Shown here: piece after piece, positions 1 to 49,041 of the stretch | Layout of the letters: each line of letters starts with the position of its first letter | How positions within the stretch are numbered: position 1 is the stretch's first letter | Assembly: GCA_029210645.1 (NCBI GenBank) | Contig: JARGFT010000004.1 | Span: 1 to 49,041, forward strand | DNA from: Anaerosomatales bacterium | GTDB taxonomy: Bacteria > Actinomycetota > Coriobacteriia > Anaerosomatales > SLCP01 | Reading direction: 5' to 3' | Length of the DNA: 49,041 nt | Translations under genes and position numbers: made by a program | Notes under the pieces: generated by a model | What the model saw: only the letters and a program-made list of their open reading frames with translations | Databases searched by the model: none | What the model was told of the DNA's origin: nothing

Positions 1-120
1 GTCTAGTCCGTGATTCTGTGGTCTGCGTAAGACCATCACCAGCATACCCGACCGCCCCCACCCCTTCGGGTCAGCGACCAGACGACGAGCAGGTCTTAGC
101 AAAGGATCCCGGGTCCGGGA

Positions 121-730
121 CTAACACCACTCCGCTCGTCCTGGGTCCCAGACTCCAGTCGCGCTTCCATTCATCATCGGCTCAAGAAACGCTCGCAGGA
201 GAGGAGAGGCTACAGCGAGTTCTCCGGCGTCTGCATCCACCTCTTTCGCCATGCGCCGATACTCCGGAGTCCAGGAGGCCGGAGGATCTGCCAGCCCCGG
301 AGGCAACGGATGTGTCGCACGTGCATTGAAGGCCGCCTGAATCGCTTGATCCAGTGCTTCGGCTTCGAACGCGTATCGCTCGGCGAGACACACAAGGTCG
401 ACATAGTCCTTCACCCTGCTGTTCTCGCGAGCACCGTGCGGTCGTGAGTACGCGTGAAGCTTCTCGGCGACGTGCTGCACGAGCGGATAGCACGGAACCA
501 GCGTCGGCTCGACACCAGCGAACTCCAGGAGCCGAGTGACTCGCAGTGGCTCCGGTGCAGCGGTGACCGGGTCGCCGATGCCGACGTCCACGGGGAACGT
601 CTCGAACTCGCGTCCATCTAGCAACGAGCGCACGGACATCCGCAAGCCCTCATGCAGCGGCTGCCGAACGGGCTCAGACACCTCGAACTCGAACCAGTCC
701 CGAAGGTCAGCTCGCACCGGCGTATCTCAT
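121..730 (-). pseudogene. AbiEii-type nucleotidyltransferase toxin, catalytic N-domain deleted
   Basis: This is a remnant of the toxin half of an AbiE (type IV toxin-antitoxin) system. The ancestral start survives: ATG at 730-728 overlaps the antitoxin stop and reads MRYAGAS then stop. Seventeen bases in, a different frame continues as a good family match (198 residues from a GTG at 717) beginning LRDWFEFEV. It keeps the C-terminal motif EKLHAYSRP...RVKDYVDLV. The region between the start and LRDWFEF, about 100 residues in intact relatives, is absent; it would carry the GG...SxDxD nucleotidyltransferase motif. The protein should therefore be inactive. A deletion that also shifted the frame explains everything seen; the alternative of a short C-terminal protein from the GTG start is less likely. 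Confidence 0.72.
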
Positions 731-1356
731 CGCACGCCGCATTCGTCAAACGCAACCGCAATGACGCTCGCGACCCTTCCACCGCGTGCAGAGGCTTCTG
801 CCTGCAGGTCTGCCCGTGTGACCATCCCCCGCTCCAGTGCCTGAGCAATCGCAGGCTTGACGTGCTCTGATGACATCCCCGCACGGATGAGATCGACGAT
901 CGTCCTTGCCACCGTGGTAACTGGCAGACCATCTCGGACAGCCACCTCGTCAGGGCGCAGAGACGATGTGTGCATTCGGATCCCGGTCCGTCGTCGCGAG
1001 CTCGTCCTGGGAACTGTCAGATGGATCTCCGACGGCAGGACATCCGAAAGGCTATAGAGTGCGAGCGCACTTTCGTGAGAGACCACAGCACGCGGGCCGA
1101 CACGCAGCCAGGCGACATACAGGTCCTCGCTGGCGCTCCCGGGAAAGCGAGACAGCCGATACACGCCCCGTCGGACACGCAGGAAGTTGCCGGCTGCGGC
1201 ATGGTGGGAAACGAGGGATCTCGAATAGCCAGCCTCCGCCGCCTGAGCGGTTGTGAAGTAGCCGGCCTGGGTCTCGGCGACGGAATAGAGTGCATCGGCG
1301 TCAGGCGACGACGCAGCATCCTCATTGTGTGCGTTATGTATCGTTTTGCTTGACAT
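727..1356 (-). CDS. AbiEi-like antitoxin / transcriptional repressor
   Basis: This is the antitoxin partner of AbiEii, expected to repress its own operon through an N-terminal winged helix-turn-helix. The N-terminal part (FTTAQAAEAGYSRSLVSHHAAAG, then RVRRGVYRL) matches the AbiEi_4-type DNA-binding domain. The middle (VVSHESALALYSLSDVLP, IHLTVPR) is the typical AbiEi continuation. About 209 residues, usual for the family. I start at the ATG (1356) rather than the in-frame GTG three codons upstream; no strong ribosome binding site decides this. The stop overlaps the ATG of the toxin remnant (ATGA), the usual translational coupling. The frame is intact although the toxin is not, so it may persist as an orphan repressor. 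Confidence 0.8.
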   Translation of the reverse strand: MSSKTIHNAHNEDAASSPDADALYSVAETQAGYFTTAQAAEAGYSRSLVSHHAAAGNFLRVRRGVYRLSRFPGSASEDLYVAWLRVGPRAVVSHESALALYSLSDVLPSEIHLTVPRTSSRRRTGIRMHTSSLRPDEVAVRDGLPVTTVARTIVDLIRAGMSSEHVKPAIAQALERGMVTRADLQAEASARGGRVASVIAVAFDECGVR

Positions 1357-1369
1357 ATTGCACACACTC

Positions 1370-1474
1370 TCACGAGTTGCAGCTCGTGTCCAGCCCTGCT
1401 ACTGCAGTTGAGCCGATCGTTGAGAGTGCGGGGGCAGTAATCGCCTCCGCCTGGCGCGTCCAGACAACGCTCAT
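1370..1474 (-). pseudogene. RelE/ParE-type toxin, N-terminal remnant
   Basis: The ATG overlaps the stop of the Phd-like antitoxin (AAATGAGC). It opens with MSVVWTRQAEA, the typical first strand and helix of a ParE/RelE toxin. After residue 11 family similarity is lost and the frame stops after 34 residues, whereas the family is about 95-100 residues. I read this as the stump of a deleted toxin. Too short for the family call to be certain. Confidence 0.5.
1371..1388. promoter_or_regulatory. Inverted repeat upstream of the AbiEi gene
   Basis: A perfect repeat CACGAG-N6-CTCGTG lies about 15 bp upstream of the AbiEi start. AbiEi proteins are known to bind inverted repeats in their own promoters, so this is a candidate operator. 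It also overlaps the end of the ParE-like remnant, so chance cannot be excluded. Confidence 0.35.
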
Positions 1475-1671
1475 TTCGCGAGCTTCGCGCGCGCACGAGT
1501 CTCAACCTCATCGAGCAGTGCCTCGTACACCTCGACGTCCAGCAGTACGGCCGCGCTACGACCATGCTGAGTCAGAATGACCGGACGCTTCGTGGAGTGG
1601 ACCTGATCGAGGACCGCTGAGGCGTTCGCGCGGAACTCGGTGACTGGCCGGACATCGGTTGAACAGCCCAG
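1471..1671 (-). pseudogene. Phd/YefM-family antitoxin, start codon doubtful
   Basis: Sixty-six residues match the Phd/YefM family end to end: STDVRPVTEFRANASAVLD, then RPVILTQHGRSAAVLLDVEVYEALLDEVE. The N-terminal part is the DNA-binding Phd fold and the C-terminal helix would wrap the toxin. No ATG, GTG or TTG lies in frame between this match and an upstream stop (TGA near 1711-1713). The only possible start is the CTG at 1671, with no convincing ribosome binding site. The toxin behind it is truncated. Either the start was lost with toxin decay, or a CTG start is used. The identity of the family is clear; whether it is expressed is not. Confidence 0.6.
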
Positions 1672-1707
1672 CTGGAAATGACGGAGCCGACCCGGTTCTC
1701 CATCGCC

Positions 1708-2355
1708 TCACCCGCCGATGATCTCATCGAGCAGCGCGTCGGCCTGCCTCAGGCAATACTCTCGCACAGCACACCAATCGTACTCGGCCAGCATCACGGG
1801 ATCCGGGTCCGCCTCGGCGTCGTCGAAGTAGGCGAGGCTACGAAGGATGTGCACCGGATTGATCTCGGCCGGCGGCATCTTGCGCGGAAGAGAAGCAAGC
1901 AACTCCCTGACCGTGTATCCCGCGGCACCCAGATAGTACAGGTCGATGAAGTCCTTCCGGGTTCCGCGCTGGGCAGCGGCGATCAGCTTCATGCAGCCGA
2001 TGTCGAGGAGGCTCGCGACAGGCAGGCTGTACGGCGTCTCCACCACCTCCTCGAGCAGCACGCTGGGGTAGTGAAAGAGGCTCACCCGCACCCCATCCAC
2101 CGAACCAACGAACGTTCCCTCCTCCTGACGGTCGGCGATGACGGGCCCGCAAGCGCGCAACGCAGACATCGCGCTCTGCCACGACCAGGGCCGCTCGGTG
2201 AACAGGTCGAGGTCCTCGGACAGACGATGCCCCAGCTGAAGTGCAGCACCGGTCCCGCCCGCAAGGTAGAAGATCCCAAGACTCGACTGGGCACCGAGAC
2301 ACTCGAACACGTTGCGCGTCTCGGGAGAGAACGCCTCTTCATGCAGCCCGTTCAC
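1708..2355 (-). CDS. AbiEii-like nucleotidyltransferase toxin
   Basis: A predicted 215-residue nucleotidyltransferase of the AbiEii/AbiGii superfamily. Residues 33-51 carry the catalytic signature LAGGTGAALQLGHRLSEDLDLF, with D48 and D50 as metal ligands. A later segment (CMKLIAAAQRGTRKDFIDLYYL) is the conserved lysine/arginine/aspartate motif of the family. The frame is open further upstream, but only as a shadow of the preceding gene. The GTG at 2355 is chosen because GGAGG lies five bases before it. It overlaps the HTH gene by 17 bp, a toxin-antitoxin style arrangement. Such enzymes are thought to transfer nucleotides to tRNA or protein; the target here is unknown. Confidence 0.78.
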   Translation of the reverse strand: MNGLHEEAFSPETRNVFECLGAQSSLGIFYLAGGTGAALQLGHRLSEDLDLFTERPWSWQSAMSALRACGPVIADRQEEGTFVGSVDGVRVSLFHYPSVLLEEVVETPYSLPVASLLDIGCMKLIAAAQRGTRKDFIDLYYLGAAGYTVRELLASLPRKMPPAEINPVHILRSLAYFDDAEADPDPVMLAEYDWCAVREYCLRQADALLDEIIGG

Positions 2356-2746
2356 GACGCCTCCGCAAAAGCTCGCTCCAGGCCGTCCGGACGCGCGCCG
2401 GGAGCGCACGGTCCTGTTCGGCCACGCGCGCGATACGCTGCTCCGGGTAGCGACGGAACAACCACGCCACCTGGTCGGGACGCCCCGCCTCGAGCACGCG
2501 CCGGATGATGAAGTCGGCATTCCTGTCCTCGTCGAGCCGCGTCAGGTCGACGTCCCAGATCACGGACGACAGGTCAGGCCGCACGGGCCTGCCTGCGAGA
2601 CGTTCGACCTCGGCGAGCGGCACCAGGGTGACCCGCTCCGAGACGCGAGTCGCGTCCATGCGCCCGGCGGCAATCCAGTTGCGCACGGTACGCGGTGTTA
2701 CCCGCAACAAACGAGCGGCCTCTCGGACGCTGACTGTCGGCTCCAT
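2339..2746 (-). CDS. HTH plus DUF6922-like antitoxin/regulator
   Basis: A 135-residue protein. Residues 5-35 form a MerR/excisionase-like helix-turn-helix (VSVREAARLLRVTPRTVRNWIAAGRM). The rest (WDVDLTRLDEDRNADFIIRRVLEAG...VAWLFRRYPEQRI) resembles the DUF6922 domain commonly encoded just before AbiEii-like nucleotidyltransferases. The ATG start has AAAGGG at a good distance and an extended -10 box upstream. It overlaps the toxin gene by 17 bp. By analogy with other pairs it should neutralise the toxin and repress the operon, but this was inferred from arrangement and not from a tested relative. Confidence 0.72.
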   Translation of the reverse strand: MEPTVSVREAARLLRVTPRTVRNWIAAGRMDATRVSERVTLVPLAEVERLAGRPVRPDLSSVIWDVDLTRLDEDRNADFIIRRVLEAGRPDQVAWLFRRYPEQRIARVAEQDRALPARVRTAWSELLRRRRERAA

Positions 2747-2778
2747 CGCACGCCCTTTCGAAGAACCCTACGGCCACT

Positions 2779-2787
2779 ATTGTAGCA
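2779..2787 (-). promoter_or_regulatory. Extended -10 promoter for the HTH/AbiEii-like operon
   Basis: On the minus strand TGCTACAAT matches an extended -10 element (TGnTAnAAT), about 33 bp upstream of the ATG at 2746. The surrounding 40 bp is A/T-rich compared with the window. No good -35 is visible, as expected for extended -10 promoters. Confidence 0.55.
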
Positions 2788-2966
2788 GTCTTTGAGGTAT
2801 TTTTCCGCTATTTCTCTTAACAGACGATGAGACCGGGTCCCCTCGTCACCCTGCGCGGTCACCCACCGAGTCTGCCGTGCGGGCACCTGGGTTGCCGCGG
2901 CCTGCCATCCACATCGGGTCAGACTTCGGAAAGACCCTGTTCGGCACCTCGCGCCATGATGGCCCC

Positions 2967-3884
2967 ATGACCCCGCCGTCGACCTTCGCAGACGCCTGGC
3001 ACGCGTGGTTACGCTACCGCGCGTGCGGCCAGCGCCCGCTGCGGCTCTCAACGCTCGCCGACTACGAGTCCGTCTACCGCTGCCACCTCGGCTCGCACCT
3101 CGGCGACGTGCCGCTGGCCGAGATCGACGGCACCGTCATCGCCGGGCTCGTCGTCACCCTCTCGGCCACCGGCATGCGACCCAAGCGGCTCGCCAACGTG
3201 CTCGTTCCCGTGCGCGCATGCCTGCGCTGGCACCACCGCATGGGTGCCTTCCCGCGCGACCCCACGCCCTGGTTCGACGCGTCGGCCCCACTCGCCGACG
3301 AGCGGCGCATACTGACCATCGAGCAGGTCGAGCGGCTCATCGCCGCGATACCCGCCTTCTACCGCCCGCTCGTGACGTTCGCCGCGTATACCGGCGTGCG
3401 CCTCGGCGAGCTGCGTGCGCTCACCTGGCCCGATCTCGACCTCGAAGCCCGCACCGCGCGCATCGACAAGACCTACTACCGCAACCGGCTCCAGCGCTCC
3501 ACCAAGAGCGGCTACGACCGCACGGTGCCGATCCCGGCCCACGTAGCCGACAACCTGCGCGCCTGGCGCGCAGTCTGCCCCTCGGCAGAGGACGGCCCGC
3601 TCTTCCCGAACAAGTCCGGCAGGCTGCTCGACGCCGACACGTTCCGGGCAAGCGTATGGCGACCGGCGGTCCGCTCGGCAGGGCTGCCCGAGACAGTGCG
3701 CATCCACGACCTGCGGCACACGAGCGCCTCGCTCTACCTGCAGCACGGCGCTACCGTACGCGAGGTGATGGATATCCACGGCTGGCGCCAGATGCAGACC
3801 GCGCTGCGCTACCTGCACACCGCAGACACCCTCAACGCAGCGGCCGACCGCCTCTCGGCGGCACGTGACGCCGCCCTCGGGTAA
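2967..3884 (+). CDS. Tyrosine recombinase (phage-type integrase)
   Basis: A site-specific recombinase of 305 residues. Residues 5-95 look like the SAM-like core-binding domain (WLRYRACGQRPLRLSTLADYESVY). The catalytic domain follows, with R145 (TGVRLGELRAL), K180, H247 and R250 (IHDLRHTSAS), H271 (HGW) and nucleophile Y282 (ALRYLH). All key residues are present, so it may be active. The frame is open 30 codons further upstream, but the match begins at the ATG at 2967. No phage or transposition gene and no obvious attachment repeat lies nearby. Its position beside decayed toxin-antitoxin genes suggests a relic of an integrated element. Confidence 0.88.
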   Translation: MTPPSTFADAWHAWLRYRACGQRPLRLSTLADYESVYRCHLGSHLGDVPLAEIDGTVIAGLVVTLSATGMRPKRLANVLVPVRACLRWHHRMGAFPRDPTPWFDASAPLADERRILTIEQVERLIAAIPAFYRPLVTFAAYTGVRLGELRALTWPDLDLEARTARIDKTYYRNRLQRSTKSGYDRTVPIPAHVADNLRAWRAVCPSAEDGPLFPNKSGRLLDADTFRASVWRPAVRSAGLPETVRIHDLRHTSASLYLQHGATVREVMDIHGWRQMQTALRYLHTADTLNAAADRLSAARDAALG

Positions 3885-3926
3885 GAACCAACCGTACACC
3901 CGCTACACCGACCCGGGAGGCTGCCC

Positions 3927-4508
3927 GTGAAGCGCGCGCTCGGACCACAGAACGGCGTCTTCCCCACGCCGATCCCGCTCGTCATGAGCGGACTCGGCGA
4001 GGAGGCGAGCATGCTCGCGCTCGCGTGGATCATGCCGGCCGGCAGCAAGCCGCCGGCGCTCGCGATGGTCATGGGAAGGCGCCACCACACGTGGGAGCTG
4101 ATCGAACGGTGCGGCGAGTTCACCGTGAACTTCGCGCCCGCCCGTCTCTTCCGCGAGGTCGACTACTGTGGCGTCGTTTCCGGACGCGACCGGGACAAAG
4201 TCTCCGAGAGCGGACTCACGCTCGTCGAGTCGGCGATCGTCGGCCCGCCCATGATCGCCGAGTGTCCGTACAACCACGAGTGTCGCCTCATGGCCGAGTA
4301 CGACCTGCCCACCGGATCGCACATGATCGTCGGCGAGGTCGTGCAGTCGCACGCCAACGAAGAGGTCCTGAACGCCGAGGGAACGCGCGCCGACGTCGCG
4401 CTCATGGACCCGCTCGTCTACGCCACGGGCAACCGGGAGTACTTCCGCCTCGGAGAACGTCTCGAGGCCGCCTACAGCTGCGGCAAGACGCTCGTGAAGG
4501 ACTGCTGA
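3927..4508 (+). CDS. Flavin reductase-like, FMN-binding split-barrel protein
   Basis: A 193-residue member of the flavin reductase-like (flavoredoxin) family, expected to bind FMN as a homodimer. The N-terminal part has the barrel motif (PLVMSGLGEEASMLALAWIMPAGSKPPALAMVMGRRHHTWELI), followed by GEFTVNFAPARL. A GTG start follows GGGAGG by six bases. The segment CPYNHECRLMAEYDLPTGSHMIVGEV is the usual C-terminal barrel strand pair. It could reduce or carry flavin for an oxidoreductase or act as an electron carrier; the substrate cannot be told from sequence. The next two genes lie close behind on the same strand. Confidence 0.8.
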   Translation: MKRALGPQNGVFPTPIPLVMSGLGEEASMLALAWIMPAGSKPPALAMVMGRRHHTWELIERCGEFTVNFAPARLFREVDYCGVVSGRDRDKVSESGLTLVESAIVGPPMIAECPYNHECRLMAEYDLPTGSHMIVGEVVQSHANEEVLNAEGTRADVALMDPLVYATGNREYFRLGERLEAAYSCGKTLVKDC

Positions 4509-4573
4509 ACATTGGACGCCGGGCGCTTCGCCGAGCGGCGGAAGATCACGTAGGAACTGAGGAGCGGACACCC

Positions 4574-5686
4574 GTGCAGACCATCGGCGCCCGACGCTCA
4601 CCGGCCGCGTACCGCGCTGCCGCCATATGGGACCCTGGGCGTTTCCAGGACGGCCGCCGGAAGCACGGCTACTTCGAGGGCTGGTACCTCAAGTGCGCCG
4701 GCACGCGCGGCGCTCACCCGATCGCGATCATCCCCGGTGTCTCGCTGGACCGCCAGGGCCAGACGTCCCACGCATTCGTCCAGCTCATCCAGACCGGCGG
4801 CCGGACCGCCTACTGGGAGTACCCGATCGATGAGTTCCGGTTCTCGGCAGACCGGTTCGAAGTCGAGATCGGGCCCAATCGCTTCTCCTCGGCAGGCATG
4901 ACGCTCGACCTGCACGGCGAGGCCGGACGGGCGAGCGGAAGCGTCGAGTTCGGGAACTTGAGCCCGTGGCCGGTCCGGACCCTCTCGCCGGGCATCATGG
5001 GGTGGTACCGCTTCGTGCCGTTCATGGAGACCTACCACGGGGTCCTCAGCATGGACCACTCGCTCTCGGGCCAGCTCCAGATCGACGGGACGGCGCTCGA
5101 TTTCGCAAACGGCCGAGGTTACATCGAGAAGGACTGGGGCCGCTCGTTCCCGAGCGCATGGGTCTGGGCGCAGAGCAACCACTTCGGCTCGGCGGGCACC
5201 GCGTCACCGGGCACGTCGGTGAGCATCTCGGTAGCGCGCATCCCCTGGCTCGGCAGCTCGTTCATCGGCTACATCGTCGGCCTGCTGCACGACGGGGAGC
5301 TGCACGCGTTCACGACCTACAACGGCGCGAAGGTGCGCGCCTTCGCGCTGCAAGACGGCGAGGCGCACCTGGTGCTGGCACGCCGGGAACTCGAACTCGA
5401 GGTGGCGGTGGAGGGTGCTCATCCGGGGGAGCTGCGCTCTCCGGTCCTCGGCGCGATGGACGGCGTGGTCTGGGAGAGCCTCGAAGCGCGCGTGAGCGCC
5501 CACCTCCGCCGCGGCGGCAGGACACTTTTCGAGGGCACCGGACACCACGCCGGCGTGGAGCTCATGGACGATCGGGGCGAGCTCGAGGCCGGCCTGGGCC
5601 GGCGAGAGGCAGCGCCTCCGGAGCGCCGCCGAGAGCGAAGGCGTACTATCAGGAGTGACCCATCAGAGTCCACCTTCAGGAGAGCC
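4574..5686 (+). CDS. Tocopherol cyclase-like protein (PF14249 type)
   Basis: About 371 codons from a GTG at 4574, preceded by GAGGAG. The protein matches the bacterial tocopherol cyclase-like family: FEGWYLKCAG near the N-terminus, FVQLIQTGGRTAYWEYPIDEF, then IMGWYRFVPFMETYHGVLSMDH and GRGYIEKDWGRSFPSAWVWAQSNHF. These Trp/Tyr-rich segments form the lipocalin-like barrel of the family. Real tocopherol synthesis is not implied; bacterial members are of unknown function and may act on lipids or quinone-like rings. Recognisable similarity ends near 5610. There is no in-frame stop before the ATG of the next gene, so translation would run on into the DUF1611 protein unless it starts anew there. Confidence 0.78.
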
Positions 5687-6892
5687 ATGCCTCCGAGCCC
5701 ACCGACCGACCCTTCAGGCGCATCCGACCCCACCCCCGACCGGACTCCCCCTGAGGGCGCTGTTCCCCTCCGCCCGGGCGATCTGCTCGCTGCTGTGGCC
5801 CACGTCGGCGGCACCGCTGTCGTCCACTGCGAAGCGAACTTCGGCACGGACGACGGCAAGACGGCGAACGGTCTGGTGCGCCACTCGGAGCGGTACGAGA
5901 TCCTCGCGGTGATCGACAGCGAGAAGGCCGGGCTCGACGCCGGTGAGGTGCTGGACGGCACGCCGAACGGGATCCCCGTCTGTGCGGATCTGGACGATGC
6001 TATCGCCGCGGTGGGGAGTGTTCCGGACTTCTTCATCATCGGGGTGGCGCCCGCCAGCGGGCTTCTCTCGCCGCTGGAGCGCAGCGTCGTGCTCGACGCC
6101 ATCGAGCAGGGCATGAACATCATCAACGGTCTGCACGAGTTCCTGAACGACGACCCGGAGTTCGCCGCGGCAAGCGAGGCCCACAAGGTCACCATCAGAG
6201 ACGTCCGGCGACCGCGTCAGAAGAAGAACCTCCGGATGTTCAGCGGCCGGATCTCATCGGTCGCCTGCCCCCGCATCGCCGTGCTCGGTACCGACAGCGC
6301 CATCGGCAAGCGCACCACCGCAACGATCCTCACCCGGGCACTCAACGACCGCGGGATCAACGCGGTCCTCGTCGGCACCGGGCAGACGAGCCTCATCCAG
6401 GGCGCGCGTCACGGGGTGGCACTCGACGCGATCCCGGCCCAGTTCTGCTCGGGTGAGATGGAGGCCGCCGTAGTAGAGGCGTTCGAATCCGAGCAGCCCG
6501 ACGTGATCGTCATCGAGGGACAGGGTGCGCTCAGCCACCCCGCCTACCTCTCCTCGGTCTACATCCTGCGCGGCGGCCAACCGCAGGGCGTCATCCTGCA
6601 GCACGCGCCCGCGCGGCGGAGACTCGGCGACTTCGGCGGCGTGCCGATGCCGACTCCCGAAAGCGAGATCGACCTCATCGAGGCGTTCGTCGACACCAGG
6701 GTCATCGGAATCACCATCAACCATGAGAACATGAGCGACGCCGAGGTGAGCGGGGCGATCGAACGGTACGAGTCCGAACTCGGCATCCCTGCCACCGATG
6801 CGCTCACGCGCTCACCCGACCGGCTGGTCGAGATGGTGGTCCGGGCGTTCCCCGAACTGGCCGAACGGCTAAACGGCGTAATCGACGGGTAA
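5687..6892 (+). CDS. DUF1611 protein, DgcN-like (D-glutamate N-acetyltransferase family)
   Basis: From the ATG at 5687, with AGGAG just upstream, a 401-residue protein. The N-terminal domain (VVHCEANFGTDDGKTANGLVRHSERYEILAVID) is Rossmann-like. The C-terminal domain starts with a P-loop near residues 200-210 (VLGTDSAIGKRTT) followed by GQTSLIQGARHGVALDAIPAQF and VIVIEGQGALSHPAY. This is the DUF1611 family, one member of which (DgcN) is known as a D-glutamate N-acetyltransferase working with an N-acetyl-D-glutamate dehydrogenase (DgcA). No DgcA-like gene lies here, but a convergent dipeptidase overlaps its 3' end. The reading frame is open back through the preceding gene, so a 772-residue fusion is formally possible. 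Confidence 0.82.
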   Translation: MPPSPPTDPSGASDPTPDRTPPEGAVPLRPGDLLAAVAHVGGTAVVHCEANFGTDDGKTANGLVRHSERYEILAVIDSEKAGLDAGEVLDGTPNGIPVCADLDDAIAAVGSVPDFFIIGVAPASGLLSPLERSVVLDAIEQGMNIINGLHEFLNDDPEFAAASEAHKVTIRDVRRPRQKKNLRMFSGRISSVACPRIAVLGTDSAIGKRTTATILTRALNDRGINAVLVGTGQTSLIQGARHGVALDAIPAQFCSGEMEAAVVEAFESEQPDVIVIEGQGALSHPAYLSSVYILRGGQPQGVILQHAPARRRLGDFGGVPMPTPESEIDLIEAFVDTRVIGITINHENMSDAEVSGAIERYESELGIPATDALTRSPDRLVEMVVRAFPELAERLNGVIDG

Positions 6893-7831
6893 CCCGGCGC
6901 TCAAGAAATCGTAGGCGTTGGCGAACGCGAACCTCTCGGCGAGGTCGGCGCCGTAGCCTGCGGCGACCGCAGCGAGCAGTCCCGCAAGCGCTTCGTGGTC
7001 TCCCAACTCGCCCATGGTCACCACGCCCCAGTCGCTGCCGATCGAAACCGCTCCCTCTCCGGCCAGCGACACGATCCTCTCGACGTGACGCAGCGCCTCG
7101 TCGATCGATCCCTGACCCAGGAAGTCGGGGTCGAATGCGAGGCCGATGAGTCCGCCGTGATCGCCGAGGGCCCGCAGTTGATCGTCGGTCAGGCCCCGCG
7201 GGTGGTCGGTCAAAGCCCGGCAGAACGTGTGCGTCACGAGCACCGGGGGAGCGTACAGCTCGAGCGCCTCGTAGAAGCCGGCGTCGTTCAGGTGAGCCAG
7301 GTCGAGCATGAGCGGGCTGTGCTCGAGTGCGCGGACCAGCTGCCGTCCGGCCGGCTTGAGGGGAGCGGCGCCGTCGTCGTAGCAGCTGTACCCGTACTCG
7401 GTCTCGTGGTTCCAGGTCAGCGCAAGGCTGCGCAGTGAGTGCTCCGTCCAGAGGGAGTCGAGCACGTCGGGCTCGACAGATGACAGGTGAAAACCCTCCG
7501 AATGCGGCAGTAGGCCCGTCCGCGAATCGTCAGCATCCAGGTCTGCAACGGTGGTGATGAGCCGGAGCGAGGAGCTGTGGGACCCGAGCAACTCGCGGTG
7601 AGCGTGCAGCTCGCCGATGAGAGAGCTCCCGGGCGTGTGGGGGTAGAGGGAGGACCAGACGGCCGAGGCATGCGACGCGCCGGTGAGGTAGTTCGAGCCA
7701 TACATCGAAAAGCCGCCATCGAGCCTCGACACGCCGGACAGCATGTCCTGGTGCAGGTCGATGAATCTGATCTTCCGGGAATCCCCGCGGGCTGGCACCA
7801 GGTACACCTGCGCACTCTCGCTATCCGACAT
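6869..7831 (-). CDS. Membrane dipeptidase family (peptidase M19)
   Basis: A 320-residue metallo-dipeptidase of the renal dipeptidase family. IDLHQDML gives the HxD zinc ligands. LMLDLAHLND and PPVLVTHTFCRALTDHPRGLTDDQLRALGDHGGLIGLAFDP follow in the expected order, and GSDWGVVTMGEL is the terminal GSD motif. Start taken at the ATG at 7831 before SDSESAQVYLVPAR; the open frame 19 codons further up has no family match. No ribosome binding site decides it. The last 24 bp overlap the end of the DUF1611 gene on the other strand. M19 enzymes tolerate D-residues at the C-terminal side, which would fit a role in D-amino acid or peptidoglycan peptide use, but this is inference. Confidence 0.85.
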   Translation of the reverse strand: MSDSESAQVYLVPARGDSRKIRFIDLHQDMLSGVSRLDGGFSMYGSNYLTGASHASAVWSSLYPHTPGSSLIGELHAHRELLGSHSSSLRLITTVADLDADDSRTGLLPHSEGFHLSSVEPDVLDSLWTEHSLRSLALTWNHETEYGYSCYDDGAAPLKPAGRQLVRALEHSPLMLDLAHLNDAGFYEALELYAPPVLVTHTFCRALTDHPRGLTDDQLRALGDHGGLIGLAFDPDFLGQGSIDEALRHVERIVSLAGEGAVSIGSDWGVVTMGELGDHEALAGLLAAVAAGYGADLAERFAFANAYDFLSAGLPVDYAV

Positions 7832-7909
7832 GATTCGGCGTCGTGCCGACCGACGCGTGCCTAGCGAAAAGGGTTCCACCTTGCACAAGCGGACGTGGCC
7901 GTCTGGCTG

Positions 7910-8115
7910 TCAGCCGCCCGGATCTTCAGCCGGATTCTCCCCGGCTTCGCCCGGCTCAACACCGGCCCACGTCCTGCCCTGCGCGATCGCCTGTACGGTC
8001 GACGCGGAAACGCCGAACTCGGCGGCGACCACGCCTCCCCGCGCTTGATCGCGCTCACCATGCTGGGGCTGATGCCGAACTCAGCGGCGATCTCGCTGCC
8101 CGGGCGCCCCCCCAC
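7910..8115 (-). pseudogene. Decayed tandem helix-turn-helix fragment
   Basis: Two related HTH segments follow each other: SEIAAEFGISPSMVSAIKRGEAW and VAAEFGVSASTVQAIAQGRTW. They are in different frames, so one indel separates them; the second ends EDPGG and stop at 7910. Similar repeats occur beside HNH-type nucleases and phage regulators. A run of seven C (8107-8113) marks another likely frame break at the upstream end. The rest of the 408-bp gap between the dipeptidase and phosphoketolase genes holds nothing else I can support. Confidence 0.45.
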
Positions 8116-8239
8116 TCGAGCGCGGCCATGACCCCTTGCGCCCCGGCAGCGTCCAGAGCGGTGCCGCCCGACGCCGCACCCATCCGCGCGCGGAGATCAT
8201 CGTCGATCGCGTCGGCCCAGCTACCTCGGGCCGTATCGC

Positions 8240-10630
8240 CTATTCGGGCCAGCGCCACTCGCGAATGGCCGGCATGTCCTCACCGTACGTGTCGATGTAC
8301 TGCCGGTGCTCGACGAGCTTGTCCCGTATGAACTGGCGCGCGTATGCGGCGATCGGCGTCAGCGCGTCGACCCGGTCGACGACGTCGCCGAACAGGTGGT
8401 ACCGGTCGATATCGTTTCGGACCGCCATGTCGAAGGGCGTGGTCGTGGTCCCCTCCTCCTTGTAGCCGCGCACGTGGAGGTTGTGGTGGTTCGTGCGCCG
8501 GTACGCGAGGCGGTGGATGAGCCACGGGTAGCCATGGAACGCGAATATGATGGGCGCGTCTGTCGTGAACAGCGCGTCGAAGTCCTTGTCCGAGATACCG
8601 TGGGGATGCTCCTCGGGCGGTGTCAGCGTCATGAGATCGACGACGTTGACCACCCTGACCTTGAGCTCCGGCGCCCACTCACGTAGCAGATCGACTGCCG
8701 CGAGCGTCTCCAGTGAGGGGACGTCTCCGCAGCACGCCATCACCACGTCGGGGTCCTCGCCGTAGTCGTTGCTCGCCCACTCCCAGATACCGATGCCGTT
8801 CGAGCAGTGCTTTGCCGCCTGATCCATCGTCATGTACTGCAGCCCGGGCTGCTTGCCGGCGACGATCACGTTCACGTGGTCGCGGCTGCGCAAACACCGG
8901 TCGCCTATCACGAGCAGCGAGTTCGCGTCCGGCGGGAGGTAGACGCGGATCACGTCGCCTTTCTTGTTGACCACGTTGTCGATAAAGCCCGGGTCCTGGT
9001 GCGAGAAGCCGTTGTGGTCCTGGCGCCACACGTGTGAGGACATCAGGATGTTCACCGAGGAGATCGAGGCCCGCCACTCGATCTCGTGCGACGCTACCTT
9101 CAGCCACTTCGCGTGCTGGTTGAACATCGAATCGACGATGTGCGCGAACGCCTCGTAGGTGTTGAACAGCCCGTGCCGTCCCGTCAGCACGTAGCCCTCG
9201 AGCCAGCCCAGACAGGTGTGCTCGCTTAAGATCTCCATGACCCGCCCGTCAGGCGCGAGGTGGCCGTCCTGGGCGTCGACCGGCAGGTACTCGGCGACCC
9301 AGGTCTTCGGGCTCACCTCGAACACCGCGTCGAGGCGGTTCGAGGCGGTCTCGTCCGGACCGAAGATGCGGAAATCGTCCATGTTCGCGGCCATGACGTC
9401 GCGAAGCCACACGCCGAGTACCTTGGTGGCCTCGGCCAGGGTACGCCCCGGTTCGGGCACCTCGATCGCGTAGTCGCGGAAGTCCGGCAGGTCGAGGTCC
9501 TTGCGGAGCAGGCCTCCGTTGGCGTGCGGGTTGGCGCCCATCCGGCGCGCGCCCTCAGGCGCGAGCGCCCGGATCTCGGGCACCGGGGTGCCATTCTCAT
9601 CGAAGAGCTCCTCGGGGCGATACGAGCGCATCCACTCCTCGAGCATCTTGAGATGCTCGGGATCCTCCCTCATGCCGGAGAGCGGCACCTGGTGCGAGCG
9701 CCAGTAGCCCTCGACCTGCTTGCCGTCGACGACGTCCGGCCCGGTCCAGCCCTTGGGGGTGACAAGCACGATCATCGGCCAGATCTGGCGGTCCTTCGTC
9801 CCCTCGGCACGACACCCCTGCTGGATGGCGCGAATCTCCCCGGTCACCGAGTCGAGCGCGGCAGCCATGAGCTCGTGCATCCCCTCAGGGTCGTCACCCT
9901 CCACGAAGTACGGCTTCCAGCCGTTGCCCTCCAGCATGGCCGTGAGCTCGCTGCGCGGGATGCGCGCGAGAACCGCCGGGTTGGCGATCTTGTAGCCGTT
10001 GAGATGCAGGATCGGCAGCACCGCGCCGTCCCTGCACGGGTTGAGGAACTTGTTCGAGTGCCAGGCAGCGGCAAGCGGACCGGTCTCGGCCTCGCCGTCG
10101 CCGATGACGCAGGCCACCACCAGATCGGGGTTGTCGAATGCCGCTCCAAACGCGTGTGAGAGCGAGTACCCGAGCTCCCCACCCTCATGGATCGAGCCGG
10201 GCACCTCCGGTGCGACGTGGCTCGGAATGCCGCCCGGGAAGGAGAACTGCTTGAAGAGCCGGGCCATCCCCCGGCGGTCGAGCGGGACGTCATGGTAATA
10301 CTCGGAGAAGGTCCCCTCGAGCCACGTGCTCGCCACCAGCGCCGGTCCGCCGTGACCGGGCCCGGTCACGTAGATCATATCCAGATCGTTGAGCTGGATG
10401 ATCCGGTTGAGGTGGGCGTAGATGAAGTTCAGCCCCGGAGTGGTGCCCCAGTGGCCGAGGAGCCGCGGCTTGATGTGCTCGACCGCAAGCGGCTCCTCCA
10501 GCAGCGGGTTGTCGAGCAGGTATATCTGCCCTACGGACAGGTAGTTCGCCGCCCGCCACCACGCATCGATGCGCGCAAGCTCCTCGGTGGAGAGCGTGCG
10601 CTCGGTCCGGGTCTCCTCGCTCGCGTTCAT
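8240..10630 (-). CDS. xfp: Phosphoketolase (xylulose-5-P / fructose-6-P)
   Basis: A thiamine-diphosphate enzyme of 796 residues, normal for the family. It splits xylulose 5-phosphate (and often fructose 6-phosphate) with phosphate into acetyl phosphate plus an aldose phosphate. Diagnostic segments include [39 protein letters not shown], the diphosphate-binding [19 protein letters not shown], and [18 protein letters not shown]. The start ATG at 10630 lies six bases after the ackA stop. The ribosome binding site AGAGGAG is formed by the last codons of ackA, so the two are tightly coupled. Acetyl phosphate from this enzyme feeds AckA to give ATP and acetate; run in reverse the pair could assimilate acetate. 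Frame complete, nothing missing. Confidence 0.97.
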
Positions 10631-10636
10631 AGCGAC

Positions 10637-11788
10637 TCACTCCTCTGTCAGGCAGTCGTAGGTCAGCCGGGCGATCTCGGCTTCCTCGTCGGTAGGGATG
10701 ACAAGCACGGCCGTAGGCGCGCCGTCGGGCGAGATGGGACGCGGCCCGGATGCCGGCGCGGCGTTGCGCTGCGGGTCGACAGCGATCCCGAACATCTCGA
10801 GTCCCTCGCAGACCCGCGCGCGAACGTCGGGATCGTTCTCTCCGATGCCGGCCGTGAAGACGACCGCGTCCACGCTTCCCAGCACGGCGCAGTAGGCGCC
10901 GATGTACTTCTTCGCGCGGTAGGAGAACATCTCGAGCGCGAGGGCAGCGTCGGGGTCACCCGCATCGACGAGCTTGTGGACCTCGCGCATGTCGCGCTCG
11001 CCACACAGGCCCTTAAGCCCGCTCTCGTTGTTGAGGATGCGGTGCACGTCTTCCCTGCTCAGATCGGTGAGCTCGCGGATGAGGAGCGGTACCGCCGGGT
11101 CGACATCCCCGCAGCGCGTTCCCATGACGAGCCCCTCGAGCGGCGTCATGCCCATCGAGGTGTCCACGCTCCGACCGCCACGGATGGCCGTCACACTCGC
11201 ACCGTTGCCGAGGTGCAGCGTGATGAGGTTCAGCTCCTCGACCGGCTTGCCGAGGAGACCGGCTGCCTGCCGGGCGACGTACTCGTGCGACGTACCATGG
11301 AAGCCGTAGCGGCGGATCCCGTGCTCGCGGGCGAGCGAGCGCGGGAGCGCGTACTCGCGCGCGTACTCGGGGAGTGTCCGGTGAAACGCCGTGTCGAAGA
11401 CCGCGACATGGGGGACGTCCGGACACACCGCACGCGCGGCCGCGATGCCCGCGAGGTTGGCGCCGATGTGCAGCGGGGCGAAGAGCGCGAGCCGGCGGAT
11501 GCGCTCGACGGTCTCGTCATCGATGAGCACGGGGTCGGCGAACGCATCGCCGCCATGCACCACCCGGTGGCCGATGGCCGTGAGCTCGCAGGAGTCTCCG
11601 AGAACGCCCGCTTCGGCAAGCGCATCGAAGACACGCTCCAGTGCGGTCGAGTAGTCGTCGTCCGACCCGCCGATGCCCGCGACCTCACCCTCCAGGAGCG
11701 ACCGCCGGGGCTCCATCGAGAACAGCTCGTACTTCACTGACGAGCTGCCAGAGTTGACGACGAGAACTGTCGGGCCGAGTGCGTCCAT
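10637..11788 (-). CDS. ackA: Acetate kinase
   Basis: A 383-residue acetate kinase that interconverts acetyl phosphate plus ADP with acetate plus ATP. The N-terminal phosphate-binding motif VLVVNSGSSSVKYELF, the segment HRVVHGGD, FHRTLPEYA, the nucleotide site HLGNGASVTAI and the TSMGMTPLEGLVMGTRCGDVDP signature are all present, and FTAGIGENDP closes the second domain. First gene of the ackA-xfp operon. The ATG at 11788 lacks a visible Shine-Dalgarno; a perfect hairpin occupies that position. Divergent from the flavoprotein gene at 11993. No phosphotransacetylase gene is in the window. Confidence 0.97.
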   Translation of the reverse strand: MDALGPTVLVVNSGSSSVKYELFSMEPRRSLLEGEVAGIGGSDDDYSTALERVFDALAEAGVLGDSCELTAIGHRVVHGGDAFADPVLIDDETVERIRRLALFAPLHIGANLAGIAAARAVCPDVPHVAVFDTAFHRTLPEYAREYALPRSLAREHGIRRYGFHGTSHEYVARQAAGLLGKPVEELNLITLHLGNGASVTAIRGGRSVDTSMGMTPLEGLVMGTRCGDVDPAVPLLIRELTDLSREDVHRILNNESGLKGLCGERDMREVHKLVDAGDPDAALALEMFSYRAKKYIGAYCAVLGSVDAVVFTAGIGENDPDVRARVCEGLEMFGIAVDPQRNAAPASGPRPISPDGAPTAVLVIPTDEEAEIARLTYDCLTEE

Positions 11789-11789
11789 A

Positions 11790-11805
11790 CCGGGTTTGTA
11801 CCCGG
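11790..11805. promoter_or_regulatory. Hairpin abutting the ackA start codon
   Basis: CCGGGT-TTGT-ACCCGG is a perfect 6-bp GC-rich stem with a 4-base loop, ending one base before the ackA ATG (minus strand). It replaces the usual ribosome binding site. It could be a translational control hairpin or an operator half-site pair; the sequence alone does not say which. Confidence 0.45.
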
Positions 11806-11920
11806 TGCGAGCACGCCGCCGGGACTCTCACACCTACCGGGCCACACGGCAGTCGCGAGAACTGCGGGGTGGACGGGGTCGTCGAGCAGGATGCGCCCGA
11901 GACGGCTCCCGGGAGTTCTG

Positions 11921-11926
11921 TATACT
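11921..11926 (+). promoter_or_regulatory. Possible -10 box for the flavoprotein/cytochrome operon
   Basis: TATACT preceded by TG lies about 67 bp upstream of the GTG at 11993. No good -35 at 16-18 bp. A perfect 10-bp palindrome (CTCCCGGGAG, 11906-11915) sits just upstream and could bind a regulator. Confidence 0.35.
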
Positions 11927-11992
11927 GGGAACCAGGAGATCTGCACGGGCAACCGTGGCTTGCCGGAGCCGGGAATTGCGAGGTAGATCGAC

Positions 11993-13333
11993 GTGAGGCT
12001 GATCATTCGCGGTGTCTTCTGGTTCGGCATCTACCTGACGATCATCCTCCTTCCGCTCATCGTCGGCGTGGTCTTCATCGGCTCGCAGCAATCCGCAAGC
12101 CCGCTCGTCCACCTCGCCATCGCCTCCGGCTACATCGCGCTCGCGCTCATGGCCACCGAGCTCGCGCTCGTCTCTCGCTTCGGCGGGGTTGCCGGTGCCT
12201 TCGGCCTCGACTCGCTGCTCCAGTTCCACCGCCAGATCGGCATCGCGTCGATGGTCTTCGCGATCGCCCACCCGGTCCTGCTGCTCTTCGACCGGGCGTA
12301 CTCGCCCCTCTACTTCATTTCCTCCGCCGGCACCCCGTGGCCGGTGACCGTCGGAGTCGTCGCGTTCGCGATAGCCGTGCTGGTGGTGGGGCTCTCGGTG
12401 TACCGCCGCCAGCTGCGCATCTCCTACGGCGTGTGGCACCTCACGCACGGGCTCTTCTCCATCGCGCTCATCGGATTCGCCGCCGCCCACGTCCTCGGGA
12501 TCGGCCGGTTCGCCGCGCTCCCGGTGATGCGCGTGGTGTGGATCCTCTACCTGCTTTTCTTCGTGGGTATGTTCCTGCGCTACCGGTTCTTCAGGCCGCT
12601 CTCGCTCCTCCACCGACCCTGGGAGATCGTCGAAAACCGTGCCGAGCACGGACAGTCTCACACCCTCGTGCTTCGACCGGTAGGACACGAGGGCTTCCGT
12701 TTCGAGCCCGGACAGTTCGCCTGGATCGGGTTCGGGCGAAGCCCGTTCGCCGCCGACCAGCACCCCATCTCCTTCTCGTCTAACGGCGACATCCCGAGCC
12801 ACGACGGGACGATCGCCTTCACGATCAAACGGCTCGGCGACTGGTCCCGCGACGTGGTGCCTCACGTCGAGCCGGGCACGAGGGCGTGGGTGGACGGCCC
12901 GCACGGCGTGTTCACCATCGACCGCGAGGAGGGCGCCGGCTACTGCCTGATCGGCGGAGGGGTTGGCATCACGCCCCTCTACGCGATGCTCCAGGCGCTC
13001 GAGACCAGAGACGACCCCCGGCCGGTCTTCATGTTCCACGCCGCCAACGAGTACGACGACCTCACGTTTCGCGAGGAGCTCGCCGAGATGGCCGGGCGCA
13101 TTCCCACGCTTACGCTCGTGACAGTGCTCCTGAACCCGCCGGAGGGCTGGGACGGTGAGACCGGCTTTGTCACCGCCGACATGCTGAGCCGCTATCTCCC
13201 GCCGACCCTCTACCGGCGGTTCCAGTACTTCATCTGCGGTCCCGGACCGCTCATGGACGCGATGGAGAAGACCCTGCCCGCCATCGGGGTACCCCGCGAC
13301 CGGGTGCATACCGAGCGATTCGACATGGTGTAG
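11993..13333 (+). CDS. Ferric-reductase-like membrane flavoprotein oxidoreductase
   Basis: A 446-residue protein. Residues 1-205 hold about six membrane segments with histidines placed as in ferric-reductase-like b-heme domains (LQFHRQIGIASMVFAIAHPVLLL and YGVWHLTHGLFSIALIGFAAAH). Residues 210-446 form a ferredoxin-NADP reductase module: FAD site (FEPGQFAWIGF, DQHPISFSS), nucleotide site (LIGGGVGITPLYAML), and YFICGPGPLMDAM near the end. It should pass electrons between NAD(P)H and the outer membrane face through two b hemes. GTG start with GAGGT eight bases before. The stop is 10 bp ahead of a hexaheme cytochrome gene, so the two probably form one electron-transfer unit. The physiological acceptor is unknown. 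Confidence 0.88.
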   Translation: MRLIIRGVFWFGIYLTIILLPLIVGVVFIGSQQSASPLVHLAIASGYIALALMATELALVSRFGGVAGAFGLDSLLQFHRQIGIASMVFAIAHPVLLLFDRAYSPLYFISSAGTPWPVTVGVVAFAIAVLVVGLSVYRRQLRISYGVWHLTHGLFSIALIGFAAAHVLGIGRFAALPVMRVVWILYLLFFVGMFLRYRFFRPLSLLHRPWEIVENRAEHGQSHTLVLRPVGHEGFRFEPGQFAWIGFGRSPFAADQHPISFSSNGDIPSHDGTIAFTIKRLGDWSRDVVPHVEPGTRAWVDGPHGVFTIDREEGAGYCLIGGGVGITPLYAMLQALETRDDPRPVFMFHAANEYDDLTFREELAEMAGRIPTLTLVTVLLNPPEGWDGETGFVTADMLSRYLPPTLYRRFQYFICGPGPLMDAMEKTLPAIGVPRDRVHTERFDMV

Positions 13334-13343
13334 GGAGGCGCCC

Positions 13344-13937
13344 GTGCATCATCGCATCGTGTCGACCGTGGTCGTGATTATCGTGGCGCTCTTCGCCATC
13401 GCATCGCTGGCGTTCACGTGGACCGCGAGCGTGGTCTCCCCGCCCACCGGCCGGGCCGGGCACGCCCCCGACAACCCCCACCCGCCCGCGCGTCGCACCG
13501 ACGCCTGCCTCGAGTGCCACACCGTCGAGCAGGACATGCTGCCCGTGACGCACCGCTTCTACGCCGAGGAGAGCTGCGAGGCGTGCCATCGCCCCGCCGT
13601 GCGCGTGCTCGTGCCGCACACGATCACGATGGGCGACGCGCGCTGCCCCCTCTGCCACGGCGAGCCGGGGCGCGATCTCGGCATCCCCGAGAGCCACCTG
13701 CGCTTCGAGACCGACCAGTGCCTGCTCTGCCACCAGGTGGATACGCGGTTCCACAACCGCGAGGCGGGCCCGGCAGGGCTCTCGCTCGCGTACGCCGCCG
13801 ACATCCCGCATCCGATCAGCGGCATCTTCCAGCGCTGCTCGGACTGCCATTTCGTCGAGCCGAAGAGCACGCTGCCGGAGAACCACCGCGACTTCATCGA
13901 CCGCACGTGCAGGGACTGCCACGCGTTCGTCCCGTAG
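13344..13937 (+). CDS. Membrane-anchored hexaheme c-type cytochrome
   Basis: A 197-residue protein with an N-terminal membrane anchor (residues 6-28, VSTVVVIIVALFAIASLAF) and six CxxCH motifs: CLECH, CEACH, CPLCH, CLLCH, CSDCH and CRDCH. Extra histidines (THRF, SHLRF, NHRDF) are candidate distal ligands. It would sit on the outer face of the cytoplasmic membrane. GTG start with GGAGG five bases ahead, right behind the flavoprotein gene. The likely role is to take electrons from that flavoprotein and hand them to further cytochromes. It does not look like a canonical NapC/NrfH, which has four hemes. Confidence 0.9.
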   Translation: MHHRIVSTVVVIIVALFAIASLAFTWTASVVSPPTGRAGHAPDNPHPPARRTDACLECHTVEQDMLPVTHRFYAEESCEACHRPAVRVLVPHTITMGDARCPLCHGEPGRDLGIPESHLRFETDQCLLCHQVDTRFHNREAGPAGLSLAYAADIPHPISGIFQRCSDCHFVEPKSTLPENHRDFIDRTCRDCHAFVP

Positions 13938-13988
13938 GAGTAAGGGTCGGGGCAGAGCCGTGTCAGACCCGTCTGCTACGCTCCTGCC

Positions 13989-15470
13989 ATGAGCACACGA
14001 CTCTCCAAGTCACGGTTCCAGAAGGGCCTGCAGTGCGAGAAGGCACTGTGGCTCGCCGTACACCGTCCCGAGCTCGCCGAGCCGGTAACCGAGGCGCGCC
14101 AGTGGATCTTCGACCAGGGCACCGAGGTCGGCCGGCTCGCGCAGCAACTCTTCCCCGGCGGCGCGGAGGTCACCGAGGACTACCGGCACACGGCCGCAGC
14201 GCTCGAGACCACGCAGCGCCTGCTTGCCGAGGGGGCGACCACGCTGTTCGAGCCTGCCTTCTATCACGACGGCGTGCTCGTGCGAGTGGACGCCCTCGTC
14301 GCGGTCGGCGACGGTACCTGGGACCTTTTCGAGGTGAAGTCGGGCAGCCGCGTGAAAGACGAGAACATCACCGATGCGGCCGTGCAGGTCTACGTGACCG
14401 AGGGCGCCGGGCTGCCCGTCCGGCGCGCCCACATCGTCCACCTCGACACCTCATACGTGTGGGACGGTGGCCCCTACGACCTGGCGCGGCTCTTCGCCAT
14501 CGAGGACGTGACCGACCGGGCACGGGCCGTGATCGGTGAGGTGCCCGCACTGCTCGAGGAGTTCCGCGCGATGCTCGCCGGCCCCGAGCCGGAGATCAGG
14601 ATCGGCTCGCGGTGCAGCAAGCCCTACGAGTGTGACTTCGCCTCCTACTGTCACGCCGGGCTTGACGGCCAGCACCCCGTGACGAGCCTGCCGCGTCTGG
14701 GGGAGGAGGCGCTCCATGCCCTGCTCGAACTGGGTGTTACGTGCATCCGTGACATCCCCGACGACTTCCGGATGCTGAGCCCCGCCCAGGCCAGAGTGGT
14801 GCGGGTGGTCAAGAGTGGCTTGCCGGACGTCGACGTCCCCGGCCTCGCCCTTGACCTCGCTTCGCTCGCCTGGCCGGTCTACCACCTCGATTTCGAGACC
14901 GTCAACCCGGCGTTGCCGCTCTGGCCCGGTACCCGGCCCTACCAGACCATCCCCTTCCAGTACTCGGTTCACGTGCACCACGAGGACGGCTCGCACGAGC
15001 ACCGGGAGTACCTCCACACCACCGCCGATGACCCTCGCCGCCCTCTTGCCGAGCGGCTCATCGCCGATCTCGACAACGCGGGCTCGGTCATGCACTACAC
15101 CGCCTTCGAGCGCACGCGCCTGAACGACCTCGCGGCGGCCCTCCCCGACCTCGCCGGACAGATCGGTGCCATCCTCGCGCGCCTCGTCGACCTCGAGGCC
15201 ATCATCCGGGCGCGCACAACGCACCCGGCCACCAACGGACTCACCTCCATCAAGCGGGTCCTACCCGCGTGGTGCCCGGATCTCTCCTACGCTGACCTCG
15301 CGCTCGGTGACGGGTCGGCCGCAAGCGTGCGCTACCTCAAGTCCGTGCGCGGGATGCTCCCGCCCCGCGAGGTCGAGCAGCTGCACGCCGATCTGGTCGA
15401 GTACTGCGGGATGGACACGCTGGCGATGGTGCGCCTGCTCGAGACGCTGCGGGAGCAGGCGGGCGGGTAG
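13989..15470 (+). CDS. DUF2779 protein: Cas4-like nuclease plus DEDD exonuclease-like domain
   Basis: A 493-residue protein with two nuclease-like parts. The N-terminal half is RecB/Cas4-like. It has D101 and E115-x-K117 (LFEVKSGS) as the PD-(D/E)xK site, with C16 plus C209, C215 and C221 placed to bind an iron-sulfur cluster. The C-terminal half (DUF2779) begins YHLDFETVNPALPLW, with D301 and E303 as the first acids of a DEDD-type exonuclease fold, and YCGMDTLAMV near the end as the last. The family is widespread, often solitary, and probably acts in DNA or RNA processing or defence. No CRISPR array or other cas gene is near. A TACGCT box 8 bp before the ATG suggests a very short leader. Confidence 0.82.
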   Translation: MSTRLSKSRFQKGLQCEKALWLAVHRPELAEPVTEARQWIFDQGTEVGRLAQQLFPGGAEVTEDYRHTAAALETTQRLLAEGATTLFEPAFYHDGVLVRVDALVAVGDGTWDLFEVKSGSRVKDENITDAAVQVYVTEGAGLPVRRAHIVHLDTSYVWDGGPYDLARLFAIEDVTDRARAVIGEVPALLEEFRAMLAGPEPEIRIGSRCSKPYECDFASYCHAGLDGQHPVTSLPRLGEEALHALLELGVTCIRDIPDDFRMLSPAQARVVRVVKSGLPDVDVPGLALDLASLAWPVYHLDFETVNPALPLWPGTRPYQTIPFQYSVHVHHEDGSHEHREYLHTTADDPRRPLAERLIADLDNAGSVMHYTAFERTRLNDLAAALPDLAGQIGAILARLVDLEAIIRARTTHPATNGLTSIKRVLPAWCPDLSYADLALGDGSAASVRYLKSVRGMLPPREVEQLHADLVEYCGMDTLAMVRLLETLREQAGG

Positions 15471-15479
15471 GCCGTCACG

Positions 15480-15508
15480 TTGACGCGACGCACCTCCCTT
15501 CGTACACT
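15480..15508 (+). promoter_or_regulatory. Sigma-70-type promoter of vapBC
   Basis: TTGACG (15480-15485), a 17-bp spacer, then TACACT (15503-15508). Both boxes are close to consensus with ideal spacing. The expected start of transcription falls inside the first operator repeat. Confidence 0.7.
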
Positions 15509-15512
15509 CAGT

Positions 15513-15542
15513 GCTACCACTAGTGCTACCGGAAGGGCTACC
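15513..15542 (+). promoter_or_regulatory. Operator: three GCTACC repeats at 12-bp spacing
   Basis: GCTACC occurs at 15513, 15525 and 15537, exactly 12 bp apart, and the first two extend to AGTGCTACC. The array fills the space between the -10 box and the antitoxin ATG. Ribbon-helix-helix antitoxins repress by binding short repeats like this, so this is the probable VapB operator. Confidence 0.65.
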
Positions 15543-15543
15543 G

Positions 15544-15843
15544 ATGGGAAAGGCCAACATCTCCTTCCCCGGGGGCATGCTCGAGGAGATCGACCGCAGG
15601 GCAGCGGCGGCGGGCATACCCCGTAGCGCGTTTGTCCAGGAAGCTGTCGGCCACTACGTCGCGCAACTCGACTACGAGCGCGAACGTGAAGCTCGTGCCG
15701 AGAGGATCGAGCGGGCGATCGAGGGCATGCGCGAGATCGGGGCGAGCCTACCTCCGGGCCCTGACGGCGTGACGCTCATCCGACGGATGCGCGAGGAGGT
15801 GCCCGAATGGCTCACCCCTGCGCCCGAACCCCGAGATGAGTAG
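15544..15843 (+). CDS. vapB: Ribbon-helix-helix antitoxin (VapB-like)
   Basis: A 99-residue protein whose first 45 residues form a ribbon-helix-helix: KANISFPGGMLEEIDRRAAAAGIPRSAFVQEAVGHYV. The charged C-terminal half would bind the toxin. The frame is open further upstream, but the ATG at 15544 starts the family match and follows the operator directly; the purine stretch GGAAGGG serves as ribosome binding site. It overlaps the toxin gene by 8 bp. Expected to neutralise the PIN toxin and repress the operon at the repeats before it. Confidence 0.85.
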   Translation: MGKANISFPGGMLEEIDRRAAAAGIPRSAFVQEAVGHYVAQLDYEREREARAERIERAIEGMREIGASLPPGPDGVTLIRRMREEVPEWLTPAPEPRDE

Positions 15844-16267
15844 ACCGCTGCGGGTGGCAACCGGCAGAACGGTAGTCATCGACAGCTCGGTCGCGTTCAA
15901 GTGGTTCGACGCTACCGAACAGGGGGCTGACATCGCCGTCGGTCTGCTACGGGAGCACAAGCGCGACGATACCGCTCTGCTCGCTCCCGCCCATCTGCAC
16001 CTGGAACTCATCAACACGCTGGTGTGCCGAAGGGTCGCGCCAGAGGAGATCGAGCGGGCAGTTCGGTTCCTCGCCGACGCCGACGTGCTCGTCGCAGCCG
16101 TCGACGACGCTCTGCTCGTCGACGCGGCCCGCATCGCTCACTCCGAGCGCATCGCCCTCTACGACGCCACCTTCATCGCCCTGGCTGCACGTCTCGAGGC
16201 CGAACTCGTGACCGCGGACCGCCGTCAGGCCGCGACCCGATCGTGCCGGGTCAGACTCATCGGGTGA
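15836..16267 (+). CDS. vapC: PIN-domain toxin (VapC-like)
   Basis: A 143-residue PIN nuclease. The four acidic residues of the family are in place: D16 (VVIDSSVAFKWF), E57 (LELINTLV), D110 (ALYDATFIALA) and D128 (LVTADRRQ). These coordinate Mg and cut RNA; relatives often cut tRNA or rRNA. Translationally coupled to the antitoxin (ATGAGTAG overlap). The module looks intact, unlike the decayed pairs at 0.1-1.7 kb. Convergent with the amidase gene 19 bp downstream. Confidence 0.88.
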   Translation: MSRPLRVATGRTVVIDSSVAFKWFDATEQGADIAVGLLREHKRDDTALLAPAHLHLELINTLVCRRVAPEEIERAVRFLADADVLVAAVDDALLVDAARIAHSERIALYDATFIALAARLEAELVTADRRQAATRSCRVRLIG

Positions 16268-16286
16268 CAAGGGCTCCCGGCAGCGC

Positions 16287-17192
16287 CTACCGAGGCATCT
16301 CGAAGCCATACTCCGCAAGCACGGCCTTCGGGAACTCGAAGCGCACGGTCAACAGCGGGTCGACGACCTGGCAGAACTTCAGGTCGCCCGCCAGGCTCAT
16401 GAGCAACGCGGCGTCGTTGACCGAGAGGCCCGCGACCTTGGTAAGGAAGTCGTGCATGCGGTGCACCGCCATCTTGTACGCCTCATCGGTGGTCCCCGCC
16501 GAGCAGATCACCGAGACGAGCTCGTCGTTCTCGATGAAGGGCGTGGGCAAACCGGGAATGTCGACCACCTGCATCGTGAGGCGCACCTCACCGGGAGTCT
16601 CCGCACCGCAGATGACGATCTCTCCGTCACCCATCACCGCATGCATGTCGCCACAGCCGAAGAGGGCGCCCTCGACGCCGACGGTGAAGTAGAGACTCGC
16701 ACCCGAGGTCACAAGCGTGCAGTCCATGTTGCCGCCGTGCTCGCCCGGAGTGCTGTTGGGGATCGTCCCATCGGCAGGCGCCACACCGATGACCCCCAGC
16801 ATCGGCTTCTGCCGCAGCCGCACCTTACCCTTGTACACGACCTCATCCCCGGCGTTCTCCAGGATCGTGGTCTCCATCTCGGTGATGACATCGCCGAGAG
16901 CGCCCACGTCCGGAACCGCGACCATGACGGACTGCCCGACCGCTTTCACCTCGTGCAGGTCGACGCGGAGGATGTCCCCCGGCTTCGTGCCCCCGACGTA
17001 GAGGGGACCGGTCGCCGGGTTGGTGATGCTCCAGTCGAGTGTCTCGAGCGTGTCTGCGGGCGTCTTCAGCTGTCCGCTGAAGCAGTCGTGCGTCTCGATG
17101 AGCAACTCCTCGCCCTGCTTGACGCGGGCGAGCGGGGTCAGATTGGGGGAGAACCCGAAGAATGCCTTGTCACGGGTCAGTTCGGACGCCAT
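16287..17192 (-). CDS. Acetamidase/formamidase
   Basis: A 301-residue member of the FmdA/AmdA family, which hydrolyses formamide or acetamide to ammonia and the acid. Diagnostic segments: GEELLIETHDCFSGQL, NPATGPLYVGGTKPGDILRVDLHEV, PMLGVIGVAPADG, STPGEHGGNMDC and GDMHAVMGDGEIVICGAETPGEVRL. The ATG at 17192 is set by a perfect AAGGAGGT; the frame upstream only shadows the permease gene. Last gene of a five-gene ABC importer operon, which suggests that the importer brings in its substrate. Which amide is used is not decided by the sequence. Confidence 0.92.
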   Translation of the reverse strand: MASELTRDKAFFGFSPNLTPLARVKQGEELLIETHDCFSGQLKTPADTLETLDWSITNPATGPLYVGGTKPGDILRVDLHEVKAVGQSVMVAVPDVGALGDVITEMETTILENAGDEVVYKGKVRLRQKPMLGVIGVAPADGTIPNSTPGEHGGNMDCTLVTSGASLYFTVGVEGALFGCGDMHAVMGDGEIVICGAETPGEVRLTMQVVDIPGLPTPFIENDELVSVICSAGTTDEAYKMAVHRMHDFLTKVAGLSVNDAALLMSLAGDLKFCQVVDPLLTVRFEFPKAVLAEYGFEMPR

Positions 17193-17224
17193 GGTCGTAC
17201 CTCCTTGTTCGGACGTGCTTCTCC

Positions 17225-18301
17225 TCAGGTCTGCTGCGAGCCCGTCGCCCCATCGGCAGCCGGCTTCATCCGCCGCCGGAAAAGCGGCCAGGTGAACTCC
17301 CGGCCACCTACGATGCCGTTCGGTCTCCAGATGAGCACCACCACCATGAAGATGGCCATCACGATGTCGGTGAGCCCGAAGACCTCGAGCGTCAGTGCGC
17401 CTGAGTTGTTGATACCCGCTTCCACCTGCAGCAGGAACTGGCGTGCCGCGGTCACGATCGCGGTGCCGAGAAACGCACCGGACACCGACCCTTGCCCGCC
17501 GATCACCAGCATGGCGAGCAACACGAACATCTCGAGGATGTAGAAGGCCTTGGGCGAGAACGACGTGATCAGGTGCGCCCACAGCCCGCCCGCCATGCCT
17601 GCCAGTAGCGCCGAGAAGACGAATCCGATGTAGCGCACCTGGACGACGTTGATGCCGACCGCCATGGCGGCATAGCGGTCATCGCGCGAGGCGCGGAGGC
17701 GAAGCCCCGGGGAGGACTCCCGGTACCAGTGCACGACGTAGAGCACGATCGCCGCGCCGATCACCGCGATCCACAGCGTCGTGAACTTCTGCAGACCGAA
17801 GAACGTTCGCGGACCGTTGGTCACGTTGTCCCACTGGGTCATCACCACGTGCATCACGATCAGCGTAGCGAAGAGCGTGATGACGCCGACCGCATTTGAA
17901 AGACGCATGAGCGGCCAGCCGATCAAGGCGGCAACGAGCGCTGCCACGACTCCACCGAGAACGATGGCCACCGGTATCGGTACCTGGACCGCGACGAGCA
18001 CCGGGTACATGTTGGGAACTCCGAGGCTCTTGACCATCGGTGCCATCGAGAGGATGCCCGAGGCGTACGCGCCTATTCCCATCCAGCCCACATGGGTGAA
18101 GGGAAGAATGCCCGAGTTGCCCATGAACGCCTGAAGTGCGAGCACGATCATGAGGTTCACGCAGAACTGGGTGTAGATGTCCACGACGAGCGACGAGGCG
18201 AACAGTTGGAGTAGCCCCGCAACCGCGACCATCGGGACGAGCAGTATCCACACGGTGGACCGCTTGGCGAGCCATCCGGGTGCCTGGATTCCCTGCCTCA
18301 T
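17225..18301 (-). CDS. Branched-chain-type ABC permease (LivM-like)
   Basis: A 358-residue inner membrane permease of the LivM/UrtC group with about ten membrane segments. The core motif NLMIVLALQAFMGNSGILPFTHVGWMGIGAYASG and the loop SRDDRYAAMAVGINVVQVRYIGFVFSALLAGMAGGLWA are typical. ATG at 18301 overlaps the LivH-like stop (ATGA), with GAGGAG seven bases before. It forms the channel with the LivH-like partner. Clustered with an amidase, so amides or urea are more likely than leucine. Confidence 0.92.
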   Translation of the reverse strand: MRQGIQAPGWLAKRSTVWILLVPMVAVAGLLQLFASSLVVDIYTQFCVNLMIVLALQAFMGNSGILPFTHVGWMGIGAYASGILSMAPMVKSLGVPNMYPVLVAVQVPIPVAIVLGGVVAALVAALIGWPLMRLSNAVGVITLFATLIVMHVVMTQWDNVTNGPRTFFGLQKFTTLWIAVIGAAIVLYVVHWYRESSPGLRLRASRDDRYAAMAVGINVVQVRYIGFVFSALLAGMAGGLWAHLITSFSPKAFYILEMFVLLAMLVIGGQGSVSGAFLGTAIVTAARQFLLQVEAGINNSGALTLEVFGLTDIVMAIFMVVVLIWRPNGIVGGREFTWPLFRRRMKPAADGATGSQQT

Positions 18302-19191
18302 CCGACACGCTCCTCGGTATAGCCGCCCTTCCATATGCCTTCGGGCCTGAACAGCAGGAAGAGGATGACGATGACGAACATGAACGCGTCACGGTAGCTG
18401 ATGAGCGATGCCGGAAGCGTGATGCTCAACACGTTGAAGAGCAAGCCGTACACGAAGCCTCCTATGACCGCACCGACCAGGCTGTGCATGCCGCCCATGA
18501 CGGTGGCGATGAATGCGATGAGCAGTGGGGCCATCCCGATCAGCGGGTCGACCGAGGCAGAGCGGCTCACCCAGAAGATGGAAACGACGCCCGCCAACGT
18601 GCCGCTGATGAGGAACGCTGCCGATATGACCAGGTTGGCGGGCACGCCCATCAGCCGGGTCGTGGTGAACCGGTCGGCCGCGGCCCTCATCGCCATGCCG
18701 AGGACCGTCTTCTTCATCACGAGGGTCAGGGCCGTCAGCAGGATGATAGTGATGGCAATGATCATGAGGTTTCGCAACGGCACGGTAGCATCACCGAGCG
18801 TGATGGTCTGCGAGAAGAAGCTCGGGAACCTGACAGCCCGTGAACGCGAAGAGATGGTGATGAGCACCACGTTCTGAAGGAATACGCTAACCGCGAACGA
18901 GGTGACCAGCATCGCCGTGAGGGACTTGGTACGCACCGGGCGGAAAGCGACCAGTTCGGTCAGATAGCTTACGAGGGCTGCGGTCAGTACCGCGAGCACC
19001 AACGTCGCATACCACGGCACACCGGTGAAGGTGCCCAGAACGTACATCGCGTACCCCGCGACCATCAGGTACTCGCCGTACGCGAAGTTCACAAGCTTCA
19101 GGATGCCGTAGACGAACACAAGGCCCAGCGAGAGCAGCGCATACAGGCTCCCCAAGCTCACGGTGTTGATCATGAATTCGAGATCGATCAC
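18298..19191 (-). CDS. Branched-chain-type ABC permease (LivH-like)
   Basis: A 297-residue permease of the LivH/UrtB group. The N-terminal SLGSLYALLSLGLVFVYGILKLVNFAYGEYLMVAGY and the later GMAMRAAADRFTTTRLMGVP and AGVVSIFW segments are family hallmarks, as is the FRPEGIWKG end. GTG start overlapping the stop of the LivF-like gene by two bases, with GAGGTG as ribosome binding site inside that gene's last codons. Pairs with the LivM-like protein. Confidence 0.92.
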   Translation of the reverse strand: MIDLEFMINTVSLGSLYALLSLGLVFVYGILKLVNFAYGEYLMVAGYAMYVLGTFTGVPWYATLVLAVLTAALVSYLTELVAFRPVRTKSLTAMLVTSFAVSVFLQNVVLITISSRSRAVRFPSFFSQTITLGDATVPLRNLMIIAITIILLTALTLVMKKTVLGMAMRAAADRFTTTRLMGVPANLVISAAFLISGTLAGVVSIFWVSRSASVDPLIGMAPLLIAFIATVMGGMHSLVGAVIGGFVYGLLFNVLSITLPASLISYRDAFMFVIVILFLLFRPEGIWKGGYTEERVG

Positions 19192-19922
19192 AGGCGCACC
19201 TCACAAGTGCCATCGTCTTCCCCGCCGAAGTAGACCGACGCGATGTCGACGCGCCGCTTGAGTTCGTCCGGCGTACCGGAAAACTCGATCGAGCCGGTTG
19301 TCAGCAGATAGGCGCGGTCCACTATCTCCAGCGCCCGCTCGGCATTCTGCTCCACGAGCAGGATCGTCGTACCGCGGTCGCGCAGGTCACTGATAAGCTC
19401 GAAGATGCTGTCCGTCATCGTCGGCGAGAGGCCGAGCGACGGCTCGTCGAGCATGAGTAGCTTCGGATGGCTCATGAGCGCGCGCGCGATGGCGAGCATC
19501 TGCTGCTCGCCCCCGGAGAGCAACCCACCGGCCTGGGTGAAGCGCTCCTTGAGAATCGGGAAGAGCGCGAACATCTCATCGAGATCGGTCCTGTAGCGGT
19601 CGCGCTGGTACGAGGTGAACGCCCCCAGCCGGAGGTTCTCCTCAACCGTCAGCCCGCCGAAGATCTCGCGCCCCTCGGGCACCATGGAGATGCCCTTCTT
19701 CAGGATGACCTCCGGCGCCCTACCGGCGATGTCTTCGCCGAGGAACCGAATGGTGCCTTGTCCGGGACGCAGGAGACCGCAGATCGACTTGAGTGTGGTC
19801 GACTTGCCGGCGCCGTTCGAGCCCAGCAGAGCAACGAGTTCACCCTCGCCGACCTCAAGCGAGATACCGTGCAGTGCTGTGATGGCCCCGTAGGAGGCGG
19901 TCAGGTTCTCTATCGTGAGCAT
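19188..19922 (-). CDS. ABC importer ATPase (LivF-like)
   Basis: A 244-residue ATPase. Walker A GSNGAGKST at residues 34-42, signature LLSGGEQQMLAIARAL, Walker B KLLMLDEPSLGL and the H-loop-equivalent LLVEQNAERAL mark a LivF type. ATG at 19922 is set by GAGGAGG just before it; the long upstream open frame is a shadow of the LivG gene. Eleven bases downstream of the LivG-like stop. Confidence 0.94.
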   Translation of the reverse strand: MLTIENLTASYGAITALHGISLEVGEGELVALLGSNGAGKSTTLKSICGLLRPGQGTIRFLGEDIAGRAPEVILKKGISMVPEGREIFGGLTVEENLRLGAFTSYQRDRYRTDLDEMFALFPILKERFTQAGGLLSGGEQQMLAIARALMSHPKLLMLDEPSLGLSPTMTDSIFELISDLRDRGTTILLVEQNAERALEIVDRAYLLTTGSIEFSGTPDELKRRVDIASVYFGGEDDGTCEVRL

Positions 19923-19933
19923 CCAGGCCTCCT

Positions 19934-20677
19934 CTACGCCGTGCTGCCGAGGTATGCGGTGACCACTTCGCGGTTCGCCCGTACGTCTGCGGGCGTTCCC
20001 TCGGCGATCGTCTTCCCGTAGTTCAGCACATGAAGGCGAGCGCAGAGGTTCATCATCAACCTCATGTCGTGTTCGACTACGAGCAGACCGACGTGCTTGC
20101 GACTCGGGATCTCGCGGAGAAGCTCGAGGAGCAGGTCGCTCTCGTCCTCGTTCAGACCGGCGGCCGGCTCGTCGAGGAGCAGGAACTTCGGATTCATCGC
20201 CAGCGCACGGGCGATCTCCAGCTTCCGCTGGTGACCGAAGGGAAGTTCGCGCGCGAGGTACGAACCCCACTCGGCGATTCCCATCTCCTCGAGCAGGTCG
20301 CGGGCGATCGTCACCGCCTGTGAGCGGGACATGCCCTGGCTCACCGCGCCCACCTCGACGTTTTCGAGCACGGTGAGTTCGCCGAACAGACGGATCGTCT
20401 GGAATGTGCGCGCGATGCCGGCGCGCGCGACTACGTGAGGCCGCTTGCGCGCCAGTTCTGTGCCGTCCACGAGCACCGAGCCACTGTCGGCGCGCAGCAG
20501 TCCGGTGACGACGTTGATGAGCGTGGTCTTGCCGGAGCCGTTGGGGCCGATCAGTCCCAGTATCTCTCCGGTCTCGAGACTGAAACTGACGTCATCGACG
20601 GCCTTCAGGCCGGCAAAGGACTTAGCCAAGTGCCGGATCTCCAGCATGCTAGCCTTCTCAGGGTCGTGCGATTCCAT
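19934..20677 (-). CDS. ABC importer ATPase (LivG-like)
   Basis: A 247-residue ATPase. Walker A GPNGSGKTT at residues 44-52, LivG-type insertion with ARTFQTIRLFGELTVLENVEVG, signature LPFGHQRKLEIARAL, Walker B FLLLDEPAAGLNEDE and VVEHDMRLMMNLC. The ATG at 20677 has GAGAGGTG just upstream; an internal methionine at residue 11 is an alternative start. Second gene of the importer operon, separated from the binding protein by a hairpin. Confidence 0.93.
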   Translation of the reverse strand: MESHDPEKASMLEIRHLAKSFAGLKAVDDVSFSLETGEILGLIGPNGSGKTTLINVVTGLLRADSGSVLVDGTELARKRPHVVARAGIARTFQTIRLFGELTVLENVEVGAVSQGMSRSQAVTIARDLLEEMGIAEWGSYLARELPFGHQRKLEIARALAMNPKFLLLDEPAAGLNEDESDLLLELLREIPSRKHVGLLVVEHDMRLMMNLCARLHVLNYGKTIAEGTPADVRANREVVTAYLGSTA

Positions 20678-20720
20678 GCACCTCTCCCGCGAATGAGTGG
20701 ACCCGTCGTCGCCCGGTGAG

Positions 20721-20753
20721 AGCGGGGAGAGCCCCCGTTCGGCCCTCCCCGCT
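20721..20753 (-). terminator. Hairpin between binding-protein and ATPase genes
   Basis: A 13-bp GC-rich stem with one mismatch (20721-20733 with 20741-20753) and a 7-base loop lies just behind the stop of the binding protein. There is no T-run on either strand. I read it as a partial attenuator or mRNA-stabilising hairpin that keeps binding-protein levels above those of the membrane components. Confidence 0.5.
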
Positions 20754-20783
20754 GATTCACCGTACGCGTGTACCAACGAACGA

Positions 20784-21983
20784 CTACGGAGCCGGGATGC
20801 TGTCCGGGATCACCCAGCCGAGGAACTGCGGTTCGCCCTCGACGAGTTCCACCATCGCGGCAGCCTTGTTCGGCTCATGGCCTGACGCGGCGTCAGACCA
20901 CTCAAGCGTGCCGGTCATGAGCTCGAAGGTGTTCTCCTCCATGGCCTTCGCCATCTCGGCACCGTCGGTGCTTCCGGCAAGCTCCATCGCCTCGGCAAGC
21001 AACATGACAACGTCGTAACCCGGGAGGATCCACACAGCGTCGGGCTCGGCGCCGAACTTCTCCTCGTACGCGGTCGCGAACGAGGAGTAGTTGGAGTTCG
21101 CCTCGTCAGAGAGGAACCCGTGCGTGTCGAAGTAGATCTCGCTGCCGTACTCGGCACCGAGTGCCTCGAACAGACCCGGATCGTCATACGCGTCTCCGCC
21201 GACGATGGGCTGGTTGACGCCCGACTCGCGCAGGGTGCGGATCATGAGTGCAAGGTCGGGCATGTACGAGGAGATGTAGATGAAGTCGGGCTGCTCGGGC
21301 AGCGCCTTGATGCGAGCCAGCTGTGCCGAGACGTCCGCCTGGCCCTGCGTGTAGGTGTCCTCGAAGAACACCTCGCCGCCGAGGTCCTCGAAATGGATGA
21401 TGAAGTAGCGCGACAGGCTCTTGGTGTAGTCGATGAAGTCGTCGGTGATGACGTAGACGGTGCGGTAGCCCATCTCGTTGTAGGCGTACTCGGCGGCCAC
21501 GGCACCCATGGTGGTATTCCACATCGACATCGTGAACTGCTTGTCGCCCAGTGCGGCAGAGCCGTAAAGCGGCGAAGACGCGCAAGGCGAGATCCCGACG
21601 AGTCCGGCGTTCTGCGCCTCGCGGGAGGCGGGGCCACCGAAGTCGAAGTCGCTCGGGGCGATGATCGCCACGGCGCCCTGATCGATCATCTGCTTGGCGA
21701 CGTTGCCCACCGTCACCGGGTCGCTCTTGCCGTCCATCGCGACGAGCTGGACCTGCCGACCGAGGATTCCACCGTTAGCATTGAGCTCGTCGACGGCGAG
21801 CTGCGCGCCGCGAAGTGCGGGCTCGTCGAGGGGTGCCTGGATGCCGGTCTGGCAAAGTGCTGCGCCGATGATGATCGGCTCGCCGCCCTCAGGCGCCTCG
21901 GCTCCGTTGTCGGAACCGCCGCAACCGGGCAGCATCATCGAGGCCACGGCAAGGATACACACTACGATCAGTACACGTTTCAT
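20784..21983 (-). CDS. ABC importer substrate-binding lipoprotein (LivJ/LivK/UrtA-like)
   Basis: A 399-residue periplasmic-binding fold protein of type I. It starts with a lipoprotein signal (KRVLIVVCILAVASMMLPGC), so it is anchored by the lipobox cysteine outside the membrane. The match continues IIIGAALCQTGIQAPLDEPALRGAQLAVDELNANGGILGRQVQLV, typical of LivJ-type receptors. ATG at 21983 with GGGGAG eight bases ahead; upstream open frame has no match. First gene of an operon continuing LivG, LivF, LivH, LivM and amidase. The ligand is inferred to be a short amide or urea from the amidase, not read from binding residues. Confidence 0.92.
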   Translation of the reverse strand: MKRVLIVVCILAVASMMLPGCGGSDNGAEAPEGGEPIIIGAALCQTGIQAPLDEPALRGAQLAVDELNANGGILGRQVQLVAMDGKSDPVTVGNVAKQMIDQGAVAIIAPSDFDFGGPASREAQNAGLVGISPCASSPLYGSAALGDKQFTMSMWNTTMGAVAAEYAYNEMGYRTVYVITDDFIDYTKSLSRYFIIHFEDLGGEVFFEDTYTQGQADVSAQLARIKALPEQPDFIYISSYMPDLALMIRTLRESGVNQPIVGGDAYDDPGLFEALGAEYGSEIYFDTHGFLSDEANSNYSSFATAYEEKFGAEPDAVWILPGYDVVMLLAEAMELAGSTDGAEMAKAMEENTFELMTGTLEWSDAASGHEPNKAAAMVELVEGEPQFLGWVIPDSIPAP

Positions 21984-22019
21984 AGTCAGACTCCCCACTT
22001 CTGTTGTCGGACGCGCACC

Positions 22020-22039
22020 GGAGCCGAACCAGCGGCTCC
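22020..22039. promoter_or_regulatory. Hairpin in the leader of the importer operon
   Basis: GGAGCCG-N6-CGGCTCC, a perfect 7-bp stem 36 bp upstream of the binding-protein start. Candidate leader structure; no riboswitch class recognised. Confidence 0.3.
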
Positions 22040-22083
22040 ACATCGATGCCGATGCCATCCCTCCCTCAACGCTCGCTGCCCGC

Positions 22084-22104
22084 GCAGAACCAATTGTGTT
22101 CTGC
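22084..22104. promoter_or_regulatory. Palindromic operator upstream of the importer operon
   Basis: GCAGAAC-N7-GTTCTGC, a perfect 7-bp inverted repeat about 100 bp upstream of the binding-protein gene. On the minus strand it overlaps a plausible weak promoter (TTAGAC, 18 bp, CACAAT). Its symmetry fits a dimeric regulator of the amide importer operon; the regulator is not in the window. Confidence 0.45.
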
Positions 22105-22208
22105 TTCGTTGCTTGAGTCTAACTGAGACAGCCGCGAGTCACCAAGCGTGGGGGCGCCTGATTCGGGGTTGGGGACTGCAGAGGCTCCTAGTACGTCCGG
22201 TCCTGCTG

Positions 22209-22522
22209 CTACCTGACCTCCACCTCGACGGCTTCCACTTCGACGCGAAAGGGTGAGTCCCCGACGTGCACCACTCCGTCGACCAGCACCACGTCGCCGA
22301 CCCTGAAGCCCGTGCACGTTTCGTCGCCCGCCACGTGAATCGCGCCGGTACCGTCATCGACGCGCCTTCGGGCATGCGGATCTCGACCGGAGTCGTGGAA
22401 GGCGATGCCGCCAGACCGGCTCCCCGGCCGTCAGGCGGGATCGTCCGGCCATGACCCGGCGAGTAGCCCATCGAGGGCTCCTCGGCCGAGCACGCGGACA
22501 GCACCGCGAACGCCAGCAGCAC
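22209..22522 (-). pseudogene. Small lipoprotein, frameshifted
   Basis: The first part reads as a lipoprotein signal (VLLAFAVLSACSAEEPS, lipobox LSAC) and continues to PVEIRMPEGA. The sensible protein then resumes in another frame as VDDGTGAIHVAGDET, GFRVGDVVLVDGVVHVGDSPF and ends FRVEVEAVEVEVR with a stop at 22209. One missing base near 22345 joins the two. The second half looks like a small OB-like beta barrel. The GTG start at 22522 gives an unusually short signal. Either a young pseudogene or a sequence error. Confidence 0.55.
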
Positions 22523-22666
22523 GCAGGCTAGCGCTATCGAAGTCCGGGCGCGCCGCGCCCGGCAGAACCCGGATTGCCCCTACATCGTGATGCGTCCCCC
22601 CCAGACGATCATGATGCCCTGGCGAGAGTGTACGCGTTCTCAGCCACGTGGGAGCAGGCGTTCGCG

Positions 22667-23491
22667 CTACAGTCCCCGCGCCCTCAGGTACTCGCTGACG
22701 CCCACGTTGAATCGCAGCTCCTCGGCCTCGAAATACGCCCAGGGTCGCCCCTGGTCGAGCCAGGTCGCCGAGCCAATCGCAAGCGTGCCGGCCGGGCCGA
22801 TCGTAGTCTCCCCTTCGCCGGCCGCGATCCAGAGCACCTTCGCCTCGCTCTTCGAGTCCCGGTAGCGCATCGCCTCGAGCGAGTCGATCAGGCCGGTCTG
22901 CGGATCGAAACGAACGATGAAGGTGTCGGTCGCACCCTGGCCAAGCGGCACGACAAGCACCGCGGTGTCGCCGTCCACCGGCTCCCAGCGCACGCGAGGG
23001 TCGGTGACGAGCACGGCCGGGGCTGCCGAGGACAGCTCGGCCCACATCCCGATGTTGGCCGCTTGCACGAGCTTCGGCCCTGAGTCGGTCGCCCACGGCA
23101 GCTCCATCAGTGCCTCGCCGTCGACGTAGCGCTCGTTGACCTTCATGATCGGCAGCCCGAACCAGGTCGCCTCGATGTAGTGACGATAGCCCCGACCCGC
23201 GTCGTGTATGAATCGATAGCGGGCCGGCATCCACAGCCCTACGGGCCGGATCCTCCCGCGTCCCGTGATGATCACCGAGTCGACCACCGGTACCTCGTCG
23301 CCGTACATCGTACGGAAGCACCGCTCGACCGGGGCGGGAAGCCCATCAGGCAGCGCGACGGTGCGAGGCTCGTGAGACTCCTCGGGATAGTCGGCGAAGG
23401 GACGCGGGGTGACCTGGAAGCCCAGCCAGCCCACCGCGAGTACGACGACACCTACCGCGAGCACGATCCCCATGACCCGTCTACCCTTCAC
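22667..23491 (-). CDS. DUF6544/DUF6920-family membrane-anchored protein
   Basis: A 274-residue protein with one N-terminal membrane segment (GIVLAVGVVVLAVGWLGFQV, residues 8-27) and an extracytoplasmic domain. Segments such as LPAPVERCFRTMYGDEVPVVDSV, WFGLPIMKVNERYVDGEALMELP, and the C-terminal AYFEAEELRFNVG resemble the DUF6544 (formerly DUF6920) family, whose function is unknown. The GTG at 23491 follows GGAAGGA by eight bases. Isolated on the minus strand, divergent from the PsiE-like gene. Confidence 0.7.
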   Translation of the reverse strand: MKGRRVMGIVLAVGVVVLAVGWLGFQVTPRPFADYPEESHEPRTVALPDGLPAPVERCFRTMYGDEVPVVDSVIITGRGRIRPVGLWMPARYRFIHDAGRGYRHYIEATWFGLPIMKVNERYVDGEALMELPWATDSGPKLVQAANIGMWAELSSAAPAVLVTDPRVRWEPVDGDTAVLVVPLGQGATDTFIVRFDPQTGLIDSLEAMRYRDSKSEAKVLWIAAGEGETTIGPAGTLAIGSATWLDQGRPWAYFEAEELRFNVGVSEYLRARGL

Positions 23492-23630
23492 CCCGATGAT
23501 CCTTCCGGTAGGCGCAACCCGCATAATGCTACTCCAGCGACCCGCGGTTCGACAGGCTCGTGCGTGGACATCCCGCCCAAGTTGGGCAACCATTGGAACG
23601 AAGCCCGGTTCGCAGATAGAGGGGGTCACC

Positions 23631-24053
23631 GTGACCGGCATCGAGAAGGCGCTCAACAAGTTCGTGCTCGGGCTGGAGATCGCTGTCTCCGCGGCGCTCG
23701 TCGTCATCGCCGCGCTGCTCGTCGTCACGCTCGCGGTCGAGCTCACCGGCATCGTGACCGGCGGTTTCACGATGGACCGGACCGAGTTCACGCGCATCAT
23801 CTCTACGGCCCTCGAGGTCTTCATCGTCATCGAACTCTTCCGGATCGCACTCGCATACATGAAGCACAGCAACGTCATCCCGACGGTGTTCGAAGCCGCA
23901 CTCGTCGCCGTCGCACGGAAGTTCGTCGTGTTCGAGCCGAAGGAAGACTACCTCCAGACCGCACTCGGACTCGCCGCGCTGCTGCTCGCCATCGGGATCT
24001 CGTGGTGGCTGCTCAAGAAGTCCAACGCGTGTGAACTCGACGAGATCGGATAG
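23631..24053 (+). CDS. PsiE-like small membrane protein
   Basis: A 140-residue protein with four predicted membrane helices: SAALVVIAALLVVTLAVELTG, FTRIISTALEVFIVIELFRIAL, VFEAALVAVARKFVVFE and LGLAALLLAIGISWWLL. The pattern and the EVFIVIELFRIALAY motif match the phosphate-starvation-inducible PsiE-like family, of unknown mechanism. GTG start after GAGGGGG. Five bases before the channel gene, so the two are likely co-transcribed. Confidence 0.72.
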   Translation: MTGIEKALNKFVLGLEIAVSAALVVIAALLVVTLAVELTGIVTGGFTMDRTEFTRIISTALEVFIVIELFRIALAYMKHSNVIPTVFEAALVAVARKFVVFEPKEDYLQTALGLAALLLAIGISWWLLKKSNACELDEIG

Positions 24054-24058
24054 CACGG

Positions 24059-24580
24059 ATGTCTCTACCCGCTCAGTCGAACGCCGATGCGCGCGAGCAG
24101 CACCAGGTCAGAGACGCGTACGGCATCGCCTTCCTGCTCGTGCTGGTCTCGACGCTCACCGGCGGCGGCGATCGCACGTCGATCGGCATCGTGCTCTGGT
24201 TGGCGCTGACCCTGGCCACTCTCGTCGCCATCGTCCGCCGCCTCGTGACGTACCGCCGGGTCAACCTCCAGCTCGTCTTGGGTCTGCTCACCATCCACCT
24301 GCTGATAGGCCTGTCGTTCGGACTCGGCTACCTGCTCGTCGAGAGCCGGGGAATCGCAGCGTTCGCCCAGGGTAGCCAGGGGCTCTCCGGCTGCCTGTAC
24401 TTCAGCTACGTCACCCTCTCGACGCTCGGATACGGCGACATCTCGCCGGTATCCTACGTGGTCCGTGCCCTCTCGGTCGCAGAGGCGACGATCGGCCAGA
24501 TCTACCTGGTGAGCGTGGTGGCGTTCGCCGTCGGGCGCCTCGGCGGCAGCATCGTTCGCTCACCGGAAGAAGGTGCCTGA
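24059..24580 (+). CDS. Two-pore-helix type potassium channel (Ion_trans_2)
   Basis: A 173-residue membrane protein with four hydrophobic segments. The last pair encloses a pore loop with selectivity filter TLGYGD at residues 122-127 in the context YFSYVTLSTLGYGDISP. Potassium selectivity is inferred from this filter. No RCK/TrkA nucleotide domain is present. ATG start directly behind the PsiE-like gene; its end overlaps the MATE gene. Confidence 0.85.
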   Translation: MSLPAQSNADAREQHQVRDAYGIAFLLVLVSTLTGGGDRTSIGIVLWLALTLATLVAIVRRLVTYRRVNLQLVLGLLTIHLLIGLSFGLGYLLVESRGIAAFAQGSQGLSGCLYFSYVTLSTLGYGDISPVSYVVRALSVAEATIGQIYLVSVVAFAVGRLGGSIVRSPEEGA

Positions 24581-25976
24581 CCGCCCTATGCAGCGCAACG
24601 CCGCACTGATAGAGGGTCCCGTCGTGCGCACGCTCGTGCGCCTGACCCTACCGATGCTCATGGCGATGTTCGCCATGGTCGGCTTCAACATCGTCGACAC
24701 CTTCTACGTGGGCCGCCTGGGAACCGAGGAACTCGCCGCGATGGGCTTCACGCTTGCCGTGGTCATGGCAGTCAACTCGGTGAGCATGGGCCTGGGCATG
24801 GGAACGACCGCCGTCATCTCCAAGGTCATCGGCCAGGGCGATTCCCGGGGCATGCAGCGCCTCGCCATGAACGCAATCCTGCTCGGCGTGCTCGTGGCCA
24901 CGACCATCTCGCTCACCGGCCTGCTCACGGTGGATGCCATCTTCGGGCTGATGGGTGCCGGAGGCGTGGTGCTGGAGCATATCCACGCTTACATGATCGT
25001 GTGGTACCTGGGACTTCCGCTCATCATCGTGCCGCAGGTCGGCAACAGCAGCATCCGCGCGACCGGCGACACGAAGACACCCGCCAAGATCATGATCGCC
25101 GCGCTCACCGCAAACGCGATCCTCGACCCCATCTTCATCTTCGGTCTCGGACCGGTCCCCCGCCTGGGCCTCCAGGGTGCGGCCGTGGCAACCGTGATCT
25201 CGCAGGCCATCGCGCTTGCCATCTCGTTCAGGGTGCTGCGGAAGCGCGGCCTGATCATGTTCGAGCGCGAATCGTGGAGCGACCTGACCGCCTCCTGGAA
25301 GCGCATCCTCACCATCGGTGTGCCCGCCGCGATCACGCAGCTCATCGCGCCGATCTCCACCGGTGTCATCACCGGCATCGTCGCAACGTACGGCATCGCC
25401 GCCGTTGCGGGGTTCGGGGTGGCGACCAGGCTCGAGATGTTCGCGCTGATGGTCATCATGGCGATGGGCAGCGCGCTCGTGCCCTTCATCGGCCAGAACT
25501 GGGGTGCGGGCAAAAAGGCCCGCGTCGGACGGGCCGTCAAGGCAGCCCTCATGCTCGCGTCGGGCTGGGGGGCGTTCGTCTGGGTGCTCTCGCTCGTAGT
25601 GGGCGGGCCGGTGGCCGCGGTCTTCAACGACAACCCCACCGTGATCGAGACCGTCACCGGATACATGACCATCGTCTTCCCGAGTCTCATGTTCCTCGGT
25701 GTGCTCACGACGGTCGCCAACTCGCTGAACGCGCTGCACGAGCCGCTGAAGTCGATGACGCTTTCGATCCTGCGCATGTTCGTGCTCTACGTGCCGTTGG
25801 CGTTCCTCGGATCCTCGCTTCTCGGCCTGACCGGCGTGTGGTGGGCGGCGTTCACCGCGAACGCGGCAAGCGGGGTGGCGGCGGTCTTCTGGTTCCGGCA
25901 CATCTTCCGGGGGCTGGAGCACGAGCCGGCACCCACATTCGCCGAGGAGGCGGAGCCGGTGCCCGCGGGCGTGTAG
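24573..25976 (+). CDS. MATE-family multidrug/Na+ efflux transporter
   Basis: A 467-residue transporter with about twelve membrane helices in two related halves. EGPVVRTLVRLTLPMLMAMFAMVGFNIVDTFYVGRLGTEELAAMGFT is the first-half signature and PAAITQLIAPISTGVITGIVATYGIAAVAGFGVATRLEMFALMVIMAMGSALVPFIGQNWGAG the second-half one. GTG at 24573 overlaps the channel stop; an ATG at 24588 is an alternative start and ribosome binding sites do not decide. Likely exports cationic compounds with Na+ or H+. Confidence 0.93.
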   Translation: MPDRPMQRNAALIEGPVVRTLVRLTLPMLMAMFAMVGFNIVDTFYVGRLGTEELAAMGFTLAVVMAVNSVSMGLGMGTTAVISKVIGQGDSRGMQRLAMNAILLGVLVATTISLTGLLTVDAIFGLMGAGGVVLEHIHAYMIVWYLGLPLIIVPQVGNSSIRATGDTKTPAKIMIAALTANAILDPIFIFGLGPVPRLGLQGAAVATVISQAIALAISFRVLRKRGLIMFERESWSDLTASWKRILTIGVPAAITQLIAPISTGVITGIVATYGIAAVAGFGVATRLEMFALMVIMAMGSALVPFIGQNWGAGKKARVGRAVKAALMLASGWGAFVWVLSLVVGGPVAAVFNDNPTVIETVTGYMTIVFPSLMFLGVLTTVANSLNALHEPLKSMTLSILRMFVLYVPLAFLGSSLLGLTGVWWAAFTANAASGVAAVFWFRHIFRGLEHEPAPTFAEEAEPVPAGV

Positions 25977-26176
25977 GACGAGGCGAACACGGTGGGCGAC
26001 GGGAGACAGGACGACCGCGGCATGTCGGGCCTTCGCGAGCTGCTGCAGAGCTGCTCGGTGACTTGCGTCATTCGAGTCCGATTCGCGTCCCGGCCGGTCC
26101 AAGCCGTCGCACAACGCGTATGCACACACCGAGGCCGGAGCGACCGAGTGTCAGGCGGCAACTGTCACAATGAAGA

Positions 26177-26207
26177 CAGGCCAGCTCCCGTTTCCGGTGC
26201 TGGCCTG
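26177..26207 (-). terminator. Terminator of the initiator tRNA gene
   Basis: CAGGCCAGC-N13-GCTGGCCTG, a perfect 9-bp stem 10 bp behind the tRNA on the minus strand, followed by TCTTCATTGT. Moderately T-rich tail. It could also stop plus-strand transcripts from the MATE gene. Confidence 0.7.
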
Positions 26208-26217
26208 CGATTATGCT

Positions 26218-26294
<77 letters not shown>

Positions 26295-26327
26295 GTATCC
26301 AATTGGCTCCCTCGGGAGCGGACGATG

Positions 26328-26356
26328 ATGTTACCAGCACCCGCGCGACGATGCAA
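26328..26356 (-). promoter_or_regulatory. Promoter of the initiator tRNA
   Basis: On the minus strand TTGCAT (26351-26356), a 17-bp spacer and TAACAT (26328-26333). The -10 box ends 33 bp before the mature tRNA 5' end. Confidence 0.65.
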
Positions 26357-26396
26357 GTCGACCACGGGAGCGCACCGCTACACTCCAGTCGTGCCC

Positions 26397-26885
26397 TCAG
26401 GGAGTGCTAGTAGTCTCGCCGGATGCCGACTCGAATGCGTCGACGATCTTCCAGAGTCCTTCAATGTTCATCAGTGAGAATATGGTCTCTTCCGGCCACT
26501 CGGGGAACCGGTCCGTCGGCTTCCACACTACTCTCACGCTGGCTGTCGTCTCGCTCGAGCTGACGACCTCGGGAATCTCCCAGCCGGGAATGGGCGACTG
26601 CCCCTGCTTGCCAGCGGCGTCTTCCGCGAGTGCGCCGGCGACCTCGGTGGACTCGACGTAGCGTTCGTACTCGACTGTATCGGTCGAGCTTTTCGAGCGC
26701 AGTTCGAGAATCGACTGTATCGCCTGCGCAGGAGCGGGAAGCGGCTCGGGTCGGGAGGTTTCGTACAGATACCACGTCGCCCCAACGATCGCCAGGAGGA
26801 CGACGAGAGCCAGCGTGCCCCTGACCAGGCGGCCCAGGCGTGTGCGTCCCCCGTCGGGGTCGAGAGGAGTGGTCGTCTTCTTCAC
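26397..26885 (-). CDS. Small membrane-anchored protein of unknown function
   Basis: A 162-residue protein from a GTG at 26885 with GGAAGGA nine bases before. One membrane segment (GTLALVVLLAIVGATWYLYETS) then an extracytoplasmic domain: helix AQAIQSILELRSKSSTDTVEYERYV, then strands VSSSETTASVRVVWKPTDRFPEWPEETIFSLMNIEGLWKIVDAFE. The C-terminal part is clearly related to the frameshifted lipoprotein at 28647-29122 (PEWPTAMLFNLEFLTGAWKIVDAQE). The helix-plus-sheet order ending in WKIVDA suggests an NTF2-like fold. Function unknown. Confidence 0.65.
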   Translation of the reverse strand: MKKTTTPLDPDGGRTRLGRLVRGTLALVVLLAIVGATWYLYETSRPEPLPAPAQAIQSILELRSKSSTDTVEYERYVESTEVAGALAEDAAGKQGQSPIPGWEIPEVVSSSETTASVRVVWKPTDRFPEWPEETIFSLMNIEGLWKIVDAFESASGETTSTP

Positions 26886-27148
26886 GCGCTGTAGTCCTTC
26901 CGCTGTCGAAACCCCGGCACGCTGATCGCTTACGAGAGCGACGTGCCGCGCCATGTGCAACGGCGATGCCGGTATGGCACGACCCCATACTACGCCTCAA
27001 CGGGTCTCGGCTCGTCAATGCGTGGTGTCGCCGTGCTCCCCGCTGTCAGAGCCGGGCGAGCAACCTGCACGGTAGAACAACCGCTTCCTCAAGTGCTAGT
27101 CTGAGCGGGCGCATCCAGCGCCACTGACCCCCCGGGAGAACCGTCCAC

Positions 27149-28636
27149 ATGAGCAAGATCCTGTTCGTAGTCCCGCCGTATCGCTGCTGGGGTGTGCAGG
27201 TCATCGGCAACTGGCCTCCGCTCCAGCTCGCCTACCTCGCCGGTGCCGCGGAACACGCAGGCCACGTGGCGAGCATCTACGACGCAATGAACCGGGAGCT
27301 GTCCTTCGATGACGTGCGGGCGGAGATCGATAGGGTCCGACCCGACGTCGTCATGACGATGGACTACCTGCCGGTCACCGGCGCGATCTCTACGGCGACG
27401 GTTCCGGCCGCACTGCAAGTGCTCGGCATGGCGAAAGACGTGGACGCCGGCATCACGACGATGATCGGCGGCCCGCATCCGACCTTCCTCTACGAGGAGA
27501 TCCTCGGCGATCCCGACAACCACGCCGACTACGTGCTGCGTGGCGAGATGGAAGACACGCTCGTGGAGCTTCTTGCGGCGATTCCCGAGGGGCGCGCCGA
27601 GGAGGTCGCCGGCATCTCGTTCCTTCGCGACGGCGAGGTGATCGCCACTCGTACGCGTCCGCACATCGCCGACCTCGATACGTTGAGTCCAGCGTGGCAC
27701 CTGCTCGACTGGGACGCCTACCACTACAACATCGAACCGCAGGGGCGGATGGCTTCGATCCTCACGTCACGCGGCTGTATGATGGGCTGCTCGTTTTGCA
27801 GCCAGCGCCTCTTCTGGCGCGGCGACTGGCGCGCGCGCGACCCGCAGAAGGTGCTCGAGGAGATCCGCCACCTCGTCGAGGAGTACCAGGTCAAGTTCAT
27901 CACCTTGATCGATGCCTATCCCACCAAGGACCGGGATCGCTGGGAGGAACTTCTCGACCTGCTCATCGGAGCGGATCTTGACGTCTCGCTGCTTATGGAG
28001 ACGCGCGTCGAGGACATCATCCGCGACGCCGACATTCTGCCCAAGTACCGTGACGCCGGCATCATCCACCTGTATCTGGGAGCGGAGAGCAGCAGCGACG
28101 AGATGCTCGCAAGCCTGAACAAGGGCACCGACGTCGACATGAACAGACGAGCCCTCGACCTCGCGCGCGAGAACGACATCATGACCGAGGCCTCGTTCAT
28201 GATCGGCTCACCCGGCGAGACGTGGGACTCGATCAAGCGCACTACCGACGAGGCGATACGGCTCAACCCGGATATCGCCGTCTTCCCCGTGCTCACGCCC
28301 ATGCCCTTCACCCCTATTTACGAGGAGATGAAGGACCGCATCCGCGTGTTCGATTATACACAGTACAACCTGGTCACGCCCATCGTCGAACCGTACGAGA
28401 TGTCGCTCAAGGACGTGACGATGGCACTTGGTCGTTGCTACATGACCTTCTACAGCAACAAGATGACCGAGGTGCTCGCCATGCCCGATGGCTTCAAGCG
28501 CCGCTACATGCTCTCCGCCTTCCAGCAGATGATGAGGGACTACGGAGAGCACTTCGACTTCCTCGGCATCAGTCATCCTAAGATGCCGAAGATACCCGGC
28601 ATGCCGAAGATGGGCCGAGCGCGGAAGGGCGCGTAA
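27149..28636 (+). CDS. B12-binding-domain radical SAM protein
   Basis: A 495-residue class B radical SAM protein. Residues 1-150 form a cobalamin-binding-like Rossmann domain (ILFVVPPYRCWG, WPPLQLAYLAGAAEHAG, TMIGGPHPTF). The radical SAM core has the 4Fe-4S motif C210-x3-C214-x2-C217 (SRGCMMGCSFCSQ) and IHLYLGAESSSDEMLASLNKG. The layout resembles BchE/HpnJ-type enzymes, which include methyltransferases and oxidative cyclases. The tail MPKIPGMPKMGRARKGA is repetitive and basic. No bacteriochlorophyll genes are near, so a BchE name would be unjustified. It sits between two related minus-strand genes; the substrate is unknown. Confidence 0.86.
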   Translation: MSKILFVVPPYRCWGVQVIGNWPPLQLAYLAGAAEHAGHVASIYDAMNRELSFDDVRAEIDRVRPDVVMTMDYLPVTGAISTATVPAALQVLGMAKDVDAGITTMIGGPHPTFLYEEILGDPDNHADYVLRGEMEDTLVELLAAIPEGRAEEVAGISFLRDGEVIATRTRPHIADLDTLSPAWHLLDWDAYHYNIEPQGRMASILTSRGCMMGCSFCSQRLFWRGDWRARDPQKVLEEIRHLVEEYQVKFITLIDAYPTKDRDRWEELLDLLIGADLDVSLLMETRVEDIIRDADILPKYRDAGIIHLYLGAESSSDEMLASLNKGTDVDMNRRALDLARENDIMTEASFMIGSPGETWDSIKRTTDEAIRLNPDIAVFPVLTPMPFTPIYEEMKDRIRVFDYTQYNLVTPIVEPYEMSLKDVTMALGRCYMTFYSNKMTEVLAMPDGFKRRYMLSAFQQMMRDYGEHFDFLGISHPKMPKIPGMPKMGRARKGA

Positions 28637-28646
28637 TCTGCCGAGG

Positions 28647-29122
28647 CTACGGAGTCTGTGCCGCACCTGATGAATCGAGTCTGGGTGGCGCTGTACCGGT
28701 GAGTTCCTGCGCGTCAACGATCTTCCACGCCCCGGTCAAGAACTCCAAGTTGAACAGCATCGCCGTCGGCCACTCGGGAGAGTCCGTGTCGTCCTGCCAC
28801 TTCACGACGACATCGGCGGTCGCGCTCGTCTGAGCGCTTACGTAGGGGGGCTCCCACTCGGGGATGGGAGGTCCAGCTGTGGCGGTCGGGGGACGGACGC
28901 CGTCGCGTCCTCAGCGAGCGCTTCAGCGAGATCCTCCGATGCGAAGACTTCGGCGTAAGCGGAAGCATCGGACGACCGATCGTACCTCAGTTCGAGGGCA
29001 TCCTGCACCGCTTGCGCGGGCGGGTCGAGCTCCGCTGTACGCGAAACGCAGCCTCCGACAGGCGTCGCCAGTAACGCGATCGCACATGCGGCCAGCGCCA
29101 GGGTGTAGCGCGTGCGACTCAT
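28647..29122 (-). pseudogene. Lipoprotein at end of cytochrome operon, frameshifted
   Basis: ATG at 29122 with GGAGGT six bases ahead; it overlaps the upstream gene (ATGA). The start encodes a lipoprotein signal (TLALAACAIALLATPVGGC) and DPPAQAVQDALELRYDRSSDASAYAEVFASEDLAEALAEDATA. The frame then runs out near 28833. The natural continuation lies in another frame: GPPIPEWEPPYVSAQTSATADVVVKWQDD, PEWPTAMLFNLEFLTGAWKIVDAQE, ending at 28647. One missing base near 28880-28900, by a run of five C, accounts for it. Related to the gene at 26397. Recent pseudogene or sequence error; the rest of the protein is well preserved. Confidence 0.65.
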
Positions 29123-29496
29123 CTTCCCACCTCCGCAGCGCCGACCTCGATCGTGCGCTTGACGCTGCGCCACAGGATCAAGCCCGCTATCACCGCCGAG
29201 AAGAACAGCACGTGCTTGACTGCCAGAGCCGCAAGCAGGCCTTTCTCGACGGCCGGTATGAACTCGTGCGTACGAAAGAAGATCACGCGCGGGATGCCGC
29301 CGATCACGATCCAGGCCACGGCACCCCACGCGAACTTCGTGAGCGTGGCATAGAGGCCCGCGAGCGTGGTGTAGGCCTGCGGACCCTCTCGGCGCGCCTG
29401 CCTGCCCAGCGCGTACATGATCACCGCGCTGCCGAGCAACACCGCCGAGGCGAGGTCATGGAAGTAGTTGTTCATGATGATGAGGATGTCGGTCAA
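29119..29496 (-). CDS. Four-helix membrane protein in cytochrome maturation cluster
   Basis: A 125-residue protein with four predicted membrane helices (HDLASAVLLGSAVIMYALG, YATLTKFAWGAVAWIVIGGIPRVIFF, LLAALAVKHVLFFSAVIAGLILW). A TTG start at 29496 or the ATG at 29475 are both possible. Several histidines (NYFHDLA, AVKHVLFF) face the membrane ends and could bind heme; this is inference. It follows CcsA-1 by 10 bases and overlaps the lipoprotein start, so it is part of the operon. I do not recognise the family. Confidence 0.7.
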   Translation of the reverse strand: MTDILIIMNNYFHDLASAVLLGSAVIMYALGRQARREGPQAYTTLAGLYATLTKFAWGAVAWIVIGGIPRVIFFRTHEFIPAVEKGLLAALAVKHVLFFSAVIAGLILWRSVKRTIEVGAAEVGR

Positions 29497-29506
29497 TTGC
29501 CACGTC

Positions 29507-30370
29507 CTAGAATCGCTGATTGCTCAGTGTCTCGCCGAGGCTGTTGAACAGATGGTACGAGTTCGGTAGGAGCTGTACTCCCCAGAATGCCATGAGCACG
29601 CCGAGCAATGCCAGAAGCGCCACCCACGCCAAGCGACGTCCGCGCCAACCAAGCGTGAAGTGCGCGTGCATGTAGAACCCGTAGGCCAGCCATGTGAGCA
29701 GGCTCCACGTCTCCACCGGATCCCAACGCCAGAAAGAACCCCACAGTCGGTAGGCCCAGATCGAACCCGACGCGATCATCACGGCGTTGTTCAGGAAGCC
29801 GAATGCTACCAAGCGCATCGAGACGTCATCGGTCTCCTCCTCAGACGGGATCCACTCAGGCAGTATGGGGGCATCGATCGCTTTGCTTCTCGCCCGTTCG
29901 CGCCACAGGACGATCACCGCAAGTCCGGCCACCGCCGAGTAGGCGGCATAGGTTATCCAGGCAAAGGTCACGTGTATCACGAGCCATGCACTCTGATACG
30001 GCGGCGTGACCGGTTGGATCGCCCCCGCTTGCGTCACACCGTAGCCGAGCGTGATGAGTACAGTTGGCAGCACGACTACCGCAGCAACGCCGAAGCCGCG
30101 GCGTACGTACGTCATAGCAAGATAGGCCGCCACCATGGCGAAGGAGCCGACAAGGACGTTCTCGTAGTCTTCGACGTAGGGGAAGTGCCCGGCCGAGTAC
30201 CAACGAACGCCAATCGCTACAGCGTGAGCCACGCATCCAACGACCGCCAGCCCGATCGACCAGCGCAGCATTTCGCGTCTCCCCCAGACCAAGGCCGAGA
30301 ACGCGAGGATGGTCGCCGCCGCGTAGAGAGCCGCAGCGCTCCAAATCAGCACGCTTTCTGCCGTGCTCAC
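29507..30370 (-). CDS. System II cytochrome c maturation protein CcsA-1 (canonical WWD)
   Basis: A 287-residue heme-handling protein with eight predicted membrane helices. The WWD domain is intact: WAYRLWGSFWRWDPVETWSLLTW, with conserved histidines before it (WLVIHVTFAW) and after it (YMHAHFTLGW) that ligate heme. With ResB it forms the System II synthetase that exports heme and attaches it to CxxCH cysteines. GTG start at 30370 overlaps the ResB-1 stop (GTGA), with GAGGA as ribosome binding site. Serves, by position, the multiheme cytochrome at the head of the operon. Confidence 0.92.
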   Translation of the reverse strand: MSTAESVLIWSAAALYAAATILAFSALVWGRREMLRWSIGLAVVGCVAHAVAIGVRWYSAGHFPYVEDYENVLVGSFAMVAAYLAMTYVRRGFGVAAVVVLPTVLITLGYGVTQAGAIQPVTPPYQSAWLVIHVTFAWITYAAYSAVAGLAVIVLWRERARSKAIDAPILPEWIPSEEETDDVSMRLVAFGFLNNAVMIASGSIWAYRLWGSFWRWDPVETWSLLTWLAYGFYMHAHFTLGWRGRRLAWVALLALLGVLMAFWGVQLLPNSYHLFNSLGETLSNQRF

Positions 30371-31749
30371 GATTCCTCGCCTTCCGCACCCAGCCGCAGG
30401 AGCTGGCGCGCCTCGGCGCGATCTCGAGTGTAGCCACTCCCCCATGGCCTCGATGCATAGCCTACGACCACTGTAGGTTCACCCTTCTCGTCGATGATGC
30501 GAACGGCGATACGCCTGTCAGCCGAGATGAACCGCACGAGCGAGCCTACCACCGCCAGTGCGAAGCCTAGGTACACGACGGTGCGCGCGGGCTCTGAGCG
30601 AACGAGGAACGTACTCCAGTATCGCACTTCACGGAAGGTCAAGGTCACGCCCGGAGACAGCTCGACCGACTCGCCACGCTTCAAGACCGCACCTGTGGCA
30701 GCTGAGCTCGAAGAGTCAGCCTGAACCTGAACCTCGAGCCTTGGGTCGTCGGCCGACAGCAGTCTCTGCGGAGCTATCTCCTCCGGACCCAGCGGCACCG
30801 GCGTCAACTCGAGCCTGACCGGCGTTGTTCCCCCTCCGGCACGCGGCGCCTCGATGGTGTCGGAGTATCCCCGCGGCGTCCGATCGGCCAGATTCAGCAC
30901 AACGGCCTGCTCCTGACCGTCGATCGAGAGATCCGCGTCCACAGCGAAGCCGGTGTTCTGAAGCAAGTACGACTTGCCCGCCACGTCCAGCGGATGGTTG
31001 ACGCGAACAAGCCGTGAAACCGAGTCTCCTTCGGTGTCGAGCGCCGACATCTGCCCCTCGGCACCCACGACGATGCCGTCTTCATACTCCACATTCATGC
31101 TCTCGAGTCGGAGTTGAGCCCCCGTGAACGGCTCGCCGATTCGCGGCTCTCGCGTCACCGTCAGGTACGTCGCCGGCTCATCGATGACGCTCTGGCCCTC
31201 CGCGATCACCATCGTGCCGGCGAAGGACGTGAGGGGTACGAGAGCGCCGCCCAGAGCGATGACAAGGATACTCGCGTGAAGCACGACCGAACCCCAGAAG
31301 CCTGCGCCCCGCTTCGTCGCGTCAACCCATTTACTGTTGCCCGTCAAAACCCAACCATCAGAGGTAAGACGTCGGCTCGCGAGGTCCAGCAAGTCCGTCG
31401 CTCGCCCGCGCCACGATGCCGCGAGCAGCCCCTTCTCGGTGCGAATCGGGACTCTGACACCACGGGAGCGCCGCTCACTTATGCGCAGCCAAGTGCACGC
31501 CGAGACGTTCAGGCAGAGAATGATGCAGATGACCGCAAAGAGCCATCCGCCGAACACGACGTCAAGACCGAGAAGTGAGAGCGCCCGTGCGAGGTCCGGG
31601 GCATCACTCTGGAATCGCGCGAAGTCAGCCGCCGAGAAGTAGGTCTTCTGCGGAAACAGCACATTGAGCACTGTCAAGAGCATCAACGTGGCTATGAGCA
31701 CGATCGCCAGGCGGGCGGATGCGAGCTTACGGACGGCGCGAGGAATCAT
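30367..31749 (-). CDS. System II cytochrome c maturation protein ResB-1
   Basis: A 460-residue ResB-type protein. Three N-terminal membrane segments (SARLAIVLIATLMLLTVLNVLFPQ, VVFGGWLFAVICIILCLNVSACTWL, FWGSVVLHASILVIALGGALVPL), a large extracytoplasmic domain, and a last membrane segment (TVVYLGFALAVVGSLVRFISADRR). This is the family topology. The histidine in VVLHASIL is a candidate heme ligand. Start ATG at 31749 overlaps the preceding gene (ATGA). Partner of CcsA-1. Confidence 0.9.
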   Translation of the reverse strand: MIPRAVRKLASARLAIVLIATLMLLTVLNVLFPQKTYFSAADFARFQSDAPDLARALSLLGLDVVFGGWLFAVICIILCLNVSACTWLRISERRSRGVRVPIRTEKGLLAASWRGRATDLLDLASRRLTSDGWVLTGNSKWVDATKRGAGFWGSVVLHASILVIALGGALVPLTSFAGTMVIAEGQSVIDEPATYLTVTREPRIGEPFTGAQLRLESMNVEYEDGIVVGAEGQMSALDTEGDSVSRLVRVNHPLDVAGKSYLLQNTGFAVDADLSIDGQEQAVVLNLADRTPRGYSDTIEAPRAGGGTTPVRLELTPVPLGPEEIAPQRLLSADDPRLEVQVQADSSSSAATGAVLKRGESVELSPGVTLTFREVRYWSTFLVRSEPARTVVYLGFALAVVGSLVRFISADRRIAVRIIDEKGEPTVVVGYASRPWGSGYTRDRAEARQLLRLGAEGEES

Positions 31750-32234
31750 CTCGAGACTCCGGCTTGGGTATCGGTCTCAACGAGCTCGGACCGACCAACG
31801 ATCCAGTTCTCGTCGTCACGCACGAGCGAGTACCTCAGCCGCATGGTTTCGCGACGCGGCTCGCCGAGTGCCTTTCCTGAGTCGAGCTCAAGATCTTGGT
31901 AGGACCAAACCTCGGTCACCTCAACCGTGATCGACCCGTCCTCGTTCCGCTCAGCCGATGTGACTTCGAGAGACTCGAGCGTAGCGTCGAGTGCCATTGC
32001 CCTGCCCCATAGGAGAGTGATGTAGCTCGCAACGCGCTGCTTCTCCTCCTCAGTCGCAACATCGCCGAGCAGTTCAGGATCGAGCTCGCGTACAGCGCGC
32101 GACAGGGTCACGTCATAGGCTCGAACTGCGCGAGCGGCGATACGACGCGGCTGGTCCAGATACCACCAGATTCCGGCTGCCACGAGGCACAACACAAGCA
32201 CCGCGACGACGATGATCCATCCGCGGCGACTCAT
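31746..32234 (-). CDS. Membrane-anchored small protein between the two maturation pairs
   Basis: A 162-residue protein: one N-terminal membrane segment (GWIIVVAVLVLCLVAAGIWWYL), then an extracytoplasmic helix-rich part and strands ITVEVTEVWSYQDL and MRLRYSLVRDDENWIVG. The layout (helix, strands, terminal W-I/V motif) is like the small proteins at 26397 and 28647, so a shared NTF2/IMS-like fold is possible. It overlaps both neighbours by four bases. Function unknown, probably helping cytochrome folding or assembly. Confidence 0.68.
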   Translation of the reverse strand: MSRRGWIIVVAVLVLCLVAAGIWWYLDQPRRIAARAVRAYDVTLSRAVRELDPELLGDVATEEEKQRVASYITLLWGRAMALDATLESLEVTSAERNEDGSITVEVTEVWSYQDLELDSGKALGEPRRETMRLRYSLVRDDENWIVGRSELVETDTQAGVSR

Positions 32235-34891
32235 CGTGGCGACTCGGCGATGCGCCAGTCGGCGACGTTCCAGAAGTCGCCTGCGGGGTACGGTCCGGGA
32301 CGCACACCCTCGACTCGCGAGTTCCAGACAAGTTGGCGCTTCTCGTAGTAGTCGAAGATGGCCAGGCGCTCCTCGACGAGGCGCGCCGAGATCTCCCTGC
32401 TCAACCGGTCTCGTTCATCCGAGTCGTAGCTCGAACGCGCCTCGGCGAACAGCTGGCGCAGCAGTCTGTCGTCGCCTGCATCCACTCCCTGGCCCCACGG
32501 GTTCTCGACCGAGGGGGCATCGGTGATGTCAAAGACACCGCCCCAGCCTGCATCGGGGTGCCCGGGATAGACACCGATGGACACGGAGTGATCCTGTGCT
32601 GAAAGCCAGCCCGCGAACCACCAGGAGGAGTAGAAGCGCGGTGTGGCAAAAGCACGCTTCACCGCAACACCGGCCTCAGACCACGCCTCTTCGACCGCTA
32701 GCGGATGCTCGGGAGCGAGCTCGGGCAGTCCTCCCCTCGATGTATGGGCCAGCGTGACCGCCACATCAGCCGCATCGAGCGTCTCACTGGCGACCTGCGC
32801 ATCGAGCCTCGATGTCTCGGTCTCCGCCGAATGGGCGGCGGTACCGGGCGGGAATGGATCGACCGGCGCGGGCTCGGCATCGTAGATGGAATCACGCAGC
32901 AATTCGAACGGATAGACAGCGATCAGTGCCTCGCGTATGCGCTTGTCGGCGAGATCGTCCTCACGCGTGTCGAGCACCGAACCGACCCAGCGCCCCGTTG
33001 CGCTCTCTATCACGGTGCCGAGCCCATCGCGCGCGAGAGTCTGCGCCTCCTCCGTGCCCACCCAACTCCACACAGACGCCTCCGCGCTCAGATATGCCTG
33101 CCGTCCTGCGTCCCCGGATGCGAAGCGGACCTCGATCGTTCGCGGACGCAGGTTCGCCAACCCATCCGAGCCGGTCGATTCGAGAAGCCAGCGTGATCCG
33201 GCTTCCCAGCGAACGAGCTTGAACGGGCCGCTGCCGAGAGGCGCGGCCGCAAGCCCTCCATTCAGCAGGCCCGCGTTGTCCGAGACGATCTGAGCAGGCA
33301 GGACAAAGGGAAAGAAGCACTCCGGACCCGCCCCGAACGGCTCGCTCAGCGTCACCGTCAGCGCCAGTCCCTCTGCGCGCACCCCTGTGATCGAGGCGAA
33401 GCCTGGAAACGAGGGCGGTCCCGCTACTGGGTTCTCTTTGAGATAGCGCCAGGTGGCGACGACATCTTCAGCGGTCACAGGAGTGCCGTCATGCCAGAGC
33501 TGACCGGCTCGCAGCTCATAGCTCAGTGTGAGCCCATCTTCCGACACGCCACCGTTCGCTCGTGTTGGTATGTCCTCGACCATCTCGGGCATCGGCGTCA
33601 GATTCGCGTCGAAGGAGACCAGGCCGGAATACACAAGCTGGAAGAGGTCCCGTTCCACGGCGTCTCGGGCTCGGTACGGGTCGCCCGACTCAGGCTCTGA
33701 GGGATGTACGACCCTGAGGTCGGGGGTGACCGGAGCCGCCGAGGCGGTGCGGTGATCGGCCGCCTCATCAGGGCCGATCAGCAACACATCAGCCCGCTTG
33801 GACCCAAGGTCCCAACTCACCAGCGTGCCGTCAGAGTCCAGCCATGCAGGCGGCGTCCAGCCCCAGACTCCGCTGATGCGCGGCACCTGAATGGTTGCCA
33901 CCGTACCCTCAGGATCTAGTACCTTGAGCGTCGCACGCTCCCCCGCGCCGTCACCGATCGTAGAGCGGCCCGGGGCATCGGTGTCCACGGGCTTGGGTCC
34001 CTCGGCGAAGACCCGACCTGCAGTGTCTGCGGCGAACGGGCGATATCCGGACGGAACCGCGATGCTGGCCACGATCCTGCCATCGGGCGCTTCGACACGA
34101 AGAGGAAAGCCCGCGCCTGAGTCCGCAGGCTCGACGCGATAGAGGTTGTCGTTCGCGTCGAACATGATTGCGCCGGCGATGGGCTCGGCTTCCTCGGCAG
34201 TGGGGCCGCGGTAGGACGGGCCACCGACCGCGACGGGGCTGAGCGCACCTGCGTAAAGCGTCTCTTTCGACTGCGGATCGTACGCCCACTCATCATTGAG
34301 CACGTACACGCCGCCGCGCCCGAACACGATGGCTCGGGAAAGCACCCGTTCAGGCACGTCGAACTGCCCGATGAGCCCGCCTTCCGAGTCGTACGCGACA
34401 ACGGTCTCCGCACCGGTTTCGGCGTCAAGCTTCACAGCCCACAGCGTCAGGTCGGGACCGGGGGTGAATAGAGTCGCCAGCTCGTCGAAGACGAAAGCCG
34501 ACTCCTCCTCGCCCTCTTTCGAGAGCAGCCGCACGCGTGCGCGGGGCCTCACGCCCACCGGGTGATCGACGACCCAGAACCTGCCGTCACCACTCGGTGC
34601 GACGACCTCGATCGAGACAGGGCTCGTTCCATCTGCGCGCGACGCCTCTTCCAGCTCCGGATCGACCGACACCGCCCACGAGAAGGCGACCGACGCCCGG
34701 TAGGGAGTCCCCAGATCGAGCACCGGTGAGCTGCTCGACACGCTCTCGGGGACATCGGGCTGCCCGGCTCGGTTCGAGAAGAAGGTTAGCGCCGGAAAGA
34801 TCATCACGAAGGCGAGGACTGCGACCGCCCATAACACGAAGCGACGACGGCGCCATAGCCGATCATGCAGCTCTGCAAAGTCGATGCGCAA
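32231..34891 (-). CDS. Anchored propeller-like domain fused to SBP family 5 domain
   Basis: An 886-residue fusion. A membrane anchor at residues 18-36 (FVLWAVAVLAFVMIFPALTFF) is followed by repeated beta-rich segments (about 45-370) such as GDGRFWVVDHPVG, DLTLWAVKLDAETGAETVVAYDSEG and GAIMFDANDNLYRVEP, which look like an NHL/propeller module. From about 390 it matches peptide-binding SBP family 5: LFQLVYSGLVSFDANLTPMPEMVEDI, LTLSYELRAGQLWHDGTPVTAEDVVATWRYL, and DDLADKRIREALIAVYPFELL. The TTG start at 34891 has GGAGGG eight bases ahead; the frame upstream only shadows CcsA-2. No ABC permease or ATPase is adjacent. I know of no role for such a protein in cytochrome maturation. Confidence 0.8.
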   Translation of the reverse strand: MRIDFAELHDRLWRRRRFVLWAVAVLAFVMIFPALTFFSNRAGQPDVPESVSSSSPVLDLGTPYRASVAFSWAVSVDPELEEASRADGTSPVSIEVVAPSGDGRFWVVDHPVGVRPRARVRLLSKEGEEESAFVFDELATLFTPGPDLTLWAVKLDAETGAETVVAYDSEGGLIGQFDVPERVLSRAIVFGRGGVYVLNDEWAYDPQSKETLYAGALSPVAVGGPSYRGPTAEEAEPIAGAIMFDANDNLYRVEPADSGAGFPLRVEAPDGRIVASIAVPSGYRPFAADTAGRVFAEGPKPVDTDAPGRSTIGDGAGERATLKVLDPEGTVATIQVPRISGVWGWTPPAWLDSDGTLVSWDLGSKRADVLLIGPDEAADHRTASAAPVTPDLRVVHPSEPESGDPYRARDAVERDLFQLVYSGLVSFDANLTPMPEMVEDIPTRANGGVSEDGLTLSYELRAGQLWHDGTPVTAEDVVATWRYLKENPVAGPPSFPGFASITGVRAEGLALTVTLSEPFGAGPECFFPFVLPAQIVSDNAGLLNGGLAAAPLGSGPFKLVRWEAGSRWLLESTGSDGLANLRPRTIEVRFASGDAGRQAYLSAEASVWSWVGTEEAQTLARDGLGTVIESATGRWVGSVLDTREDDLADKRIREALIAVYPFELLRDSIYDAEPAPVDPFPPGTAAHSAETETSRLDAQVASETLDAADVAVTLAHTSRGGLPELAPEHPLAVEEAWSEAGVAVKRAFATPRFYSSWWFAGWLSAQDHSVSIGVYPGHPDAGWGGVFDITDAPSVENPWGQGVDAGDDRLLRQLFAEARSSYDSDERDRLSREISARLVEERLAIFDYYEKRQLVWNSRVEGVRPGPYPAGDFWNVADWRIAESPR

Positions 34892-34893
34892 GC

Positions 34894-35697
34894 TCAGATC
34901 CCTCCAGCAGTGATCATCGGTATCTCGAAGTAGTGGTAGGTGCCCGCGTAGAGGCTCCAGATCCAGTATGTGAGCACTATCAACGGCAGGAGCATCACCG
35001 TCGCGGCCGCAAGGCGCTTCTCCCGCCAGCCCCAGAACTGCCGGCCGTGTATCACGAGGCCCAAAGCGACCCAGGACGCCGCGGCGAGCGACTCCACGAC
35101 CTCCCAACGGAACCAATCCGAGAACAGCTGGAAGCTGTAGAACGCACCGACCGACGTCATCGCCGTGAAAGCAGCAAACCCCAGGCCTAACCGCCCTAGC
35201 TGTGACGCACTCGAGGCGATCGATGCATCGGCTATCCCCGCCAACGCAACGATCGCGACCGCCACCGCCGCCAGTAGCTGCGCATAGGCGAGCCACGCCA
35301 GCAGTACGTGCAGGTCCACCCAGAGGCTCCGCTCGGAGATCGTGAGCGGGTAGAGCGCGGTCTCGAAGAAGAGTCCGTAGACGAGCGTGACACAGGCGAA
35401 AAGCGTCAGCAGCGCCGCCGGTGCGGAGTGCGCTCGGTCTGAGCCGGGACGGACCATGAACCACGCTGTGATGATCAGCGCGAGCGCCGAGGCGATCGCG
35501 TTCTCGTGCGTGCCGAAGATCGGCGGATGGGCGGTGACCACCCAACGCACTGCCGCAACGGCGCACAACAAACCGGCGCTTGCGGCAAGACTCCAGCGTG
35601 CTGCCGTGACTCGGTCTATCCACGCTGCGATGGCCGCTGTGAACACGGTAGGAATCGCTGCGACATACCCAGCTATGACAAGCGTCTCAGCGTTCAC
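34894..35697 (-). CDS. CcsA-2, heme handling protein with degenerate WWD motif
   Basis: A 267-residue CcsA/CcmC-like protein with eight predicted membrane helices. The WWD region reads FYSFQLFSDWFRWEVVESLAAASW, aligning with WAYRLWGSFWRWDPVETWSLLTW in CcsA-1 but with W to F twice and D to E. The flanking histidines are kept (LWVDLHVLLAWL and GLVIHGRQFWGW). Heme binding is thus plausible but altered. GTG start at 35697 with AGGGACG; overlaps ResB-2 by 11 bp and ends two bases before the SBP fusion gene. Confidence 0.82.
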   Translation of the reverse strand: MNAETLVIAGYVAAIPTVFTAAIAAWIDRVTAARWSLAASAGLLCAVAAVRWVVTAHPPIFGTHENAIASALALIITAWFMVRPGSDRAHSAPAALLTLFACVTLVYGLFFETALYPLTISERSLWVDLHVLLAWLAYAQLLAAVAVAIVALAGIADASIASSASQLGRLGLGFAAFTAMTSVGAFYSFQLFSDWFRWEVVESLAAASWVALGLVIHGRQFWGWREKRLAAATVMLLPLIVLTYWIWSLYAGTYHYFEIPMITAGGI

Positions 35698-37090
35698 GAT
35701 CGTCCCTGAGTTTGTGTCTGACGCGGCCCGCGTACTCGCCGGTGTCACCGTAGAGCTCCCTGTTCACGCGCACGTCGGGGCCACCGTCTGCGGATGCGAG
35801 CACCAGCACTTCGATACGCGGAAACAGTAATCGCAACGCGGCGAACCCTGCGACAAGGGCGAACGAGATGAGCACCGCAAGCGCCCAAGGTGTTCGCACC
35901 ATGCGAAACACGCCGTAGTACGGCATGCCACGGATCACGATCGCGTCGTTCCCGAGATCGACGGTGGACCCCACGGGCATCACGGTCGGCTCGAGTACCC
36001 TCCGCATCTCCCCGTTCGCAAGCACGCGTGATGCTGCGATCTCAACGTAGGGGTTCGAACGGTTGAAGGATTGGATGGTCGGAGCGCCCTCATTGTCGAC
36101 GTAGTCTCCGAAGACCCTCACGTCCAACCGGTAGGTGCGGGCCGCGGTCCCCGTGCCCAGCTGTGGTGAATCGAAGGTGTCCGCCGTCCCCGACGGGAAC
36201 GTGTTGGTGCGGTACACCCGCTCTTGGGACTCACCTTGCGGGGGTCTGAACTCAACGTCGAGGGAGTAGCCGAAGTCCTCGATCGCTACCCACGTAGTCG
36301 GATCGACGAGGAGGGGATTCCCGACCGACATCTGCCGCTGGCCGTCACCCTCAGACATGAGGGCTTCCAGTCGCGTGAACAGCAGCATGTCTTTGAAGAA
36401 CTCCACGTCGATGCGCTCAACTGAAAGCGGAGGCAGGGGGTTGCCGCCAAGCCTCGCGTAGACATCGCCCGAATCGGGATCGACGAACTGCTGTTCTTGG
36501 CCGAGGAAGGTCTCGCCTTCGGTGAGCGCGAACTTGACGATGGTCGGACCGCCATCAGCAAGGTAGAGAGTCATCGACACGACCAGGCCGACGAAGGCGA
36601 GATGCCAAGCCGAGCTGCACAGCGGTGCCCAGCGGTTCCGTACCCCCCAGACGAAGTCAGGCGCGCGCACGACTCGGCGAAATCCCAGCCGCTTCAGCCT
36701 TGCCGCCCAGACCTCGGCGTGCTCATCGGTGAGTTCGTTGCCGGCCGAATCAGTAGGTCTGGAGTTGACGGTAGGTCCGCTTCGAGCGCGCCGTACATTG
36801 CGCCCGACCCTGGGGACGATACAGCCCACCGTGCTGATCACGAGCAGCGCGTAGAGCACCTGAAAGAACGGCTCGCCCAGCACGATCGCACGGATCTGTG
36901 CCGACGGCAGTCCGTACAACTCGAACGGTACCACCCAGACCACGAGTAGCAGAAGCCACGCGGTCATCACTGCGGTGGCCAACCGACGAGAAGCGAGAAT
37001 CCCGGGCACAGCGGAAAGCGGTCCCCGGGTTCTCGGTGAAGTCGATCTCTCGTCGCGCTGGGGGTTCAGACCGTCTCGTTTCTCGCTCAC
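35687..37090 (-). CDS. ResB-2, second ResB-like maturation protein
   Basis: A 467-residue protein with ResB topology: membrane segments ATAVMTAWLLLLVVWVV, PFFQVLYALLVISTVGCIVPRVGRNVRRA and SSAWHLAFVGLVVSMTLYLA, a large extracytoplasmic domain, and a last helix ALAVLISFALVAGFAALRLLFPR. It diverges much from ResB-1. The histidine in SSAWHLAF replaces the one in VVLHASIL. GTG at 37090 shares one base with the cytochrome stop, so translation is coupled to the giant cytochrome. Partner of CcsA-2. Confidence 0.82.
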   Translation of the reverse strand: MSEKRDGLNPQRDERSTSPRTRGPLSAVPGILASRRLATAVMTAWLLLLVVWVVPFELYGLPSAQIRAIVLGEPFFQVLYALLVISTVGCIVPRVGRNVRRARSGPTVNSRPTDSAGNELTDEHAEVWAARLKRLGFRRVVRAPDFVWGVRNRWAPLCSSAWHLAFVGLVVSMTLYLADGGPTIVKFALTEGETFLGQEQQFVDPDSGDVYARLGGNPLPPLSVERIDVEFFKDMLLFTRLEALMSEGDGQRQMSVGNPLLVDPTTWVAIEDFGYSLDVEFRPPQGESQERVYRTNTFPSGTADTFDSPQLGTGTAARTYRLDVRVFGDYVDNEGAPTIQSFNRSNPYVEIAASRVLANGEMRRVLEPTVMPVGSTVDLGNDAIVIRGMPYYGVFRMVRTPWALAVLISFALVAGFAALRLLFPRIEVLVLASADGGPDVRVNRELYGDTGEYAGRVRHKLRDDRER

Positions 37091-39609
37091 TACGGGTTGT
37101 AGTAGTTCATGGCACTGCCCTGACCCCATACAGTACTGTGCTGCGTACACGAGCTGTAGCTGTCCGCTACATCGATGGTCGAGCAACCCGCGTCGCCCCC
37201 GTTGGCGTAGGCGTCCGTCAGGAGGTGTGCGTCCCATGAGGCGCCGTTCATGAACCGGGTACCCATGTTGTCGCCGACGAGCGTGCCGTTCTGCACCAAG
37301 CCTCCGGTGTTGTCCCCATCGCCACGAGTCATGGAGGTGCCATGGAGGAGACCCGACGCCGTCGCGCCGTCGTTCCCGCGTCCTCCGTGGCAGTTGTAGC
37401 AGCCTGTGGGCACGTTATACAGCTTGTCGCCGGCGTCACATGAGCTGTTCATGCCGCCGTCGTGATCGAGGCGCGAGAAGATGTCGGCCGTGCCTGCGCC
37501 CGTGATAGTGAGTCCGCGGTCGCCGTCTCCGTACACGTCACGGCGGTGGCAGTTGACGCAGAAGTTGCGAATCTGCTCTTCTTCGGCAGGCGTGTAGCCG
37601 ACGTTGTTCGGATAGACCACGCCCGAGACCGTCGTGACCTTGATGCCGGTGTTGATACCGCGCAGCAGCCAGCGATTGGCCGAACCGTGCGGGCCGTGGG
37701 ACCCTGTCGACGCGAGATCGTCGTCGTTGTTGTGGCAGTCCGAGCACGTCACAAGGCTCGTGGAGGTCCATCCGTCGACGAAGGTGTTCGTCAGGCGGAG
37801 CCCGGTGCTGGTCCCGTTCACGTTCCTGCGTGCGTTGGACGTGTCCCACACACTATCGTAGAGTCCAGCGGGAAGTCCCTTGCGGTCGTAGATGGTTGGA
37901 TTGCTCGGCTGGTTGCGGCCCGACGCGAACAGCGGGTGGTAGGCATAGTGCTGCGGGTTGAAGTCCTTGCCCACGTCCGTCATCGGGCCTGCGATGTTGC
38001 CGCCGCCATCCGGCGAGGTGACCGGGTTGTTGCCCTTGATCGACCCCGACGGGACGTTCGGCGGCGTGTTGTTGCCCCACGCATAGGCACTGTGGCACTT
38101 GAGGCACAGTTGCCACTCGTAGGTAACCGATGCGGTCTTGTTGTAGGTCGGTGCCGTGGGTGCGCCGATCGAACCGGTGCCGGTCCACTTACCGCTTGCA
38201 GACCCGCTGATATCGACGCCCCAGACGCCCTTGTTCGCGCCGGAGACGGGTACGCCGGTCGTGTTGCCACGAAGTGCCGTGTTGTCGTTCGGGAACACGT
38301 AGCTCGAGTCTTGCGCCTCATGCGGGTTGTGGCAGTCCTCGCACTCGACGTGCTTGCTCGCGTTGGACGTGCCCCACCAGCCGGAGCCCGTCGGACTCTG
38401 ACCGTTCACGGAACTCGGCGCAGCCGTATACTCATCGGCCTTATGGATGCCCGAGTAGCCGGCGACGTTGTGCTTGCTCGTCTTGGCGAACTGCGTCTGG
38501 ATGCCCGTGGTGCGGGCGGTCATCGTGCCCACGCCGTATCCGTCCGCAGTCCCGCCGCCGCTGTGGCAGACGTAGCACAGGTTCTCCTCGCTCGACGTGC
38601 TCGCCCCTGCCAGACTGGCGCCGAGTGCTTGCGCTATGCGGTTATCGGCCGAGTAGTGCGGAGCCAGTGTGAAGGTACCCTTCTGTCGGCCCGAAGGGGA
38701 ACCGTCATCGTGGCACTTGATGCAGTTCGCGAGGAACGGGCGGCCCGTGCCGTAGCCGACCTTTGCCGCGTCGTTGATCTGGTAGTCATGCGCCGAGGCG
38801 TCGTAGCCGGCATCGTTGAGCTGCGGCGTGGCTGCGGACGCTCCTGTACCGGCGCCAAGCGACGCCTGTCCCGTGTTCTTAGTGAGGCTACCGGTGCTGT
38901 GGCAGCTCATGCAGATGCTGTAGCCGCCCGCGCCGCCCTGATAGTCGGTGTTCTTGCCGAAGGCCCCACTCGGCGAGTCGTTGTATGAGCCGCGCAGGTT
39001 GCCTGCGGCAGTGTTGAAGTTGGCGTGATCGACGTGGCAGCTCCGACATTCCAGCGTGCCGGTGGTCGTGGGATATGCGGTGTTCCACGCGTCCGGATTC
39101 GCGGCATCCAGCACGTGGTGGTAGCTGCTCGTAGCGGTCGGCAGCATGTTGTCGAGTCGCTCGGTCGAGCCCACGCCATGGCAGACCAGGCAGTCATCGT
39201 TGCCCGCCCCGCCGCTGGGATTGTGGACGTTGGTGGCGCTGTCGGCGGTCATGGTGCCGTGGCAGTCGAAACAGTTGGCGGTGGTCGCGCCGACCAGGTG
39301 CTCCGCCGTGGTCGATGAAAGCTTGAGTTTGTTCGCACCCGTCCGGCTCAGGCCCTCGACGAGGTCGCCCGCCTTGATGCCGGCGGCGGCCGTGTAGCCC
39401 GTGCCGGTCGCGTTAGTGCCCTCACCGGCTGCCGTGGCGTGGCAGGTGAAGCAGAACAGGCGCACGCTGGCAGCGTCGCCAGCTGCGGCGCTGATTGCGC
39501 CGATTTCGGTCCCGTTGTCGCCGAGCAGGTACTTCGTACCGTTGATCATCGTCTCGACCATCAGGCCGTCGGGCTCGGCCGAGCCGTGCGGGTTGTGGCA
39601 GTCGTAGCA
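37090..39609 (-). repeat. Partial, degenerate super-repeat copy E (hemes 63-75)
   Basis: Hemes 63-72 follow the cycle. The order then breaks: long low-heme linkers (NPTIYDRKGLPAGLYDSVWD) and three final motifs, CSDCH, CVNCH and CYNCH, that do not match the cycle. It forms the C-terminal cap. Confidence 0.8.
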
Positions 39610-42600
39610 CGGCAGCCCCTGGCCGGCGCTGAGTGTGCCACCGGCGGTCTTGATCTGGTGACCGGCATTAGGGGCTGTGCTCGTGCCGCCATCGGCGACC
39701 GGGTAGTGCTGCTTGATATTCTTCGTCGACGGCGCGCCGTCGTGGCAGTTGAAGCACAGTGCGTAGCGATCGCTGCCGATGCTCGCAGGATCGAACTGTC
39801 CGACAAGCTCATCGTAGGTGTACGAGGTGCCGTGTACGTCATGGCAGTTCTTGCAGTCTCCGCCTGCGTAGGTTGAACCCGGCCAGACAACTGCGGAGCC
39901 CTTGTGGATGCCGTTTGCGCCGTCGTAGATGGCGGTGCCCGGCCACGTGCCTATGTTGGGGTAGCCATTGGCGAGACGCGTGTAGGTCGTGCCGGTGGCC
40001 GAGGTGTGGCACCCGGCGCACACGGTGTTGTCGTTGGCAGAGATCGTGGTCGTGCCGATCTTGTTCGTTGCGCTGACCGGATCGTATACGCCGAGCAGTT
40101 TCGCCGCGTTCGAGCCGTGGTTATCATGACACTCGGCGCACGTGACCTCTTCGCCGGGCCCGATCGCGCCCGTCTGACTCCAGTGGCCGCGCGCAGCGTT
40201 GGTGCTCTTGTTCATGAGCGCCTGGTCGCCACCCGCGATCGTCACCGTCGACGGGATGTAGGTCGTGCCGTTCACGGTATAGCTCGGCAGAGCGGCCGAC
40301 GAGTGGCACTTGAGGCAGAAGGCGGAGCGCTCGCTGTCACTCGAGTAGGCGATCGTGTTGTAGGTATTGGCCGGATCGGTGACCTTGCCGGTGCTCGTGT
40401 CGACCACGTGCGGGTTGTGGCAGTTCGCACACTCGACCGAGTTTCCGCCTGCGGCCACCACCGGGTGCTTGGAGGTCAGGCCGAACTGCGCCTGGGTCGA
40501 ACGAGCCGCCTGGGTCATCGGCTGAACGCCGTAGTAGTCGTTGCCGGCCGTGACTCCGGTGTGGCAGCCGTAGCAGTGCGACTCCGAGAGCGGGTCGGTC
40601 AGGGCGCCCCCGAGGGCGGAAAGGATACGGCGCTCGGCCGACCAGTGCGGCCCGAACCGATACGTCGAGATCTGGAAGTCCTTGTACGTTGGGCTGTTCT
40701 CGTCGTTGTGGCACTTCGAACAGTTGGCGTTGAACGTGGTCGAGTCACCGAACTGGGATGTGGCGTAGTAGTCGTGCGCCGACGCGCCGTACTGATTCGC
40801 GCCTCCACCCGCAACGATCTTCGGTGTCGCCGTCGAGCCATCGCTCTTCTGATCGGTACCGACCTGCTTGGTCAGACTCGCCGCGTGGCATTCCGTGCAC
40901 ACGCCGCTGTCGCCGACAGAGTCGTAGTCGACTGCGGCCGAGGTCTCGACAGACATGCCGGATCGCAGGTTGCCCGACTTGCTGCCGTTGAACTTGTCGT
41001 GATCCACGTGACAGCTCAAGCAGTACACGTCGGTGGAGGAGGTCGGGTAGCTTCCGCTCGCGAAGGCCTTGTCACCGTCGTTGGTGGCACTGCCCATGAC
41101 GTGGTGGTAGACCGTGGCCCGGCTCGAACCGGTCTTCGCACCGATGCCGTCTTCCATGTACGTCTGGTAGGTCCCGTGGCACGTGTAGCAGTCCGAACCG
41201 CCGTTCGAGATGCCGCCGCTCGGGTTGTGGACGTTGTTGCCTGAGAGCGACGCGTAGTCGTTCCCGTGACATCCGTAGCAGCTCTGAGTCGTGTCGCCTT
41301 CGTTGTGACCGGACTGCGCCGGCAGGTGAAGAACCGTCGACGTAGTGCGGTCGATGCCTTCCACCTCAGCGCCCGCAGTGATGACCACCATGGCGGAGCC
41401 GTCCCAGCCCTTGGTGGTATCTGCGGTCGTGTGGCAGGTGAAGCAGAAGTTGCGCACGTTGTTGGGATCCGCTGCCTGATTGGCGGGGCTCATGAGGATC
41501 TCGCCCGCCGCATCGCCGACGAGCACGTTGGTGATCCCGTCGATCGCCGAGACGATCGTCAGGCCATAGGATGCACTCGCCGAGCCGTGCGGGTTGTGGC
41601 AGTTGTAGCATGGCAGGACGCCTCCGACCGGCAACGTGCCGCCGGCCGTCTTCATCTCATGTCCGCTTCCGCCCGCCGAACCGCCCACGCTCGACGGGTA
41701 GTACGTCTTGATGTTGCGGGTCGCGGGGCCGTCGGTGTCGTGACAGTTGAAGCAGAACGTGAAATCGCTCGCCGAGTAGCCGTTCACGCCGTGGGTTCCG
41801 ACTGCGTCTTCAGTGCGCAGCTCGTCACGCACGTTGGCCGTCCCGTGCACGTCGTGGCAGTTCTTGCAGTCACCGCCGAGATACGCCTTGCCCGGCCAAA
41901 CCGCATTGGTCGTGTTGTGCATACTGCCAGTGCTGTTCACGGGGTCGTACGACAAGCTGTAGACGGTCGAACCCGGCCACGTGCCATCGATGGGGTAGCC
42001 GTCAACCGGGTCACGAGTGCCCGACGGGAAGCTGCTCGACGCCGAGGTATGGCAGGCGAAGCACACCGTGGTGTTGTTGCCGGTGATGGCGGCCCCGTTG
42101 ATCTTGTTCGCCGCGGTGGCCGGGTCGTATGCGCCCAGCATCTTCGCATAGCTGGACCCGTGCTTGGCGTGACAGACGCCACACGAGCTGATCTCGCCGG
42201 AGCCGATGGAACCGCTCGCGCTCCAGTGACCGCGAGTACCGTACGTCGACTTGTCCATCAGGGCCTGGTCACCCGCTGCGATGGTCACCGTGGACGGAAC
42301 GTATGTCGTGTCGTTGACCGTGGTGGCCGGAACCAGTGCGTCCGAGTGGCACTTCAGGCAGAAGGTCGCCTTCTCCGCCTCGGTACCGTAGGCAACGGTG
42401 TTGTAGGTGTTGGCCGGGTCGGTGACCTTGCCGGTGCCAGCGGTGACCACGTGCGGGTTGTGGCAGTTCGCACACTCGACCGAGTTGCCGCCTGTCGCGA
42501 CCACCGGGTGCGTGTATGCCAGCCCGAACTGTGCCTGGGTCGAACGCGCAGCCTGGGTCATCGACTGAACGCCGTAGTAGTCGTTGCCGGCCGTGCCTCC

Positions 42601-45600
42601 GGTGTGGCAGCCATAGCAGTGCGTCTCCGAGAGCGGATCGGTCAGGGTACCGCCGAGCGCGGAGAGGATGCGGCGCTCGGCCGACCAGTGCGTTCCGAAC
42701 TTGTTGGCCGATGTCTGGAACACCTTGTACGCGGGATCGTTCTCATCGTTATGACACTTCGAGCAGTTCGCCTTGAAGGTCGTCGCATCGTCGAAGGTCG
42801 ATGTCGCAGTGTAGTTGTGTGCGGAAGCGCCGAACTGGTTGGCGCCGGCTCCCGCAACGATCTTGGGAGTAGCCGTCGAGCCGTCGTCCTTCTGCTCGGT
42901 CCCCATGCCCTGCTTCGTCAGGCTCGTCGCATGACAGCTGGTGCAGATACCGGCGTTCGAGTTCGTGGAGTAGTCGGTGTCCGCGCTGGCCGAACCCGAG
43001 CTGTTGGTGATATCGGAACGCAGGTTGGTGGCGTTCGACGCATTGAAGTAGTTGTGGTCCGTGTGGCAGCTGACGCAGTACACGTCGGACGTCGAGGTCG
43101 GGTAGCTGCCCGCATTCGGAGCGATGTCGCCCTCGCCCGCCGCTCCACCGAGGACGTGGTGGTAGACGGTCGCGTTGTTGGCGCCGGTGGCCGAGCCACT
43201 GTCGTCCTCCATGTAGCTCTGATACCCGGTGTGACAGGTGTAGCACGAAAGCCCACCCGGTGATACGCCGCCGGCCGGGTTGTGCGGGTTGTTGCCCGGT
43301 CCGTTGAGGTGACACTGGTAACAGCTCTGCAGGTCCGTGCTGCTGTGGCCGGTCACCGACGGGAGCTTGAGGCCGCTGCCGTCGCTGCCGTCGCGGCGCA
43401 GGCCCTCGACGGTGGTTGTGCTCACACCGGAATACGCGCCGCCCGTCCAGCCGACGGCGGTGTCTGACGTCGCGTGGCAGGTGAAGCAGAACTCGCGCAC
43501 ACCGGAGTCGTCAGACACGTCGATCTCGCCCGCAACGTCACCGATGTCGCGCACCTGCAACATGAACTGCCCGCGCGATCCATGCGGATTGTGGCAGTTG
43601 TAGCACGGCATCGCGTCGCCCACGGCCAGGTTCCCGCCGACCGTCTTGATCTGATGGCCCGCGTTGTCGCCGGTTCCGGTGCCGCCAGCTGCCACCGGGT
43701 AGTACTGTTCGATGTTCGAGGTCGCGAAGCCGGGGGTCCCGGCATCCGCCCCGTGGCACTTGAAGCACATCGTGAACTCGGCATCGGAGTAGACGTACGT
43801 GCCCGAAGCGTCCTCCGAGCGCAGCTGGTCGTACGTGTTGGCCGTACCGTGGACGTTGTGACAGTTCTTGCAGTCACCGGCAGCGTACGTGGTACCCGGC
43901 CAGGACGCCGTCAGGTGACCGTTGCCCGTGTGTGCCGTGGCGTTGTACGCCGAAGTGTACGGCGCCTCACCCGGCCACGTGCCGTCCATCAGGTAGCCGG
44001 TCCCGGCCTCTCGCTGAGCCTCTCCTGCGGGGAAGCTCGACGAGGCTGTGCTGTGACACGCCACACACACCGTGTTGTCGTTCGCAGTGATGACGTGGTT
44101 GTTGATGCGGCTCGAGTTGTCGGACCACGTGAACTCGCCGAGCAGCTTGGGTGCATTCGAACCGTGATTGTCGTGACAGCTCGCACACGGAACGACCTCG
44201 ATAGACGAGATGGATCCGCTCGCCGACCAGTGGCCCCGCGATGCATATGCCGTCTTGTCGTGTGCGGCAGCGTCTGCCGGATCGACGGTCACCGACTGCG
44301 GCACGTAGGCAGTGCCGTCCACCTGATACGCCGGGAGCGTGCTGTCATGGCACTTCAGGCAGAACGCTGCCTGCTCTGCCGCGCTTCCATACGCAGTAGT
44401 GTTGTAGGTGTTCTCAGGATCGACGACGCGATCGGCCGAGGACACCACGTGCGTGTTGTGGCAGTTGACGCAGGTGACCTGGTTCCCGCCGACGCTCTCG
44501 ACCGGATGGCTTGACGCGCCGACCCATCTGAATTGCAGGTAGACCTTCTCGGCGAGCGGCGTCATCGCCGCACCTGACGTGCCGTACCAGTCGTAACCCG
44601 CCGTCGTCTTCGCATCAGGGAACGAACCCACGGGTGCGTGACACCCGTAGCAATCCCACTCGCCCGCCGGATCGGATGGCGTCACGCCGAAGGCCGTCAA
44701 GATGCGACGCACCGCCGAGAAGTGCGGACCGAACTTGTTCTCGCTCGTCTGGAAGCCCTTGTAGCCCCCGATGTCCTCATCGTTGTGACACTTCGAGCAG
44801 TTGGCCTTGAAAGAGGTCGCGTCGTCGAAGGTCGAGGCCACTGAGTAGTTGTGCGCCGAGCTCGGAAAGTCGGTGCCACTGATGGCGGGCGTGCGTGTGG
44901 ATGCATCGCTGCTGTTGCCGTTGGCGCTCGACTTCTGGTTCGTCACGTCCTTGACGAGCGACACGCTGTGACAGCCGACGCATACGCCCGTGCCGCCACC
45001 GCCGGCCGGGAAGTCGGTATCAGCCGCTCCAGAGCTCGCCGACAGATCCGCACGCAGGTTGGAGGCCTTCGACGAGTTGAACGTGTCGTGATCGACGTGG
45101 CAGCTCATGCAGTACACGTCGGTGCCGGCACCGGGATACGACCCGACCGTCGACGTGTCGTCACCGCTGTACGTACCGCCACCCGTGCCGAGCACGTGGT
45201 GGTAGTAGCTGGTGCGGTCCGTGCCGTCCGCATCCATGGTCTCCTGGTATGCCTTGTGGCACGTGTAGCACTCGATGCCGCCCGCCGAGACGCCGCCCGA
45301 TGGCTCGTGCGGGTCCATATGGCAGTTGAAACAGTCGCTGGTGTTCGTTTCGGTGTGGTCGGCGAGCGCCGGCAGGAGCAGCTTGTACGAGGAGCTGTCA
45401 CGCATGATGCCCTCTACCGTGTCGTCTACGCCGACGGTGACCGTCGCGTACGCCGAACCATTCCAGCCTGTGTGCGTATCGGACGTGAGGTGGCAGGCGA
45501 AGCAGAACTTGCGCACGCCAGGCCCATCCGAGAGGTCGAACGCATCGGTGACCTCATCGCCGATGTTGCGGACCTGCAACATGAAGGGCGAGCTCGAGCC

Positions 45601-48600
45601 GTGCGGGTTGTGGCAGTCGTAGCACGGGACCGCGTCGCCCTGCGAAAGGGTGGCACCTGGTAGCCCGGACGTGTCGGACAGCACCCGGTGGCCAGCCCTC
45701 GTGCCGGTGCTCGTGCCGCCGACGCTCCCAGGGTACAGCGCCTTGATGTTCGCAACGGCCGGCGAGCCGTCGTGGCAGTTGAAGCAGAGCGTCAGGTCGT
45801 CGCTCGAGAACCCGTACACGCCTTCCGTACCGGACGGGTCCTCGGTGCGCAGCTGGTCGTAGTCGTTAGCCGTCCCATGCACGTCGTGGCAGTTCTTGCA
45901 GTCGCCCGCCACATACGTCCTGCCCGGCCAGACGGCCCCGAGGTGCCCATTACCCGTGTTCGTGCCGACATTATATGCGGTGTCGTACGTGGCCTGCCCC
46001 GGCCACGGGCCGGTGGTGGGGTAGCCGGTACCGTCGTACGTGAAAACACCGCCGGAGCCTGCCGTATGGCAGGCGTAGCACACCGTGTTGTTGTTGCCTG
46101 TGACCGGCGATCCGCTGATCGTCGGAGTACCGGTCACGTCGTTGCTGACGCCGATGAGCGACGGGTATATGGAGCCGTGGTTGTCGTGACACGTCGAGCA
46201 CTGCAACGCAATCGTCTGAGCAGTCGATGAGGTGTCCGCCGCCACTGCGTTGAAGTGGCTGCGCCCGACGTACTTGGACTTGTCGGGCCGCTCGCTCGGG
46301 TTCGGGTTCGCCTGTGAGGCCGCAGGGATGAACACGTCGTACGGCACGTACGTCGTACCGTCGTTGACCTTCGTCGGCGTTGCGCCGTCATGACACCTCA
46401 GACAGTAATTGCGGTTGGTGGCGTACTGCGTATCCGCCGACGGGTCTGTGTAGTAGACGCTCGGGCCCCCGGACGCCGGACCGCCGCCGACAAGCGTGTT
46501 GTCCGGGTCCTGGGCGACACCATCACCGGAGAAGCCGAGATCGGGCTCCGTCTTGTGAACGTTGTGGCAGTTCACGCACTCGACTCGTGCAGTCGTCGTC
46601 CCGTCCCCGTCAATCGGATGTCTGGAGACGATCGCAGCGTTCGTGAAGAGGCCCTTGAGGTTGAGCGCGCTGCTCCACATCTCGTCCATCTGGAGTCCGG
46701 TGCCGTAGAAGTCGGAGCCGAAACTCCCGTACGCAATCCCACCGTTGGGGTTGTACGGACCCACCACCTCGAAACTGCGGCTGTGGCACAGCCAGCACAG
46801 CTGCTCCTGCGGGTCCTCGGCGAATCCCCCTTGCCCACCGTCGGTCTGGAGAGCGCTGAGACTGGAGTCGTGCGCGCCGAACTCGTATGGTCCGGTCTGG
46901 AACGCCTTCGTGTACTCGTCGTTATGGCACTTCACGCAGTTCGCGTCAAAGGTCGAGCCGTCGGTCGTAAACGTTGCGGTTGCCGAGATGTAGTTGTGCG
47001 CGGAGTAGTAGTAGGTGTCGGGCGGAACCAGCAGGGTCTGGGGGAACCGGTCCTGCGACGACTTCCGGTTCGCTGTGTTCTTGGTCATCTGCACGCGGTG
47101 ACAGCTCACGCATACGCCCCCCGAAACGGGGTCATCCTGATCGTGGTCCCGGTTCACGTAGGTCGAGCCGTCGGACTTGTTTGGCTGGACGCCCGCACTC
47201 GACCTGAGGTTCTGCGCTCGGCCGCCGGTGTGGGCGGGGTCTGTGTTGATCCCCGGATCGAAGTAGTCGTGATCCACGTGGCAGACCAGGCACGTACGGC
47301 GACTGTCACTCGCGGTCAGCGATCCGGGATCCGGAATCGACGGGTATGGAGTAGCCACATCCGAGGCCATGTAGTGGTGGTACGAGTTGGGAGACTGCAT
47401 CGACTGGTAGTCGTGGCAGGTGAAACAGTCGAGGCCGCCGAGGGATGCGCCCGGCCCGGGGTTGTGGACGTTGTATCCGCCCCCAGTGTAGTCCTTGCCA
47501 TGGCAATCGCTGCATGAACCCGTGTCCTCCCACCCGTGACCGGTCACACTCGGGAGACGCAGCACGGAACCGTCCGACCCGTCACGTTGCAGACCTTCGA
47601 CCGTTTGGATACCGACCGCCTCGTAGCTGAGAGTGTCGCTGTTCCAGACGCGACCGTCCCAGCTCGAGTGACACGAGAAGCAGAACCTGCGGGTGCCCGA
47701 CGCGCTCGAGGTCCCGAGGTCGGCTCCGAGCTCATCGGAGATCAACCAGGCGTTGCCGCGCGAGGAACCGTGCGGGTTATGGCAGTCGTAGCACGGCAGC
47801 GGGGATCCCACAGGCAGCGTCCCGCCTGCTGTCTTGATGCGGTGCCCCGAGTTGGTATCGCCTGCCGTCACGAACTGCTTGATGTCAGCAGGCCGGGTCT
47901 CCAGCTCGCTCGGCGTCACGCCGCCGTGGCAGTAGAAGCACGATGCAGCGTAGGTACCGTTCGCCTGGTCGGTGAGGACGGTAGCCGTGGTCGTCGGGCG
48001 GAACGTGTCCCGAAGACCGTCGTAGCCGTTCGGTCCCCCGTGCGCAGCGTGGCAATACAGACATGAGCCTACCGGACGATTCACTGCGGTGCCTGATGGC
48101 GGTATCAGGTCGTGAGCGTTCTTGGCGGGGTCGCCGTAGATCGTCGGACCCGGGAACGTGCCGAGGACCGGGTATCCGGTTGCATCTCGCGTGGGAACTG
48201 CAGGGTAGCCGACTCCGTACCAATCGTCAGAGTCATTGTGGCACGCCTCACACCACGAGTTGTCGGTGGTCGTGGGCTCGACGCTGCCGTTGACCGTGAC
48301 GATCATCTTCTTGGGCAGCTTCGCGTTTAGCGTGGAGTCGCTGTGAACCGAGTGGCATCCGGCACAATCATTCGTGAGTTCGCCGGCAACCGGTGGCGAA
48401 GAGATTGTACTCGGCAGTGCCCACTCGAGAGTGTGTCCGCTCGAAAGGCCAAACGAGTCGGTCGGCCCGTCCGCGACATTGCTGCCGGAACTCCTGCCGT
48501 CATGGCAGTTGTAGCACACCACGTACTGGCCGACCGGAGTACCACCGGTGTCGCGCAGCAGGTTGTCGGCTGCGGCGACATGCGGCACGTGGCACCAGGA

Positions 48601-49041
48601 GCAATAGCGGGTACTCCCTGTGGGCTGCTGGTGAGGGTTGGTCGTCCAGCTCGAGTAGACCCCGGCGCTCGCTTCCGAGAGGACGGATTCGTTTCCGACA
48701 GCATCGTACGCGCTGACCTTGTAGTAGTACGTCTGGGCGGGAATACCGAGAACGTCCGAGAGGGACGGCGAGGGTACAGCGACGGTGGTGCCGATAGACT
48801 CATAGGGACCGTCGGGCAGGAGTGCGCGCCACACGCGGTAGCCGGTCACACCGACGTTATCCGTCGACGCCGTCCAGCTCACAGTCGCGATGGTCGGTGC
48901 GGAGGTGCCGCCGCTGGCCAAGATACCGGTCGGAACGGACGGCGGCTCGATGTCCGATTCAGCATACCCCGTGAAGTTCGCGCTGGTGAGCGTGTTGGCG
49001 TTGCCGGCGATGTCGAGCACGTTGCCGGCGGCGCACTCCAC
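37090..49041 (-). CDS. Giant multiheme cytochrome c, at least 75 hemes (5' end missing)
   Basis: An open frame of 3,983 codons that runs off the window end, so the N-terminus and signal peptide are unseen. Residues 1-30 look like the end of an Ig-like domain and 33-123 are a fibronectin type III domain (SVPTGILASGG, VSWTASTDNVGVTGYRVWR, YYYKVSAYDAVGNES). From C147 on I count 75 CxxCH motifs. They follow a 14-motif cycle with fixed companions: CYDCHNPHG, CVDHD, CSKCHNDE, CYGCH, CANCHNPH, CLKCH, CDNHG, CKNCHDVHG, CFNCHDG. YHH segments recur once per cycle and could give distal ligands. No C-terminal anchor is seen. It must be exported and is probably an extracellular electron conduit. It heads an operon with two heme ligation pairs. 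Confidence 0.96.
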   Translation of the reverse strand: MECAAGNVLDIAGNANTLTSANFTGYAESDIEPPSVPTGILASGGTSAPTIATVSWTASTDNVGVTGYRVWRALLPDGPYESIGTTVAVPSPSLSDVLGIPAQTYYYKVSAYDAVGNESVLSEASAGVYSSWTTNPHQQPTGSTRYCSWCHVPHVAAADNLLRDTGGTPVGQYVVCYNCHDGRSSGSNVADGPTDSFGLSSGHTLEWALPSTISSPPVAGELTNDCAGCHSVHSDSTLNAKLPKKMIVTVNGSVEPTTTDNSWCEACHNDSDDWYGVGYPAVPTRDATGYPVLGTFPGPTIYGDPAKNAHDLIPPSGTAVNRPVGSCLYCHAAHGGPNGYDGLRDTFRPTTTATVLTDQANGTYAASCFYCHGGVTPSELETRPADIKQFVTAGDTNSGHRIKTAGGTLPVGSPLPCYDCHNPHGSSRGNAWLISDELGADLGTSSASGTRRFCFSCHSSWDGRVWNSDTLSYEAVGIQTVEGLQRDGSDGSVLRLPSVTGHGWEDTGSCSDCHGKDYTGGGYNVHNPGPGASLGGLDCFTCHDYQSMQSPNSYHHYMASDVATPYPSIPDPGSLTASDSRRTCLVCHVDHDYFDPGINTDPAHTGGRAQNLRSSAGVQPNKSDGSTYVNRDHDQDDPVSGGVCVSCHRVQMTKNTANRKSSQDRFPQTLLVPPDTYYYSAHNYISATATFTTDGSTFDANCVKCHNDEYTKAFQTGPYEFGAHDSSLSALQTDGGQGGFAEDPQEQLCWLCHSRSFEVVGPYNPNGGIAYGSFGSDFYGTGLQMDEMWSSALNLKGLFTNAAIVSRHPIDGDGTTTARVECVNCHNVHKTEPDLGFSGDGVAQDPDNTLVGGGPASGGPSVYYTDPSADTQYATNRNYCLRCHDGATPTKVNDGTTYVPYDVFIPAASQANPNPSERPDKSKYVGRSHFNAVAADTSSTAQTIALQCSTCHDNHGSIYPSLIGVSNDVTGTPTISGSPVTGNNNTVCYACHTAGSGGVFTYDGTGYPTTGPWPGQATYDTAYNVGTNTGNGHLGAVWPGRTYVAGDCKNCHDVHGTANDYDQLRTEDPSGTEGVYGFSSDDLTLCFNCHDGSPAVANIKALYPGSVGGTSTGTRAGHRVLSDTSGLPGATLSQGDAVPCYDCHNPHGSSSPFMLQVRNIGDEVTDAFDLSDGPGVRKFCFACHLTSDTHTGWNGSAYATVTVGVDDTVEGIMRDSSSYKLLLPALADHTETNTSDCFNCHMDPHEPSGGVSAGGIECYTCHKAYQETMDADGTDRTSYYHHVLGTGGGTYSGDDTSTVGSYPGAGTDVYCMSCHVDHDTFNSSKASNLRADLSASSGAADTDFPAGGGGTGVCVGCHSVSLVKDVTNQKSSANGNSSDASTRTPAISGTDFPSSAHNYSVASTFDDATSFKANCSKCHNDEDIGGYKGFQTSENKFGPHFSAVRRILTAFGVTPSDPAGEWDCYGCHAPVGSFPDAKTTAGYDWYGTSGAAMTPLAEKVYLQFRWVGASSHPVESVGGNQVTCVNCHNTHVVSSADRVVDPENTYNTTAYGSAAEQAAFCLKCHDSTLPAYQVDGTAYVPQSVTVDPADAAAHDKTAYASRGHWSASGSISSIEVVPCASCHDNHGSNAPKLLGEFTWSDNSSRINNHVITANDNTVCVACHSTASSSFPAGEAQREAGTGYLMDGTWPGEAPYTSAYNATAHTGNGHLTASWPGTTYAAGDCKNCHNVHGTANTYDQLRSEDASGTYVYSDAEFTMCFKCHGADAGTPGFATSNIEQYYPVAAGGTGTGDNAGHQIKTVGGNLAVGDAMPCYNCHNPHGSRGQFMLQVRDIGDVAGEIDVSDDSGVREFCFTCHATSDTAVGWTGGAYSGVSTTTVEGLRRDGSDGSGLKLPSVTGHSSTDLQSCYQCHLNGPGNNPHNPAGGVSPGGLSCYTCHTGYQSYMEDDSGSATGANNATVYHHVLGGAAGEGDIAPNAGSYPTSTSDVYCVSCHTDHNYFNASNATNLRSDITNSSGSASADTDYSTNSNAGICTSCHATSLTKQGMGTEQKDDGSTATPKIVAGAGANQFGASAHNYTATSTFDDATTFKANCSKCHNDENDPAYKVFQTSANKFGTHWSAERRILSALGGTLTDPLSETHCYGCHTGGTAGNDYYGVQSMTQAARSTQAQFGLAYTHPVVATGGNSVECANCHNPHVVTAGTGKVTDPANTYNTVAYGTEAEKATFCLKCHSDALVPATTVNDTTYVPSTVTIAAGDQALMDKSTYGTRGHWSASGSIGSGEISSCGVCHAKHGSSYAKMLGAYDPATAANKINGAAITGNNTTVCFACHTSASSSFPSGTRDPVDGYPIDGTWPGSTVYSLSYDPVNSTGSMHNTTNAVWPGKAYLGGDCKNCHDVHGTANVRDELRTEDAVGTHGVNGYSASDFTFCFNCHDTDGPATRNIKTYYPSSVGGSAGGSGHEMKTAGGTLPVGGVLPCYNCHNPHGSASASYGLTIVSAIDGITNVLVGDAAGEILMSPANQAADPNNVRNFCFTCHTTADTTKGWDGSAMVVITAGAEVEGIDRTTSTVLHLPAQSGHNEGDTTQSCYGCHGNDYASLSGNNVHNPSGGISNGGSDCYTCHGTYQTYMEDGIGAKTGSSRATVYHHVMGSATNDGDKAFASGSYPTSSTDVYCLSCHVDHDKFNGSKSGNLRSGMSVETSAAVDYDSVGDSGVCTECHAASLTKQVGTDQKSDGSTATPKIVAGGGANQYGASAHDYYATSQFGDSTTFNANCSKCHNDENSPTYKDFQISTYRFGPHWSAERRILSALGGALTDPLSESHCYGCHTGVTAGNDYYGVQPMTQAARSTQAQFGLTSKHPVVAAGGNSVECANCHNPHVVDTSTGKVTDPANTYNTIAYSSDSERSAFCLKCHSSAALPSYTVNGTTYIPSTVTIAGGDQALMNKSTNAARGHWSQTGAIGPGEEVTCAECHDNHGSNAAKLLGVYDPVSATNKIGTTTISANDNTVCAGCHTSATGTTYTRLANGYPNIGTWPGTAIYDGANGIHKGSAVVWPGSTYAGGDCKNCHDVHGTSYTYDELVGQFDPASIGSDRYALCFNCHDGAPSTKNIKQHYPVADGGTSTAPNAGHQIKTAGGTLSAGQGLPCYDCHNPHGSAEPDGLMVETMINGTKYLLGDNGTEIGAISAAAGDAASVRLFCFTCHATAAGEGTNATGTGYTAAAGIKAGDLVEGLSRTGANKLKLSSTTAEHLVGATTANCFDCHGTMTADSATNVHNPSGGAGNDDCLVCHGVGSTERLDNMLPTATSSYHHVLDAANPDAWNTAYPTTTGTLECRSCHVDHANFNTAAGNLRGSYNDSPSGAFGKNTDYQGGAGGYSICMSCHSTGSLTKNTGQASLGAGTGASAATPQLNDAGYDASAHDYQINDAAKVGYGTGRPFLANCIKCHDDGSPSGRQKGTFTLAPHYSADNRIAQALGASLAGASTSSEENLCYVCHSGGGTADGYGVGTMTARTTGIQTQFAKTSKHNVAGYSGIHKADEYTAAPSSVNGQSPTGSGWWGTSNASKHVECEDCHNPHEAQDSSYVFPNDNTALRGNTTGVPVSGANKGVWGVDISGSASGKWTGTGSIGAPTAPTYNKTASVTYEWQLCLKCHSAYAWGNNTPPNVPSGSIKGNNPVTSPDGGGNIAGPMTDVGKDFNPQHYAYHPLFASGRNQPSNPTIYDRKGLPAGLYDSVWDTSNARRNVNGTSTGLRLTNTFVDGWTSTSLVTCSDCHNNDDDLASTGSHGPHGSANRWLLRGINTGIKVTTVSGVVYPNNVGYTPAEEEQIRNFCVNCHRRDVYGDGDRGLTITGAGTADIFSRLDHDGGMNSSCDAGDKLYNVPTGCYNCHGGRGNDGATASGLLHGTSMTRGDGDNTGGLVQNGTLVGDNMGTRFMNGASWDAHLLTDAYANGGDAGCSTIDVADSYSSCTQHSTVWGQGSAMNYYNP
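39610..41610 (-). repeat. 14-heme super-repeat copy D (hemes 49-62)
   Basis: 667 codons. Nearest relative of copy C, with long identical DNA tracts, for example around 40395-40450 against 42445-42495. Confidence 0.9.
41611..43605 (-). repeat. 14-heme super-repeat copy C (hemes 35-48)
   Basis: 665 codons. Very similar to copy D over the stretch covering hemes 41-45 (ANKFGTHWSAERRILSALGG, then SVECANCHNPHVV). Confidence 0.9.
43606..45624 (-). repeat. 14-heme super-repeat copy B (hemes 21-34)
   Basis: 673 codons. Same order of landmark hemes as copy A, closer in length to copies C and D. Confidence 0.88.
45625..47793 (-). repeat. 14-heme super-repeat copy A (hemes 7-20)
   Basis: 723 codons from the CYDCHNPHG heme to just before the next one. 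The longest and most divergent full copy; it has an insertion around the segment NSYHHYMASDVATPYPSIPD and an extended spacing before hemes 15 and 16. Confidence 0.85.

Follow-up and report, generated by a model that had tools for sequence, protein, structure and literature searches.

The nearest precedent for a modular cytochrome in a single chain is GSU1996 of Geobacter, which consists of four triheme domains (PMC10138318). GSU1996 and GSU2210, known as monomeric 'nanowires of hemes' (12 and 27 hemes, respectively), carry several hemes per chain, as does the giant cytochrome encoded in the stretch of DNA that we analyzed (the window; 49,041 nucleotides from an uncultured actinobacterium), and GSU1996 is likewise made of repeated heme domains. 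The repeating units differ, however. The unit of GSU1996 is a c7-like domain with three hemes, one of them with His-Met ligation, whereas the unit described here has 14 hemes and 14 conserved histidines, and five such units precede a separate cap in a protein of ten times the size, with predicted export from a Gram-positive cell. Also set against GSU1996 and GSU2210, the window protein had no PDB match by sequence.

Higher heme numbers have been published for the giant cytochromes of ANME and Methanoperedenaceae (86 hemes, PMC9012536; 113 hemes, PMC7082337), which resemble the window protein in being very large and exported and have been proposed to act as conduits across the cell wall or a proteinaceous layer. 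As a correction to the original prediction, size alone does not make the window protein exceptional. ANME types A and B have S-layer domains and C-terminal transmembrane helices, both of which are absent in the window protein, and in the descriptions of the ANME giants that we found, no long period of hemes with an exact length is mentioned. OmcS, OmcE and OmcZ also have c-type hemes ligated by histidines throughout (all 12 ligands in OmcS), as predicted for the window protein, and in both cases the hemes are presumed to stack as a chain. Yet these cytochromes are polymers of monomers with 4-8 hemes, whereas the window protein repeats within one polypeptide and has no detectable sequence relation to them. 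OcwA and OmhA of Gram-positive thermophiles (9 and 11 hemes) offer a parallel for surface electron transfer in Gram-positive cells but are far smaller, and no 14-heme repeat has been reported for them. The direct relatives are 19-heme cytochromes from the same order, which share a homologous block and an identical five-heme cap but have one block instead of five and, for the most part, no long Ig-like N-terminus.

Period and composition of the heme array

The cytochrome gene runs as a single open frame through the window (Table 1) and contains exactly the 75 CxxCH motifs that the original prediction had counted, with no CX3-5CH or CxxCK motifs in the same 3983 codons. Its product is a predicted multiheme c-type cytochrome with covalently bound hemes. 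Pfam multiheme domains scored above cut-off, with Cytochrome_C7 matching stretches of the protein, and the Pfam and NCBIfam searches returned nothing beyond generic doubled-CxxCH or multiheme domains.

We compared the 26-residue contexts around all 75 CxxCH motifs at every lag. Context identity was 0.350 at a lag of 14 motifs and decreased to 0.294, 0.238 and 0.170 at lags of 28, 42 and 56, respectively; lags up to 35 that are not multiples of 14 gave values of 0.06-0.12 (about 0.09). Shuffling the order of the motifs 2000 times yielded a mean lag-14 identity of 0.099 (sd 0.011) and a maximum of 0.140. The self-comparison thus revealed an offset of 14 motifs, at lag 14 and its multiples only, which is the 14-heme super-repeat first proposed for this gene. 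The triheme period of GSU1996 was absent (lag-3 identity, 0.082). The landmark hemes from which the period had been read were all present at their motif numbers (for example, CxKCHxDE at motifs 13, 27, 41, 55 and 69), with minor variants: the fifth CxKCHxDE motif is CIKCHDDG, and block 1 carries CLYCHAAHG at the CKNCHxVHG position. The corresponding DNA periods of 2169, 2019, 1995 and 2001 bp were reproduced exactly.

The five blocks are nearly uniform in size (666-702 aa) and blocks 2-5 are 42-60% identical in amino acid sequence. The period of the original prediction stands, with the correction that the blocks are not of a single kind: block 1 sides with the blocks of single-block proteins, and blocks 2-5 derive from an added type of block. 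Within the block, context identity was slightly higher at even lags and heme types 1, 3 and 7 were weakly alike, a signal too weak to claim an internal sub-repeat.

Table 1. Features of the cytochrome locus and its maturation genes, in window coordinates.
Feature	Position	Strand	Remarks
CcsA/CcsB-type heme-handling maturation protein	29507..30445	-	PF01578; TIGR03144 E 2.9e-48 but below its cut-off
ResB-family protein, System II cytochrome c maturation	30367..31749	-	PF05140, E 1.4e-36
162-aa protein	31746..32234	-	Weak ARC6-like IMS match, below cut-off
1130-aa protein with SBP_bac_5 (extracellular solute-binding) domain	32231..35623	-	Between maturation genes
ResB-like gene	35687..37237	-	Pfam PF05140; directly downstream of cytochrome
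Giant multiheme c-type cytochrome gene (predicted)	37090..49041	-	75 CxxCH, 3983 aa inside window
C-terminal cap, 5 hemes (motifs 71-75) and heme-free tail	37090..38403	-	Common to 19-heme homologs
14-heme block 5, motifs 57-70	38404..40491	-	Groups with last blocks of four relatives
14-heme block 4, motifs 43-56, added-block clade	40492..42534	-	60% aa identity to block 3
14-heme block 3, motifs 29-42, added-block clade	42535..44532	-	
14-heme block 2, motifs 15-28, added-block clade	44533..46638	-	
14-heme block 1, motifs 1-14, first/single type	46639..48663	-	35-38% aa identity to blocks 2-5
End of N-terminal Ig-like repeat region and fibronectin-III-like linker	48664..49041	-	Fold by eye, no Pfam match

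Block number and block history in relatives

Profiles for the 14 heme positions of the block and for the five cap hemes were used to assign each motif in homologs from genomes of the same order. The homologs share one architecture, in which n blocks of 14 hemes are followed by a five-heme C-terminal cap (T1-T5), with the hemes in the same order. Among proteins closed at both ends, 16 genomes encode the 19-heme form with a single block (G047, G013, G039, G050, G058, G051, G056, G049, G019, G036, G053, G055, G054 as a second copy, G060, G063 and G021), two have 33 hemes (positions 1-14 twice, plus the cap; G041 and G035), one has 48 (G017; three blocks, the cap and one extra N-terminal motif, or 47+1), one has 61 (four blocks and the cap; G030) and two, G054 and the window gene, have 75 (five blocks and the cap). 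Besides these, six single-block forms have 17-18 CxxCH motifs, heme 9 having been lost or two motifs having become CX3-4CH. G045 carries a form with one block. In G010, 16 + 45 = 61 hemes are split between two contigs, both of which end at one and the same position of the block; because the contig ends do not overlap exactly, this count is known only modulo 14. We left out G023, whose 22-heme frame ends inside block 2.

Other giants of the order served as controls (G021b, G029, G028 and G031, with 48, 44, 38 and 42 CxxCH motifs, respectively). They share the block ends and/or the cap without a comparable period, the top lag identity being 0.12-0.16. A second class of giants (L087, L104, L105 and L107) has 38-48 CxxCH motifs and many CX4CH motifs, with the block ends and the five-heme cap in common with the block family but a different, irregular middle; this class reflects mosaic exchange of the array. 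The block family was absent, at the cut-offs used, from three other species of the genus to which the window belongs. Because these congeneric species do without it, the family is dispensable in the lineage, and its distribution is patchy; loss and transfer both fit.

The series of 19, 33, 48 (47+1), 61 and 75 hemes bears out the original proposal of growth by whole 14-heme blocks, and the probable conduits appear, as far as their sequences tell, to lengthen in whole-block steps across related species. Our searches of the open-access literature met neither a 14-heme unit nor a quantised heme series; the paper describing the order counts 17-18 multihemes in each strain, without mention of a repeat. 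It is for the quantised growth by whole blocks that we found no precedent; the heme number is no record.

A tree of 44 blocks from the window gene and its homologs contained a branch with 100/100 support that separates added blocks from single blocks and from those that come first in complete arrays, G017 excepted. The first blocks of G027 and G010 fall on the added side, and both arrays are cut by contig ends. The last blocks of five proteins cluster together, so arrays of three or more blocks predate those lineages. In G017, the three blocks make up a clade of their own, a pattern that points to independent block amplification in this lineage. A stretch of 197 aa in Ca. Geothermocultor (class Ca. 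Aquicultoria) is repeated at a distance of exactly 14 hemes with 98.5% DNA identity over 591 bp, a copy whose similarity marks a recent event. A block array with CX3CH at heme 11 was also noted in this organism, from another actinobacterial class (L064), where a contig end cuts it. The ancestor was probably a 19-heme protein with one block and the cap; in-frame tandem duplication by exactly one block, and then re-duplication of the added block, would have produced the 33-, 47-, 61- and 75-heme forms. The block comparisons show this putative route of duplication to each of the four forms.

Heme ligands and ends of the protein

Each block has 14 columns of histidines outside the heme-binding motifs, which are kept at 97-100% in 39 complete blocks. 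The window protein retains all of them except for one in block 5, where a histidine adjoins the aligned position. Because there are 14 conserved non-motif histidines for 14 hemes, all hemes are probably six-coordinate with bis-His ligation, suited to electron transfer rather than catalysis, and methionine ligation of block hemes is, for the same reason, unlikely. AlphaFold models of one block (17 rows) and of its first eight hemes (14 rows) had mean pLDDT values of 36 and 38, respectively, and we dropped them as evidence of the fold. Neither an initial profile of the block nor a 19-heme homolog matched the PDB at E ≤ 0.01. The 17-row block profile gave only weak matches to small unrelated multihemes (best E, 0.005), which we took as motif-level similarity rather than homology, and no nanowire cytochrome was among the PDB matches even at E ≤ 10.

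The window ends in a run of N within the cytochrome gene, while the contig itself goes on to 133,897 bases in all. An ATG start lies at L029:6720, about 2.7 kb upstream of the window edge, and the extension adds ~890 codons that include two N gaps (212 and 308 N, nominal size), for a whole protein of about 4,875 aa with the gaps counted at nominal size. The ATG is followed by a hydrophobic, signal-peptide-like segment and then by Ig-like repeats; at L029:4043-6720, these are near-identical tandem repeats broken by the two N gaps, and their copy number is uncertain. The readable part of the upstream codons (two gaps of 520 nominal bases being unread) contains no CxxCH motif. Thus, the gene does run past the window, as first noted, but 75 is probably its full heme count and not a mere minimum, because the contig reaches the ATG without a readable CxxCH upstream.

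Signal-peptide-like N-termini are also present in G030 and G041. Among the multi-block proteins, about 970-1620 aa precede the first heme in G041, G054 and G030, forming a long Ig-like N-terminus. One single-block form (G047) has an Ig-like region as well, and most singles, like the two-block G035, begin with only a short N-terminal part. At the C-terminus of the window protein we saw neither an LPxTG motif nor a hydrophobic segment; there is no hydrophobic 19-mer (KD>1.7) in the 3983 aa, and the readable protein (520 nominal bases unread) has no Pfam match to an S-layer domain.

A candidate electron conduit and its gene neighborhood

We consider it likely that the protein works as an exported electron conduit in a single polypeptide, composed of a stalk, five 14-heme blocks and the five-heme cap. 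Its nanowire-like nature is what we infer from the predicted all-histidine ligation, the export signals, the nearby maturation genes and the extracellular electron transfer biology of the order. The chain would begin with a signal-peptide-bearing, Ig/fibronectin-like stalk at the N-terminus and continue through the five blocks to the cap, and the System II (ResB/CcsA) proteins encoded nearby would attach the hemes on the outer side of the membrane. Electrons would most likely pass along the block series from a donor on the membrane side to an acceptor, such as an Fe(III) mineral, presumably outside the Gram-positive wall. Assuming packing as in OmcS, which rises 48 Å per six-heme subunit (PMC6584659), one block would span about 11 nm, and the full set of 75 hemes about 60 nm. 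Those members of the order that have been cultured are Gram-positive, among them the obligate Fe(III) reducer Parvivirga hydrogeniphila (PMC9686372). Another, Anaerosoma tenue, does not use Fe(III).

The hemes of large cytochromes are commonly seen as strings without a regular order; in this family, the count moves in exact 14-heme steps plus a fixed end. Heme-chain length thus turns into a genetically set quantity, open to comparison across species and to construction in the laboratory in versions of one, two, three, four or five blocks, and its relation to conduction and reach would become directly testable. The arrangement also suggests a route by which Gram-positive cells could move electrons through a thick wall via a single protein. 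More tentatively, and with the balance somewhat against it, the copy number of internal blocks could be a ruler for the distance from membrane to mineral, giving wires of 19 to 75 hemes in different Gram-positive species, in increments of one whole 14-heme block that each add roughly 11 nm. If this reading is true, a lineage sets the length of its wire genetically, in whole-block steps.

The same architecture could instead serve as an electron capacitor, a store held in the wall or on the surface for up to 75 electrons, whose length was selected for capacity and not for distance. The periplasmic GSU1996 has been described as a capacitor (PMC10138318), charge would rise with block number whatever the geometry, and we found no anchoring or docking feature in the protein. 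Block numbers are not directly informative between storage and conduction; however, the conserved order of the blocks and the distinct five-heme cap suggest a polarity, and an unordered store needs no fixed end, which makes the capacitor an unlikely reading. We regard as more improbable still that the gene encodes a polyprotein, cleaved outside the cell into several 14-heme subunits that assemble into a filament. The near-uniform length of the blocks and the stand-alone one-block form would suit such a precursor, OmcZ is processed before filament assembly (PMC11208441), and Parvivirga cells make appendages only on ferrihydrite (PMC9686372), but block and cap stay fused in the 19-heme form of many genomes, and we noticed no conserved motif for cleavage where the blocks meet.

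The long Ig-like N-terminus of multi-block forms raises the prospect of a surface protein that adheres to minerals or cells, with the Ig-like region doing the work and the heme array merely touching the mineral. The presence of that region in a single-block form and the short N-terminus of a two-block form speak against this, and the retention of all 75 motifs and of the distal histidines indicates that the hemes are under selection; we hold adhesion as the main role to be very improbable. An assembly that had falsely expanded the repeat, a concern raised with the original prediction, can be put aside with near certainty. The gene does adjoin N gaps in a near-identical Ig-like repeat, but the heme blocks share no more than 49-66% of their DNA sequence, with no exact repeat longer than 42 nt, so the array is not an assembly product. 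Further, independent assemblies contain the array as well, among them one that has it on a 525-kb contig of a 9-contig genome.

The electron conduit, our preferred reading, has a candidate maturation machinery in the genes downstream (Table 1). The ResB-like open reading frame next to the cytochrome overlaps its end, and the ResB-like gene probably begins at an internal start. Most homologs of the cytochrome have a CcsA homolog in their vicinity. In the SBP_bac_5 protein of the same gene group, the domain is fused to a long N-terminal part. Upstream of the cytochrome (L029:7719-10803) are genes for a 7-heme cytochrome, an NHL-repeat protein and TPR proteins, and the cytochrome-NHL pair recurs beside single-block homologs in several genomes. 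The window also contains a gene of the phage-integrase family close to its opposite end (2877-3884), and genes for phosphoketolase and acetate kinase adjoin each other at 8240-11788.
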